In this document: one piece after another, positions 1-64,000 of the stretch
Numbering within the stretch: position 1 is the stretch's first letter
Layout: every line of letters starts with the position of its first letter
Origin: Undaria pinnatifida
Lineage: Eukaryota > Sar > Phaeophyceae > Laminariales > Alariaceae
Length of the DNA stretch: 64,000 nt
Assembly (NCBI GenBank): GCA_012845835.1
Contig: JABAKD010000028.1
Location: 2,692,242-2,756,241 of the forward strand
Reading direction: 5' to 3'
Program-made: the position numbers and the translations under genes
The notes under the pieces: model-generated
The model's database searches: none
The model's input: only the letters and a program-made list of their open reading frames with translations
Told to the model about the DNA's origin: nothing

Positions 1-425
1 CTTCCTTGCAACTTGTCTTTGTGCTGGCTTGCTTACCACGTTCTGCTTTCGCATTCATTGCGTTCGGTACTGCATGGTAACCAAATAACCTGACTGATTT
101 GCCCTCGTGTTTATCGCGGTTGGCAACTCATGGGCAAATCGCCTTGCTCGCTGTGTTTGCAATGAATGTGTGCCTCTGTCTCGGAGGTAGTCACCCTAGA
201 GCTCGTCTCTCTAGCAGGCATCGGCACGGACACTGGCTGTGCTGGATGTACCAGGTGGTAGAAATATCAGTTGAATATGAAGAACACACACTGCTGTACT
301 TTCGATAATAATGCGGTATCTTCTCTGTCTTGTTTGTGACCACAAAGCTCGTCCCTCTAGGAGGCATCGGCATGGACACTGGTCGTGCTGGATGTAAATG
401 GGTGAAAACAACAAACAACAGCAAA
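1..425 (+). repeat. Dispersed composite repeat R1, head part, cut by the window start
   Basis: The segment starts with the same head that recurs near 18.13 kb (TTCCTTGCA..., then CATT.CGTTCGG) and on the minus strand near 53.1 kb. It holds two copies of a 'GGCATCGGCACGGACACTGG...GCTGGATGTA' block at about 205-252 and 355-398. The block recurs near 3.4, 18.25, 25.6, 52.45 and 60.8 kb. No coding potential is convincing here. The 3' end grades into an AGC-rich simple repeat. Confidence 0.6.
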
Positions 426-487
426 CAGCAGCAGAAGAGCAGCAGAAGAGCAGCAGCAGCAAGCAGCAGCAGTAGCAGCAGCAGCAG
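418..487. repeat. AGC/CAA-rich simple repeat
   Basis: Degenerate (AGCAGC)n mixed with CAACAA. It follows the R1 head and gives long open frames by composition only. From 488 to 835 nothing else is recognisable. Confidence 0.7.
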
Positions 488-835
488 TTTACTGTTGGTT
501 TTTAATTAACACATATCAACCCACCAAAAATCAAAATCCGCCAGAGCGCCACAAACATTATCCGACAGGTGATCGTAATATTTTTACGTTTCGAGCCACC
601 CATGCATGCAGTGCTAACCCATATTTTGAAGTATGTACTCTGTATGTACGAAATACCGGTCGAAGGGTTCCCCCATGACGGGTTTCACCCCAGTGACGTC
701 ATTATGACATCATTAGGGCACCCTCGAGCCATCCCACGGTGGTACATGTAGCGGTGCATCTCATCAGATTCTAACGAGTCCCTGCCAGGAGCTCCTTATT
801 ACATGAATGAGGAACTCAACATCTCAAACCCATGA

Positions 836-975
836 CGACCCAAAAAACCCATGGTCCTGCCGACGACGCCATTTGTTAAGGTATTAGTCTAGTGGGGTAT
901 TTTTCGTCGGTTTGATCACTTACTTGCAAAAGGGTAACCAATACTAGCTTACCCAAACTAAGCCTTATAACACCC
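836..975 (-). mobile_element. TRIM-type LTR retrotransposon, partial copy (one LTR plus adjoining internal end)
   Basis: About 85-90 bp match the terminal repeat of the whole copies at 2022-2405 and 10731-11088 in the opposite orientation. It is preceded by the same internal end containing the primer-binding-like 'GCCGACGACGCCA'. Only one end of the element is present, so it is a fragment. It is the most diverged of the four copies and probably the oldest. Confidence 0.7.
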
Positions 976-1182
976 GATACTACATGACTTCGAAGGCATT
1001 CGTTCGCACAACCCAACCCAACAACCCGACCAAGCTTCAATGCTTTCGTCCTATTCCTAAAACAATATCTACTACGCACTCGTAAAATTACTTGACTCAT
1101 GACTAACCCCTAGTTCCTCACATGAGGAGCCCAATTGGCCAGGGACTTCTTGGCGCAATCATACAACTGCAACCCCTACCTA

Positions 1183-1332
1183 CCTACCTACCACCGTGGG
1201 CTGACTCGGTGCAATTCGACCGGTATATCGTATGGGCTAGGGTTAGTTACCCCTACCTACCTACCACCGTGGAATTACTCGGTGCAGTTCGACCGGTATT
1301 ATTTTGTATGCGTTAGGATTAGTTAGGGTTAG
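1183..1332. repeat. Tandem duplication, 2 x about 75 bp, ending in telomere-like TTAGGG units
   Basis: Two consecutive units share 'CTACCTACCTACCACCGTGG' and 'TCGGTGCA.TTCGACCGGTAT'. The second runs into 'GTTAGGGTTAGGGTTGG'. The TTAGGG units resemble telomeric sequence but are only about three repeats long. From 1333 to 2021 there are only C-rich and T-rich low-complexity tracts. Confidence 0.75.
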
Positions 1333-2021
1333 GGTTGGTTCCATGCTTTCAAAAATCCCAACAATAATGTCAGTAAATCCCATCTCATTTATTTTATTGT
1401 CTTCAAGTAAGTGTCAATCAACACTTCCCCCCCCCCACCCCCCCCCCACCTCTCCCCTTCCCCGCCGCCCCCACCATCGCCTACTACTACTATTAAATAT
1501 CATTATTACGCGTTTCTATTCATTTATGAGACCTACCCCCCCCCTTTTTTTTACCTGCCCCCTTCCCCTCACCGGTCATACGACTGACTGCAGGATAAAG
1601 TATACATATACTTCCTCTGTGCCATAGGCAAAGGTCCTTATGATTACACAGGACCCTTCGCCGTGTCCGACGCCGTAGACGACATTTTGCGGGAAATATT
1701 TGGTGTCTTTTTAGCTGAAGCCCGTTTTTAATTTGTGTTTTTTTTTGCACGCACCACGCCCTGCATGGATGCATTCATGATGCCCGAAAAAAATCAGTCT
1801 GCCACAAAAAAAGACCGTACTTAGCCCCGTTTCCAGGGGCAAAAAGTTGTCGGAAAAAAAATAAATAAACTAAACTAAATCGTTAACCAATCGTCCTCGC
1901 CGTCACTGGTGGGCGATGCTAGGTCGGTAGGTAGTCCCACGCCTTCGTGAAGGCCTCCTGATTCATATTTTACCACCCTTTCTAACGCCCCTCCCTGCCC
2001 ACTGCCACGTCGTCACCCCGG

Positions 2022-2405
2022 TGTTATAAGGCTTAGTTTGGGTAAGCTATTGGTTAACCTTTTGCAAGTGGTCAAACGGACTACTACCCCACTAATGATC
2101 TTAACAAATGGCGTCGTCGGCAGGACCATGGGTTTTTTGGGTCGTGGGTTCGATCCCCACCATCCACAATAATGAACTTTTGAGATTTTCCCCATGTCGA
2201 ACTTGAAAAATACTCTCCTCCTTGGTATACCCAGGAAATGAAACGGCTTGGATATTGACAGGTCCGCCCGTATATCCGGCCGACCTGCTATTACGACGTT
2301 TCAGGGAGGGAGAGTGTTAAAAGTTAAAAGGCTTTGTTTGGGTAAGCTATTGGTTAACCTTTTGCAAGTGGTCGAACGGACTAATACCCCACTAATACCT
2401 TAACA
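2022..2405 (+). mobile_element. TRIM-type non-autonomous LTR retrotransposon, structurally whole
   Basis: A 384-bp element with direct terminal repeats at 2022-2106 and 2315-2405, both starting TGTTA and ending TTAACA (TG...CA ends). A purine tract (CAGGGAGGGAGAG) lies directly before the 3' repeat. 'TGGCGTCGTCGGCA', directly after the 5' repeat, could pair with a tRNA CCA end. The internal part has no ORF and carries a tRNA T-arm-like 'GGGTTCGATCCCC'. The flanks share CCGG as a possible 4-bp target duplication. It looks whole as a TRIM. The two terminal repeats have diverged moderately, so it is not very recent. Confidence 0.8.
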
Positions 2406-2689
2406 CCGGCATACTCCCCGCTAAAGTTGTTATCGCCCATCTTACGGAATGTTTGGTCGTACGGCTCTGCCAAACCCGCCAAAATTTCCCAATTCTCGAC
2501 CCACTAATTATTAGCAAGCACGGCTCGATTTTTTAGTTTTATTTTATTTTATGAGTACTCAGTGGCACCAAATCTACTCGTAGTTTTTTTCAACAAATCT
2601 AAATATGGCATCGGGGGCACCTCCATTGGCGAGATGTGATCTGCCCCTTATAAGGACCTTTACTTATGGCACAGAGGAAGTAAATATTA

Positions 2690-2985
2690 TGTTAATCTGT
2701 CGCTGGTGGCGCATTCCACAGCCGTCAGATTTTGTCCCCCTCGAAAGCGTTTTTTTTTATAGTTTCCGTGTACAGATTGACTAATAACATCACCCTGTTG
2801 ACCCTCTGGTACAAGCTAATTCGAAGGGGAGTCGCCGACCTACATCCTTAATGAGGACGACGCAGACTCGGTAATACGCGAGATCGGAGTATCACACGAC
2901 AGCTTGCAAACAAGATGAGTTTCGACGAGATCTTCGATCTCACAGCTGGAGGGGGACTGTATTTATATTTTTTCATATCATAATA
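2690..2985 (-). repeat. Dispersed repeat R1, body segment
   Basis: Minus-strand copy of the R1 body: 'CAGCTGGAG...', 'GATCTTCGATCTCACAGCTG', the 'GCTTGCAAACAAGATGAGTTTCG' core and the 'CTGTCAGATTTTGTCCCCCTC' block. The closest relatives are at 7010-7570, 18300-18720 and 52530-53030. No protein is encoded. Confidence 0.65.
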
Positions 2986-3329
2986 ATATGAGAATCAACT
3001 CCGCGTCGATGACGGCAACAACTATGTATGTGGGCCATGACCCACCATGACGATCGGAATTCGAATACGATTCCAATCATACCGCAACTCGTATTTTCTT
3101 TCTTGTTGCCGTGACAGCGTCGCAGCCCACATTATTCGTATCGTACGGAGTATGTATCATATCATACCACCAGCAATTTAAAGCACGAGTTCTGCGTGGT
3201 TGCAAGCCACGACGCCGCACATATAACAAGCAATATGAGGTCCTCCAATCTAATATCCGGATAAATGATCATTTATGTGTTCATGTTAGGTGTTTGCTAT
3301 CGATGTGTTTATGTGCGTGTTCATCACAT

Positions 3330-3740
3330 TATTAAACTGAGTTTTCCACCGAGTTTTTCCACCCATCTACATCCAGCACAACCGGTGTCCATGCCGATGC
3401 CTTCTCCTAGAGAAGCAAGCTCAATCAAGCTCTGTGGTGACAAGCTATGAGACAGAGATACACATTGCAAATACAGCAAGGTGATACTTGTATGGTCATG
3501 AAATGAACCGACATGAACATGCGGGCAAAAAGAGAATGAAAGCCAGCACACCAGACTATTTGCCTCAACATGGAAGAGAAAGGAAAAAATAGAACGATAA
3601 TAATATAGACTATACCAGATAGTAAATAGAGAAGAAAAAACAAAAAATGGCAAAAACAATTGAAAACCGAGAGGGAAGCAGGACGGCACGAGAACCATGA
3701 AAAAAAAAGACACAACAACAAATAGCCAGCCAGCAACACA
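3330..3740 (-). repeat. Dispersed repeat R1, block plus A-rich flank
   Basis: Contains the reverse of the 'CGGACACTGG...GCTGGATGTA' block at 3358-3420. The A-rich flank that follows is shared with 53040-53300 (CCAGACTAT..., GCCAGCCAGCAACA). The two R1 copies therefore share a longer arrangement, but its full-length structure cannot be fixed from this window. Confidence 0.5.
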
Positions 3741-3774
3741 GAGTTAATGTGAGAACAACAACAACATACATACC

Positions 3775-4100
3775 GGTCGCCCGGTGGCGTATCAGGTTAT
3801 CCTCGAGCCTGGTATAGGTCAGCTTCGTGAGTTCGAGCCCCGCCGAGCGCATACTCGTGTAATATTCGTTGGGACTTTTTCTTGAGCACAAATTGACTAT
3901 TAATAGCGGAAAGCGCGAGAGCGTGAGTTAGCAACACTCGACGAAAAATTGAAGGCAAGTACCGGGGGGAAGAAGGGTCGACACCTGTGACCACGGCTTG
4001 TCCAGAAGCTGGAAAGTAGAAGTGTGAGAAAAAAGCTTTATTTTTCCCCATCCGCCGAAGGATAAAAAAAAAAAAAAAAAAAAGTGAGAAAAAAAAAAAA
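3775..4100 (+). mobile_element. tRNA-derived SINE, tail type 2
   Basis: The head at 3775-3850 looks like a tRNA: an A-box-like 'TGGCGTATCAGG' and a B-box-like 'GAGTTCGAGCCCC'. The body has 'GCGGAAAGCGCGAGAGCGTGAG' and the tail has 'TGTGACCACGGCTTGTCCAG' followed by poly-A (4069-4083). Related copies lie at 23600-23835, 27141-27375, 30069-30215, 39535-39580 and 62340-62600. This is one of the few copies that keeps its tRNA head. Confidence 0.75.
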
Positions 4101-4132
4101 TACAGGCCGTAACCATCGCCCCCGTACCCTAC

Positions 4133-4521
4133 TGTCAAGGTATTAGTGGGGTATTAGTCCGTTTGACCACTTGCAAAAGGTTAACCAATAGCTTACCCAA
4201 ACTACGATCGTAAGCCTCATAACTTATAACGCTAATTCCCCTTGAAACGGCGGGATAGCGCGTCGGCCGGATATACGGGCGGCCCTGTCAATATCCAAGC
4301 GGTTTCATTTCCTGGGTATACCGGGGAGAGTGTTTTTCAAGTTCGACATGGGGAAAGTCTGAAAAAGTTTATTCGTGGATGTGGGACTCGAACCCACGAC
4401 CCCCCCAAAAAACATGGTCTGTCGACGACGCCATTTGTTAAGGTATTAGCGGGGTATTAGTCCGTTTGACCACTTGCAAAAAAGGTCAACCAATAGCTTA
4501 CCCAAACTAAGCCTTACAACA
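4133..4521 (-). mobile_element. TRIM-type LTR retrotransposon, structurally complete, more diverged
   Basis: Same family as 2022-2405 in the opposite orientation. Terminal repeats lie at about 4133-4230 and 4437-4521, with the tRNA-like internal arm (GGGACTCGAACCCACGA) between. The terminal repeats differ by several indels and no matching target duplication is visible. It therefore appears old, although all the parts are present. Confidence 0.75.
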
Positions 4522-4765
4522 TTATTATTTTAAAACGAAGCTAAATCATGTTCAAACGGTAGACGCGAACCTAGAAACAGGCAAGGGCAAGACGAAGAGG
4601 AAGTAAGAAAACATCAAAAAAAGATAAATGCACAACAAGATACCGTTTTTTTTTTCGTTCTTTTCTACCTGTAAAAGTAAAACAAAAAACAAAAAAAACA
4701 CGCCTCCTTCGTACGATAGAAGCATCACTTTTTTGCTGGAATATTTCCTGAACGACGAGTCGGTC

Positions 4766-4857
4766 CTTAACCCCTTCAGAACCCTAAAACCCCTCCCTAT
4801 ACTGATTCCAAGAAATTTCCCCCGAAGACGGGTTTCCAATAGTAAAGGCGTTAATGT
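4766..4857. mobile_element. Small MITE with TTAA ends (piggyBac-like signature)
   Basis: About 85 bp between two TTAA sites, with inverted termini CCCCTTCA.../...AAAGG.G. Other copies are at 44299-44392, 61556-61648 and 62926-63005, sharing 'AACCCCTCCCTATACT' and 'GGGTTTCCA'. TTAA target sites and CCCTT-type termini are known for piggyBac elements. Assignment to that superfamily is an inference, because nothing is encoded. Confidence 0.6.
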
Positions 4858-5460
4858 TGTGGTGTTGCCGTGGGAGCCTAACAAGGCGTAAGATATTTGA
4901 TGGGACACATACTACGACGGCTGGATATAAAAGGGTTTCACATGCCTTTGAAGGTACGTGCGTATAATAGGAAAAAGGGGATGATGCTTTTGCCTTGCGG
5001 AATCGCACGCTGTTTGTTCAGTTCGTCTGTGGCATGTGTGGAACTAATAATACAAGAAGAAGAGCGTATCGAGTACAAGTGACTGGCTAACGTGGAACTG
5101 CCTAGCAGAGAGACCCGCAAAGGGTGGCCCGTGTTTGTAACAACAGCCCCTTAATCTTAATGCGTTAGCATTAACCCCAACTCGTCGGACTTTCGTTGTT
5201 TTTCTTGCAGTTAGTATTTCTTGTTGAATACCTAGGCCATGGGCTTGTTCACCGGGCAGCACCTTTTTATTTCCTCCCGAACAAGGTTTTGCCTAAGAGG
5301 GGTATAGAGCTCCTCTATACCACTGGTCCAGCTCAGGTTAGCCTCAGAAAACAAATGGTGCACACACCTCTACCGGCGCATGCGTCTAATCCACACTATT
5401 TGCTACCTGGTACTAACTAAGTCAATGCACGCAAAATATAACAGTCCGCAGAAATGTCTG

Positions 5461-5765
5461 AGTGTACTCACCAGTACCTGGAGTACTTCGACCCGACATG
5501 GCTGAGTACTCGCCGGTGCCTGGAGTATTTCGGCCTGCAATGGCTGAGTACTCGGGAGTACTTCGACCTGAAATGACTGAGCACTCGCCAGTAGTACCTG
5601 GAGGAGTACTTCGACCTGAAATGACTGAATACTCGCCCGCACCTGCACGAGTACTTCGACCTGAAATGACTGCGTACTCGTGAGTACCTGGAGTACTTCG
5701 ACATGAAATGACTGAGTACTCCTGAGTACCTGGAGTACTTCGACCTGAAATGACTGGTACTGGGT
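5461..5765. repeat. Minisatellite, about 7 units of 36-54 bp
   Basis: Units read GAGTACYTGGAGTACTTCGA then CCTGAAATGACTGAGTACTC, with ScaI-like AGTACT palindromes throughout. Both strands are open in one frame because the units are near multiples of three. That explains the long low-complexity ORFs here better than a gene does. From 5766 to 6560 nothing is recognisable. Confidence 0.85.
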
Positions 5766-6567
5766 GGTACTACTGGTACTCTGAGGACCTTTTTTTTGGA
5801 AGATCCAATGCCCTAATCCCGCCGCATCATCTACGCTTCGAGGAGGCACACACATTCCTAATCCCGCCGCATGCCGGATTCACCAAGAAGAGAACACGGA
5901 ACGCGATCCTGGCGACAATCATATATTCTACTCTAATTCCAAGTAATCTGGCCCCGAAATGGGAATGCGGTCCTTAAGGGGTAGATATAACAGTAGGAGG
6001 GGGTTGTTTTCATTAACTCGCATAATCAAGTCCGTGGTCACAGGACAGGGGGTAGCTAGTAGGAGGCATCCTTATGTGAGAGCGCGACCTGCAGGAGACA
6101 TTCTGTGTCCCCGCCCAATACCCTTACAGCAGTACCCAATCACTGCTGTACAAAAACTGTTTCGTTTTTCGGGGCACATCACTTGGAAATAGAGTTGCTA
6201 ACAGACCATTTTTGCGGCGGTTCAAGAGTGGTAATCCAGTCGGCAATACTTTTTATACCTTTTTTTATACTTTTTAATAAAAAAATGAAAAACGTCAGAT
6301 GTGAGTATGATCGGTTGAATTACTGAAATTCAACTTTGCAACCTCTGTGGTACATTAGATCCGTATTTCATTTATGATACATGCTTGTATGGTATTTGTG
6401 AACTAAACCCACGAAATCTACGAAATGTTTGTTAATACACAGCAGTTGTTTCACAAATGTTGCAAAACTATCTATCTGGTGACTCTTCATAAAAAAAATA
6501 AAATTGATCGTTTATGCCAGCTGCTGTGAGTCCATCGGATTTGTACAGAAGAAGTACAGAAGAAGTC

Positions 6568-6935
6568 GGTCGCCCCGGTGGGCTATAAATGGTTATCCTC
6601 GAATACCATTCGCGTTAGTCCTTGAGTTCGATCCCCACCGTGGCGAGATATTGACTTTATTTTGAATTTAATGCGAAAAAAGTGTCAACTGCTGAGAGCC
6701 CCTAGCAGCGTGGGTAGGTACAATTCGACGCGCGTCGACAAGGGATGCTGGAAAAATGCCGAGTTATTCTCGCGATAAAAATGAAGGCACGCACCGTAGT
6801 GGCGAAGAGGGAGGAGGGCCCCTATGTGACCCCGGATCTGAGTTACTACTGGGAGGGAGGGCGAGAAGAGTACTCGTAGTTCGAGGATAACTTTGGGATA
6901 AAGAAGGAAAAAAAAGAAGAAAAAAAAAATCAAGG
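6568..6935 (+). mobile_element. tRNA-derived SINE, tail type 1, nearly full length
   Basis: The tRNA-like head at 6568-6650 has a B-box 'GAGTTCGATCCCCACCG'. The body contains 'AGCAGCGTGGGTAGGTACAATTCGACG', 'GATAAAAATGAAGGCACG' and a tail 'CGGATCTGAGTTACTACTGG', then A-rich sequence. A matching full-length copy lies inverted at 19295-19645. The head matches the type 2 SINEs and the tail does not, so head and tail have been exchanged within the family. Confidence 0.75.
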
Positions 6936-7009
6936 GTGCCTGACCGAAGATGCTCTTACATCGGGGTGCCCACAACGCCTGCGTAAATACGTACCAGGTA
7001 TACTATAAA

Positions 7010-7945
7010 AATAAAAATACGCTCCAGCTGTGAGATCGAAGATTTTGTCGAAACTCATCTTTGCAAGCTGTGTGTGATACTCCGATCGCGCGTTTTACGG
7101 GTTGTGTGTCCTCATTAAGGATATAGGTCCGCGACTCCCCTTGCAACTACAGTATAGCTATCAGGGTCAACAGGGTGATGTTAGTCAGTCTGTGCGCGGA
7201 AACTGTAAAGCCCGTTTTTGAGGGGGACAAAATCTGACAGCTGTGATGGAAATGCATCAGTTCATCAAGTGTATCCTGTAGTCGTATAACCGATGAGGGG
7301 AGGGCGGAGTTTTGAAGGGAGTGGGGGCATGGGTTTGAACAAGAGGAAGCGCGGGGGGCGGGGGGGGGAACTCAATCTGTGCGTGGAAACTATAAATCCT
7401 TGAAGGGGATAAACCTGACGGTTTTGGAAGGAATGCACCAGTTTATCATGTATATCCTGTAAGTCGTACAACCAGTGAGGAGAGGGCGGAGTGTTCGAGG
7501 GGGTGGGTGGGCGGGGGGGGGGGGGGGTTGGGGCAAAAGGGTTTTTAACAGCTTTAGGTCGCATAGATGTAGGGGATTGCTATACGCGTGGTGCTAGGTC
7601 TAGGCCATGGTGCGGGTCGTGGGGAAGGAGGGGGCGTTGGGGGGGGGGGGGGGGGGATTGAATTAGTGCAGCGGCATGGGTGACTCTAGAAAGATAATGA
7701 GGTGATTTCGATGATAGGTGGGGCGTTTGAGCAAGAGGGAGCGGGGGGAAAAAAAAGGGGGGGGGGGGAAGGGGATTTTTTTTTTTTTTTTTTGGGGGGG
7801 AAGGGGTTTGTAACAGGTTTAGGTCGCATATATGTAGGGGCTTGCTGTACGCGTGGTGCTAGGTCTAGACAATCGTGCGGGTGGTGGGGAAGGAGGGGGC
7901 GTTGGAGGGGGGGGGGGGGGGTTGGGGGGGGGAGGATCAAGTAAC
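7010..7945 (+). repeat. Dispersed repeat R1, long copy with internal tandem units and poly-G tracts
   Basis: Starts 'CTCCAGCTGTGAGATCGAAG', passes the core and the 'GGGGGACAAAATCTGACAGCTGTGA' block. A unit containing 'GTATCCTGTA.GTCGTA.AACC' plus 'GAGGGCGGAG' is then repeated about three times up to 7.9 kb. Long G runs (about 7515, 7643, 7767, 7908) separate the units. No protein is encoded; the frames seen are composition artefacts. From 7946 to 8940 nothing is recognisable. Confidence 0.65.
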
Positions 7946-8949
7946 GCTACGTCATGGATAGCTAGAAAGATAGTGACGTGATATCAATTGCGTAGAAGTG
8001 TTTATTACTTTGGCCGATTTCGATTTTGGGCGGGTCGTTTGAACAAGAGGGAACAGGAAAAAAAAGAGAAAAATATATATAACGATTCTTTTGTTTTAGG
8101 GGACAGGGATTTGGTCAGGAGTTATTTTCGTCTCGGCCTCAGTATGGAATTATCGAAACTGGAATTTCTCGGTCAAATCGTTTCGTTCGAGCGCCATTTT
8201 CGGGGGGCGGCTCCAACGCCCTCGCCCTGCCTTATCCGTTCCGCACCTCGATGTAAATGCGGATGGATGCTGGGCGAGACAAGCGAGAAGGGCGCAAAAA
8301 ATTGTATTTTGAACGGTACTCTCCAGTTATTCTTTGGATCTTGATGTATGGAGAGGTTGATAAAATAAAATTGGCAGGGCATTATTTCCAATTTGGCGTC
8401 GTATTTTGTCCCCCAAAAAATACCATTTACTGTAACCCCCCCCCTCCCCAAGGTACCGCGGTCTAGGTATCATATTAATAGTAGTGCATTTATTTATTGG
8501 ATTTCGGTAGGTACGTACGTACGTACATGGATATAGACGTGGCAAGCGCACGCATGACTAAAACGAGGAGGTAGTGTAGTTGTAGTAGTGATTACGAGTA
8601 CTGCGCCAGAAAAAAACACACAGCAGCATTACGAGTGGCTGCGTCCCCGGCCTCTAGGGCGTGGCAGTTCGGGCACATCGACACAGTTTGTACTCGTACA
8701 AGTAATATAGGTACGAGTAAGAGCACACACACTGAATGGTGATGATCTGTTTCACGCACGCTTCTTGTCTGACTTATAGCATGGATGAGGAGGGCGTACC
8801 AAAAAATAGGGGGATGAATTTCGACATAAAAAACAAGGGCAAAAATCGTTCCTGTTGTTAAGCTGCGCCACGCGAAGGTCGTACTCGTAGTAAGTAGTAG
8901 ACGGTATCCACGTAGTAAGAAACCAGTGGCATGCATTCGTCCCGGTATC

Positions 8950-9260
8950 TAAGGGTACGCGCGGTAATGGTCGGGTCGGGAAAATGTGGTCGAGTCGGAA
9001 CGGGTCGGGACGGGTTTGGGAATCCCAAGTGTATTTCGTTCCCGACCGCGACTTCCCGACCCCTTCCCGACCTCGGTCTCTGTTCCCGCCGTCTGCCGTC
9101 CCGACCTACGGGATTCTCGTTCCCGTCCCGACTGTTTCCCGTCCAGTCGTAATGTGTATTCCCGACTTTTCCCGTCCCGCCGCCCGCCTCAGTTGTTCCC
9201 ATCCAATCCCGACGTTTGCACAAAATTTCTCCCATCCCGCAACTCACTCAAGTGCCGGAT
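8950..9260. repeat. Degenerate minisatellite of TTCCCGACC / GGTCGGGA units
   Basis: Irregular repeats of a TCCCGACC octamer, G-rich on one side and C-rich after about 9030. The same motif fills 9650-10050 and, as GGGTCGGG, 21990-22190. Between 9261 and 9649 only poly-C and AT-rich sequence is seen. Confidence 0.75.
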
Positions 9261-9649
9261 GTTCCCATCCCATTTGCCATGGATTGTATCTTTTTCGCAT
9301 CACATGACTATGGATGCAACTGGATTGTTCCAATTTGGATTATTATTTCAACTTTGGATGCAAAACAGCTGCAGCAGTACAGTCGTAGGTATGTAGAGAA
9401 GATTGTCCATTTCATTAGTTTGAACTTTGTTAATCTCCCCCCCCCCCCGCCATTTTGTGTTTTTTTCATCAAGTTCAGCTATGAGTCGATAAATCAGTGC
9501 TCGAAGCTTTTTTGAAGAATAAAAAGAAAGAAAAATGTACAAAATAGTTTTTTTGTTAGTTTTTTACAACAACAAAGAAGGCGGCGAAAGTTCGTTTGAG
9601 CATTTGACGAATAGCACTCGGCATAAATTTCCTCTTTTCAACCGTTGCC

Positions 9650-10050
9650 TCCAGCCCGCGTTCCCGATCGTGTTCCCAACCTTTCCGGACTGCATCTCCC
9701 GGCCATACCCTGATTACGTTCCCGACCGATTTCCCGAGTGTTTTTCCCGACCGTTTTCCCCATTTTGTTCCCGACCGATTCTCGACTATGTTCCCGACCT
9801 ATTTTCCGACTATGTTCCCGACCGGTTTCCCGACAATGTACCCGACCGAGTTCCCGACCTGTTCCCGATCTGTTCCCGACCCGTTCCATGATCCCATCCT
9901 GTCCCGTCCCGCCACGAAATCGTGGGCTCCCGTTCCGTCCCGTCAATCAAACGGCTTCCCGCCTTTCCGTTCCATTCGCGTCCCGCGGTAAGCAAACGGG
10001 AACCTTTTCCCATACCGTCGCTCGAGTTGTGCCAGTCTTTCAGTCCCATT
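9650..10050. repeat. Degenerate minisatellite of TTCCCGACC units
   Basis: About 25 imperfect copies of GTTCCCGACC with T/A-rich spacers. Translations give Phe-Pro-Thr or Ser-Arg-Pro repeats and are not credible proteins. From 10051 to 10730 no gene is recognised. Confidence 0.8.
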
Positions 10051-10730
10051 TATAATATATTATGCCGTTTTTCTTCGAACACCTCATACTTGCTTGAAAT
10101 TGTGCTTATAACCGGGGGGGCCTGAATCCTGGATACAAATCGCTCTAATTCGTCCATTTACATTGCGTTTGGTGCTGTTGCTGCTGTTCAAGTGTTTATC
10201 TCATCCTCGTTTTGAGCGTGCTTGCTCGGCACGCCAACCTGATATAGGCTTATAATCGTTTTGTCGTGCGACCCATCATGCAAATAGCTGGTCAAATTGC
10301 GTTTGCAGTGCAAATGTTTGCCGTATACTGAAGTATGGGAGAAAACCCGAGTCGGTCGAAACATTTGTGAGCTTATTGGGTCCAAGCCTACCAGCCAATC
10401 ACGAATAAGCCAACGGAGTCGGGGTTGACACGCCTTGCAGGGAGGTATCGACCCGGGAGATCATTGTTATAGTTCCCGCATTGTTGGAGTTGTAGAGATT
10501 CGGAGGATTTCTGAACCGGGGATGGGGCCCTATCTCTCCCGTGTGCGACGGAACTGCCCCCCATTGGTTGGTGAGCCTCTATCATCCTCCTAGGGTGGGA
10601 CGGCGCCGTGGAGCTCGAACCAATCAGCGATTTTATCCAAAGGAGTTGGGGTTTCCACATCGTGAGGGGCGGTGACGACCCGAAAGAACTCGGTTTTATT
10701 CCCCGGTTTGTCTAACTTATAGAGATATAG

Positions 10731-11088
10731 TGTTAAGGTAATAGTGGGGTATTAGTCCGTTTGACCACTTGCAAAAGGTTAACCGATAGCTTACCCAAAC
10801 TAAGCCTTATACACTTTCCCCCCCTGGAACGGCGGGATATCAGGTCGGCCGGATATACGGGCGGACCTGTTATTTATCCAAGCCGTTTCATTTCCTGGGT
10901 ATACCCGGGAGAGTATTTTTCAAGTTCGACATGGGGAAAATCTGAAAAGTTTATTATTGTGGATGGTGGGGATCAAAAACCATGGTCTGTCGACGACGCC
11001 ATTTGTTAAGGACTTTAGTGGGGTATTAGTCCGTTTGACCACTTGCAAAAGGTTAACCGATAGCTTACCCAAACTAAGCCTTATAACA
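10731..11088 (-). mobile_element. TRIM-type LTR retrotransposon, structurally whole, with 5-bp target duplication
   Basis: A 358-bp element, minus orientation, with terminal repeats at about 10731-10814 and 11008-11088. Flanking TATAG is present on both sides (10726-10730 and 11089-11093), the 5-bp duplication expected of an LTR-element integrase. A purine tract (on the minus strand, CCAGGGGGGGAAAG) abuts the 3' repeat. It encodes nothing, as TRIMs do. The terminal repeats are very similar, so it is probably the youngest copy in the window. From 11089 to 12232 no gene is established. Confidence 0.85.
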
Positions 11089-12232
11089 TATAGCATGACC
11101 TCCGTACCGGGGATGGGAGACTATCGTCCCCGGGTGGAGCTGGCTCTATAATATACGACCCCAGCCAATCAGAGATCGGCCGGTCGGTGGGGTTGGGAAT
11201 TATTTCCACACTGAGCGGAGAGGTATCAATCCTGGTGATATCCGTGTTCGTCCCCGGGTTGTCGGAGTTGTATATGTATGTGTGGATGGATTAGGATTGT
11301 GGGGTGGAACTCTATCGTCCCCAGATGACGGTTACTTTATGAACGATCCCCGCCCAATGAGCGACCAGCGATCAGACAAAAAGGCCATATCAGCTAATAT
11401 ATGTTTTCGTTTTTTTTTTCGTCCGAAACTCGAGCCTGAAATTCTTAACTGTCAAATTCTTAGTGCAGTGCTATCGCGTACTATTAATACTATATCAGAT
11501 AGCAACAAGTATTAATGCAGGATTATAATAGCATTCGAGGAATTGAATGACGAAGGCAGCGATACCGTGTTTAACGCCTAGAATACCGTCAGCAAGCCTC
11601 TCCACGATCAGACTATACACACACAGACAGTCCGTCTGCGAACCTCGGATCTAGATATTATCATGCATGGTGTAGCAGAAGCTGGCTCAGTGCGCGCCTC
11701 TCAGTGGCTACGTAGAGAACATACAGCATACGAAATACATGGCCACCCCCTTGCTGGCCCTGGATGCTTGGTTGAGCCAAAACATCAAGAAACGCGCACA
11801 CGAAACGTCTCTTCGTGGCTAGACTAATAGGCTATTAGAGGATCAGTCTGCATGGGCTCTCGGATTTATTCGATCGAAATATGATGAAGCTCGGAATCGG
11901 ATTCACGCAAGAAACGGCACAAGAAGTAAGTAGTCCACTACTGCTGTTTGTCTATATCGATCTCTTGGCATTAATTTTCATTCTACACGCGTAGACTATG
12001 TGTTGTGTGGTGGCGGTTTTTACTCTCTACCAGGTATCGAATGTTGAATCGAACAAGTCGAAGTGCTGCCCTGCCCTACCCGAGAGGGAGCATGGGTGCC
12101 GGCATGCCGGCATTCATGCGAATCCCTTGTATGAATTGAACATGTTTCATAACAAAATAATCGTGTTGAACATGCCTGGAGCAATGCATGTCTCCGGTAC
12201 TAAACTCGTGTATCCTTCGCAGTTGAGCATAC

Positions 12233-12367
12233 CTCGAGTGCCCTGGCCTCGTCACGCATGGCTGTACAATCATTCATCAAGTTGTACAGTTCCTTCTTGG
12301 CATCTCCACCACCACCGCCACCCCTTTGCTGTGTGTGGGCTGCAGAGGTACGACTATTATCAGCCAT
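12233..12367 (-). CDS. Probable first coding exon of an unidentified minus-strand gene
   Basis: A 45-codon segment starts at an ATG (12367) and ends at a good donor, GAG|GTATGC. The peptide begins MADNSRTSAAHTQQR, has a short Gly run, then a helix-like acidic/basic stretch (KKELYNLMNDC...RDEARALE). It is free of low-complexity shadowing apart from the Gly run, and the donor is in a clean position. The family is not recognised. Downstream exons would lie to the left in 1-12.2 kb and none was found there. If real, this gene is head to head with HSF, within about 1 kb. It could also be a chance ORF. Confidence 0.35.
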
Positions 12368-12802
12368 ACGCAATGCAGAATACCACACCACTGATGCTGC
12401 TGTGGTCTCGTTGTGCGGGTGAATGCACGTCTCTCTGCAGCAGGCAGCACCCAGAACACGGCAGCAGTGTTACTGTCGTACGCAGCGCTAGCAAGCTCGG
12501 GAACTTAAGGCGTCCGTCTCTCCCCTCCCCTCCTCGAAAAACTGTGTAGGTAGTAGCCGGATAGCCGGAGGTTTTGTTGGTCGAAGTATTTTTCGAATTT
12601 TCGATTTTGCCTGCTGTTGTTGCCTTTTTGATTGTTGATGTGTTCAACTCCTTTTGACACGAACTCCTGCAACTATGTACTACGTATGTATGTACTCTAC
12701 TGATGTCTGCTGTCTGAGTTCCGCGTTTGTTCGCGCTTGATACGCGTACGTTTTGTTAATTTTCGGCGCTCAAGGTTTCAATTTTACTCGGAGGCGTGTT
12801 TC

Positions 12803-12886
12803 ATGCAGAGCGATGAGAGGGGAGAGAATATCTCTAGTCTCTCTGTGGGAAATCTCGGTTTATTCACGCGGTGCCAGGCATCAGAG
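12803..12886 (+). CDS. HSF: Candidate first coding exon of the HSF gene
   Basis: The recognisable HSF exons begin without an ATG at 13389, so at least one upstream exon must exist. This 28-codon segment starts ATG (MQSDERGENISSLS...) and ends at GAG|GTAGCT in phase 0, which matches the phase-0 acceptor at 13389. The evidence is only position, phase and a possible donor, so the call is weak. Confidence 0.22.
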
Positions 12887-13388
12887 GTAGCTGTGCATGA
12901 GATATCTGCAGGTACCTTCGCGCTTTTATATCCCCACACCTTCGTTGCCGTTCCGGCGCCGATCACCTTCGAAATCGGGGCGACCCGATCAAGTCACGTC
13001 TGGCCATCCCATGCACGGAGCGCTTCGCCGAGGTACGAGGCATTTTACTGCAACCAATAACCTTTGTGCTTCTCACTTTTGATAGTAGAGCGTGCGGAAT
13101 AGCCCCCGATCCCGAGACGCGCACCAGCTCTCTCGGGGAACGTGTTCGAAATATTTTTCAAGTCGGGCTGCGTCGAGGCATAGTTCGCGGTAGCCTCTAG
13201 TAGGTGGTGCTGACTTAATTAATTTGTAAGTGCATTGTTGGTGTGTTATCAAGAGGCCGGTTTATCGATAGGTCTCACTTTTTCATAGGTGTTCAAAATT
13301 TGCGTGAAAAGTTGCAATCCTGACGGAGAACTGATGAACACCACCACGACAACGCAACGCAACGCACACAGGCGCACGCACCAGCCAG

Positions 13389-13520
13389 GCCCGTGGCTTT
13401 GCTTCGAAATTCTACGACATCCTCTCCCAGGAATCGAGCGACATCATCACATGGACCGAGTCGGGACAGGCCTTCCAGGTCCTAGACTACACTCGGTTCT
13501 CGGAAGAAATCCTCTTGAAG
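13389..13520 (+). CDS. HSF: HSF exon A: first half of the HSF DNA-binding domain
   Basis: 44 codons, acceptor CCAG|GCC, donor AAG|GTGCAG, phase 0 at both ends. It encodes [12 protein letters not shown]... to ...[11 protein letters not shown], matching helix 1, the W-containing strand (ITWTESG) and the helix 2 lead-in of HSF domains. An in-frame stop at 13335-13337 and no ATG show that an upstream exon is missing. Confidence 0.9.
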
Positions 13521-16500
13521 GTGCAGTGTTCTCATGTTCGAAAGAATGCGAACTCCCCAACCATGTTCCCTTTTTTGTCGGCAACGACGCGATATTTTGC
13601 CGTCAAAAACAATCGGCAGTGTCATATCGTAGTATTCTGATACTATATCCAAGTCATGTCATGTGATGTGTGCAGCAGTATCTGGTATAGAGCTATTTCG
13701 GTACCTTGTGTAACATGTTCCGATGGCATTCCACATCGATATTCGGTGAGAACGTGCCATGTGGAGTTGTTGGAGAGGGTGCGCTCTGTCATAGGAAGCA
13801 CACGGAGTGCTCCCCGCGACGAAGAGCATACCCGTAGAAGCAAACGACAGCAGTGTGGAGGCAGCTGTCTGTACGACGTAAAGCCCCATATTCTAGGACT
13901 TCTCATTTCCACAATAGTCGTTCGTACTCGTACGCACACTGACACACAGTGGTTTAGCAGTAACACCTACTCCTAGTGTAAAAGTCTGTAACACCAACAG
14001 CTTGCGTTTTTGGCGGACCGTCCGCCGTTGAATCCGATATGGCGACGAAACCCACAAGTAAAACTTTTTTTCGTTCGCTGGCACGGGTGGGTGTGGATTT
14101 CGTCGTGGCCTTTCCTCTTCGCGACGATACTATTAGACTATATGATACCGCGTAGGTTCTTTGCATTTTTTGTCGGCGTGCGGTTTGCCACCTCTCATCA
14201 GTTTGGCACGTCACTGCGTTTTTGCGGGGTACACTGCAGTAGTACCAGGTTAGACTATTCGTATCATCGGGACCAGGTACCAGGTATAAATCACTTTTGT
14301 CAGATGCCATTTTAAGGTACCAGGTTGTGTGTTGTAGTCCTCTTAAGTAACCTGTGAGTTGTGGTTTCTTGTCTTGGGGACTGCAGCGCCACAGGGTTTC
14401 AGAGGGGAAGCGTGTCCAAGGATATATCGTACATGACGATTATTTACAATAGCGGCCACAACACCAAGCAGCCTGGGCTCCTGGGGGTAGGGGATGCGTC
14501 CGAAGGACAACGTGAGGCGATGTACGGCCGTACGGCGTGAGGCGATGTACGGCACGCGTCGCATGCTGATATTTCTATACCTGGTTGTTGTTGTTGTTGT
14601 TGTTCTCTCATTAACTCGCATAATCAAGTCTGAGGTCACATGAAAGGCTCCATTCACTCTGGAGTGGAAGAACCCCCCAGGGAAAAAGCACAAGCGAACC
14701 ATAAGTGGTATTTACACGTACATATATCATAGCTGAAGCACCTGGTATATCATACTTGCGGTAACAAATGGACGGTTGACAAGACCGCATTCGCCGCTTT
14801 TTTGTTCAAAATACCTGGGTCCCAAATCGCTACCAGAGTATATGCTGACCTCTCTTCACGAGGAACGATAAATACATAAGACGCGCGCTCAACGTCGCGC
14901 AGCTTGCAAAGTTGAGTATCGACCACTCAGTCGGTCGAACTCACAGCTACCGCATTTGAAATAGTTGTATTCAGCAGTTCGTAGCGGTCATTTACATCGC
15001 AGTGCCCAGTTTGTGTTGTACATGTACACGAGCACGTACTCGTTACCTTCGCGTTATTTTGCGTCGTAAAACACGCAATACGTCACGAGAGAGCGTTGCA
15101 ATGTTAGAGCCAGACGGGGTGAAAATATGTGCCCGCCGTGCTTACCTCGTGGCAAGTGTTGCACGACACACGACAAGCAACAAGCGGTGGTGCTTGCTTG
15201 GGACGGGTAGAAAGGAACTGCAAGCATGGGGAAGCCATTAGACTGGGGTGGGGCCCTCCATCTAAAGCAACACTGCATGAATGTGTAAAGTAGCCGTTGC
15301 GTCGTATGGGTGATCAAATACCCGCTGGCTGGAGACGAAAATATTGTACAGGGATACCAGTACTCTTTATAATTTTCCCGTATACCTTATGCATACCTGG
15401 TGTGCCTCGCCAGGTTTAATTCCATGGTGTACGCCAGTACCTCGGAGTTGGTATCATATACCCCCGGTTACATCATATATACCAGACGCATGCCAGACGC
15501 ATGGCAACGTACCATATCGTATAATACCAGTACGAAGTATTGTAATACCAGACGCATGGCAACGTACCATATCGTACAATACCAGTACGAAGTATCGTAA
15601 CACCAGTTGGTAGAGTTGGAATTTTGGAGTTGGCACCGCCATCGTGACGTGATCATACGGCTGCACTATCATGGTAACGCTAATGTTGCCCATGCAGAGA
15701 GGCCTTTGATAGCATCCTTTGGTATGCCGTGTGCTGCTCGTGCGCCTCCCATACGACCTACCCCCCCTTGGGACACCCACCCTAATTTGCCGCGCGTGCC
15801 TGCTGCGACCACCGCCACTGCTGTTGCTGCTGCCTCGGCAAAACCAACCGTTATACGTGGTGCGATACGATACGATTCAGTACTTCCGCCACAACAAGTT
15901 CAGCTCCTTCCGTCGCCAGCTTAACTTGTACGGCTACCGGAAGGTAATCAAGGGGCCAGATGCGGGCGCATACATGCACCCGTCTTTCCAGAGGGACCGC
16001 CCGGACCTTCTCGGGGATGTGAAGAAGGGCAAGGTGAGCACGCCGCATTACGTGTGTGTGTGGGGGGGGGGGGGTTACCAAGTCGTCCCCTGTCGCTGTC
16101 GGGGGCATGTTTAAGTTTTGTTGGTTGTTGGCTGAGGTAATAATCCTCCCTGTGAGTCTCCGTGCTTGTGCGCTTGTGTTATACTATACCATACTATACC
16201 ACACTATAGTACACGTACTCTGCATATCAAGACCAGGTACCAAGTTCCTGGTGCATGACATCAATGTACGTGTAGATTAAAAAAATGAAAAATACACTTG
16301 AGGTGTGTGTGAGAGATGGACCAAAAAGGAATTTTTGAACAAAACTCAGCTTTGCAAGCTGCGTGTGATACTACGATCGCTAGGCGTGTTACGGGGTGTT
16401 TATACCCTCGTGAAGGATACAGGTCGGTCACTCCCCTGCTAATGTCAGGATCAACAGGACTAGGACGTTCAGCCTTGTTCTGCGCACGGAAACTGTATAA

Positions 16501-19500
16501 CCCGCATTGAGGGACACAAAACCAGACATCTGTGGAATTCAGTGTGTATAAAATATATATAAAAAAAACTAATGTTATCGTGTGAGTAACTTTTGGCATG
16601 GGTTACTCGGGTCTACCGGGCTTGTACGCAAGTTCCTGTGTACTCCCTGTATATGCGGCAGGCCAGCGGAGGTCCAGCCCAGGCCTGATGCCTGGGTTTT
16701 TTTGTGCTGTTGAGTCATGATGGAACATGCGGTGGACGTCGATCGCTACTGATCCGAAGTGATCTCTCTTCTGCTCGTGATGCAATGCAAAGGCACACTC
16801 ACACACCTGTATTGATCAAATGAAGACCGACGAGTGAGGCCTCGCGTTCTGCAACAGGCGTCGGGCGGTGCACACTTGATCCTAAAGCTCTTCGAACGCC
16901 CATCTCACACTCTGCCAGGGAGTACACAAAACTAACGCGTGGATCCAAAACCAGACCCCTGCAGTCCCTACAGATGGAAGCTCTCGCGCTAAAACGCAGT
17001 GATGATGAGTGCATGTCGCCGTACGTATATATATACCGGTATGATGGTGTAATATTCAATAACATTATTCTAACAACGTCAGCTGTGAGTTCAACGAATT
17101 TAGGGTTTGATAGTCTTATTTGCAATCTGCGTACTACACCGGTCGCTCGCTTCTAGCAGTAAGTTGTTCATTAGTCGATCAAAACCTAATATAAAATGAC
17201 ATCGTATTTCAATACTTATTATGCATGACTAAGAAAACAGCAGTCTCACTGTACCTTCTGCTACAGTGCTGTACCACGTATACAAGGTGTAATATTGTAT
17301 ACCTTACGTATACAAAATATTGCATATTGCGCACGGGGTAAGTTAGCCGGTCCAGGTCTTCATTGGAAGTTGTGGTTTCGTCACTGCTTTGTTGCTCGCG
17401 TTGGTTTCGAGTTTCGAGGGCCAGTTTTTGAGTGTATTTTATCCGATTATGTTTTGAGACTGCTCGTTTTGTTCTGCACATGTATCTCCGACCGTATCGT
17501 AAGTGTAGTTTCGCGTACGTACGTCCCCGTCAGCTGAAAAGCACACCTCATGTTTTCCTCGTAAAACTCCGTTCTTCCGTGGACTCAGCAACGTTTAGCC
17601 GGTTTCGCGCGCAGTTATAACGATAGTAAATGCTGATGTAGATTAAACTATACACTTGTTTCAGATGGTTGTTGTTACTTTTCCGGTTTTCTTGCGTGGT
17701 TAATAATTTTGTTTCCCTTAGTTTTCAATAACCGTTTTTCCCATTTCCGACTTGTGACACCCGTGGTATTTCAAGCCAACAGCATCCCGCAGGGGAACCT
17801 TGTTTAATGCAAGAATATGAGTACGAGTAGGCGATATCATACGTCTCTGTTACCCCCTTTAGCCCTTTAGGACTGCAAAGCTGATCCTCCTCTAGTTCCA
17901 AGTATTATGGATTCGGTTTTAACTGAGTTAAACTTTAAAAGTCTAAACCAGTCCAAAACACGTTTTTGTTTAACGCGACGCACAAATTTCGCCGTCTTGT
18001 TTCACTCAAGTTTTGGTCGTTCGGGGCACCTCTTCCCTCCCTCATTGCGTTCCTTTTTTTTCTTTCCATTTTTTTCTTTTCATTTTTTTCATTTTCTTCC
18101 CTCTTTTTCTTCTATCCTATTAATTTATTTCTTCCTTGCACGTAGTCTGGTGTGATGTATTGCTTGTGTTCTGCCCCGACATTCGTTGCGTTCGGCATTG
18201 CACCACACGTATTGCAATCTGTTTTGTGGTTCGTGACCACATATAGCTCGTCTCTATGAGTAGGAGGTGTCGGCACGGACACTGAAGGTGCTGGGTGTAT
18301 ATTATAAATAATTAAATACACTCCAGCTGTGAGATCAAATATTTTGTCGTATATTATAAAAATTAAAATACACTCCAGCTGTGAGATCGAAGATTTCGTC
18401 GAAACTCATCTTTGCAAGCTGTGTGTGATACTCCGATCGTGCGCATTACGAGTTGTGTGTCCTCATTAAGGATAAAGGTCGGCGACTCCCCTTACAACTA
18501 CAGTGTAGCTATCAGGGTCAACAGGATGATTTTAGTCAGTCTGTGCGCGGAAACTATAAGACCCGTTTCTGAGGGGGACAAAATCTGACAGCTGTGAAGG
18601 GAAAGGGGGCCTGGTTTTGATCAAAAGCGAGCGAGGGGGGGGGGGGGGGGGGGGGGGGGGGGAAGGGGGAATTTGTGCATGTAAGCTATAAATCCTTTCG
18701 AGGGGATAAATCTGACGGTTTTGGCACCAGTATATTATTGGGGGCGGGGGGGGGGGGGGTTTGGGCGGGGGGGGGCATATTATAGTAGTAGATGGGTGGA
18801 AACACACCTGTATAATGTGAACAACACACGATTTAGTGTCATGGATCCGCTGTTTTTTTTTCGATGTAGCCAACAGCGTGGGCTTCGATCCGTTCCGTGC
18901 TAGTGGACTATTCGCAGAACCGTTACATGTTACCAGGTATATTCCCGGCCGAGCTCCGTGGCGGTGCTCTGAGCATGCAACGTCGTCGAAGTGCCTCTTG
19001 TTTCGAGGGGTTGCGTTCCGCCTCGCTGAGCCCAGTAGGTGTGAATGGAAAACGCCACAATTTGCAGCCCCTCCCAATGAAATACTCACCCATATAGTAT
19101 ATTACAAGTACTGTACTGTACCAACAACGCAGCTTGCAAAGATGAGTATTGACCTGAAATTCTTCGAACTCACGGCTGACGTCCTTGGAATATTTTACAT
19201 GAAATGTAATTGAATTAATGGATGAATTACATTGATCTTGTACGTTTTCCCTTATGTATAATTAATGTAGACACGAGACGCGAGTTGATTGTTGTTTTAG
19301 TTTTTTACCATCCCATTTATTATCCTAGCACTGCTCTCGCGCTCCCTCTCAGTAGTAACTCAGATCCGGGGTCACATAGCGGGCTCTTCTCCTCCCCTCT
19401 CTCCACTACGGCACGTGCCTTCATTTTTATCGCTTGAATAATTTAGCATTTTCTTCCCTCGTCGACTCGCGTCGAATTGTGCCTACCCACGCTGCTAGGC

Positions 19501-22500
19501 GCCCTCAATCGCCGATCCTATTTCGTTCTTGCTTTTTTGCAAACATTTCAAAATCTCACCACGGTGGGAACCGACTTGAAGGACCGACGCTATTACTACT
19601 GTGGTAGCATTCGCGGGTAACCATTAGACCACCGGGGGCGACCGGCCGTCGCTATGCAATACCATTAATATTATCTGACCACTGTAAGAAAAATGAAGAT
19701 TACCCCTGTACAAATTCACCCATGTTTTTGGCGACAAACTGCTGAGAATTACGCAGTTTGTTATGTGTGTGTTTTTTAGCGTAGCTACATGAAAGGTCAT
19801 CAAAGGTTAACCCACGTTTTTGGGACTAACTACAAGTACGTGCAAGTACCAGGGAGCATGCCCTGGTACGTACTAGAATTTGTTCGGGGTAAAAAGTGCT
19901 GTTATCGAAGGTTTAATGGTTGAAGTGGCCGCCCAAGACTCGAGACTCCCGACTACTCCCGACTCCTGGCCGGGTACGGGCCCGGAGGTTTATTGTCGCC
20001 ATTCAGTGGAAATTGACACCGAACAGTTATCATGTCGACTGATGATCCGACTACGAATGATTCTGCTGTCTGTCGACTGTACTGCTGCCGTGTTTGTCTA
20101 CTGCTGCTGTGTCTGCTGCGATTGTTCGTTTTATCGTTGTGGGGCGCGTGTTTAGCGACCAAAATAAAACGAGATATGCGATCTTATCGTCTTTTGTCAC
20201 CTTCTCCAGCGTGCATGAAAAGCGTGCTGCCAGCGCAGGACGAGTGCGACCACCGCCGTGCTGGGTGCGTGTCGTGCAGTTTATCATTTTGCAGCTTGGG
20301 CATATTCGCTACCACAGCAGCCCGGGCTGCGCTTTGTCGCTGCTGATGTAATGGTCAGTTTAATTTATCATTTTTTCTTTCTGAACTCCCGAAGGGGCTA
20401 CAGTAGTGTCGGTCTCCTCACAGTGCCGGTATGAGCCACGGTAGTATGTACAAGGGCTCCGCCCGGTTCGCTCGCGCAAGGAAGAATACAATTAAATGAG
20501 AAGGAAGCAGAATGAGGAGGCCCATGGTTTGGTGCAACTAGCGATTTGATAATGCCAAGAGCTACTTGCGCAGATCTGATTACCCTGTGCTGTGCTGTTG
20601 CGCTTGTTGGCGCTGCCACGTTCTGATCGGCTGTATTCGGGTGTAACTTGCGAAAAAAAATCGTGAAGAGAACCGAGAGATGACAAACAAATGAAGCAAT
20701 CAAAAATAAAGCAAACAGGCGAGTACATACGTACATACATACCGACACTTGGTGCCTGGTACGTGCGTTGCGTAATACCTGTTACTGCTATATTATGTTC
20801 GAAAGAAAGCACAGCGCAGCACGGCACAGCGCCACACCACAGGGCAAAGTACGGCACCGCACCGCACGATGCTGCGCTGCTGAGCTATACCAGGTAGCTG
20901 GGCTGAGCTGAGCTGGGTAGTGCTTTTTTTGTATGATTCAACAATGTTTTACCTGTACCTGGTATAATACTTGAAATTGTTCCTGACATGTACGGTACGA
21001 AATAGTAAACACAGCAAAGCAAGCGGCACGGCACGGCACAGCACCGCGAAGTACCGCACGGCAGAGCACGGCGCTGCACTGCTGAGCTAGCGCCGCGGTG
21101 CGCTGCTGAGCTGAGTTGATGAGCCAAGCCTAGCTCAGCTGGGACCTGGTGTCATGACACTTCGTGCCACTAAGATAAAAAAGGTGATCGAAGATGGCAA
21201 CAAAAATATAGACCACTCCGCAAGTAATGGAAGAAGGCGGTGTCCAAGTCGGAGATCATGAGAGGCCAGGGAGGTACCAACCGAGCACTTTCTGCAGAAA
21301 TATACGAAAAGTAAGTAGTTCTACACGGGGCACCGGCACATGCGGTATACCTGGTAGTACTGGTAAGAGGTATTGTACTATTATTAGTATAGCGGGTTCC
21401 AGTCGTGCCAGACGATTTCACCGGCACTGTACCGGAAATAGGCACTATCCAACCAGCACTATCGGGGGATGCCCACTGACTGTCGTTTCAATTATGTGTG
21501 CCTGTTCTGCTACTACTGCTGTATACTAGGTTCCTCACTACGACATGCACGGGGTGAATGAGATCCACGGGCAGCACTTTCGCCATCACCCCCCCGGCGC
21601 CATGAAGGATCCGTCAAGTAGAGACACGATGCAGGTGAGAAGAGATGAGGAACCCGACCGCGCGCGGTTTGAGCACTCCTCCTACCGCTTTTGCCGGTAC
21701 CAGGTACGTGGTACTCAAGAGTGTAGCTTGGTGCGAATGACCAACTTTTTTCGTGTATATACTCGCATCACAGCTTGATGGTACTGTTTACTCGTATTGC
21801 TTGGCTTGTGAGGCGACAGCTCTTGGCTGGAGGTGCAGTACAGCGGTAGTCGCGGGGTCCCATGTTTGTGCGGTGCCTTGCCAGATGGTAATACCGGCAC
21901 TGAAGTGGGACGCGGTGCCTTGCCAGATGATAATACCGGCGCTCAACTGGGACCCGGAACTTTCCCGGATAGTGTGGTGTAACAAACACCAGGGCTGTTC
22001 ACGGGTCATGACCCGACCCGCGGATCATGTCAGGCGGTTATCAAAATCTCGCGGGTCGAGTGGGGTGGGGTCAGGAGGTGCTTGCGATATCACGGGACGG
22101 GACGGGACGGGTCGGGTCGGGCCGGGTCGGAAGGTTTCCAAATCTCGCGGGTCGGGACAGGTTACCCTGACTCGACCTGACCCGTGAAAAACCCTGAAAA
22201 ATACGGACGGACCCAGATATTTTTTTCTTCTCACGGAAGCATTACTTGTTTGTGATATGGACTAACCCTATTTCCATTCAGAAACTATTAATAGGACGAC
22301 ACTCTCAGGTAGCCGACTGATGACGCTCTTCGCGGGTTGCTCACAGGAGAGTCGTTGCGAGACGAACTCGCAGCTCTGTATGTAAGAAAGTACCGTACTG
22401 GGGAGGGGGGAGGGGGGGCCTCCAAGCGACCCCGGATCTGAGTTACTACTGGAAGGGAGCGCGGGGAGAGTAGTGTGAGGGTAATAAATGGGATAAAGAA

Positions 22501-25500
22501 ATATACCTATATCCTTAATGAGGACACACAACCCGTAATACGCGCGATCGGAGTATCACACACAGCTTGCAAAGATGAGTTTCGACAAAATCTTCGATCT
22601 CACAGCTGGAGTGTATTTTTATTTTTATAATGTATAGGGCGAGGTGGTGGTTAGCGTTTTTTACCGCAACAAACCGGCCCCCCCGTACTGCTGTTATTGG
22701 TAGCTTACCGCACTTTGAATAGCTGCTGTTAAATTCGTAATGGGTGGCGGTTGACACACCCGAGATAGTCTTCGGGCGGGATACTTTGGTGTGCGTACAT
22801 ACGATATTTGCAATACATACTCGCACTGCCGTACCCGTTTCGTGCGCGCATGTGATATTGAATGGGCTGGAGGTCGGGCGGTTGAGGCTGATATGGTTGG
22901 ATGATGGGGATTGAATTATGGGGACTTGTTACACGTTAGGTCTCATCGTTCTGAATTGTCGAAAATATTGCGTATAAAGGGCTGAAAATGAATCCCGGAA
23001 GTAGCCTGTGCCGTAGCAGGTATGCGCGCAACAAGACTAACCGGTGGCGTGGTTCATGCGACGCGGTATTATTTGTCAACAACGTGGCATGGTTGGCATT
23101 GAACGGGATAAGGACGGCCACGCGTCGGACTGATCAAGATCTAGATATGTAAGATAGTCTAGATTATCTAGATCCTATAGCGGTGGTTGTGATGTGGTGT
23201 GCAGGACTGATCTAGCCCAGCAAACCTGTGCTATAGATCGTTCAGATGGTTCCGTTCTCACACGGCAACATTATATGTAGGCTCTGCAGATCATATGGAC
23301 CAGGGGCCTGGTTGCCCTGGATTGCATATATGGATCATGTATAGGGATTTGACCTGTCCGATGTGTGAAGACGACCAAAGACATAGTTTGTGCTTCGAAT
23401 GATGGACCAAATCGCCCAGGTAGAGGATATGCACCATGCCTCGTTTTTTCCCTTGTTTTTGCGGGGCCTAGTATACCAGAGGCGTTGATATATGCAGCAG
23501 TGGGGGGCAGGCGTCCCCGATGGTGTAGTAGGTGAATATCTCCTCTGCGAAGTTAATGCTTGAATCCTCCCGAGTACATAGTCGTGCTTGTAGGAATCTT
23601 TTCTTGCGTAAACTGTTGACTAGCGGAAAGCGCGAGAGCCTGAGTTGGCAAAATTCAATGAAAATCGACGCGCATAAAAAGCTGAAAATTGGGAATGCTG
23701 AACGCTATGCGCGATAAAAATGAAGGCATGTACCGGGGGGGAGGATGGAAGACACGTGTGACCACGGCTTGTCCAGAAGGCCGCTGAGGGGAAATCTTCT
23801 TTCGAGTCGAGCTGGAAAGTATAAAGTGATGATGAAAAAATTGGGAATCCCGTTTTGAGAACGCCCAGCATTCGAGCGGACTTAAGAGCAGCCAAATTGG
23901 CTTATCCTGCCATCCTAAAGTGGCATATTTCCTATTACAGATTTGAGCAATGCGTAGTTAAGAGCGCCTGCTTGGGCTTGTCACATGGCGCTTTTAAATT
24001 GGGGTACCGACTTTGTAATGGTCCTTCTAGTTCCACGCATTTTGTCCACGAAACGTGGGTGCAGGTGTATGCTCGTGGTAGGGATCGATCTGAGATATTT
24101 CTGCTGTATGTTGTTAGCGTACCGATTCGGCGGATTGCCACCCGGCCTTTCCCTACTGCAAAGCTGATCCCTCATCCAGACATCCAAGTTGTATGTTTTT
24201 AACAACCTAGGTGACGCTCTGAAGGGGTTAACCCTCAATTTTTTTTGCGCTGTAGCAGCGTCAGGCTCGCTTAGCTCTGACCCCAACTCTAACCCTAAGC
24301 CCAAGCCCCAACCCTAACCCCAACCCCAGCACCAACTCCAACCCACTTCCAACCCCGACCCAATCCCAACCCACACCCTAACCCCAGCCCCAGCCCCAAC
24401 CCCAGCCCCAACCCCAGCCCCAACCACAATCCCACCCCCAATCCCACCCCAAGCCCATCCCCAAGCCCATCCCCAATCCCCAACCCTAACGGCGGCATCG
24501 GCTGGCTTGTCTAACGCCAAGACCTACCCTAACCCCAACCCTAACCCTACCCTCTCAGTCTGCTCCGGTGACGCCAGAGCTGCACGGCGAGGGGCTTGGG
24601 ATGCAGCCGGTGGCGGGGCACGGCGCCATGCCCGTCGCGCACAACACGCCGGGCACGGAGGCTGCGGTGGCGATGTCGAACATGTCTCTCGAGGGCATGC
24701 CTCCTTCTACGGGATGGGCCCAGGTACTGGAGTATCATATCGGACGAAGCAGTGGCGGGTGTTGCTGGGGCTGTGTTTTTTTGGTATCTATATCGTATTG
24801 TATCAAGATCAACGGTACTTTCATTTCTGCCCAGTGGGATATACCGGCGGTGTCGAAAATGTTCTCGAGGGCATGCCTCCTTCGGGGTAGGCACAGGTAC
24901 GGGAGTGTCGTATCGGACGAAGCAGTGGCGGGCATTGCTGGTGCTGTTTGTTTGGGATCTATATCGTATCAGCATCAAACGGTACTTTCTTTTCTGCCCA
25001 GAAGGGTGTACCCTGGGTTACCCCGGTGTCAATTTGATTGCGCCCGTCTTACTCGCCCCGCAGAGTATATACGGAGCACAAGGTTCTCCTGCAGGGTGTA
25101 GTTGGCTTGAAATCTCGGGGGTGTCACCAGTTGAAAAGGGGGACAAGAGTCGAGTAAAAACTAACGTAAAAACAATTAGACACCGCCGTTGTAACCGGAC
25201 AAGTAACACGGACCATCCCAAACGAGTTTGTAGCTCATTCGATACCCTATGCCTACAGTACCTAGTACTACACATGCCTTTGCCTCTAGGTACCCGCAGC
25301 TTATACACCAAAGTATAGATGCCCTTGCAGTTTGCCCGTCGTTTCTTGTCGGCGGCTCTCGGACGGGGCTTGCGGCGAGGCAGATGTATATTGGACTTGG
25401 GCGTGGACATGGCTTGCTTTCACCCCGTGTCCGCACGTTTGGGCGTCACGTTGCCATATATGCTTCCTGCGTTTTCGATGCATGTGTCTCTGACTCGTAA

Positions 25501-28500
25501 TGTGTGGCCACAGAGCTTCTAGCTGCTGCTGTATTTTCGATGAATTGTGTCGTCTCTCTCTTGTGGTGTGTGGCCAGAGAGCTTGTAACTCCCTGAGATT
25601 AGGAATCAGCACGGACACCGAATGTACGGGGTGTCGCGGGGTAGAAATAGTTGGATGCGAAGAGCACGCACCTGCATTATGTTCGTGCTCCACCATCACC
25701 ACCGCCGCCTACGACGTCTAACGTCGGGGGGCATCGTGGGATGTCCTTGCGGGTTACGTGCAGATATGTCGGCATTCTTACGAGACCTGAGAACGTGGAT
25801 AACTACTACCACGCCCATAACCGCGCCTGTAGCGTGACGAAGCCCCCCCACCCCCACCCCACCCCTCGCCTCTTCCTCTCGGTCTATAGCCTCACCGCCC
25901 GCACCACCGCGCCAATAACCACGCCTGTAACGCGACGAAGCCCCCCCCCCCCTCCGTTCCGTTTTTAGCCACACACGCAGTCCATGGATGCCTTGACCCT
26001 AACGCCTGCCTGGGGCGGGCCGCACGATTCCATCGCGGAGACCGGGCCCCCGAGATCCATCTCGGAGTCGGCGGGGGTTGGGGGCAGGGTCAGCGTTAGT
26101 GGAGGCACCAGAGGAAGCATGTCGACGGGTGCGCCCGTGGCGTATTGGCACAAGCCAAGAAAATCCAGGACCATGTCGTCGCAGCTCGTGTTTTCGACCC
26201 AACCGGCGAAGGACACGCTAGAGATCCTGCAGCCGGACCCCAATCTTTGCGGTGAGTTGTAAAGGTTGATGGTGTTGCGCTTCATGGCTAGGGTTAGATC
26301 CATTATGTTTTTTTCGTTATGATATTGTTGCTTGTTGCAATGATGTGGGCATAGTTGGGCGTTTTTAAGATAGCACAATTAGCGTAATTAGGCTGTTGGT
26401 CGAGCATAACTGGCTTGTGTTTCCTACCAAGCCGGCGAAAGACGCCCTAGAGATCCTTCAGCCGGACCCCGATTTTTGCGTGCGTGAAGAAACGTTCCAC
26501 GGCTTATTTTGGGTGAGGCTTATATTTTCCCATGTGCCATACTACGTATCATTGCTGTTGGCATAAATGGGCGTGATTTAGAGCATAAAAGTAGCAAGTA
26601 TGTTGGCAAACCTTAAATGTTTTTAAGTGCGTAAGAGCAGCGTAGGTTGTGCTTTCGACCCCGCCGGCGAAGGACACGCCAGAGATCCTGCGGCTGGACC
26701 CCAGCCTTTGCGTTGGTGCCAAAAAATGCTGTTTGGCGCAAGACTCCGCAACTAACTGATATACACTGCTGTAATACACTGCTGTAATACACTAGTGATT
26801 ACTACCGGTAGAATCTAGCCGGTGACTTACCGTTTTGTGTACTATTAGTACAAAAATCCAACTCACAGTCCTACGGTTTGGAATGGTAGGACCCCGCAAA
26901 TTTTCGCCAGCACTCCACTGAAATACCTGGTGCACTGCTGTGATACACTGTATACGCTGTAATACATTGTACTCATTACTAACTAGTCGGCGGCTTACTG
27001 TTTGTATACTACCGCTATTGGTGTACAATGCTACAGTAGTAACTCACCTACTGGAGTGGTTGGACGCCGCAAAATCCCCCCCCATAATTGTTAATAACTC
27101 ATATACCAGATACACTGTATTACACTGTAATGTACTGCTGTTTTTTTTTTCGCACACTTCTACTTTCCAGCTTCTGGACAATCCATGGTCACAGGTGTCG
27201 TCCTTCCCCCCCCCCCCGGTTCTTGCCTTCAATTTTTATCGAGCATAGGGTTCAGCACTCCCACTGCTCGTCGATTTTTCATCGAATGTTGCGAACTCAC
27301 GCTCTCGCGCTTTCCGCAGTCAATTTCAGCACAAGACAAAGTCCCAACGGATTTATACGAGTATGCACTCGGCGGACTGCTGTATAGTCTACCCAACTAA
27401 TTATTACTGCGGTAGTAAGTAGTCGGTGACTTGCTATTAATACTTATAATAGTATAAAAAGCCACCTCGCTGTCCTACGGTTTGGAGTGGTGCGAGCTAC
27501 AGAGCGAGGCCGTTATTCTCGAGGCTTTGGTGTGGGAGCAAGAAGAAACTCTTGCACCATGGCGTGCCCCGGTGCTTTTTGGGCCGCCGGATGATGACCT
27601 CCGAATGGGAACCATGTCCAAGCGCCGCCACGACGTCTTTTAGCTTTCCGGACGTTTCGGTTTGGTGGGTCCTGCTGCTCCCACTACAGTACACTACTAC
27701 GCTGTTTGTTGACGTGCATTCTACTACACTATCCCGTCTGTTGCTGTATATTCTACTATTAATAGAGCGCTACGCTTTCTGTTGGTGTATTGTTTTTCGT
27801 GAGTGACAGCCGCATCCACTGCCCGCGTTTTTTCACTTTTGGGCCTAGCCGCTGCCCGTGCGCGGCGGTCTTGCATGGTGCATATCCCACCGCCGGTTAT
27901 GGTAGTGCATTTCGTGCTGCCGGTACCGGGTTCTCTTTGTTGACACGAGGACAGTCTCCTTGACGTAGCACGGGCTGGAAGGTGTACTCTTTTCGTGTGT
28001 AACACTACATCTCATCAAGTATTGGGATGTAAAATGGTATGCTTGATTTACAGGCTGCTTGGGTTGAGACAACAGACGACGGGGTATCTGCCCGCGGCCC
28101 AGTGGCCTAGCAGATAATACAAGAAAACAAGGAAGTATTGGTAAGACCACAGGCCGGGGCAGGAGGTGTTAACTACTCCAACGTTGCTTTGAATGGTCGG
28201 TGAAGGCGCCGATACAGCTGTGTAATTCATATGATATCAGTAGGTTATTAGCCTTAATTTTACTCTTTATCGTTTCTCTTTTCTAACGGAGCCGAGTTGA
28301 TATCTCGTCCGTAATTTTTGCCAACGCTAACGCTTGTAGTCACCGCCCATGTTTTTTTTCGCATTTTTTGGGCAGACGTGATGGACGTTATATGTCAGTG
28401 TATGGAGGTTCGCTCATCGACGGAAGGCTCAGAGGAGTCCAATCTGTCACAGCTTAGCGCGTGCTCTTTCAAGAAAGACTCGCATCTTGGCACAGGCTCC

Positions 28501-31500
28501 TTCAAGAAAGACTCGCACCTTGGCACAGGCTCCTTCAAGAGAGACTCCTCCAGGCGCTCCAGCATTTCTGATGTAAGTCCGCAAGTGGTACTCGAACTGC
28601 GTTTTAAAAGTGTAGTGGCAAAATGCTTCCTTGAGGAGTTGCAGCGCTTCTGGTGTGAGTCCGCACTGCTATGCTCTGTTTCTGTCGGAGGAAAAATACT
28701 CCTCAAGGCGTTCCAGCACGTCTTGTGTGTCCACGACAAGGTGTTTATACTGTGTTTTAATATGGACTCTAGGAGACAGAGGACGGGTAGGTTTTTGCGC
28801 TTTTTGGACCTGATTTTCTGCAACGCGTAGAGGGACCGATGAATGCAACACTTATGTACGTGAACAATGAGTTCGTATCAGTAGGTTTATGACTCAGAGG
28901 CCACCCGGCAAGCGCTTGGTGCAAGAGCAGTTCCGCCTGGCGAACGTGGTATAGACCGTGCAAGTATGAAAAGTCGGGAAACATCTGCTTGGAAATGTGA
29001 AATAAACTCACGGCCGACGTCCTCAAAAATATTTTTATAATATGGTGGGTTGAGGATCTCATCTGGCTACCGAGTGGAAGCTTGCACCTCGGACACAGGT
29101 AACGATCTAGATCATCTAGATCATCTGCAGTAGATCCCGCATCTGCCGTTCTGATATGTTGTGCAGGATCTGCACTATTGAGAGTACAGAGCCAACCCAG
29201 GAAGCATTTGCTAGATTATGCATATCGTACGGCTCCCACCCGGTAACATGAGCTAGACCATACAGGTCTTTTACCTGAAGTATCCAGATCATCAAGTGGG
29301 GATCGGTGATGTATCTGTCCGACGTGTGGAAGGCTGTGTACTCGTGTCCTGTTATGGTGCCGCAACTTTTTTACCCTACCTAACGTTCCTTCCCATGCCC
29401 GATGCAACGTTTTTGCTGTTGCGTTTGTCTCGTGCCCCAGCTGCTGAATAGTATTTCTTGGGAGAGCGCTATGCGCGGGTCTCTCCTCGCTAGGAACTCC
29501 TTGGCGGGGTGAGAAAGCTGGCAGCGTGTCGGGTTGACGGATGCTCGTGGCAATCAATTTTTATTGTCGGTTTTATTTCCGTTTCTTCTGCTGTTGTTGT
29601 TGTTGTTGTTGTTGTTGTTGGTGCTGCTGCTGCTGCTGCTGCTGCTGTTGTTGTTGTTGTTCAAACCACTGCGACGTTACTTGAAACACATTACCTTTCT
29701 CGGGATATGACTTTTTTTTATATATTAATAGTAGTTTGTTGCAAGTTTATTTTATCTCTTAGGTCGGGGCCGAACCATGCGTGAACACGATACGCATTCG
29801 CTGTCGATAGGCTTACACCCGTTCTGCTCCTTGTATGGGAATTGATGTTCCATTTACTCATTTACTGGCCTACTCCGGTCGTGCTTTCTTAATTTCCCCC
29901 CAGTTTTTGTGCTCCAAAACAAGTAGAACTTCGAAGTATGCTAATTTTTGTCTCGATAAATGTAAGAGCACGTCTTTCGTGCTGTTAATACCCCAGAACT
30001 GCCGTCTGCTGACATGTCCTGTGTTTCTACTATTTTCAGTGCTGGCGATAGTCCTGTAGTATATATCTATGTTTCACACTTCTACTTTCCAGCTTCTGGA
30101 CAAGCCATGGTCACAGGTGTCGTCCATTCTTCCCCCCCGGTTCTCGCCTTTAATTTTTATCGCGCATAGGGTTCAGCAATAACATTGCTCATCGATATTT
30201 CATCGAGTGTTGTGTAAATCATGTGTGTTTTATAAAAGTATTCGCGTTTTTTTGCTGTCTGGCGCAGGGCGGCGGAAGCGGCCATTTCGGAAGCCGAGCA
30301 AGAGACCCACTCCAGGAGCGGACACACCAACCGCACGAATAGCAGCAACAGCAGTAGCACCCACAGCAACCGCAGCATCACCGTCAATACGACCAGGCCG
30401 GGCATGAAACAGTGGCCGTCCTTCGACCCGGCCAGGGAACTGGGAGGAGGAAACTCGGCAACCGTCACGAGCATGGCCCAACCCGCTGTTGTCTCGCTCT
30501 CCCCTCTCGGCCAGCAGCCGCTGCAGCAGCAGCTAGAGCAAGGGCAGAAGCAGCCGCAACGGGGAAGGCCGTCTTTTGACCCTAACTCGGAGTCGGCGAT
30601 GGCGGCGAGTCTGCGCGCACCTGGGAACGCGAGGAGACAAGCGGCTGAAAGGGCTGCGAAAGCGGCGGCGGTGGAGCCTACGCACGAGGTGTGTCGATTG
30701 TATCATACTATACGAGGTGTATGAGATAGTTATGTGGCCGTCTGGCGATACATAGAGCTAATATATGTATATATATGTTCTTGTTCACGGTGCCCGAGCC
30801 CAAGCGAGCGCGAGGTTTGTTGATTGAGTGTACGAGGTGCACGAGATTGCCGTGTAATCCTTTGGCAGTGCGTAGAGACAACAGGCGTGTTTAACCCGCG
30901 GCGCCCGAACCTAATCGTGGAGTGTGTTGAGTGTACGAGGTGGTTGTGTAACCGTGTGGGAGTGCGTAGAGACCACAGGCATGCTTCTTGGAGGCTGTGC
31001 GCGAGGCGTGTTGAATGTACGAGGTGTAAGAGATGGTTGCAGGGGTGTCGTTACGTTGCTACCGATAGGTTGCGGTAACATTCAGCCGTATGCGTAACAA
31101 AAAAAAACTTGCGTCCCCTATATCCCCGCTGTTACTTAATTTTGGAAACCTTTACCACCAGGGGATGGCTAACGTTAATCCCCTCCCGGGGATGGTACTG
31201 ACGAGTACCCGATATTACCGTACGTTCACATACGTGACTCCAGAGGCTGAAAAGGTGTAATTTTCCATGTGCATTTGTATTTGTGTTGCTTGATAACGAT
31301 CGACGGTCCTTTCTGCGTTCACGAAGGTGGCGATTGGCGGAGGTAATATGCCTCACGGGACGCCCAACACGATGGCTAGAGAGACGTCAAGAGAAAGCAC
31401 CACCGCGAGGATATTCAACGCCGCCGCTGCTAGGCCTGCTGCTGCCACTGCTGGTACTACTGCTGCTTCTGCTGCTGCTGGCGTTGGTGGAATTGGTGGG

Positions 31501-34109
31501 AGTGGCGGTGTAGGCAGCGGAGGCGGTGGGGTTGGGATTGGCGCTGGAGTTGGCGGGGTTGGCGACGGTGTTAGCGGGGTTGGTGGTGGGGTCTGGGAAA
31601 TGAGCGGGGGGGGAGTGCAGACGTCGCAGAGTTGGGGAAGCCGCAAGGATAGCGCAGAAACATGTAGCGTCACGTCCGCGAGAACGAGCACGACGTCCGT
31701 GACCACGAGCACGACGTCCACCGCCGTCCACTGGGATGCCTCGCTGCAGGCTCATCCCGTGCAGCTAACTGCCGCCGCCGCCTCTGCTGGTCCTTCTGCG
31801 GTGACGACGGCGAGCACGTGGGGTCTAGAGACTGAACTGTTGCAAGTTGGGGAAGGCTTGTCTCCGCAGGTGTCTATGTCGCCGCCGACGTCTTCGGTTA
31901 CTTCGTCTCCGACCAGCCCGGCGGATACAGAGGCGTTCACCCGGCCGGCGCTGGGGCGCATGTCCAGCCTGATGTGGCTGACGGAGCCCACCCCTAGCAG
32001 GCGGCCCACGATGTGAGAGAGTTGCTAGAGTGATTCGAGGCGCTTGATATATCCCGTTACGTGTTTCCGCTCGATTCCCTTTGAGGGGGGCTGTGGTTGT
32101 ACAGCCAGGCTGGTCACTTGTTAATATGTTTTTGTCCTCGACTTGTGAATGCGTAAATGTACCATGTCCAGCTCGATATCGTTGACGGAGCCCACTCCTA
32201 GCAGGCAGCCAACCATGTGCATGGAGTTGCTTGCTCACAAATTTGTAGACGTCCGATCACATTCCGTGTTTTCCTCTCGATCGCCTCTTGGGAAGGGACT
32301 TTTTTTACGTATAACTTGTAAATGTGTTTCATGCCCAGCCTGATTGGCTGACCGCGCCTACCCCGAGCAGGCGGTTGACTATATGTGAAGAGTTGCTCGG
32401 TTGTTTTCAAGGCGTTAGATGGGTCCCATTATGTGTGTATTATCTAGCGATCACCCCCGCCACCTCGATTTTTTTTGTGGGGGGAGGGGGGGGTTGTAGG
32501 CTTGTAGAATGTAAATCTGTTTGTGCCTTAACAGTTGTCAAGTGTGAAGAACATTTTTGCGCCCCCATGATGGTACGATTTTTACCCTTTTTTTTGTGCT
32601 CTATGAAGGACCTCGTAAATGTGTGAGTTATTTGTTTGCCCTATGATGTATTCGTGCTGCCCTGACTAACTTGTGAATAGGTTTGTGTCCCGTTCAGACG
32701 GGGCTGGGTCTTGCCTTGCTGTGTTTTTGCAGCATTGCCATGTTTGAAAGCGTGTGGTTGGTCTAACAAGACGGTACAATTATTAATTGTCGTGTCTTAA
32801 GGGTTGGACGGGAGCATTGTTTTCGTGGCGCAGCAGATGCTTCGACAGCCGGTTCCCCCCCCCCCGACCCGCCCCCTCTTTCCTCCCCAACGAAGATGGC
32901 GACGTTGGAAAATGGTGCCGTTGAGATTATTCCATTTAGACGCATCGCTCTGCGTTTGTACATTCAGTCCACGCTGTTGAAAACAATCGGCTTGGAATCT
33001 CGGGGGGGAAATGTATGATGGGGCGGTGTTATCTTGTGTGTTGTATGTACCGTGTACCAGGTGTAGGTAGAGGTGGCCGTCTGGCTGTTTTTGTGGCCAG
33101 AAAGAGACATCTATGCTATTCATAGAAATAGCTGTCGCTAGGAGTTATTTGGAGTATCGTTGATACCACTGGTATGGTTGGTCTTTCGTGCTGCTCAGGC
33201 CGTAATCGGTCGACGAATTGTGGAACCTCACAGCTGCCGTAACGTATTGTAACAATTTTATAGGATTATTAGTGGGCAGCGGTGGCCCAAGCCGCATTTA
33301 CATATACGCAGATACCATAGATCACGAAACATGATATAGTCTGTCCTGCGACGGATTTAACGTGTTACCTTTGAGGCCGTTGGGGAGCAGGTCCAGCTCC
33401 TGTACGCAACCGCCGTTCAGCTCCACCCCGAAGCGCAGTTCGTTAGATTGGCGTCGGTGGCCCACCCTGCACGTTCACCCTAATTGGGGCCACCCGTCGA
33501 TTTGTACAGCGCCAACAGCGCCTCGCGTTCTACTTTCTTTTCAAGTCTCCTGCGGAGGGGTCAACATCGAATAGCATTTACCGAATTCTGGATAGCGGGC
33601 GTTACCCTCGCCATGGCATGAGTCTATTCATGGCAGTTTCTAAGCGTCGGGGGGGAGAGCTGGTTTCGCCGCAACGCAGATGTTTCGACAGCAGTATCCC
33701 ACCCACCGAATGGTCCATCCCCTCCCCCCCCCCCCCTCAAGTCGATCTCCTCGCGCCCTGACCCGAGAACAACAGCCGTAGAGCTCTCCAGGGATTGTTT
33801 CTGACTCCACCTCCCGTCATTTTTGTCGTCCACCCACCCGCCCATCGACCGCGTCTCTCTATTTCGTTTGTGTTTGTGTCCTCGCCCGTCGGCCGCCTTT
33901 CTTTTTTTTTTTTCGCGTATGTGTGGTTGTATCCTTTGTCCGCTCATTTTTCTCTTCTTCGCGTGTGTTTTTTGTCACCCTCAAGACACGAGAGCAACGA
34001 GGTGGACCGCTTGCTGGCGAATACCGAAAAATTCGCGGCATGGACGAGAGTCACGGACGACCCCGATTCGATGCTAGTGGCGAAGAGCATTAGCGACTAT
34101 TTGGGATGA
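13389..34109 (+). CDS. HSF: Heat shock factor-type transcription factor (ten recognised exons)
   Basis: Nuclear DNA-binding regulator of the HSF family, which binds nGAAn arrays in stress promoters. Exons: 13389-13520, 15881-16033, 21212-21310, 21530-21634, 24559-24723, 25981-26251, 28376-28572, 30268-30688, 31327-32012, 33986-34109 (stop TGA). The winged-helix domain fills the first two (about 95 residues): [19 protein letters not shown], then [22 protein letters not shown] and the wing [20 protein letters not shown]. The remaining roughly 690 residues are Gly/Ala/Ser/Thr/Gln-rich, and no HR-A/B coiled coil is seen. Phases agree at all junctions except 28572 to 30268 (see findings). The N-terminus is missing. 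The domain identity is firm; the C-terminal exon chain rests on splice sites and phase. Confidence 0.88.
14880..14960 (-). repeat. R1 core-like fragment inside HSF intron 1
   Basis: Contains 'GCAGCTTGCAAAGTTGAGTATCGACC' and 'GAACTCACAGCT', the conserved core shared by all R1 pieces. The remainder of the intron from 13521 to 15880 holds GTT microsatellite (14581-14603) and many TACCAGGT motifs but no recognised gene. Confidence 0.5.
15486..15606. repeat. Tandem duplication, 2 x about 60 bp, in HSF intron 1
   Basis: Two copies of 'CCAGACGCATGGCAACGTACC...' each ending 'ATACCAGTACGAAGTAT'. They differ at a few positions only, so this is a fairly recent duplication. Confidence 0.85.
15881..16033 (+). 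CDS. HSF: HSF exon B: recognition helix and wing
   Basis: 51 codons, acceptor TTCAG|TAC, donor AAG|GTGAGC, phase 0 at both ends. It encodes [15 protein letters not shown] (recognition helix), LYGYRKV, then the wing [15 protein letters not shown]. The SFRRQLN variant replaces the SFVRQLN of animals and plants. The intron between exons A and B sits exactly between helix 2 and the recognition helix. Confidence 0.93.
16275..16550 (+). repeat. Dispersed repeat R1, body copy in HSF intron 2
   Basis: Contains the core (CTCAGCTTTGCAAGCTGCGTGTGATACTACGATCGC), the 'GGATACAGGTCGGTCACTCCCCTGCT' block and a 'GGACACAAAACCAGACATCTGTGGAA' end. It is more diverged than the copies at 7.0 and 18.3 kb. Confidence 0.6.
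18005..18730 (+). repeat. Dispersed repeat R1, long copy in HSF intron 2
   Basis: T-rich lead, head (TTCCTTGCACGTAGTCTGG), the GTCGGCACGGACACTG block, then the body starting 'CACTCCAGCTGTGAGATC', whose beginning is duplicated at 18303-18390. A run of about 30 G at 18631-18662 interrupts it. It is the best example of head, block and body in one orientation. Confidence 0.65.
19125..19205 (-). repeat. R1 core fragment
   Basis: The core 'GCAGCTTGCAAAGATGAGTATTGACCTGAAATTC' followed by 'GAACTCACGGCTGACGTCCTTG' is nearly identical to 53580-53650 and to the reverse of 63620-63700, while the flanks differ completely. Confidence 0.7.
19295..19645 (-). mobile_element. tRNA-derived SINE, tail type 1, nearly full length
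   Basis: Inverted copy of the element at 6568-6935. It runs from the tRNA-like head at about 19557-19645 through the body to the tail 'CCAGTAGTAACTCAGATCCG' in reverse. It is inserted in HSF intron 2. Head, body and tail are all present, so it is close to full length. Confidence 0.75.
20800..21130. repeat. Degenerate CACGGCACAGC / CAGCTGAGC repeats before HSF exon C
   Basis: Short GCACGGCAC- and GCTGAGCT-type units in two clusters (20810-20920 and 21005-21130), separated by a unique stretch. The second cluster ends about 80 bp before the exon C acceptor. Confidence 0.65.
21212..21310 (+). CDS. HSF: HSF exon C
   Basis: 33 codons, acceptor TATAG|ACC, donor AAA|GTAAGT, phase 0 at both ends. 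The frame was chosen because it alone keeps exons B, C and D in phase. The peptide ([10 protein letters not shown]...RNIRK) is hydrophilic with no known motif. An alternative frame of the same segment also looks protein-like but does not join exon D. Confidence 0.6.
21530..21634 (+). CDS. HSF: HSF exon D, His-rich
   Basis: 35 codons, acceptor ACTAG|GTT, donor CAG|GTGAGA, phase 0 at both ends. The peptide VPHYDMHG...[15 protein letters not shown] is His/Pro-rich. The strong donor and the open frame on both sides support it. No family motif is seen. Confidence 0.6.
21875..22195. repeat. 41-bp tandem duplication followed by a GGGTCGGG minisatellite
   Basis: Two units of 'CGGTGCCTTGCCAGATGRTAATACCGGC' lie at 21878-21960. 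From 21995 to 22190 irregular GGGTCGGG/ACGGG repeats match the 8.95 and 9.65 kb arrays in the reverse orientation. Confidence 0.7.
22385..22505 (+). mobile_element. SINE fragment, tail type 1
   Basis: Only the 3' part of the SINE remains (CCCCGGATCTGAGTTACTACTGG to GGGATAAA). It is followed immediately by an inverted R1 piece. Confidence 0.6.
22505..22640 (-). repeat. R1 body fragment
   Basis: Reverse copy of the segment from 'CCAGCTGTGAGATCGAAGAT' through the core to 'CTCATTAAGGATATAGG'. It directly abuts the SINE fragment. Confidence 0.65.
23119..23367. mobile_element. MITE, TCGGACAG-terminus family
   Basis: 249 bp with inverted ends CACGCGTCGGACTGATCAAGATC and, at the right, the reverse of the same motif (CTGTCCGATGTGTG). 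The interior is rich in AGATCATATAGATC-type palindromes. Four relatives lie at 29085, 42226, 48802 and 50567. It encodes nothing, so a transposase in trans is implied. Confidence 0.75.
23600..23835 (+). mobile_element. SINE, tail type 2, head missing
   Basis: Starts within the body (TTGACTAGCGGAAAGCGCGAGAG) and reaches 'TGTGACCACGGCTTGTCCAGAAGG' and 'GAGCTGGAAAGTA'. The 5' truncation is typical of target-primed insertion. Confidence 0.65.
24290..24556. repeat. Telomere-like AACCCTAACCCC array directly before HSF exon E
   Basis: About 40 degenerate units of CCAACCCY with CCCTAACCC and CCCAGCCCC variants run up to the pyrimidine tract of the exon E acceptor. The interstitial array serves as the polypyrimidine tract; many units even contain an internal CCCAG. 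Confidence 0.9.
24559..24723 (+). CDS. HSF: HSF exon E
   Basis: 55 codons, acceptor CTCTCAG|TCT, donor CAG|GTACTG, phase 0 at both ends. The peptide [20 protein letters not shown]... ends [15 protein letters not shown]. It is Gly/Ala/Met/Pro-rich, a type of composition common in activation domains. The last 60 bp plus the donor are copied again 173 bp downstream. Confidence 0.7.
24664..25035 (+). repeat. HSF: Tandem duplication of the HSF exon E end plus donor (period 173 bp)
   Basis: Copy 1 spans the end of exon E and about 115 bp of intron. Copy 2 (24847-25015) repeats 'CTCGAGGGCATGCCTCCTTC', the donor image CACAG|GTACGG and the intron text 'ATCGGACGAAGCAGTGGCGGG'. A third partial copy begins at about 25016. 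Copy 2 in the matching frame reads LEGMPPSG and then a stop, so as a coding duplicate it is broken. Confidence 0.9.
25800..25958 (+). repeat. HSF: Duplicated acceptor-side segment before HSF exon F
   Basis: 'ACGCC.ATAACCGCGCCTGTAGCGTGACGAAGCCCCCCC' at about 25805-25855 is repeated at about 25908-25955, with period about 98 bp. Each copy ends in a C-rich tract. The downstream copy provides the pyrimidine tract of the exon F acceptor. Confidence 0.85.
25981..26251 (+). CDS. HSF: HSF exon F
   Basis: 90 codons plus one base, acceptor ACGCAG|TCC, donor GCG|GTGAGT (phase 1). The peptide [13 protein letters not shown]... ends [12 protein letters not shown]. There is a Ser/Arg segment ([10 protein letters not shown]). 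No known domain is present. The last 60 bp recur twice downstream at a 230-bp period. Confidence 0.72.
26190..26725 (+). repeat. HSF: Three tandem images of the HSF exon F end (period about 230 bp)
   Basis: The exon end motif (CCGGCGAAGGACACGCYAGAGATCCTGC...CCGGACCCC..TTTGCG) recurs at 26428-26480 and 26651-26712. The intron parts between also match in places (GTTGC...TGGGC..., TTTTTAAG). Only the first has a good donor (GCG|GTGAGT); the others read GCG|TGCGTG and GCG|TTGGTG. Confidence 0.9.
26755..27500. repeat. Intronic tandem array, about 190-bp units, split by a SINE
   Basis: Units share 'TACACTGCTGTAATACACT', 'GTCGGCGGCTTACTG' or 'GTCGGTGACTTGCT' and 'CTACGGTTTGGA.TGG'. Two to three units lie before 27140 and the remainder of the array resumes at 27395 after the SINE insertion. 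CACTAC..CTGTTTGTTG units trail on to 27790. Confidence 0.75.
27141..27375 (-). mobile_element. SINE, tail type 2, 5'-truncated, with target duplication
   Basis: Poly-A end (T run at 27141-27150), 'CCAGCTTCTGGACAATCCATGG' and body to 'CGAGTATGCACTCGGCGG'. The flanks are ACTGCTGT on both sides (27134-27141 and 27376-27383), an 8-bp target duplication that fits LINE-mediated insertion. The tRNA head is lost. It entered an existing tandem array, which dates the array as older. Confidence 0.85.
28376..28572 (+). CDS. HSF: HSF exon G, with 33-bp internal repeats
   Basis: Two bases plus 65 codons, acceptor GGCAG|AC, donor GAT|GTAAGT. It joins exon F in phase (G|AC). It encodes two and a half copies of an 11-residue unit ([11 protein letters not shown]), rich in Lys/Ser, then [11 protein letters not shown], a likely phosphorylated Ser patch. 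The frame stays open past the donor for another 85 codons. A longer form ending at the copied donor (28652) is possible and would fit exon H in phase. Confidence 0.65.
28530..28745 (+). repeat. HSF: Three tandem images of the HSF exon G end plus donor (period 72-82 bp)
   Basis: 'TCCTCCAGGCGCTCCAGCATTTCTGAT|GTAAGTCCGCA' is followed by 'TTGAGGAGTTGCAGCGCTTCTGGT|GTGAGTCCGCA' and then 'CTCCTCAAGGCGTTCCAGCACG...GTGTGTCCACG'. Two of the three images keep a usable GT donor. Confidence 0.85.
29085..29328. mobile_element. MITE, TCGGACAG-terminus family
   Basis: 244 bp. Left end CACCTCGGACACAGGTAACGATC, right end GTATCTGTCCGACGTGTG. Shares 'GTTGTGCAGGATCTGCA', 'TCGTACGGCTCCCACCCGG' and 'CATGAGCTAGACC' with the copies at 42226 and 50567. 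Confidence 0.8.
29585..29662. repeat. (GTT)n(GCT)n(GTT)n microsatellite
   Basis: A compound trinucleotide repeat of about 24 units in the intron before HSF exon H. The rest of 29663-30068 has no recognised feature. Confidence 0.95.
30069..30215 (-). mobile_element. SINE fragment, tail type 2
   Basis: 'CACTTCTACTTTCCAGCTTCTGG' through 'GGTCACAGGTGTCGTCC' to 'TTTTTATCGCGCATAGGGTTC' and a short body end. It is 5'-truncated and lies just before HSF exon H. Confidence 0.7.
30268..30688 (+). CDS. HSF: HSF exon H, Ser/Asn- and Gln-rich
   Basis: One base plus 140 codons. Acceptor CTGGCGCAG|G after a strong pyrimidine tract, donor GAG|GTGTGT. It encodes [15 protein letters not shown]..., then a PG-(M)-KQWPSFDP segment that recurs later as [11 protein letters not shown], and a Gln-rich [18 protein letters not shown]. 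It ends with an Ala-rich helix ([13 protein letters not shown]). The start needs a phase-2 partner, which the canonical exon G end does not supply. Confidence 0.65.
30660..31080 (+). repeat. HSF: Four tandem images of the HSF exon H end plus donor
   Basis: The exon end and donor (GTGGAGCCTACGCACGAG|GTGTGTCG) recur as CCCGAGCCCAAGCGAGCG...GAG|GTTTGTTG (about 30790), CCCGAACCTAATCGTGGAG|TGTGTTG (about 30905) and GCGCGAG|GCGTGTTG (about 31005). Shared intron text 'GAGTGTACGAGGTG..' and 'GTGCGTAGAGACCACAGGC' confirms the register. Copies are about 100-120 bp apart. Confidence 0.88.
31327..32012 (+). CDS. HSF: HSF exon I, large low-complexity exon
   Basis: 228 codons plus two bases. Acceptor CACGAAG|GTG (phase 0, joins exon H), donor ACGAT|GTGAGA (phase 2). 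It encodes an Ala/Thr run, a long Gly/Val segment ([15 protein letters not shown]...), a Ser/Thr-rich stretch and a C-terminal [16 protein letters not shown]. Without splicing, an in-frame TGA would follow at once, but splicing at GTGAGA joins the last exon in phase. The composition suggests a disordered regulatory region. Confidence 0.7.
31962..32425 (+). repeat. HSF: Three tandem images of the HSF exon I end plus donor
   Basis: 'CTGACGGAGCCCACCCCTAGCAGGCGGCCCACGAT|GTGAGAGAGTTGC' recurs at about 32160-32225 ('TTGACGGAGCCCACTCCTAGCAGGCAGCC...ATGTGCATGGAGTTGC') and 32325-32395 ('CTGACCGCGCCTACCCCGAGCAGGCGG...ATGTGAAGAGTTGC'). Spacing is about 207 and 165 bp. The third image also keeps a GTGAAG donor. 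Confidence 0.92.
32795..33790. repeat. Duplicated segment in the last HSF intron (two copies about 840 bp apart)
   Basis: 'TGGACGGGAGCATTGTTTTCGTGGCGCAGCAGATGCTTCGACAGC' near 32812 matches 'TCGGGGGGGAGAGCTGGTTTCGCCGCAACGCAGATGTTTCGACAGC' near 33650, each followed by a C tract. Between them no repeat is recognised. Confidence 0.65.
33369..33466 (-). other. Exon-like minus-strand segment inside the last HSF intron
   Basis: On the minus strand an acceptor (GTGCAG|G) and donor (CTCAAAG|GTAACA) bound an open stretch reading ...[25 protein letters not shown]. The peptide looks well formed and is not low complexity. No family is recognised and no partner exon is found, so chance is quite possible. 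The plus strand is also open here for 37 codons. Confidence 0.22.
33986..34109 (+). CDS. HSF: HSF last exon J with stop codon
   Basis: One base (completing an Ile codon with exon I), 40 codons, then TGA at 34107-34109. Acceptor CCTCAAG|A follows two T-rich TTCGCGTRTGTG units. The peptide [19 protein letters not shown]...KSISDYLG is a compact acidic/amphipathic helix, unlike the low-complexity exons before it, and is suited to an activation or interaction motif. Confidence 0.7.
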
Positions 34110-35200
34110 GTGAGCGCGCGAGCGATCGGGCGGCGGCAGCGGCGGCGGCGGGAGGTTACTCAGGGGCACGGGGGACGCGGCGGCGCACACGGGTGGGGGG
34201 AATGTGGAGAGACAACTGCTTCCACGACTGGTTTATATTTTGCGCGACTGCTGGTCCTGGGCTGCCGAAACCGAGCCCCCTCCCCCCACCCGCAGGCAGC
34301 GGGCGGGCGGCGGCCCGAGGGTGCGGCGGTGCACGCGGGGTGGGGGCGGGGGGGCGGGGCGGGGGGGGGGGTGCAGAAATAACCCACCCGCGGATGTTGA
34401 TCCGGTTTACGGCCGCTAGTGTTGTTCTTACGGCTGGCTCGCGGTCCCTGAGCCCCACCCCCCCCCCCCGCCACTGCTACCGCCTCCTCCGGCTGCCGGT
34501 TTGGGCTGGCTCTTGTTCTCGTTATTGCGAATAGCTTGCGGCGCTGGACAGACCGGCCTGCTGTGACTTTTACTGCTAAATATTAGGGGCATCATGGGGC
34601 GCGAGAAACACATACACAGTCTCATTATCGAAAGAGAGCATCGATGGGCTGCCGGGGGCGGGGAGGAAGAGTAGGAAGTGATGCCTTGCCAACACCTGGT
34701 ATTGTTTTTACAAAAGGCGATGGGGGGGGTAGGGGGGGGTGTAGCGCGGGAGGGGGGGCGGTGGGGGGTTAGGTGTTGGGTGGGGGGAACGGGGGGGGGG
34801 GGGTTAGATGGGAGGGCGGGGGGGGGGGGGAGGTAGAAGATTCGTTAAGACTGATTTGTCACGATCTCCCTTTTATTTTTCTTCCAGCCTTGTATAAGGC
34901 GTACAAAAATAGTTTTTTTCGTCTTGCTCCCCCCCCCCCCCCACTCCCTCCCTGTTTTTACGTGTTGGACTTTTGGGTTTAGAATCGCTTGCGTGCTCTT
35001 ACCACGGGCGGGCGATTGTTCCTGGGGACGACCTTAACCTTGCTGAGTCGGCGTGGACGACCCGACCCCGCGACTTGAGAAGATACGAGATTCTCGGCCT
35101 AAATCGCTGTCCATCTCCATTGAAACTGAAAATCTGAAGTTCGCCTTTTTCGGAAATGGACGCGGCGTCCTGCTATCTTGACGCTATTCGGGCTGCCAGT
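34110..35200. other. Gene-free stretch after HSF: G- and C-rich low complexity
   Basis: Runs of GCG, GGGGG and CCCCC (34120-34480, 34720-34850, 34930-34945) make long meaningless ORFs on both strands. No gene, repeat family or clear poly-A signal is recognised. The HSF 3' UTR must lie in its first part. Confidence 0.6.
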
Positions 35201-35209
35201 CTAGGCGTA

Positions 35210-35765
35210 GAGTGTAGAAGGACACTGGTGTACATTGCGAGGGGGTAGGGTGGGCGCATGGACGAGGTGGATGGACAGAGCGGGGGGGTGACCTGAGCGG
35301 GCGGGTGAGAGGAGGGGTATGGCGAGCGAATGAGCGGAGCAGATGCTGAGCGGATAGCGCGGGGCGGATGCGCGAAGCGGATGTGTGGGCGGAGCGGGTT
35401 GGTGGCGCGAATGCGTGGAGCGAATCAGCCGAGCAAATTGGCGTCGTAAATGAGCGGGGCGAGTGGTTGAGCGGAGTTGATGAGCAGTGCGGATGAGCGG
35501 AGCGGATGCGGAGCGGATAGCGCGGGGGAGGTTCGCGGGGCGGATGAGCGGAGCCGATGCGTGGAGGGAATGCGCTGAGCGGATGGGCTTGTACCGCAGT
35601 CTGGATGCGCTGAGCCGATGCACGCAGCAAATGAGCGAAGCGGATAGGCGGAGCGGATGATCGGATAGCGGGGGGCGGATGGGCGGATCCGACGCGCGGA
35701 TCGAATGAGCGAAGCCGACAGCCGGAGGTAATGCGCGGAGCGAATGGGCGGATGAGCGAATCAAA
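35210..35765. repeat. Minisatellite of GCGGAGCGGATG units
   Basis: About 40 imperfect units of 12-21 bp (GGATGAGCGGAGCGGATGCG). On the minus strand it stays open as Arg-Ser-Ala-His-Ser-Leu-Arg repeats for 200 codons. This is a composition effect and is not annotated as a gene. Confidence 0.88.
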
Positions 35766-36610
35766 GCCGTTGGATCGGGTGATTGCTTCCGCGTGGGTCT
35801 GATTGCGCTACATGTTTCCCGCATTTTTTAGATGCCGTCGTCCGCTCGTAGTGCGGTGACTTGTGCTTCTTAGGGTCGCCATTTGTTCCCGGCTCCATCT
35901 TTCGAGTAGTTGAGCTTACGCGAATGGAATCCGCAGGAGGACGTCAAGGACAAAAACGTTTTTTTTTGGGTTGGGGTATTTTGCGCGAAGCGTCCGTCTT
36001 GTTTGTTTTATATATTCCACAATCCGTTGCGCGGTGGCGCGCGCTGGGATCGTCGTTTGTGTCCGGTTATTTATCAAGCCGAGCTTGCTTGAATTATACC
36101 CAGGGAGGGCAACAAGGGCTTTGGATCGGGTGCTTGTGCGCGATGCGACCCGCATTATTATATTTTTTTGGGGGTTCCGTTTCGCGATGCCGTGCGCTGT
36201 AACCGCGGTTTGCTCCAAGCTCTCTGTAGCTGAGCTTGCGCGATTGGAACCAGTAGAGAGCAGTCGAAGGGCAACCGGGCCGTTGAGCCGGGTGATTGAT
36301 TGGGCGATGTGTGTCGTTTTTTGTGTTCGACGCCGTCACATCCGTTTCGTGGTGGCGCGCTCTTCTAGGTATTGTTTCCGGCTCTCTAGCTGAGCTTGCG
36401 CGATGCGTCCCAGCATTGGTTTTCAGATGACGTCATTTGTTCGTTGCGCGGTCGCGCGCTCTGAAACCGCGGTTCGTTTTTGGCTCGTTCTAGCTGAGTT
36501 TGCGCGCTGAGATCGTGGTTTGTTGCCGGCTCTCTCTCTCTTTCCCTCTCTCTCTGGCTGAGCTTGCGCGATGGGTTTCCATTGAGGGCCGCCGAGGGCA
36601 CACGCTGGCG
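35766..36610. repeat. Tandem array, about five units of 130-200 bp
   Basis: Each unit carries 'GCTGAGCTTGCGCGATGG', 'GTTTGTTCCCGGCTC' or 'TTTGTTGCCGGCTCTCT' and 'GCGCGGTGGCGCGCGCT'. Unit ends are at about 35920, 36080, 36240, 36400 and 36560. Divergence between units is considerable. From 36611 to 37660 nothing is recognised. Confidence 0.75.
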
Positions 36611-37689
36611 GCCCCTCTGTTGGTTTGTGTTGGTGCAAGCGGTTACTTTTTGGTCGAGGATTCGAGGTTAAGCCTGTTTTTTTTTGCGGGTATGCCATGT
36701 ATTCATTCATTCTTTTTTGGTGTGTTCGTGTTGTGCCGTTTCGCCACCGCCGTCGGAATGGTCCCAAAGGTGGTCAGACGACCGGGGGGCAGAGGACAAA
36801 ATCGGGGCGGGGGGGCGGGGTGCGGGTGGTTCCTGTGTTGTGGCTTTTCTGAATGCGACAGCTTTTCATGGGGCAGAGACTCGTTGGGCTGTTCAGAATG
36901 CGACTGCATTGCATTTGACGGGAACCAGTGTTGTTGTAACTGTTCGGAGTATGCAGCTGACTTACATGGCGGCAGGAGGTCATATAAGCACCACCGAATT
37001 GTTTTATTTGCTTTAATTTCGGCCGAGCTCGGTACCGGCCGTGAAATCCTTTGATTGCAGCGGTGTTTTTCAACGAAGCCGTCCTTGGTGCGCTTTAGGT
37101 TTTTGACGTGGTGTTGCATGTTTGCTCTCCGGATTGCTGCTGGTGCTTTTTTATTTCGCCGCTTAGGTCAGAAAGAGTTGGGCGCTTGTGAACACGCGTG
37201 GTGATACGATAGCGGTTGGGGTAGTTATTGTGTGCCGTCTAGACGATTAAAATCAAAGCCAGCTCTGCGCCTATGTATTGCTTGACGCCGTCTGGCCATG
37301 TACGTACAGCCTTTATGCTACCCACCTGATGACGTGATGAGATATTTGTGGTATGCGTAACAGTATTGCCCCTGCCTCGTAGCCTTTTTTTGTGTTCCAT
37401 AATTAATTAATTCCAGGTATATTAGGTGCTTTCCGTGTTTTTGTCGTTTTTTTTCACGACGCCTTTGTTTTGTTTTCCCTTTCCTTCCTTGCCCCGAGAG
37501 CCTGGATCGCAAAACGTTGCCAGGTACTCTAATAAGATATCGCCGTAATTGTACGTGATATAATCAACCAAATCAGTACGATATGGCGGAGTTGCCACCC
37601 ACCAGTGTCTAGTTTTGGAACCGCAAGAGAGGGGTAGCGAGCGAGGTGTTACACTATAGCACGTAGTTGGTAGTCGTAGCAGTGATCGT

Positions 37690-37764
37690 AGTAGTAGCAC
37701 TGCTGCTGCTGTTGCTGCTGCTGTGGCACGAGGCGGCAAGCAAGCAGCACCAGACATCGTCATA

Positions 37765-37820
<56 letters not shown>

Positions 37821-37822
37821 AT
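37690..37822. repeat. (GCT)n microsatellite
   Basis: A pure run of about 18 GCT units (37768-37818), preceded by a broken GCT tract. Gln, Ala and Leu runs arise in different frames; no gene is supported. Confidence 0.95.
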
Positions 37823-37939
37823 GCTGCCGTAATAGTGGTGAGCAAACAAGCAAGCAACGGCAGGCATCATTATATAGTTTCGTGCGCATCGCGAACGCTG
37901 ATCGTGACGTGGCTTTTGACTTCGTCAGGGTAGCACTTC

Positions 37940-39530
37940 AAGGGGGTGAATGAAGTGATCGTCTCGGGAAGGGGTAGCTGTGGGCTTCTCTGTCGGCTGT
38001 CATGCCTGTCTTAATACAGATGCGTGCCGTGATGGTCTCCCTATCTGAAGCGCTGATGCGTGCCAACCCAAGGCACCGGGCAGTATGCCGGACACCGGCA
38101 CTTGAATTGGGAATAGTACCCATGTTTGGTGCTAGTATAGCGAGTTCCAGTCGCACGAGGATATTTCACATATATATATATATACTATATCTGTCAATAG
38201 ACAGTATTCAACCGGCACTACTGGGAAAGCCTCACTGGCATATACCACGGTGATGCTCTTGCCTGTTGGGATTGGGTATCTTCGTTCTTCATGGTCACAG
38301 GAAGACGAATCCAGTCGAGCGGGCTCTGGAAGGCTGGTTCTGTAAACAGCGCCCAAGGTTAACGTTATACCCTCCGCGACGTGAGAGTAAACTAAAATGC
38401 CATGCGCCCGTTGCGGACCTTACCGTCATATCGGCGCAGAGATCGAAGGACAGATTTCGTGCGCGCGGTTTTTCTATTGGTCAAACTTTGCCAAGGAACC
38501 ATCCGGTTGGTCAAATTTTTCGAAGACGGGCTATATTTATGATTCATTTGTCATTTTTTTCAACAGGAGTCACCTGATTGGTCAAACTTTCATCGATGAC
38601 AATAACGCTGCTGGGAAAAATGCTCTATTAATAGCTAAATTTTGATGCCTCGTTATTTTATATCCCCAAATATTGTGCTCTTGCACTTTTTCGCAAGCTC
38701 CCTACGTTTGCGTAACTCGGATCCGAACACCCCCCCACCCCCCACTCCAATACGGTGGATGCCGCAAGTGTTATCCCGAGTAGTATTTTTCCGCATTTTC
38801 TTCCGCCGTCGACTCGCGTCGAGTTGTTGTGCATACACGCAACGTATCTGCAAACCAGGGTACCCTTTTCTGCTCAAGAAGATATTATTTGTGGGGCTCC
38901 CTTCATAATCCGCGATAATGCTGGTTTTGGGTTTCGGTTTCTCTTACTATAATATTTTTTATAATATTGTTATCATTTGTCGGGGACGAAGTCTACGCCC
39001 TTGACAAAAAATAAACAAAAAACAAAACAGCAAACACAAATATATAAATCTGCGTTAGTTTCTCTCGTGTTTCTGGCATTATTACCTACTATGTAAAGTC
39101 GCCTATCAGATGTCATGTGGGTAGCTCTGGTGTTACGCCTGCTGTTGCTATCGAGAGTTTGTGTGGAGATCGAGATCGACCAAAAAAATGACAAGAAGAT
39201 GTGGGGAAGGGAGAAATAGGGGAAACTGGCTGGCAAAGGGTAATACGAGAGAGATATTATAATATTACTGCTTCAAGGACGCCCTTCAAGGATCTTTGAT
39301 TTGTATCGGAACGGCGCATCTACGCTATATTATCGGAGGGCAAAGACAAATATATAGTAATACTTGATTTAAAATGTTATCGTGATCTGTACTCGATTCT
39401 CAAGATCGAGAATCGTGAGAATGGTTGCTGATCTAGATACTTACTCGATCGATCTGCGAACATCGAGCTCGAACTTTCGATATTTTGTTTCCCTCCTCGC
39501 CCATTTTTTTTTCTTTTTTTTTTTCTTCTT
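37940..39530. other. Gene-free stretch; three TTGGTCAAA motifs noted
   Basis: No gene or repeat family is recognised. TTGGTCAAAYTTT occurs at 38478, 38507 and 38578, contains an inverted CCAAT, and might be promoter-like, although no adjacent gene is visible. Confidence 0.4.
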
Positions 39531-39534
39531 CTTT

Positions 39535-39585
39535 TTCTCACACTTTTACTTTCCAGCTTCTGGACAAGCCGTGGTCCATTTAACA
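39535..39585 (-). mobile_element. SINE 3' end fragment, tail type 2
   Basis: Only 'CTCACACTTTTACTTTCCAGCTTCTGGACAAGCCGTGG' remains, preceded by a T-rich tract that represents the poly-A end in reverse. Confidence 0.6.
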
Positions 39586-39643
39586 CCTTGTTGTCGTCGT
39601 AAATCAGTAACATTTTCAAGACGTCTATATATATTATTATCTA

Positions 39644-39926
39644 GGTAGGATAGAGTATGGAAATCGGGGAATATATTTTGATATGCAAGTAAGTATATGG
39701 GTTTTAATGCGTGGTCGACCAAATTTTCAACAACAAAAAACGCCGGCTTTTTCCAGACAAAGTTCTATATATAATATGTAATGTGTAGGGGTGGGGTTAG
39801 GGATAGGGTCAGGGCTATAGGGTCTAAAATAGTGTTTTGGACAGTTTTTGAGGTTTTTCCGTCTCAAAATATTGGAAGCACCCTTGGGCCAAACCGAAGT
39901 CCCCGATTTCCATACTTTATCCTATG
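39644..39926. mobile_element. MITE with 23-bp inverted repeats and TA target site (mariner-like)
   Basis: Left TIR GGATAGAGTATGGAAATCGGG at 39648 onward. The right TIR ends at 39922 and is its reverse complement with one or two mismatches. TA lies outside each end, the target site of Tc1/mariner elements. The interior (about 230 bp) is AT-rich, non-coding, and includes a TAGGG-rich patch. No transposase is present, so it is non-autonomous. It is the only copy in the window. Confidence 0.85.
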
Positions 39927-39929
39927 TAA

Positions 39930-41450
39930 ATAATCGTCCAGAATTGCGGTAAAGGCGGCTCACAATAAATCGGTCGTAACTTGCTAAATATAATTAGCGC
40001 ATCATGGCGTATCAAAACCCCGGTTGAACCTACCAGAAAGGATGGAGATCATTGATTGATCGAGAGCATGCTGCATCGTTCTTTTTGCCAAGATCGCCAC
40101 GGACAGATAGACCGAGATCGACTCCTACTTCGTTCCACAGCCGATTCAAAAAAGGAGTTTTCACTGTCGTTTTGAGAACGATCTGCAACAACAAACAACA
40201 ACAATCAATCGGACAAATTCTTCGCACTTTCCGCCACGACGAGGAGAGATCGTCATCATCAATCATCATCGGTCGAGACCCATTTTTTTTTTGCAAATAA
40301 TAATATCGCAAGAGAGATCGAGATCCGATGATCGGCGTTGTTACCCAGCCAGCCGTCGCCTAAACAGCCACAATAAACTGAGAGACGTCGTCCTGTTCTT
40401 CAGAACGATCTCCAAACAACACTCGGGGCAATTTGGCATTATTTTCTGCGAGACAGAGAATCCCCCCCAGTACGTAAAAAAAGGGGGAATAGTAAGGATA
40501 ATGAGAGGAGGTAGGGGTCGCGGTTGGGGTTCGACGCGTCCTACGATAGAGGAAACGTTTCCTTGTCAATTTTTTCTGAACGACGGGGCTCCTTAATAAT
40601 AACCCCATATCGTCGGAAATACACCACTTTTTCGCATGATGATTCTTGATGCATATATATCTAGGCCATAATATTATGGGATTTTCATCCGGTATATATA
40701 TGGCGGTTTTCTTCTTCTCCAAATCAGTTTTTGGAAGAAATCTTGAGCTCCCAAATTGAGGAACCTTCCAGAAAAAACGTTGGGCACCCCTCTAGATGTA
40801 TCGTAGCACGCGTCGTTCGGGTTGGCCAATCAAAGACCAAGCAACTCTGTACCAAATGTATTAATAGGCGTTATGTTGCCCATCCGCATTTTATAGTCAA
40901 ACGTAACGTAAAAACGTAACCCGTCCGTTGTGTATCTAAAGAAAGTGACAACCACCAGGGGAGTTGTTCTACGGTAGCCCCCCCCCAACTTTTCTTTAGC
41001 GAAATCGCCGGTTTATTAACCAGCGCCCGGTCGGTCGTATCTCTGGAATATATATGGTGTCCTTGAAATCTCGTATCGTTCGATAGGCCTTTGAACACAA
41101 GAAAATGTATGGAAACATTTTGTTACTATTAATAGCGTCTCTCCTCGTGTCGAGCAACCATGAAACGTTCGAAATCGCTGGTTTTGAGGGGGGGCTATAT
41201 CGTACAATCAGAATCAGTCAGGGGTCCCGAACATGTAATCAACCTTTCATCCATCCATTATAATAAACTAGTTACTGAAGAAGCATTTTCAACCAGACTC
41301 GACTTCCTGTGAAGCATGATGTAGATTAGAATGTATAATAATAGGTGACTCATTTATTTGCCGATGATACGTATGCCCTGGCTGCTGGATTATTCTTTGG
41401 AGTTGAATTGTACAGTGACAGTGGTTGAAATATGTAGTCTATTGCTATAA
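39930..41450. other. Gene-free stretch with AT-rich low complexity
   Basis: No gene is recognised. The text 'GTTGGGGGGGCTACCGTAGAACAACT' (near 43537) resembles the reverse of 40965-40995 ('AGTTGTTCTACGGTAGCCCCCCCCCAAC'), so a dispersed repeat is present in two inverted copies. Its ends are unclear. Confidence 0.45.
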
Positions 41451-41454
41451 TACC

Positions 41455-41600
41455 GACCTGTATTCTTCACGAGGGTACACACCCCGTAACGCGCCTAGCG
41501 ATCGAAGTAGTACTCGTATCACACGCGGCTTGCAAAGCTGAGTTTTGGTTAAAAAATTCCAATAATTCCTCTTTGGTCGATCTCACAGCCCTGAATAGGT
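41455..41600 (-). repeat. R1 body fragment
   Basis: Reverse copy: 'CTTCACGAGGGTACACACCCCGTAACGCGCC', then 'GCTTGCAAAGCTGAGTTTTGG' and 'GATCTCACAG'. The closest relative is the copy at 16275-16550. A second core-like piece follows at 41735-41830. Confidence 0.6.
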
Positions 41601-42225
41601 ATGTTTTCTCATTTTTTCAATACTCTATATTATTATAATGCAGCCAGCCATGTTCCCAAATATTCAAATATTTGCCACCACCAGGGGGATTTTCCTACTT
41701 GGTACCTACAAAGGGGTATTTTTAACAAAAATATCTTGAAACGTCAGCTGTGAATTCGACAAATTTACTGTACGTAGGTAGGGTCGATAATTATCTTTGC
41801 CAAGCTGCGTGATACACCGGCCGCTCGTTTTTACGCATATATTTATTATCCTTTATTTATTTGTGTATGACTATTACGTATGTTGCCAGGGTGAACGTAA
41901 AAGCATTCGGCTACGGTAGATAGGTGGCCCCTTTTAAAGGACCTGGAGTTTAGCGCGTCCGGGCGGCAGGGTCCCTCATATACCAATGTATCTCCACAAA
42001 TATGGCATCTAATAATCACGACTGCACGGTCGTGTCGTCGTTGCAAGTTGGCCTGTGGGAGTTGGCTGGTGCGCTGGAGAAGACGGGTGCGGCAGAAACA
42101 TGCCAAACGTAAAGCCTGAAACCCGGGGACGGCTCCTAAACGCCCCCGAAGTAGTGATTATCATATCCCTTTGAAACCCTTTTCGTACTACTGAAAAAAT
42201 CATGCCACACTTATTCAAAGTAATT

Positions 42226-42499
42226 CACACCTCGGACAGATCACGATCTAGATCATCTACATATCAACTAGATCAGCTAGATCATCTACTGCTTGCGCAT
42301 CATATGTCTGCCGTTCGTAGATGTTGTGCAGGATCTATACATACTGCATAGAAAGTAACATACACCGACCCTGGAAACAATTGCTAAATCATGTAGATCG
42401 TACGGCTCCCGCCCGGTAACATGAGCTAGACCGTACAGATCTCCCCTCGAAGATCTAGATCGGCCAGTGGGGATCAGTGATCCATCTGTCCGACGTGTG
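42226..42499. mobile_element. MITE, TCGGACAG-terminus family
   Basis: 274 bp, left CACACCTCGGACAGATCACG, right ATCTGTCCGACGTGTG in reverse register, so the termini are nearly perfect inverted repeats. The interior shares 'CATGTAGATCGTACGGCTCC' with 29085. It is the best preserved of the five copies. Confidence 0.85.
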
Positions 42500-42689
42500 A
42501 GGTGCTTTCGCTCCCTATTACGTGCTTGCACTTCTAAAGGAGTTCAAGACGTTCTGCTCGCTTTTGCACGAGGAGAAACCGTCTGTTCGCCAAAGCAAGG
42601 GGTGAAGAACAAACCAGACACGCCTCAGAGCTGTTAACTCGTACGACACGAAAAAAGTCGCAAAAAAGTTGAAAATATTATTGCTTGCA

Positions 42690-42850
42690 GTCTCCACTGG
42701 GCATCTTCATTGGGCATCTGCAATCTTAGTTGGCAATATTTTAATCTTCGTTGGGAATCTTTAATTTTAGTTGGGAAATCTCAATGCTTATGAGGAATAT
42801 TAACCTCCAATCGCGAATCTTAATCTTCATCTTCCACTCCGCCGGCGAAA
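42690..42850. repeat. Short tandem units of ATCTTYATTGGGCATCT
   Basis: About six degenerate 20-26-bp units (TTGGGAATCTTWATYTTMRT) appear before a C-rich tract at 42873. From 42851 to 43770 no gene is recognised. The missing NDK last exon may lie between here and 44470 or further left. Confidence 0.6.
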
Positions 42851-43769
42851 GCCTCAATTCAACGTACTCCAATCCCCCCCCCCCCCCAACCTCAGTCAGC
42901 CATTCAAAACTACCCTTATAATTATCTCGAGCGCGCCTGAATCTCCGCGTGCCCTACACAAAACAACACGCTCAACGACAAAACGCCGCTCGAAAAAACG
43001 GAACGCCCAAATCAAGTAAAACTGTGGTGCTGCCACGCACCACCACCGCCACCACGGGGGGAGGCGGAGAGCCAAAAGGTGGCAAAAAAGAGCCGTGTCT
43101 GCGGAGATACTCCGCTCTGTCGCACCCTGTCTACGCCCCCCCCCTCCTCCAAAAACAATTCAAAATTGTGGGCAGGTTTTTTTTTTTTTTTAGTTGTCCG
43201 CCACGATCCAGGCATCGAGCGTGCGCGGCCACGCGGAGCATTCCGCCTGCGGTGGTGGAACACAGATACAGACGAAGTAAACGGCGGGGGCGTGGGGGGG
43301 GCAAGGTGTAAATGAGAATGAATGAGAATGATGGAATGTGAGACTGATTATATGATAGCGCCCCCCCGAACCGGCAATTTTCTCCAACGAACGTTTCATG
43401 CAATGGCTGCTCGACACGAGAAAGGATGCCATGAAAAAAATGTCCTCAAAACGATGACGTCGGGGTGGCAAGGGGCACCGTATTTTAGGAGATACGGTCG
43501 GGAACTGATTTTGAAACCAGCGTTTTCGTTAAAGAAAAGTTGGGGGGGCTACCGTAGAACAACTTGTGATGTCGTACGCTGTCTGACTCTCAGTTGGCAA
43601 TGTACCCGGATAAAGATTTTCGGAAGCCACACCCTATTTTTTCGAGACCTACTGTAAACAGGGCGGGAAGTACTACGACAAAACAAGGTAAAACATGATG
43701 AAAAAAAACGGGAAAAAAACGTTTTCTCCTCATAAGGGAATTCACGTTCAAGGCGTTCATTTCATCTCG

Positions 43770-44477
43770 CCACCACGAGGGTTTCCAGGCACTGCATAAA
43801 CGTTGAGGCCGCAATTCTCAGTCATGCATTCCCTCACGCAACCACCAGGGTTTCCAGTAACTACATAAACGTTGAGGCCGCAACTCTCAGTCATGCAGTA
43901 CAGTACCAACACGACAGCGTTTTTCTCAAGTTGCTACATAAACGTTGAGGCAGCCATTCGCGGTGATGCAAGACAACTACTACCAATACGCTAGAGGTGT
44001 GTCTTAAGTCACTTTTTTTGTAACATTGAGACTGTCATTCGCAGTCGCACAGAGTACAACACGAGCATTACTTAGTCGCTAATTTAACGCCGAGGCTGAC
44101 ACTCGCCGCCATGCAGTGCAGTACCCATGCAGTGCAAGACCCGCGCAGTAAAACACCCATGCAGTACGATACATACACGTCAACGTGTTTCCACGTCAAA
44201 ACGTTGATATCGACGGCGTCACTCGCGACAATAGAGTACAAAGCTCATGCAGCACACGACAAACACGCTAGTAGTAGCGATGTTCGTGAGTCGCTACTCT
44301 TGACCCCTTTAGCGCCCCCGAACCCCTCCCTATACTAAACCCGAGTAATTTTGTCCCCAAAAACGGCTTTCCATTTGTGAAGGGGTTAACGCCGAAGTCC
44401 TCATTCGCGGTCACAACGTACGCAGTCACAACGTAAAGTACCAAAAACACACTGACGTTTTTTTGTCCCCTGCTTAC
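43770..44477 (-). repeat. NDK: Tandem array running from the NDK exon 6 donor into the intron
   Basis: Read on the minus strand, units of 70-115 bp contain GGTACT..ACTGCATGACTGMGA, GCGGCCTCAACGTTTATGTAG and a TTRAG..AACRCTGTCGTGTTGG tail. Six or more copies are seen, the first overlapping the donor GAG|GTAAGCAGGGG, whose image becomes TATGTAGCAAC or TATGTAGTTAC in later units. A TTAA-type MITE (44299-44392) sits inside the array. Confidence 0.75.
44299..44392. mobile_element. Small MITE with TTAA ends, inside the NDK intron array
   Basis: CCCCTTTAGCG...to ...TGAAGGGGTTAAC. The right TTAA is intact and the left reads TTGA. The interior 'AACCCCTCCCTATACTAAA' matches the other family members. 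It splits a unit of the surrounding array, so it is younger than the array. Confidence 0.65.
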
Positions 44478-44525
44478 CTCGGTGAACCACATTCCAATCT
44501 CGTGCTGGGCGCTCTCGCCCCCGTC
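44478..44525 (-). CDS. NDK: NDK exon 6
   Basis: 16 codons, [16 protein letters not shown], acceptor AAACAG|GAC, donor GAG|GTAAGC, phase 0. It matches the SVESAEKEIGLWF segment of NDKs. At least one more exon must follow. Read-through past the donor gives a sequence unlike any NDK end. Confidence 0.9.
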
Positions 44526-46637
44526 CTGTTTTGAGGTGCAAACGAGAGCAGATATACACCACAGACGCGCATGTCTGTGAGCTTCCACGAATGTAGGCTT
44601 ACATGCTTGTATTCACGGTACGGTACCACTAATGTGGCATAATTGGGTGTTCCTAAGAAAACTATCAACAGCAGAATTAGGCGTTTTTTTAACGTGGGCT
44701 TTTATAAAAAGCATCGACGTAGCATATCTCGGCTTTCTTTTCGAGTAGAATAAGCTGTAATACGGCTGGGGGGAAATACGGCAGGTCTATTTTGTAATGC
44801 TCCATATTCAGTAAAAAAATAAAAAAAAAATCGGGAAAAATGAGCAGAATTAATACAAGCCCACAGCAGTGTAGACACAAGGTGGGGTGACCGGAGTGAG
44901 GTCCAGCACCATGGCACCGAAAACAAACACTGGGTCCGATTCTGTCGAGAAAGCCGATATAAATTTTATACACCATGAATGCAACCGCGATGTTAGCTGG
45001 TTTGGTTTGGTTTGGTTTGGTTTGGTTTGGGTTGGGATGGGATGGGTCGGGTCGGGGTGTGGTAGCACGGGTGGGTGAAAAATAATAGTATAATACCCTC
45101 AAGGCTGAAAGAAAGCATGAAATACTTTTACCTAGTCGGTTACACACAAGAACGCAAAGACAGTGCAGTGTAGCTGTCGGTAGGAACTTGTGCAGCAGGA
45201 TATAGACGGTGTGTCCGGTTGAAAAAAAAACCGCCGGCTTGGCTTCGTCCGTTTCGGTCGCCAGCGGAGGGCCAATTACAATCCGGCTTCGGCGATCTCA
45301 AAAAGGGTCCTCATTTGTTGTTGGCGGTGTTCATTAAAAGCTCGGACTTATTTGCAACTACTAAACGATCTGGCGATTGCGAATATAGATAATGCACGAC
45401 GAACGTGCCATGTCTGGCAGACAAGTTTCACCTAGAGACAGATCCAACAAGCCCGACGCATGCAGCGTTCACCCTTGGGGGGGGCTTGGTTTGGCGACAA
45501 AATTGGACTTGTCAGCAAAAAGTCTATGAGGTGTGCGAGCGTGCGGCAGCGCGAGTAAGGTCAGGCTGCGCCCGTGCCCTAACGACTCCTTGCAGCACCG
45601 TTTGGACACCAAATCTGCCATCCCCAAACCAAGCAGTGGCTAAGGCAGCGACAACCATAATTTGTCTCGTTTGTCGTCAATTTTTTCATTTTTAGTTTTC
45701 ACTTTGTCCCTCTCAAGTCCCAAAGGGTAAACAAAGGTCGGCTACGAGTATAATATGTGCATGCACAAGACCACCATGCTCACCGATCCGTGGATGAGGT
45801 TGCGCCCTACCCGGATGCAGTAGTCCCCACGGAGCGACCCTGCCCGAACAAAACGTCGCCGCATCATAAGAAGCAAACGCGCAACGAGGGAAGAAAAGGG
45901 TCAAGTTTTCTCGCGAGAAAATTGAAGGCACGTACCGTAGTGGAGGGTGGGAGAAGAGCCTGCTTAGCCATCCTGGATCTGAGTTACTTATAGCGACAGA
46001 AAGGGAAATAAAGAGCGCGAAGATAATAGATGGAGCGAACCCCCCCCCAACAAAAACTGGAAGGCTGCACTGGAAGGCTAGTCGTTGGTTGGGTGACCAA
46101 TGACCTATAAACAGAACAACCTAGCTAACTGCTATTGCAATGATTAATAGTAACACCACGTACGCCGAGCGACAAACGCGCCAGACAGCTGCAAGACGCA
46201 GAACCCCGCAGATTTACGGCAACGAACTAACCGTGATGCCTACTCGCAGTCGACAAATGGGTAATATCGGCCTACTCACACTAATAGTCATACCAATAGT
46301 CATACAGTATGCAACAGTCGGCCAGCTCACTCACGGCCTTTGCAACACGTGACAAACAACAACTTCAAATCGCGTGCTTATCATGGTGCGAGCACGCAGC
46401 ACACGGCAGCGCAAGCTGTACGCGTGTCTTGCAGGCACTACTTGCATTGGAGGGAATTCGACTGGAAAATCGCCGTCAGCTAATGTATTAATAGCAGCCC
46501 GGGTTGCTTCGTGCGAAAGGATGAAGGGTGATGCAATCGTCAGTTCTTTTCGTCAATTTTTCCTGCACCGTAATCAAGATAATATCAAAATCCCGAAAAG
46601 GCTAGTAACACCCTTTTGAGACCAGGCCCACTTGTAA

Positions 46638-46693
<56 letters not shown>

Positions 46694-49600
46694 TTGCAAC
46701 ATTTTCAAGCGTCTACGTAGGAAGAAAGAGGATACAACAGCGACTGTACCCCGCCATGCTGCACGCTCGACGCACAGCTCGTCACGGTCAAGGTTGGGGT
46801 CGAAAAGGTGCAACTTTTTTTCTTCTGATGCCCATCACTTTCTTAGGTGCTTTAGACCTCTCCCACAAAAGGCTAGGGTACTATCACACCCCTTTGTTCT
46901 CTACCGGGCTTGAGGCACTCGCACGAGTGACTATACCTCACTGGCAAATACTCCAGGCGGTGTTTTTGGCGCAGCGTAGGTTACCATTCCATTGCGGTTC
47001 CTTATCTAGCAAAGTTCAAACAGCACGAAAGCCGAAGACCGAAAGAAAACAGGGAGATCACTCGCGCAAGCGACCGCGAGCCGCCGAACAAAAAAAAGTC
47101 CCCCCCCAAAAGCGTCCTCCCTACCGTAGCCTCAGGGAAAAATGGAACAGCTACCCCGATGCACGTAACAATGGCCTACGAAGGGATACAAGCGAAAACC
47201 ATGCAAAAAAAAAGGCCCATTATTTACTTTTTGTCTGAAAGTGCTATTTATGCCCTCTATCGACACTTTGGTTCCACTACGACCTTTTTTTCTCTCTCTC
47301 AAGTCTCGAAGAAGCGAGTCATCCCACGGCACGGGGTGTTTCGGAATTTTATGAGCTCCAAACGCGAGGTGCTCAATATCCTACACGAAAACATAACTTC
47401 GTACTTCGAAGGCATTCGTTCGCGCTATCCGAGCAACACTTCTATGCGCTCGTCCGGAAACAATCGTACTCGCAAAAATGTCAGACCAGCCGGTAGTTCC
47501 TCGGTTGAGGACCTCAACTGGCCACAAAAAACGTGTAACTAAAAAACCGCAACCCCCTTTTGTAGGATGACTCAAAGGGTTAACGATGTTTTGTAGCACG
47601 TGGCCGGCGATCAAGTCATAAATGCGTATTTCCACTCCGTGCGTGCTTTACCCGTCACACACAACCTGGACAAGAACTACCAGGCACCTGTGCCAATCAG
47701 CGATCAATGCGTTTCGTTCTTGTGTCGCACGTGCACGCATACAAAATGCCGCGAGGGCAGAATCGACACGGAGCTCCTCCATCGGAACCCTGGTGGTGCA
47801 AACAAAAGAAAAGGGCCATGCACAGCCTGGCTCTCGCATCGGGACAGGGATGCACATTTTTGTGTTTTTTCAACCATTTCACCCCTGCGACGTCATCAGG
47901 GGCTACTCCGACCGGTTGGTATTTCCTATGGGTAGGGTTAGGGTTAGTTCCATCCATGGCGAAAAACACAATACTGTAGGACATCCCATCGGGAGCTGGT
48001 GGTGCAAACTAAATTAATGGATCACGCACACTCTGACGCCGGCCCCGCGCACATGAAACTAACAACGAATCGCACAAACTTCAAGGAAGTCGATGGACGG
48101 AGGGAAGTCGTACCGTAGGAGGACAAGCGGACGGTCTCGCTCCTCCACATTACGCGACGAAGGCGGCCGCGCGCGACAACATCTTACCTGGCTCTGAAGA
48201 GTTGGGGTTGGTGGCGCCGAGCATCTTACGGCCGGTGAGGATAACCTCAGGCCCTTCCCACACCATCGCCACGATTGGTCCGCTGGCGAAGTAGTCCACG
48301 AGGCCGCCGAAGAAGGGCTTCTTCGACAGGTCTGGAAGGACGTGATAATAGTGCATTCGTTGTGTTCACGGGGACCATGTACTACGTCGGAAGCAGTGCA
48401 ACTATCCGGGGGATACATACATGTTCTACGACGGCAGCAAAACCAAAAAGCTGGTTTGCTAATTGAAATTGCTGTTCGGGATGGAAGTGGGGGTATAAGC
48501 GAGGTTAGATAACGTCAAACTATTTTCGGGTGTCGGGGAGACGATACGGCAACACCCGTACCCGCTGCTGTTCGGGATGGAAGTGGGGGTGTAAGCGAGG
48601 TTAGATAATTTCGAACCATTTTCGGATGTCGGGGAGATGATACGGCGACACCCGTACCCGCACCCCCCACAGCTTCAACATCAGCATCCCGTTCAGCACC
48701 ATCGCCCTTGGCTCCAGCCCGACCTGTTGTGTAGACCCCAGCCGACATTCGCTTTTTTAGCGTTTGGAACACCGGTGATTTCATGTTTGGTATTTTTTTT
48801 CCTACATCGGGCAGATCACCATCTACATGATCTAGATTCTACATCGGTCATTATCATGTAGTACTGTGTGCAGAATCTGTGTAGCAATTGTGCATATCTA
48901 ACGCAGGAAACTTCTGCTAGACCCTTCAGATCATCCGTCTCTCACCCGGCTACATGATCTATAGGCCATGTAGATCATATAGACAAGGGATCTGTCTGCC
49001 CATAGATCTTATAGACCAGGGACCTGTCTGCCCTGAAAGATATAGATCAAATAGAAAGTTAATAGGGATCTGATCTGTCCGACTTGTGTATCGCTTGGAA
49101 ATCGTACCGACACAGGCGCATGATAACCCGACCCGCTGACCGGCGCAACGAAGGCATGCCCTCGCCGCAGCTTTTCCGCGTTATCCCTGTGCTCGCCGAT
49201 AAAATCCTTCCGGTCGGCATAAAAAGCATTGGTAACGAATTTCTCGCCGCCTGGTCGAGGTGTGCTGCATGGACATTTGCGAGGTCGCCCAGACGCGCCC
49301 AGATCGCACTCATGCGGGCCAGTAGCACCTCCCCTCGCGCCTTGTAAATGGCTCACAAGGTCCCCGTGCCGTAGCCCATTACGATCGCCAAGGCCTTAAG
49401 GAGGATAGCGAAACGCTTCGCCGGGTAGCATGGGAACTGCGCTCATCCCTCCAGTACCGGTACCGGTTCGGCCTACCGCTCGGGTACCGATATCGGTTCG
49501 GGTTACCCCTCGGGTACCGGTACCGTTGTCGGTTCGGGTTTGCCCCTCGGGTACTGGTGACGGGTCGGGTTACCCCCCGGGTACCGGTAACGGTTCGGGT

Positions 49601-52600
49601 TACCCCTCGGGTACCGGTGCCGATTCGGGTTACCCCTCGGGTACCGACACCGGTTCGGACTACCCCTCGGGAACCGATACCGGTTCGGGTTACTCCTTGG
49701 GTACAGGTACCGGCTCGGGTTACCCGAGGTACAGGTAGAGTTTCACCCGGCGAAGCATTTCGATGTCCTCGTTACGGCATTGGTGGTCGTACTGCGACAT
49801 GGTACGGAGACCTTGCGGGTCATTTCTAAGGCGAGGAGGGAGGTGCTGCCAGCCGACATGAACGAGGTGAGGGTGCACCTGGACGATTTTCACGGATTCA
49901 GTAAGCCTCGACCAGAACGAGGTCGACGCCCAGAAACGCATCACAGATGCCATTCACGCCGACCTAAAGGATGTCCATCGCGTACTCACTGACGACGTGG
50001 AAAAGCTGCAAGAAGCGAACACCTTCGCGACGCCAGTCAGCGGGACGGGTCATCCCGCGAAGCCATCGCGTTTCGAGCACGTATCATGCCTAGTGGACCA
50101 CAGCAGTAACTCCCACAATGTAACCGGGTGTCAAATGTAAAAGTCAGCCTAGACTGAGGCCGCGGTAAGGGGTGGTTCTCCTCATTTCGCCCCATAAAAA
50201 ACGATCACTCCCTCAGCTGCTGAAAAAAAATCCTGTAAAAGCAACTCCTTCACCATACGAGCCCCAGGTCCTTATGAATCTGGCGAACTATATTTGCCAG
50301 CTCATGCTTCAAGGAATTACCACTGGCTTCAACCAATTAAAAGATCACCATACTTGCGGTAGATAAGAGCACGGGTTTCCCGGTTGTATGAAGGCACAAC
50401 ATGTTCGGGTCATGCCTCGTGGACAACGCCCTCGTGTCCCCGCAGCAGAAAGCGTGAGAAAACACGCGGATACCGGCCACCAAGCGCCACGGGGGCGTCC
50501 GCGAACCACAGCCTCCGAGAACACACAATACGACGAGAGCCGTAGCAAGTTTTGGGCAAAACGTTTCACCTCGGGAAGATCACGATCAAGATCATCTACC
50601 GTAGGATACGTACGTATATCCTGTGTCTGCTGCCGACATAAGATGTTGTGCAGAACCTGTGTGTAGATAACACAGATTGAACCATTGGGAGTAATACGCT
50701 AGATCGTACAGATCGTACGCCTCCCACCCGATAACATGAGCTAGAGCCTACAGATCTTCTCTGAAATATGTAGATCATGAAGTGGGGATAGCTCATCTCA
50801 TCTGTCCGAGGTGTGGAGCTCTTCCGACCGGCGGGGCTCCTCAATTAGACTAAATAACTACCAGTATCTATCCTCTTTCATTACAATTGGGGAACGCGAT
50901 TTTGTTGTTGTATGCTTAGGCAATGGGATGGATAATGGGGTTGCGCGTTCCTTACGTACATCTATAAAGTCAGTTTATGGGCAAGGAGCAGAGCTCAAGT
51001 GAGAGCCTACGAAAAAGTGGGTGGAGTTTGTTTACAAGGTCAGCCATTGAGCTAATCACTGAGACTTCTACCAACCCTCCCACCACTACAAACACTATTT
51101 CCACGTAGTTTGTCGCAAAAAAACGAGGGTGCAGTGCTAGCGTCGTACGTCAAGAAAGCTATGCATACTGGTTCAGGTAACGCTTGTTCTGTTCATTCCG
51201 TCCCGTTCTAACTCCTAGCATGATCCTATTAAAGGGTCATTTCAAGTGTTTCGTCCACATGTCGGGGGCGCAGCGCTAAAACGCTACGATGCACTATACA
51301 TGCAGATGATTTTCGTACTCTCGCAGTCTCACCGGCGTAGTGGTTCGCAGCCATCTCCTTGGTGGGCCAGATCATCTATATATCATATACACACAACGAA
51401 GGAAGAAACAAGAGCAGGGGAGTCGGCGACAACCAAACGTGCGAGGTGGGGCAGCAAGGGCAACGGGCACAAGCAGTCAGAGTCCAGCACAACAGGCATG
51501 AATGCTACACGGTAAAGGTAAACACAGCAAACGCAATCCAAGCGCGTGAGTGTGTAGTAAGAAGGTGACAGGTCACACAATGAGGTTCGCGGGCAACGTG
51601 TATTCGCCGATACAGCGGTTGCAGAATAATATATCGAGTGTAATATTTCACTGAACACTCTGGTAACCCTTAAGCCAAAAGCGGGGGGACAAGAATCGTG
51701 TCCCCGAAATTGGAGAAACACCCCGCGGCTGTACAGACAGAGCGATATGTTGTGTTCTGCACCAGTATCAAGCACTGCTAACAAAGTACAAAGGCACCCG
51801 AAGAGCGCGGTATGTAAAATTTTACACGAAGTACAAGCCTATCAAGCCGATCGCGACCAGCGCTTTTCGTTCAGTTAGGGAGATAGGCGAACCAGACAAA
51901 CGAATATCAAATGCGCCTGCCCTTCAACCGTACAGGAAGCGATCATTACGGCAAAGTCAGGGGACGTTTCAGACACAACCTCAATGGGATCGAAACGCAC
52001 ATTCAAATGTGTGTAGGCCTTTTTCCTTCGTCTGGGTACACGATACCGTATATCTGAATGACACGCCAGTTGGCGTTTGTGCACGCTGAGCCAGAAGGCC
52101 TTACGATTTTGGGGTTGAACTTCTCTCGCACCCCAGAGTGCTTGGGAACATCATTCTTGCAATCCAAGCCGCCATCGCCATGGTCGCAGCAGGTTGCATA
52201 GCGACAACGTAAGCTCAAAGCTCAAAGTCCGTATGCCACTTCCCAGGGTGGAGCATATGCAGGAATTTCCTACAAACTTCTATTATGGTGTCAGTAGGGG
52301 ATAAGGGGCGGTGCGTAATTACGCCGGCCCAGTACAATGACTTGAAGCCAAACCTGCTCGCCATAAGGGCGTCATTACGTAATCCGACATGACTACTGTA
52401 TGCGTGTTCTTCACATTACACTGGTATGTCCACTCATCAAATATATATATCCAGCACAACCAGTGTCGTCCCAACGCCTCCTATTATGGAGACAAGCTCA
52501 AGCTCTGTGGTCACAAACTACAACACAGAGATACAATACATAAATGTAAAGACTCACAGGATATACATGGTAAACTGGTGCATTCCTTCCACAACCGTCA

Positions 52601-53944
52601 GATGTGTCCCCGTACAAGGGTCTATGTTTCCGTGCACAGAGTGAGTTGCCCCCCCCCCCCCCCCCCCCCGCTCCCGCCTCTTTTTCGCCCCGGGCCCCCA
52701 GTTTTGTTTTTTCAACTCTGCCGTCCCCTCACCAGCGATACGACTTACAGGATATACTTGATAAACTGATGCATTTCCTGCCACAGCTGTCAGATTTTGT
52801 CCCCCTCAGAAATGGGTTTTATAGTTGCCGCGCACAGATTGATTAACATCACCCTGTTGACCCTGGTACAAGCTACACTGCTGTAGTGCCAAGGGGAGTC
52901 GCTGACCTATATCCTTCATGAGGACACACACCCCGTTATACCGGTACGCGCGATCGAAGTATCACACACAGCTTGCAAACATGAGTTTCGACGAAATCTT
53001 CGATCTCACAGCTGGAGTGTATTTTTTTTTTATACCAGGTAATAAATACATCGCCAATACAGGCGATTTGACCATGCTATGCCGAACGCAGTAAGTTCGA
53101 GGGCGGAACAGAAGCAAGCCAACAAACCAGACTATGCGCAAGGAAGAAAACATGGAAAGAAAAGGAAAGAAAAACAAATTAAAAGGAGAGCTGGGGGGGG
53201 GGGAGAGGTACCCAGGAACAACAAACGTTAACATTCAGTAAAACAAGACAAGGCAAAAACCGAAACCAAGCAAAGCAGTCAGCCAGCAACAAAGCAGATG
53301 ACCACACCCAATCAGCTTCGGGGGTGGCAACCATACTGGGTTCCGAATGCACCTACCGTATGAGTAGGAGCGTTGCCGCATGGTCTATCTACGATCACCT
53401 GCTTACCGGTGCACACCTGGTCCAGGTGTGAATATGATATTAGCCGATACTTGCTAGATCATTTTTTCATTTGACTTGGCGTCTGCGTGCGTATGCGTAG
53501 TGATAGGTACTACGTACAAAATAAAATATGGGACACCTCCCAATAAAAACTCACCCATTTAGTATATTACGAGTACCAACAACGCAGCTTGCAAAGATGA
53601 GTATTGACCTGAAATTCGTCGAACTCACGGCTGACGTCCTTGAAAATTATTTAGAACATATATACGAGCTCGTACGTGGTAGTCTTTCTCGGGTGGCAAG
53701 CGGTATAAGTCGGTTTTTCGGCGCGAGTAGTGAGACGTATGCACCAGTATGGACCTGCCACATCGTAGGCTGACTCCCGATTTCAATTTTATATGTTTCT
53801 GGTGGAGGCATGAATTGCGTCAGCTGTGATATATGCGTGTACCACCTTTGGTTTGTTTTTGTTTTTTCCCTGGGGTAGTCCTCAGCTCCAGAGTGACTGG
53901 AGCCTGTCTGTGACCAAATACTTGATTATGCGAGTGAATGCGAG

Positions 53945-54005
<61 letters not shown>

Positions 54006-55512
54006 GATCTCCCCAGGCCGAAATTACGAGAGGTGAGATATTGATAGTTTCCGGTTTGAAATTATGTCGGTAAAGAAAGGCAAGGACTGATGAGGACAAA
54101 AACCACACTGGACGAGAATGCGAAGTGTGGAACATGGACCACAACACAACAAACCACAACACACGCAAAAACAGGGCCCGAGGAGTAACAATGGTATGAT
54201 ACTCTGCGCAAACTCAGTGCGCGGGCGGTGCGGGAATGACGGGCGGTGCGGAAATGACATACCAGGTATTATGTATAAATCACCCACAGGTCACAGGCCG
54301 CGTGTTTGTCGTCTTCCGAGTTGCGATATGTATGATGGGACTACGGCAGCAGCAGGATATACATACACTTTTACGTGGATATTGCTGCACCCCTGTCAGT
54401 GAACACCTCCGCCATTTCGTCTACACGAGCACACCGAATACGCGCGCTCGATCCTGGCGGGTGATTTATGCATGCATGCATGCATGCACGCACGCTGACG
54501 CTATGATATGTTCTGCATACCTTCATGGCGACGAGCTTGTAGCCCTTCTTCTCGAACCGCGTGATCACCTCACCCACAAGCTGTCGTTGGACGCCGTCAG
54601 GCTTGATAGCCTGCGGAGGGGAGAATCGCCGGAATCATGAGAGCGCATTAGTTGCGTTGTCAACAAGGAAACTCACATTAAGATATAAAGCCTAACCCCT
54701 TCCCAGGTAATCGTAGTCTACCCTGCTTGCTGTGCTCGCATCATTTGTTATGTGGCTGATGGTGTGTATGGCTCATCGAGCGGGCAGATGCTGACGGCGA
54801 TTGTTCCATGTTGTTGCATTACAGCAGTACCTACATTCCGCCATACAAGTCGATCGTAAACATAAGTATCAATATGATATTATAATTCATACACATCGGT
54901 TATTATATTTAAGTCCACATCGGTATTATTGGTAGGCACGTACCAGGTAGCACATACCTCGAATTGCTGTTGTTCGTGGGACTACGTAGACAAACGATAG
55001 CACAAAAGCCAACGTTAGCGACAGCATGCCAACTCGAGCTAAAGCTCTTGCCAAGGGTCAACACAAGTTGTCATGGCGATGGCGATGGCTTCATCAGGCA
55101 ACCCAACAAACTGACGTGCGAGCCTATGCCGGTCAATCAGAACAAACGAGCAGAATGGAGTGAGAGAACAACGCGTGACCCCGTACATACGCGATACACC
55201 CATCCACAGCATCTGCAGATGACGCAATCAATCAAAGCACCTTAGCAGTATACTCACGATGAAAGAGCGCTCGTTGGCGGTACCCGGTGCCCCCGTGTAA
55301 GGGAAGCTGGCAGCGGCGCACAGGACAGGAGAAGAGTCCTCATTCTTGGTGGCGACTACGAGGCCGGCACCCACAGCCAAGGCACCAGCGAAACGGAAGG
55401 CCGATGACGAAGCCTGCGAGGTCACGGCCGCCACGGCGCTTGACGACAAGCGGCGAGCGGCGATGGCCCTCACCGGTCCACGAGCTGCGGCATTAGCTAC
55501 GCGAGAGAACAT
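44478..55512 (-). CDS. NDK: Nucleoside diphosphate kinase, mitochondrial type (six exons found, last one missing)
   Basis: Transfers the terminal phosphate of ATP to NDPs through a phospho-His. Exons (minus): 55258-55512, 54521-54610, 51333-51375, 48188-48331, 45784-45839, 44478-44525, all phases matching. 212 residues are recovered. Residues 1-85 form an Arg/Ala/Ser-rich presequence and one hydrophobic segment ([17 protein letters not shown]), suggesting mitochondrial import and perhaps membrane anchoring. The kinase domain follows: IKPDGVQR (Lys88), [27 protein letters not shown] and LIHGSD with His194. Lys-to-His spacing is 106, as in human NME1. The final roughly 15-20 residues (a WIYE-type end) were not located. 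The start is the only ATG before the presequence. Confidence 0.95.
44990..45065. repeat. GGTTT microsatellite
   Basis: Five to six GGTTT units and then GGGTCGG/GGGATGG variants, in the NDK intron between exons 5 and 6. From 45066 to 45783 nothing is recognised. Confidence 0.85.
45784..45839 (-). CDS. NDK: NDK exon 5 with the catalytic histidine
   Basis: 56 bp: [18 protein letters not shown]. Acceptor CGGGCAG|GG, donor TCG|GTGAGC. It supplies the active-site His of the NxxHGSD motif and the RGD loop. It joins exon 4 at a Gly codon (G|GG). Confidence 0.95.
45915..46030 (+). mobile_element. SINE fragment, tail type 1
   Basis: 'AAATTGAAGGCACGTACCGTAGTGGAGGGTGG', then 'CTGGATCTGAGTTACT' and an A-rich end. 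It is 5'-truncated and lies just upstream, in NDK terms, of exon 5. Confidence 0.6.
46629..46692. repeat. Poly-C, poly-A and (CA)n tract
   Basis: About 30 C, 18 A and a short CA run in direct succession. Such tracts are common in this window and are places where assembly errors are likely. Confidence 0.95.
48188..48331 (-). CDS. NDK: NDK exon 4
   Basis: 144 bp: (D)[14 protein letters not shown]..., [24 protein letters not shown](G). Acceptor CTTCCAG|AC, donor CCAG|GTAAGA. It carries the Kpn-loop side and the nucleotide-contacting Arg and Thr region of the NDK fold. Between exons 5 and 4, 46.7-48.1 kb holds long open frames of unknown origin and a few TTAGGG units at 47930. Confidence 0.96.
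48467..48663. repeat. Tandem duplication, 2 x 97 bp, in the NDK intron
   Basis: Both units contain 'TGCTGTTCGGGATGGAAGTGGGGGT', 'AAGCGAGGTTAGATAA' and 'CACCCGTACCCG'. They are about 90% alike, so this is a rather recent event. Confidence 0.9.
48802..49089. mobile_element. MITE, TCGGACAG-terminus family, internally duplicated
   Basis: 288 bp, left CTACATCGGGCAGATCACC, right TCTGTCCGACTTGTG. The interior repeats 'GGGATCTGTCTGCCC...ATAGA' twice (near 48985 and 49015), which makes it longer than the other copies. It is the most diverged left end in the family. Confidence 0.75.
49095..49432 (-). pseudogene. Decayed coding-like segment, left arm of an inverted repeat
   Basis: Minus-strand frames read ...[15 protein letters not shown]... 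and ...[19 protein letters not shown]...VAPVSGSGY. They align with the plus-strand segment 49738-50062 ([14 protein letters not shown]..., [17 protein letters not shown]...ATPVSGTG). The two arms are 65-70% alike by eye, and each is interrupted in frame. The family is not recognised; the source could be a host gene or an element. Confidence 0.55.
49435..49736. repeat. Minisatellite of about 30-bp units (GGTACCGGTTCGGGTTACCCCTC)
   Basis: About ten units carrying the palindromes GGTACC and CCGGTACCGG, so each unit can fold. It sits exactly between the two inverted arms. One strand is open as Gly-Ser-Gly-Tyr-Pro repeats, which is not taken as a gene. Confidence 0.9.
49738..50062 (+). pseudogene. 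Decayed coding-like segment, right arm of an inverted repeat
   Basis: Counterpart of 49095-49432. It starts at the shared 'CCGGCGAAGCATTTCGATGTCCTC' and ends near 'CCAGTCAGCGGGACGGGTCATCC'. Further right the frame stays open to about 50140 (...[15 protein letters not shown]...). The protein would be helical and charged ([15 protein letters not shown]). No known domain is recognised. Confidence 0.55.
50567..50815. mobile_element. MITE, TCGGACAG-terminus family
   Basis: 249 bp, left CACCTCGGGAAGATCACGATC, right ATCTGTCCGAGGTGTG. The outer bases are a near-perfect inverted repeat. Shares 'TACAGATCGTACGCCTCCCACCCG' with the others. Confidence 0.8.
51333..51375 (-). CDS. NDK: NDK exon 3, a 43-bp micro-exon
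   Basis: 14 codons plus one base: [14 protein letters not shown]. Acceptor TATATAG|ATG, donor GCCG|GTGAGA. It exactly fills the 14-residue gap between AMK (exon 2) and DLSKKPFF (exon 4) expected from NDK alignments. It is flanked by introns of 3.0 and 3.1 kb. Confidence 0.93.
52389..53300 (-). repeat. Dispersed repeat R1, longest copy, in NDK intron 2
   Basis: Read on the minus strand: head (53300-53040), body start CACTCCAGCTGTGAGATCG, core, 'GGGGGACAAAATCTGACAGCTG', the internal unit repeated twice around a poly-C tract (52651-52670), and the GACACTGGTTGTGCTGGAT block near 52460. This gives the fullest order of the parts, about 910 bp. No ORF of a known protein is present. Confidence 0.65.
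53575..53655 (-). repeat. R1 core fragment
   Basis: 'ACGCAGCTTGCAAAGATGAGTATTGACCTGAAATTC' and 'GAACTCACGGCTGACGTCCTTGAAAAT', almost identical to 19128-19195, while the flanks are unrelated. Confidence 0.7.
53946..54006. repeat. (CAA)n microsatellite
   Basis: A pure run of about 20 CAA units in NDK intron 2. Confidence 0.98.
54521..54610 (-). CDS. NDK: NDK exon 2, start of the kinase domain
   Basis: 30 codons, [30 protein letters not shown]. Acceptor CCGCAG|GCT, donor AAG|GTATGC, phase 0. It contains the IKPDGVQR motif with the conserved Lys that binds the phosphates. Confidence 0.96.
55258..55512 (-). CDS. NDK: NDK exon 1: mitochondrial presequence and hydrophobic segment
   Basis: 85 codons from ATG at 55512 to ATC|GTGAGT. 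It starts [21 protein letters not shown] (amphipathic, Arg-rich, no acids), passes a hydrophobic segment at about residues 42-57, then joins the ERSFI strand of the NDK fold. The leader is typical of mitochondrial targeting. Because GTANERSFI continues into IKPD in exon 2, leader and enzyme are one protein. Confidence 0.93.
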
Positions 55513-55772
55513 GCTTCAGAGTTAGGTGGAACAAAGGATAGTCTGCTGCCGAAAAACCAAACAACACACATCGAAACCAGGGGATTTGTTTGGTGTGTCC
55601 CCGTAATAGATCGGGGCTGTTGAGGCCTCCGAAGGTGACACCGTTTGTGACAGGACAGGACACGACTTCACTCCGAATCCCACTGCTGTCCACTGTTCCA
55701 CCCACGCAGCACGAACCTGAAAGCCAGCTAGCCGCACGCGCTCGAAGCTTTCACGCAGAGCTTGCTCATTCG
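55513..55772. promoter_or_regulatory. Probable bidirectional promoter and 5' UTRs of NDK and UGDH
   Basis: The two start codons are 469 bp apart, in opposite directions. With the UGDH 5'-UTR intron (55773-55958) removed, both transcripts must begin within about 260 bp. No TATA box is obvious. A CAGGACAGGACACGAC direct repeat (55651-55668) and an inverted pair around 'TGGTGTGTCCCCG' are the only structured elements seen. Start sites are not known. Confidence 0.6.
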
Positions 55773-55958
55773 GTAAGTGAAGCAGTTCACCATGCAGCCA
55801 GTTTGATTTCCCCTCACCGTGGGACAAAGCCCGCAAGCATTGCTGCTGTGTACAGGAATGCCAAACGGTCTCTGGTTTTCGGAGAAATCCTTTCGACTAT
55901 CTCAGTGCAGTGGTTCACTCTCTCTCTGCTGCCCCACAACTCTTCCGCTCGTCCATAG
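55773..55958 (+). other. UGDH: Probable 5'-UTR intron of UGDH
   Basis: A consensus donor TTCG|GTAAGT and an acceptor after a long pyrimidine tract (CTCTCTCTCTGCTGCCCC...CCATAG|G) enclose 186 bp, ending 23 bp before the ATG at 55982. It is the shortest intron seen in the window. Confidence 0.6.
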
Positions 55959-55981
55959 GAGCAACACCCCCGTTTGTGACC

Positions 55982-56113
55982 ATGGCCACCGAAGAGTTCA
56001 AGTACAACATATGCTGCATGGGTGCTGGGTATGTTGGCGGGCCGACCATGGCCGTGATTGCTCAGCGATGCCCACACATTAGGGTGTGCGTGGTGGACAT
56101 CTCGCAGACGCAG
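55982..56113 (+). CDS. UGDH: UGDH exon 1, NAD-binding start
   Basis: 44 codons ending CAG|GTATGG in phase 0. [12 protein letters not shown], then [15 protein letters not shown] and [12 protein letters not shown]. It contains the dinucleotide-binding glycine motif and the acidic residue (VVD) that contacts NAD ribose. Confidence 0.96.
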
Positions 56114-59100
56114 GTATGGTGTTTGGTTGGAGAACAGAACATTCATCATTATTTGGTGATTGCATCTAAACGTCAGAAGGTCTGATCTGACTGAGTGCTC
56201 AGCGGCGAGCACTGCGTTGACGGATTGCAGCTACCGTCGCTGCTGCTGCTGCTGCTGCCGCCGCCGCCGCCGCCGCCGTTGCTCATGAAGCTACTGTTGT
56301 TGTGGCTGCTTCTGTGAGTGTTGTGTAAAACAGAGGTTCTGGTTGGAGGTATTGTTCAACGGCCTTTGACGAACAACCCGATGTCTCCTGTACCTGCTGT
56401 ACTACAACTGAAACGAAAATTTAAGCACCGTGTGATCTCTAATATTGAAACAAAATGGTCATTATATTTACGGACATATCGAGTCATGCTATTCCTTGAG
56501 AGCCTCCGCGTTTGATTTGGTTTGTTTTTCTCACGGCTTTTATGTTCTTCTGTGTTTGTTCTCGTCTGGCACGTCAGAGAGCCCGCTCCTCTTCTGCGTG
56601 TGCACTCTCACTCCGCGGAGAGCCCTGGCCTATGATCTATGATACGCACAACACAAAAGCATGTGTGGAACTCACTCTGTAGTAATCGCTTATTTAACGC
56701 TTCTGGGTAAAAAAGTCGAAAATATTTGACGATTTTTACAGCTGTATCTGCCCGACGCAGCAACCCGGGTAGTTAAGAGCGTAGGCTGTAGCTGGTAGGG
56801 TAGGGGTAGTGTCCGAACTCCCATTTAAACTATTAATAGTAGGTAAGGCGGCACTCATAAGATACGCTCGCGGGCAGCATGGCAGTCACCGCATTCCTGC
56901 ACCTTATTTATTAACCTTGATTATACTTCAGTCGCCGGTCTGTATACACGGGTCCCACGGCGTTCACAACATCCACTACAACCCCCCCCCCCCCCTCAAC
57001 TTGTTCAACCCCCCCCCCCCCCGGGGCATACTTATTTCCAGCTGCTTATTGCCATACCAGGTACACTTGTTGATGCACATCCATTACGACCCCCCCCCCC
57101 CTTCATCCCTATTTGCGTATACTCGTTGGGGCAATCAATGGAAGATCGACGCTTGGAATACCGATGATCTGCCCATCTACGAACCCGGGCTGCTGGACGT
57201 AGTGAAGGAGAGCCGCGGACGCAACTTGTTCTTTTCGACGAACATCGATGCGGAGATCAAGCGGGCCGACATGGTCTTCATCTCCGTCAACACGCCTACA
57301 AAGGTATGGAAGATGGCTAGTGGTTAAGGGCTAAGGGCTAGGGTATTAACATTCACGATTGACCCCTCGTTGGGGCCCATGTGTAGGAACCAAAAAACGA
57401 TCAGGGCATCCGTATCAAGCGCCTATTTAATAGGACGAGTGTATGGCTGGACGGGGATCATCATGTTGCCTTCGCTCCGTACGATCTCCTGGGATATCCA
57501 ATGGGACACATCCCTACCCCAGCAACCCAGTCTGATTCGCGTGACAGATGCTGCAATCGTCACTTATAAGGACGTATTTTCCCTCTCAAGTCTCAATGTG
57601 GTTACAGCAGTATCAAGCAGTGCTTTTAGAACTGCGATCATTATTCCAAACTAACTCCTGTGGTTTGCCCCCACAACGGAGCCCTATTTGAAGCTTGATA
57701 GTCAACCTTTGCGGGGGGGTTGGCCGTGTCCCCTTACGCCGACCACCAGACCAGAACCCTCACCCTAACCGGAAGCTATAGGGTGACCTGTGCTTGGATG
57801 CTGTTGCTTGTGAAGGCTCTGGGTTGACTCGGCCGGCTTGGATGCCTGTTCTTGGAATTACTTTAGGTTGCGTCGGCCGGATCCGAATGCTGTGGCATGG
57901 CAGACTCAAGGTTGATTGAGCCGCGTACAAGGTCCCTTAGCCAACCACAGTGCGTAAATAGCTATCTTAGGAAGATTTTACGACTGCCTTCAAATACTAC
58001 CCCCATTACGGGCACAGTTTTGACGGGGTTTCGTTAATGAGAGGCGTTGCCCTGGGACGCTCGACACGTTTCAATCCGTGCATATTAATGGTTCTATTAC
58101 GAGCCCTTTTCAGAGCTGGATTCCCCATATGGGGACAAAACACTTGGAATTAGATTAGGAATTTGTTAGGAGTTGGGAAGGGAAATTATGGTCTCAGCGT
58201 ACGGCCTTGGTTGAGCAACATGCCATCATCCCCAATCTCTACCCAAACAGTGAAGTGACAACAGTGGATTTTGTTCCTCGCATGTTCCTGGTATGCAGTA
58301 CCATGGTACAGAGGACAAACGATCTCAGATCTGAGAACTGCCTATGATAATACGAACACGACTGCTTTAGTCTACTGTAAGCACGGGCAGTCAGTATTGC
58401 ATTTCGCTGTAAATCGTCTTTCATGACTAGCTGTTCATGACGCTGACCTTGAGCTACAATTGAAACCATCGTACCTGGTTTAGACTATGATAGCAGGAGT
58501 GTACCGGTGTTTTATGACACAAAGCGTACTTGTGGTGGACGTGCGCATGTGCCGCGCGTGCCTCTGCGTCTACTCGAAAGCAAATTCCAAGTTTTCCGTT
58601 TCTCCTGTTATGTTCCGTACGCACTCACGTACCCACGTTCGACGTGTTGGCACCCGAGTATGACACGGTGAACAGTTGTCAAATGCGTGAAGACCTATCT
58701 ACAGTTTTCTTTTATTTTTTGTTTTCCTCTTTCGGATGGGGAAAATCAAAGCTTGCGCTCACCACTCTTCCACGTCTTTTCACCAGCTATAATTCACACA
58801 TGTCGTGTCAACTTAACTCGATTGTATTCGCAATCCAGCGCTAGCTGTCCTATCCAGTATCCTTCAGTTCCAGTGGTAACGACAGCGCGAGCTGTCCCTT
58901 CTAGGGGTCGACGTTACTACTCAAGCATCGCAAGCTGCTGTTGTACACGGATGCCTGATTATGCCCACCCGATTTGTTCCCTGGGCATCAGGTGCGGTGG
59001 AGATAGCCACCCGGAAAGTCACCCCTCCGGGTGGTGTGGGACTTGCGCCAGCTCACCCACTAACAAAACCCCCGACCATGAGAAAACAGCCTGACGCCGG

Positions 59101-62100
59101 ACTTGGTCCAGTTACGCTCCACCCTTCCATTTCGCTTCATATTCGGAAATTGGACCTTTGCACTTTTTTTCGTGTGCACGTTCATGTTTGTGAGGGAGCG
59201 TTGCACAGAACAGACAAGCGATATCGATATGCCGTGCGCCTGGCTCCCATTGGCTCTTCTCCGTGTCTCGTTAGCTCTTTTTTTGCAGCATTGAATAGCC
59301 AAAGTTGTCACTGCTGCTGGTATTATACCGTAATGCGTAACACATCATGCGTATCATCCACAACAATGCATTTTCTAGCACGCGTAACTTATTGTCCACC
59401 AGGTGCCCCATACGTGCGTAAGGCATTGGGCCAGTAACTCCCTAAAAGATAGGGAGATGCCGGCGTACCGGTGAACAAATCTGATTCTTGGACGGTCGTC
59501 TGGGCGGATGGATGCCTCTGGAGAGTCAACTTCTATTTGCGTGATCGGTGTGACAAGAAACGACAGCACACCGTTTTAGTCCATTTCTATCTTGGACGTC
59601 GGCCCAAACCCAACCCGACCCCAACCATAACCGTAACCCTAACCCCAACCCCAACCCTTTGGGAGGCTCGGCGTCGTCAAGGGCCGTCCCGTCGCGTGTT
59701 TCGTAGGCGTTTTCCCAAAATAATCAACCCGCGGAATGGCAGGCGTCGACCGGACAACTGGTGTTCAGTCTTTTTTTTCACACCGAATGACAAGGGGTGC
59801 TATCCTGTGGAGATGGTTTCCGCTCTTGTCGTAGCGGCGTTTCTAGCGGCTAATTAACCTAGTTTTGTTACGAATTGTGATGAAGTAAGACGATACAATA
59901 CCTGTACGGAGGGCGAAGCAGTCACAGCAGCTTCACACATCTATATACAAGGGGTGTAGGCGTAGGCTATATTTCTTATTTGATTCCGTTCTAATTGGTC
60001 TAATCGGTGTCAGATTAGATATTTTCAGCATGTGGCAGGTGAGAAATACCCTTACGTGCACATAAAAACGTCTACACTTCGAAGTATACCATCGTGCAGG
60101 CAAAAAGTTGTCCTTTGTTGGTCCAAATGGTGCCAGGCAGGACCCAGTGTGGTATTATACCGCGCAGCCGCCGTATGCATTTTCGTCCAGAAGCGTGGAA
60201 CATAATTCAGCACCTGGAACCGCTTGTTGCAGTGAAGACAGCGGGACCATGCTCAAACCATAGTTCCTTACCTCACTGATGTATCATAGTTTTACCGTCT
60301 TTGCTGGCGTACCGACCTCATCAACGGCAGCGTGTTTGCGCTCCGCCCTTTTTTGTTTTATAATTTTAGAAGTTCAGTTTTGCTCATCCCTTCTATTATC
60401 TTGGCGCGCTTTCTTTCTTCTTCTCCCTCGCTAGTCGTAACCCAGATCATCCGGGGCCACTAAGCAAGCTCTTCTCCCTCCTCCCCGCTTCGGTATGCGC
60501 CTTTGTTTTTATCGCGAGAAGACTTCATTCAGTATTTGCTCCCCCCGCTGACTCCCATCGAATTGCGCTCATTCTCGATGTTATTATTGATGTATAAACT
60601 AGTCTACGCGTGATACTAATACCAGCACGTAGCTGATTTCTGAGTCTTGCGCGTGGCAATTGCTGTAACCAGCGGCGCAGCAGTCAGTTCTTTAGGGGTT
60701 ATCGGACATATATTCGATACTAGGCGGTTCGTCGGTGCTTTAATTGCACCCGTATTCCACTCTTGTACCGTGCTTGTGACCACAACAGTAGCAGAGTTCG
60801 TCTCTGTAGGAGGCGTCGGCACGGACACTGGTTGCCGGATGTAGATGGGTGGAATGATCGGGTTCATGCGAAGAACACACATGGGCGTTGAAGGCTATTT
60901 TTCCGTTCTACCGTGGTACTTACAGGTATCTCACTCTCACTATCGTGCTGCTGATATACTCTTGGGTAAATTCCAAAGAAGGGCAAGCTGGGGGTTCAGC
61001 CTGAACGTCCGGACGTCTTTATATTTATAGTCTAACGTGTGTAAGGCAACGATGCACGCCAAACTAATTTTCAGCTGTACCTAGCGTTTGCGTGGTTGCA
61101 CGTGAGGAACATCGTCGAAGTCTACTGTTTGCGGTTGGATACGATAACAAGCCCAGTCCACCCGTAGTTTGCCCTTGAGGACAGCCACACTCCCCCAAAT
61201 TGTACCCGCAAGGCGTGGACGACAGACGACTCCTCAACCGACGCCGCAAAAGTGCACCTGCAAATGCCATGGTTGGCTACGATGATATACCAAAGTACGA
61301 AAATATCCTATCGAGTTGATATGCTCCACCCACTTTTAATGTCGCGCTCCTCCAGTTTGGTGTAATCAAGGCGAAAACATTCGGTCGACGCGTCGACGCA
61401 TGTGTGGTGTAAAATGTCATGTCCTATCGCGAGTCACAGTACGATGTCACGCTTCTGATGCTATGTATGATGAAGTGTTTTTCCCCTCGAATATGTAATT
61501 GAATCAGCAAAATTCGCCAAAGTATTTTTCTTCGAGAGGAAGACACGGTCTTCGGTTAACCCCTTTACCACTGGAAACCCGTTTTGGGGACACAAAGTTA
61601 CTTGGATTTAGTATAGGGAGGGGATTGGGGGCTCTAAAAGGGTTAACCCGACCTTCCTCACGATGTCACCTTTCTCATTTTGTCGTAAATTATTTTGCCC
61701 CAAAAATAAAACTTTGCTTAGTCCTCTTGGGACCCATGTAGTGACCGAACAAACGACGCTTGTGATCTTGTCAATGATCTGGGAAGAGCTTACGGCGTTG
61801 TTGATAGTATCGCAATGCTACACGCGTGCCGCGCAGCTCTTTACGTTGCAGTTCAGACGTACCTGTAGTTCCTAACCCAGCGGTCAGGGCTGGGTTGCTT
61901 TGTGCGGTGGATTGTGCAATCAACACTTTTTTGGACAGTGTCTCCCCTTCAAAACCCAAAAGGGTTGATGAGCCACTCGGCCTCCATCAACCTGACCTTC
62001 CTCGTCCCTCTCTCCCTCCCTCCCTTTCTCCCTCCCTCCCTCTCTCGTCATGGTCACATCATCACTATTCCCTACCGCTCGTGTGTACGCATCGGATTGA

Positions 62101-64000
62101 CCCGAACAGACGACAGCTCGTCTCTATGCATTGGATTGACCCGAACAGATGGCAGCTCGTCTATTTGCGTTGGATTGGCCCGAACAGATGACAGCTTGAA
62201 AGGGCAGGAGCTTACCGCTTGTTATTCGATAAGTAAAGGCTGAGGCACACGGGGCGAAGTGGATTATCCATCGATACAGGGGTTTTTCGGGTTTGATTGG
62301 GTTGGGGATAGCCTTACAGATACAATTCGAAGTGTGCTTAAACTTTTCTCGCGTAAACAATGAGTAGCGGAAAGCGCGTGAGATTGTGAGTTAGCGAAAA
62401 TTCCGTTAAAATCGACGAGCATAAATAGCTGGTAAAGTAGTGGGAATGCTGAAACCCATGCGCGATAAAGATGAAGGCAAACATCGGGGGGGAGAAGGGA
62501 AGACATCTGTGACCACGACTTATCCAGAAGGTCGCTGGGGGTAAATGAGAACTTGTTACAAGTTGAACTGGAGGTAAAAGTGATTACTAAATATATATAT
62601 GGCATAAAAAATGTCAGCCGTTTTCTCGAATAAGGGGTAAGGTACCCTCGCCGTTGGCTCTGAATTCCGTCACCCCTTTTGAACCAAAAGTTCCCCTTCC
62701 CCCCCGCCCCCCATCATCGCTGTCCCTCGGGCCATTGTTTGCTTCGAATTGTGCGGTGGATGGTGCATTGTGCTGTGCATTGTGTTGACCCGAAATGCGG
62801 AAGAGACTACCGCGCTTCACGTCTATCGTCTTCTCGTAGAGGGTTTGGCCCATAATAGATGACAACACACTAAAAAGTATGGCTTGTAGAGACACGGCTT
62901 CCGTCAACGGTCAAACGCGTATAGGATTAACTGCACCCAAGCTTTTCGGGACTAAGTACTTGGATTTTGTGTTGAAGCATTTCCCCAGCAGTAAAAGGGC
63001 TAACCGGACCTTCCTCCTTCCTCCCCATCATCCCTGTCCCTCGTGTCTTTGCATTCGTTGGATTAATGCGATCTGCGGAACAGACGACCGGCATCGGCGC
63101 TGGCAAAGCGGCGAACATCAAGAACTGCGAGCTGTGCGCCCGCAAAATCGCCGAGGTGGCCGACACCCCCAAGGTTGTCGTTGAGAAGTCTACCGTGCCG
63201 GTCCGCACGGCGGAGGCTGTTCGCCGAGTCCTAGCGACTAACGACCGAGGGGTCAACTTTCAGGTAGGCTTTTGTTAGAAACCCCTGATGCATTTTGTGG
63301 AAACCACGCTTCTTTTTTCTTTCTGTCACGGGGTGGTGGTAGCAATCCATCTCCTACCGTTTTTTTTGGCGGTAGTTCTTGAGTACGCTTTTAATAGGCT
63401 CTCATCTGCGATATTGCCAGAAGGTTCGCGCACTGCTAGTCGGCGGTAATACACATCTCATCTCCGTGTGGCATATTAGCGAGAGCCGGTTGCCGGTTGT
63501 CCATGGGCCATGCACGACATGTTGGCGATTGGAGAACGGAGACGTCCGTGACCCTTGACATTGTTTTGTAAGACACCTCTACTGTGAGATCGAAGATTCC
63601 GTCGAAAATGATATTTTATAACTAATTTTCAAGGACGTCAGCCGTGAGTTCGACAAATTTCAGGTCATTACTCATCTTTGCAAGCTGCGTTGTTGGTACT
63701 CGCAATTGTTTCGCCCTGCTAATGCGTGTGCTGCCCTGGCATATGTTTACTCGTGCCATCGTGAAGAATAGAGATCGGGAACTACTCCCCTGAGTGCTAG
63801 TAGCAGGGGCAACACGACATTGTTCATTTACATGAGCTGCCATGAACTCGGGTCACGGGTTGTGTTGTGGAACTGGACGTGTGCGGTGAATGCCAAGCAA
63901 TCGTGCGGGCTATTATATAATAGTATCTAGTATAATATTACGGGGGAACGACGTGTCTGGAACATGTATGGCTTGTACGAACAGGGGAATTTGTAGGTTT
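55982..64000 (+). CDS. UGDH: UDP-glucose 6-dehydrogenase, N-terminal part (runs off the window)
   Basis: NAD-dependent oxidation of UDP-glucose to UDP-glucuronate in the cytosol, feeding acidic polysaccharides. Exons: 55982-56113, 57145-57303, 63084-63263, all phase 0. The first 157 residues are recovered: [12 protein letters not shown] (Rossmann GxGxxG at 14-19), VVDIS, then [36 protein letters not shown], and [24 protein letters not shown]. These match the animal/plant type UGDH closely (about a third of the usual 470-490 residues). The catalytic Cys lies beyond the window. The start ATG begins [10 protein letters not shown], as expected just before the first strand. Confidence 0.95.
56236..56283. 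repeat. (GCT)n(GCC)n microsatellite in UGDH intron 1
   Basis: Six GCT units followed by six GCC units and a broken tail. It is non-coding here, 120 bp after the exon 1 donor. Confidence 0.95.
56965..57115 (+). repeat. UGDH: Duplicated acceptor-side pyrimidine tract before UGDH exon 2
   Basis: 'ACATCCACTACAACCCCCCC' (56969) and 'ACATCCATTACGACCCCCCC' (57079) are copies about 110 bp apart. Each is followed by TCAACTTG- or TCATCCC-type text, and a further C tract lies at 57010. The second copy supplies the exon 2 pyrimidine tract. Confidence 0.8.
57145..57303 (+). CDS. UGDH: UGDH exon 2
   Basis: 53 codons, acceptor GGAAG|ATC, donor AAAG|GTATGG, phase 0. [16 protein letters not shown], then [17 protein letters not shown] and [13 protein letters not shown]. 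The YEPGL and NTPTK motifs are diagnostic for UGDH. Confidence 0.97.
59595..59662. repeat. Telomere-like AACCCY array in UGDH intron 2
   Basis: About ten units of CCCAACCC/CCTAACCC, shorter than the array at 24.3 kb. From 57304 to 60379 no gene is recognised in this 5.8-kb intron. Confidence 0.85.
60400..60565 (-). mobile_element. SINE fragment, tail type 1
   Basis: Reverse copy carrying 'CGTAACCCAGATCATCCGG' and 'GCGCCTTTGTTTTTATCGCGAG', then '...CTGACTCCCATCGAATTGCGC'. The tRNA head is missing. Confidence 0.55.
60755..60860 (+). repeat. R1 block fragment
   Basis: 'GTAGGAGGCGTCGGCACGGACACTGGTTGCCGGATGTAGATGGGTGG' matches the block at 205 and 355. No other R1 parts adjoin it. Confidence 0.6.
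61556..61648 (-). mobile_element. Small MITE with TTAA ends
   Basis: GTTAACCCCTTTACC...to ...CTAAAAGGGTTAACC, with TTAA at both sides and about 80 bp inside. It is the best preserved member. It is followed directly by 'CGACCTTCCTC', as is the copy at 62926, so MITE and flank were duplicated together. Confidence 0.75.
61975..62200 (+). repeat. UGDH: Upstream image of the UGDH exon 3 acceptor with 3 x 39-bp tandem units
   Basis: 'GACCTTCCTCGTCCCTC...CATCACTATTCCC...GCTCGTGTGTACGCATCGGATTGACCCGAACAG|ACGAC' parallels the true acceptor region (63008-63090: GACCTTCCTCCTTCC...CATCATCCC...CTCGTGTCTTTGCATTCGTTGGATTAATGCG...GGAACAG|ACGACC). The last part is then repeated as three 39-bp units ending GAACAG|A at about 62110, 62149 and 62188. 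Confidence 0.85.
62340..62600 (+). mobile_element. SINE, tail type 2, 5'-truncated
   Basis: 'TCTCGCGTAAACAATGAGTAGCGGAAAGCGCGTGAG' to 'CATCTGTGACCACGACTTATCCAGAAGG' and 'AACTGGAGGTAAAAGTG'. It is close to the copy at 23600 in extent. Confidence 0.7.
62926..63005 (-). mobile_element. Small MITE with TTAA ends, diverged
   Basis: 'GATTAACTGCACCC...TTTCGGGACTAAGTACTTGGATTTTGTG...AGTAAAAGGGCTAAC'. The interior (ACTTGGATTT) matches 61556-61648. The right TTAA is altered. Confidence 0.55.
63084..63263 (+). CDS. UGDH: UGDH exon 3
   Basis: 60 codons, acceptor GGAACAG|ACG, donor CAG|GTAGGC, phase 0. [16 protein letters not shown], then [21 protein letters not shown] and [10 protein letters not shown]. 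The EKSTVPV motif and the spacing to NTPTK match UGDH. Further exons lie outside the window. Confidence 0.97.
63575..63700 (+). repeat. R1 core fragment
   Basis: 'CTGTGAGATCGAAGATTCCGTCGAAAATG' followed by 'TTTTCAAGGACGTCAGCCGTGAGTTCG' and 'ACTCATCTTTGCAAGCTGCG', i.e. two core variants side by side. From 63701 to 64000 nothing else is recognised. Confidence 0.6.

Follow-up and report, generated by a model that had tools for sequence, protein, structure and literature searches.

Tandem copies of exon ends in a predicted heat shock factor gene of Undaria pinnatifida are probably local duplications filtered by coding selection

Intron gain via tandem genomic duplication is a published topic (PMC3443670; PMC4974935). 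It resembles the arrangement described here in that local tandem duplication copies splice-site-like sequence, and the extra copy is tolerable if it is spliced out. That process, however, places a new intron inside an exon, whereas here existing introns, or the 3' flank of the gene, receive copies of exon ends, and no new intron is in evidence. Novel intron positions have been reported to arise in Drosophila through partial exon duplication (PMC2891723); in that case both splice sites come from a duplicated proto-splice site, whereas the introns considered here are presumably old and the copies lie behind the donor. Polyubiquitin, for which dual-specific splice sites have been described (PMC10809524), also has a tandem array with a potential splice site in each unit, although each unit there is coding sequence whose sites serve in splicing, whereas the outside copies here decay and their sites are putative. 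Additional splice signals near exon 3' ends are likewise a feature of recursive splicing near distal exon ends (PMC10156609). In the summary given there these are used sites recovered from lariats, with no tandem origin mentioned, whereas the sites reported below are putative only. Copies of exon ends behind existing donors were not found as a subject among the listed titles and abstract openings of open-licence papers on intron gain by tandem duplication, which does not in itself prove novelty.

We have analyzed one window of 64 kb (the whole stretch of DNA considered here), with ten donors and nine acceptors, from a genome of 511 Mb in 68 contigs, where it occupies 2692242-2756241 of contig C35. 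Its features are collected in Table 1. Exons of a heat shock factor (HSF) gene lie on the forward strand, where exons A and B, once joined, match PF00447 with E=4e-26 (Pfam). The translated exons E, F, G and H had no match in a Pfam scan that admitted values up to E=0.1, and exons E to I are provisionally assigned to the HSF gene from their position, open frame and mostly fitting phases. The constraint seen in the exonic copies of F and I, described below, is further support for these two as exons. The phases of H and I agree. G, on the other hand, ends in phase 0 whereas H requires a two-base carry, and because of this mismatch either the donor of G is doubtful or one exon between G and H may be missing. 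A codon-score scan with a cut-off of 12 listed none of exons E to I on the forward strand, and listed an antisense stretch over I. That exons C and D, expected between B and E, are absent from the same scan says little, since it missed E to I as well.

Table 1. Features of the 64-kb window, with positions counted from its first base; exons E to I are predictions
Feature	Position	Strand	Description
Exon E (predicted)	24559..24723	+	Donor after 24723, CAG/GTACTG; open frame, GC3 0.82; phase fits F
Exon F (predicted)	25981..26251	+	Donor after 26251, GCG/GTGAGT; open frame, GC3 0.77; in phase with E and G
Exon G (predicted)	28376..28572	+	Open in frame 2, GC3 0.65; donor out of phase with H
Exon H (predicted)	30268..30688	+	Donor after 30688, GAG/GTGTGT; open frame, GC3 0.75; phase fits I
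Exon I (predicted last exon)	31327..32016	+	Open frame to TGA 32014-32016; constraint ends at the stop
Array E	24669..25012	+	Two copies, unit ~177 bp, spanning the donor of exon E; copy 2 retains CAG/GT after 24896
Array F	26180..26715	+	Last 68-72 exonic bases and two copies downstream (~26413-26480, ~26641-26715); GT lost in both
Array G	28545..28730	+	Weak, three copies; both outside copies retain GT (after 28654 and 28726)
Array H	30677..31060	+	Weak, four copies, chiefly of intronic sequence starting at the donor
Array I	31959..32436	+	Three copies spanning the stop codon of exon I
Nucleoside diphosphate kinase (NDK) exon	48188-48329	-	PF00334, E=1.2e-12
Start of UDP-glucose dehydrogenase (UGDH) gene	55982-63263		Three exons seen; PF03721 profile positions 2-34, 36-89 and 91-141 in successive exons

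Other classes of sequence were also searched for. Rfam gave no match at the gathering score in the window, and a known structured RNA was set aside on this ground; two sub-threshold matches fall within 24000-33000. A tRNA was ruled out, none being found in a tRNA search. An interspersed-repeat pattern of the window had no match in viral contigs, and the segment 24559-32420 had none in plasmids. A number of other repeats were observed. An interspersed repeat of ~150 bp in the intron after exon E (25078-25235) has at least 45 other matches in the genome, with 40 of 537 candidates scored; four of the matches fall within ~810 bp on a single contig (C32), and another lies at 17648-17803 of the window on the other strand. 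Two HSF introns carry a dispersed element (27153-27291 and 30075-30212, 88% alike) that has relatives near 3840-4034 and 23595-23830. A degenerate ACCCCA-type repeat occupies 24280-24540, just before the acceptor of exon E (TRF: period 6, ~35 copies), and a 96-bp tandem array is located at 48470-48661 in the upstream flank of the NDK exon. Larger minisatellite-like arrays are present at 5451-5771 (period ~42) and 49447-49725 (period ~30), far from any identified exon. Within the coding sequence, predicted exon G contains an in-frame 33-bp tandem array (28463-28547), and four other such arrays are found in H and I, with periods of 21, 12, 21 and 21.

Head-to-tail copies with locus-specific sequence are clear at E, F and I and weak at G and H. 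The donors of E to H terminate predicted exons, and in no case does the following exon start at a copy. In array E, which has only two copies, positions 24669-24845 align with 24846-25012 at 81% over 178 columns (BLAST), with a donor-to-donor offset of 173; the exon parts are identical at 46/51 positions and the intron parts at 100/115. The outside copies of array F are offset by 229 and 461, and their exon-part identity to the exon is 57/68 and 61/72. The intron parts of this array align weakly between copies 1 and 2 and not at all with copy 3, as would be expected of decaying partners. Behind the coding end at 32016, array I has copies from 32163 and 32330, with exon-part identities of 48/57 and 46/56. 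Both E and I can be aligned on either side of the exon edge. Array G involves ~30 exonic bases, with copies G2 and G3 at offsets of 82 and 154. Array H involves ~10; its exon side alone is not significant (z 1.2), and its intronic copies are identical at 51/60 positions between copies 2 and 3 and at 44/63 between copies 1 and 2. With so little of the exon involved, a frozen exonic copy is a poor explanation for H, which may be an intronic array that starts at the donor. At the place matching the donor, GT is kept in five of the eight outside copies of E to H (E2, G2, G3, H2 and H3) and lost in three (F2, F3 and H4).

A first-pass annotation of this DNA had described five independent local duplications with different periods, and self-comparison and alignments bear this out, the periods given being about right. 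The annotation had also stated that the last 40-60 exonic bases and the GT donor were copied at each of the five exons. The length is too great for G and H, and the copying of the donor holds for the five outside copies that keep GT but not for F2, F3 and H4. At exon I the copies are not behind a donor at all: since the frame of I ends in TGA and the phases of H and I agree, they lie in the 3' flank.

The strength of each array was expressed as a through-boundary score, that is, the score of the best alignment that crosses the boundary and matches a place 50-700 bases downstream. The scores are 153 for E, 90 for F, 80 for I, 32 for G and 27 for H. All five exceed mononucleotide-shuffled DNA, for which the 99th percentile is 21, so that the exon-end copies reported downstream of all five exons are confirmed as strong at E, F and I and as weak at G and H. 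The same scores, in the order E, F, I, G, H, are reached by 0.3, 2.5, 3.4, 8.1 and 10.3% of 1,513 positions of the window, taken every 41 bases with exons and arrays included. Local duplications are common in the window, about one position in ten matching the score of H, and TRF and BLAST place local arrays across its whole length, many of them far from known exons. Outside known exons, a score of 27 is found at 16% of 439 positions from E to I (a sample that takes in the arrays), 8% of 837 positions from A to E, 24% of 307 downstream of I, 3% of 525 in the UGDH introns, 15% of 924 in the segment 1000-13000 and 7% of 1,520 in the segment 36000-55900.

With three copies per array, most changes can be assigned to one copy as private. 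Among the 68 exon-derived sites of F, private changes number 2 in the exon, each at a third codon position, and 9 and 8 in the intronic copies; those of the two outside copies together fall 7 times at first, 5 at second and 5 at third codon positions. In I, the 56 gap-free sites before the stop codon have 0, 6 and 8 private changes (exonic copy first) and 2 more sites are different in all copies, while the 68 sites after the stop have 9, 11 and 11 private changes and 6 all-different sites. The divergence in F and I is star-like around the exonic copy. When the two arrays are pooled, the exonic copy has changed at 2/124 sites, compared with 31/248 for the outside copies (p=0.0002, or p=0.001 when the all-different sites of I are counted as changes in each copy). 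Within I, the exonic copy has 0/56 changes before the stop and 9/68 after it (p=0.004), whereas the outside copies display no such contrast (14/112 and 22/136, p=0.47), and constraint therefore stops at the coding edge. By these patterns of change, the exonic copy is constrained up to this edge and not past it, and the outside copies are unconstrained on both sides. The frozen-copy signature is seen in F and I only: E has too few copies, H has few exonic bases, and in G the copy with the fewest changes lies outside the exon (3, 5 and 2 private changes over 27 sites, exonic copy first). Of the TRF arrays contained wholly in exons G, H and I, 5/5 have a period that is a multiple of 3; taken together with the widespread arrays, this is expected if duplication strikes anywhere and selection filters the outcome.

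Indiscriminate local tandem duplication filtered by coding selection is probably the best explanation of the arrays, and the apparent tie of the repeats to exon edges most likely needs no special element. Independent and ordinary tandem duplications, with units of roughly 80-230 bp, probably chanced to span the 3' edge of an exon, and we infer that nothing directs them to donors. The donor ahead of the copies, or at exon I the stop codon ahead of them, would have stayed in use, and the extra copy would have been tolerated outside the coding sequence. Coding selection would hold the exonic copy still, but substitutions and indels would erode the copies outside the exon, as well as whatever is noncoding in each copy. 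Similarity between a frozen copy and a decaying one would be recognisable for longer than that between two decaying copies, and it would fade past the exon edge; the repeats would appear anchored at that edge because the exon side, being constrained, stays recognisable. In a simulation with assumed rates (40 trials for each point), the pair with a frozen exon part still reached a score of 27 in 50% of trials when divergence stood at 0.4 changes per site, and the neutral pair in none. The simulated detectable lifetime, by a hand sum over the table, was ~1.7 times longer with a frozen exon part. The shared anchor at the exon edge proposed in the first-pass annotation survives as an appearance only: E and I align across the edge, and the exon side of F and I is kept by constraint. 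The lengthening of introns, which had also been put forward, is a real consequence although a generic one.

Several observations run counter to this explanation: the frozen-copy signature is confined to two arrays, the four donors from E to H all score 27 or more, and acceptors lack copies. When a match on the exon side was required, upstream copies were found at 0/9 acceptors (scores 8-24); plain symmetry would lead one to expect some, though the sample is small. The nine do not include a tentative acceptor for exon A, and the exon-side minimum was applied to acceptors because those of E and F scored 35 and 39 upstream almost wholly on the intron side. Such an asymmetry would arise if splicing filtered the duplications unevenly: a copy behind a donor would be harmless, the first donor committing first, whereas a copy upstream of an acceptor would capture the splice and be removed, and introns would grow mainly from their 5' ends throughout the genome. 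Copies scoring at least 27 are present at 4/10 donors, including all four from E to H, but the difference from the acceptors is not significant (Fisher p=0.09). No downstream copy was found at any of the six other homology-anchored donors of the window (HSF A and B and the three of UGDH, scores 8-19; NDK, 18), array I spans a stop codon and not a donor, and the donor hits fall within the repeat-rich part of one gene, where the local baseline is the 16% given above. With a baseline of 0.10, at least four of ten donors would be hit with a probability of 0.013; this rises to 0.06 if the baseline is 0.16 and to 0.27 if it is 0.27, the local baseline raised 1.7-fold. For four successive donors, E to H, all to reach 27 has p=0.005 at the baseline of 0.27, but these donors were picked for being hit. 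We consider an uneven filter unlikely, if still worth keeping in mind. It is similarly doubtful that introns of this lineage grow preferentially at their 5' ends; if they did, donors throughout the genome would be followed by decaying exon ends, much like a fossil record.

It had also been suggested that the copies act as decoy or alternative donors, and they might in principle be working sites of this kind, or alternative exon ends, under selection. The GT retained in 5/8 outside copies would suit such a role, as would the reading frames, which stay open between E and E2 and, starting in G, beyond G3. The outside copies at F and I, however, change freely across all codon positions, and GT is gone from F2, F3 and H4. 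The use of E2 (offset 173) would shift the frame into F, a stop is met before H2 when reading past H, and neither G2 nor G3 (nor, likewise, G's own donor) provides the phase required by H. Working decoys are rejected as the main reading on the basis of this free change, the GT losses and the misfits of frame and phase, and we hold such a role to be very improbable. Slighter still is the chance that a mobile or introner-like element targets exon ends. Interspersed repeats are present in these introns, among them the family at 25078-25235 with its many scored matches elsewhere in the genome, but this family does not overlap arrays E to I. Moreover, each array has its own sequence, and among the 60 listed of 100 distant or inverted pairs in the window, none involves arrays E to I.

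Under the explanation that we prefer, random duplications can appear anchored at exon edges through coding constraint, which is a trap for repeat scans of genes. Such arrays, with one frozen and one decaying copy, are their own control, and can serve as markers of coding edges and of neutral decay with no need for a second genome. If the bias of donors over acceptors were true genome-wide, it would tell how long introns grow.
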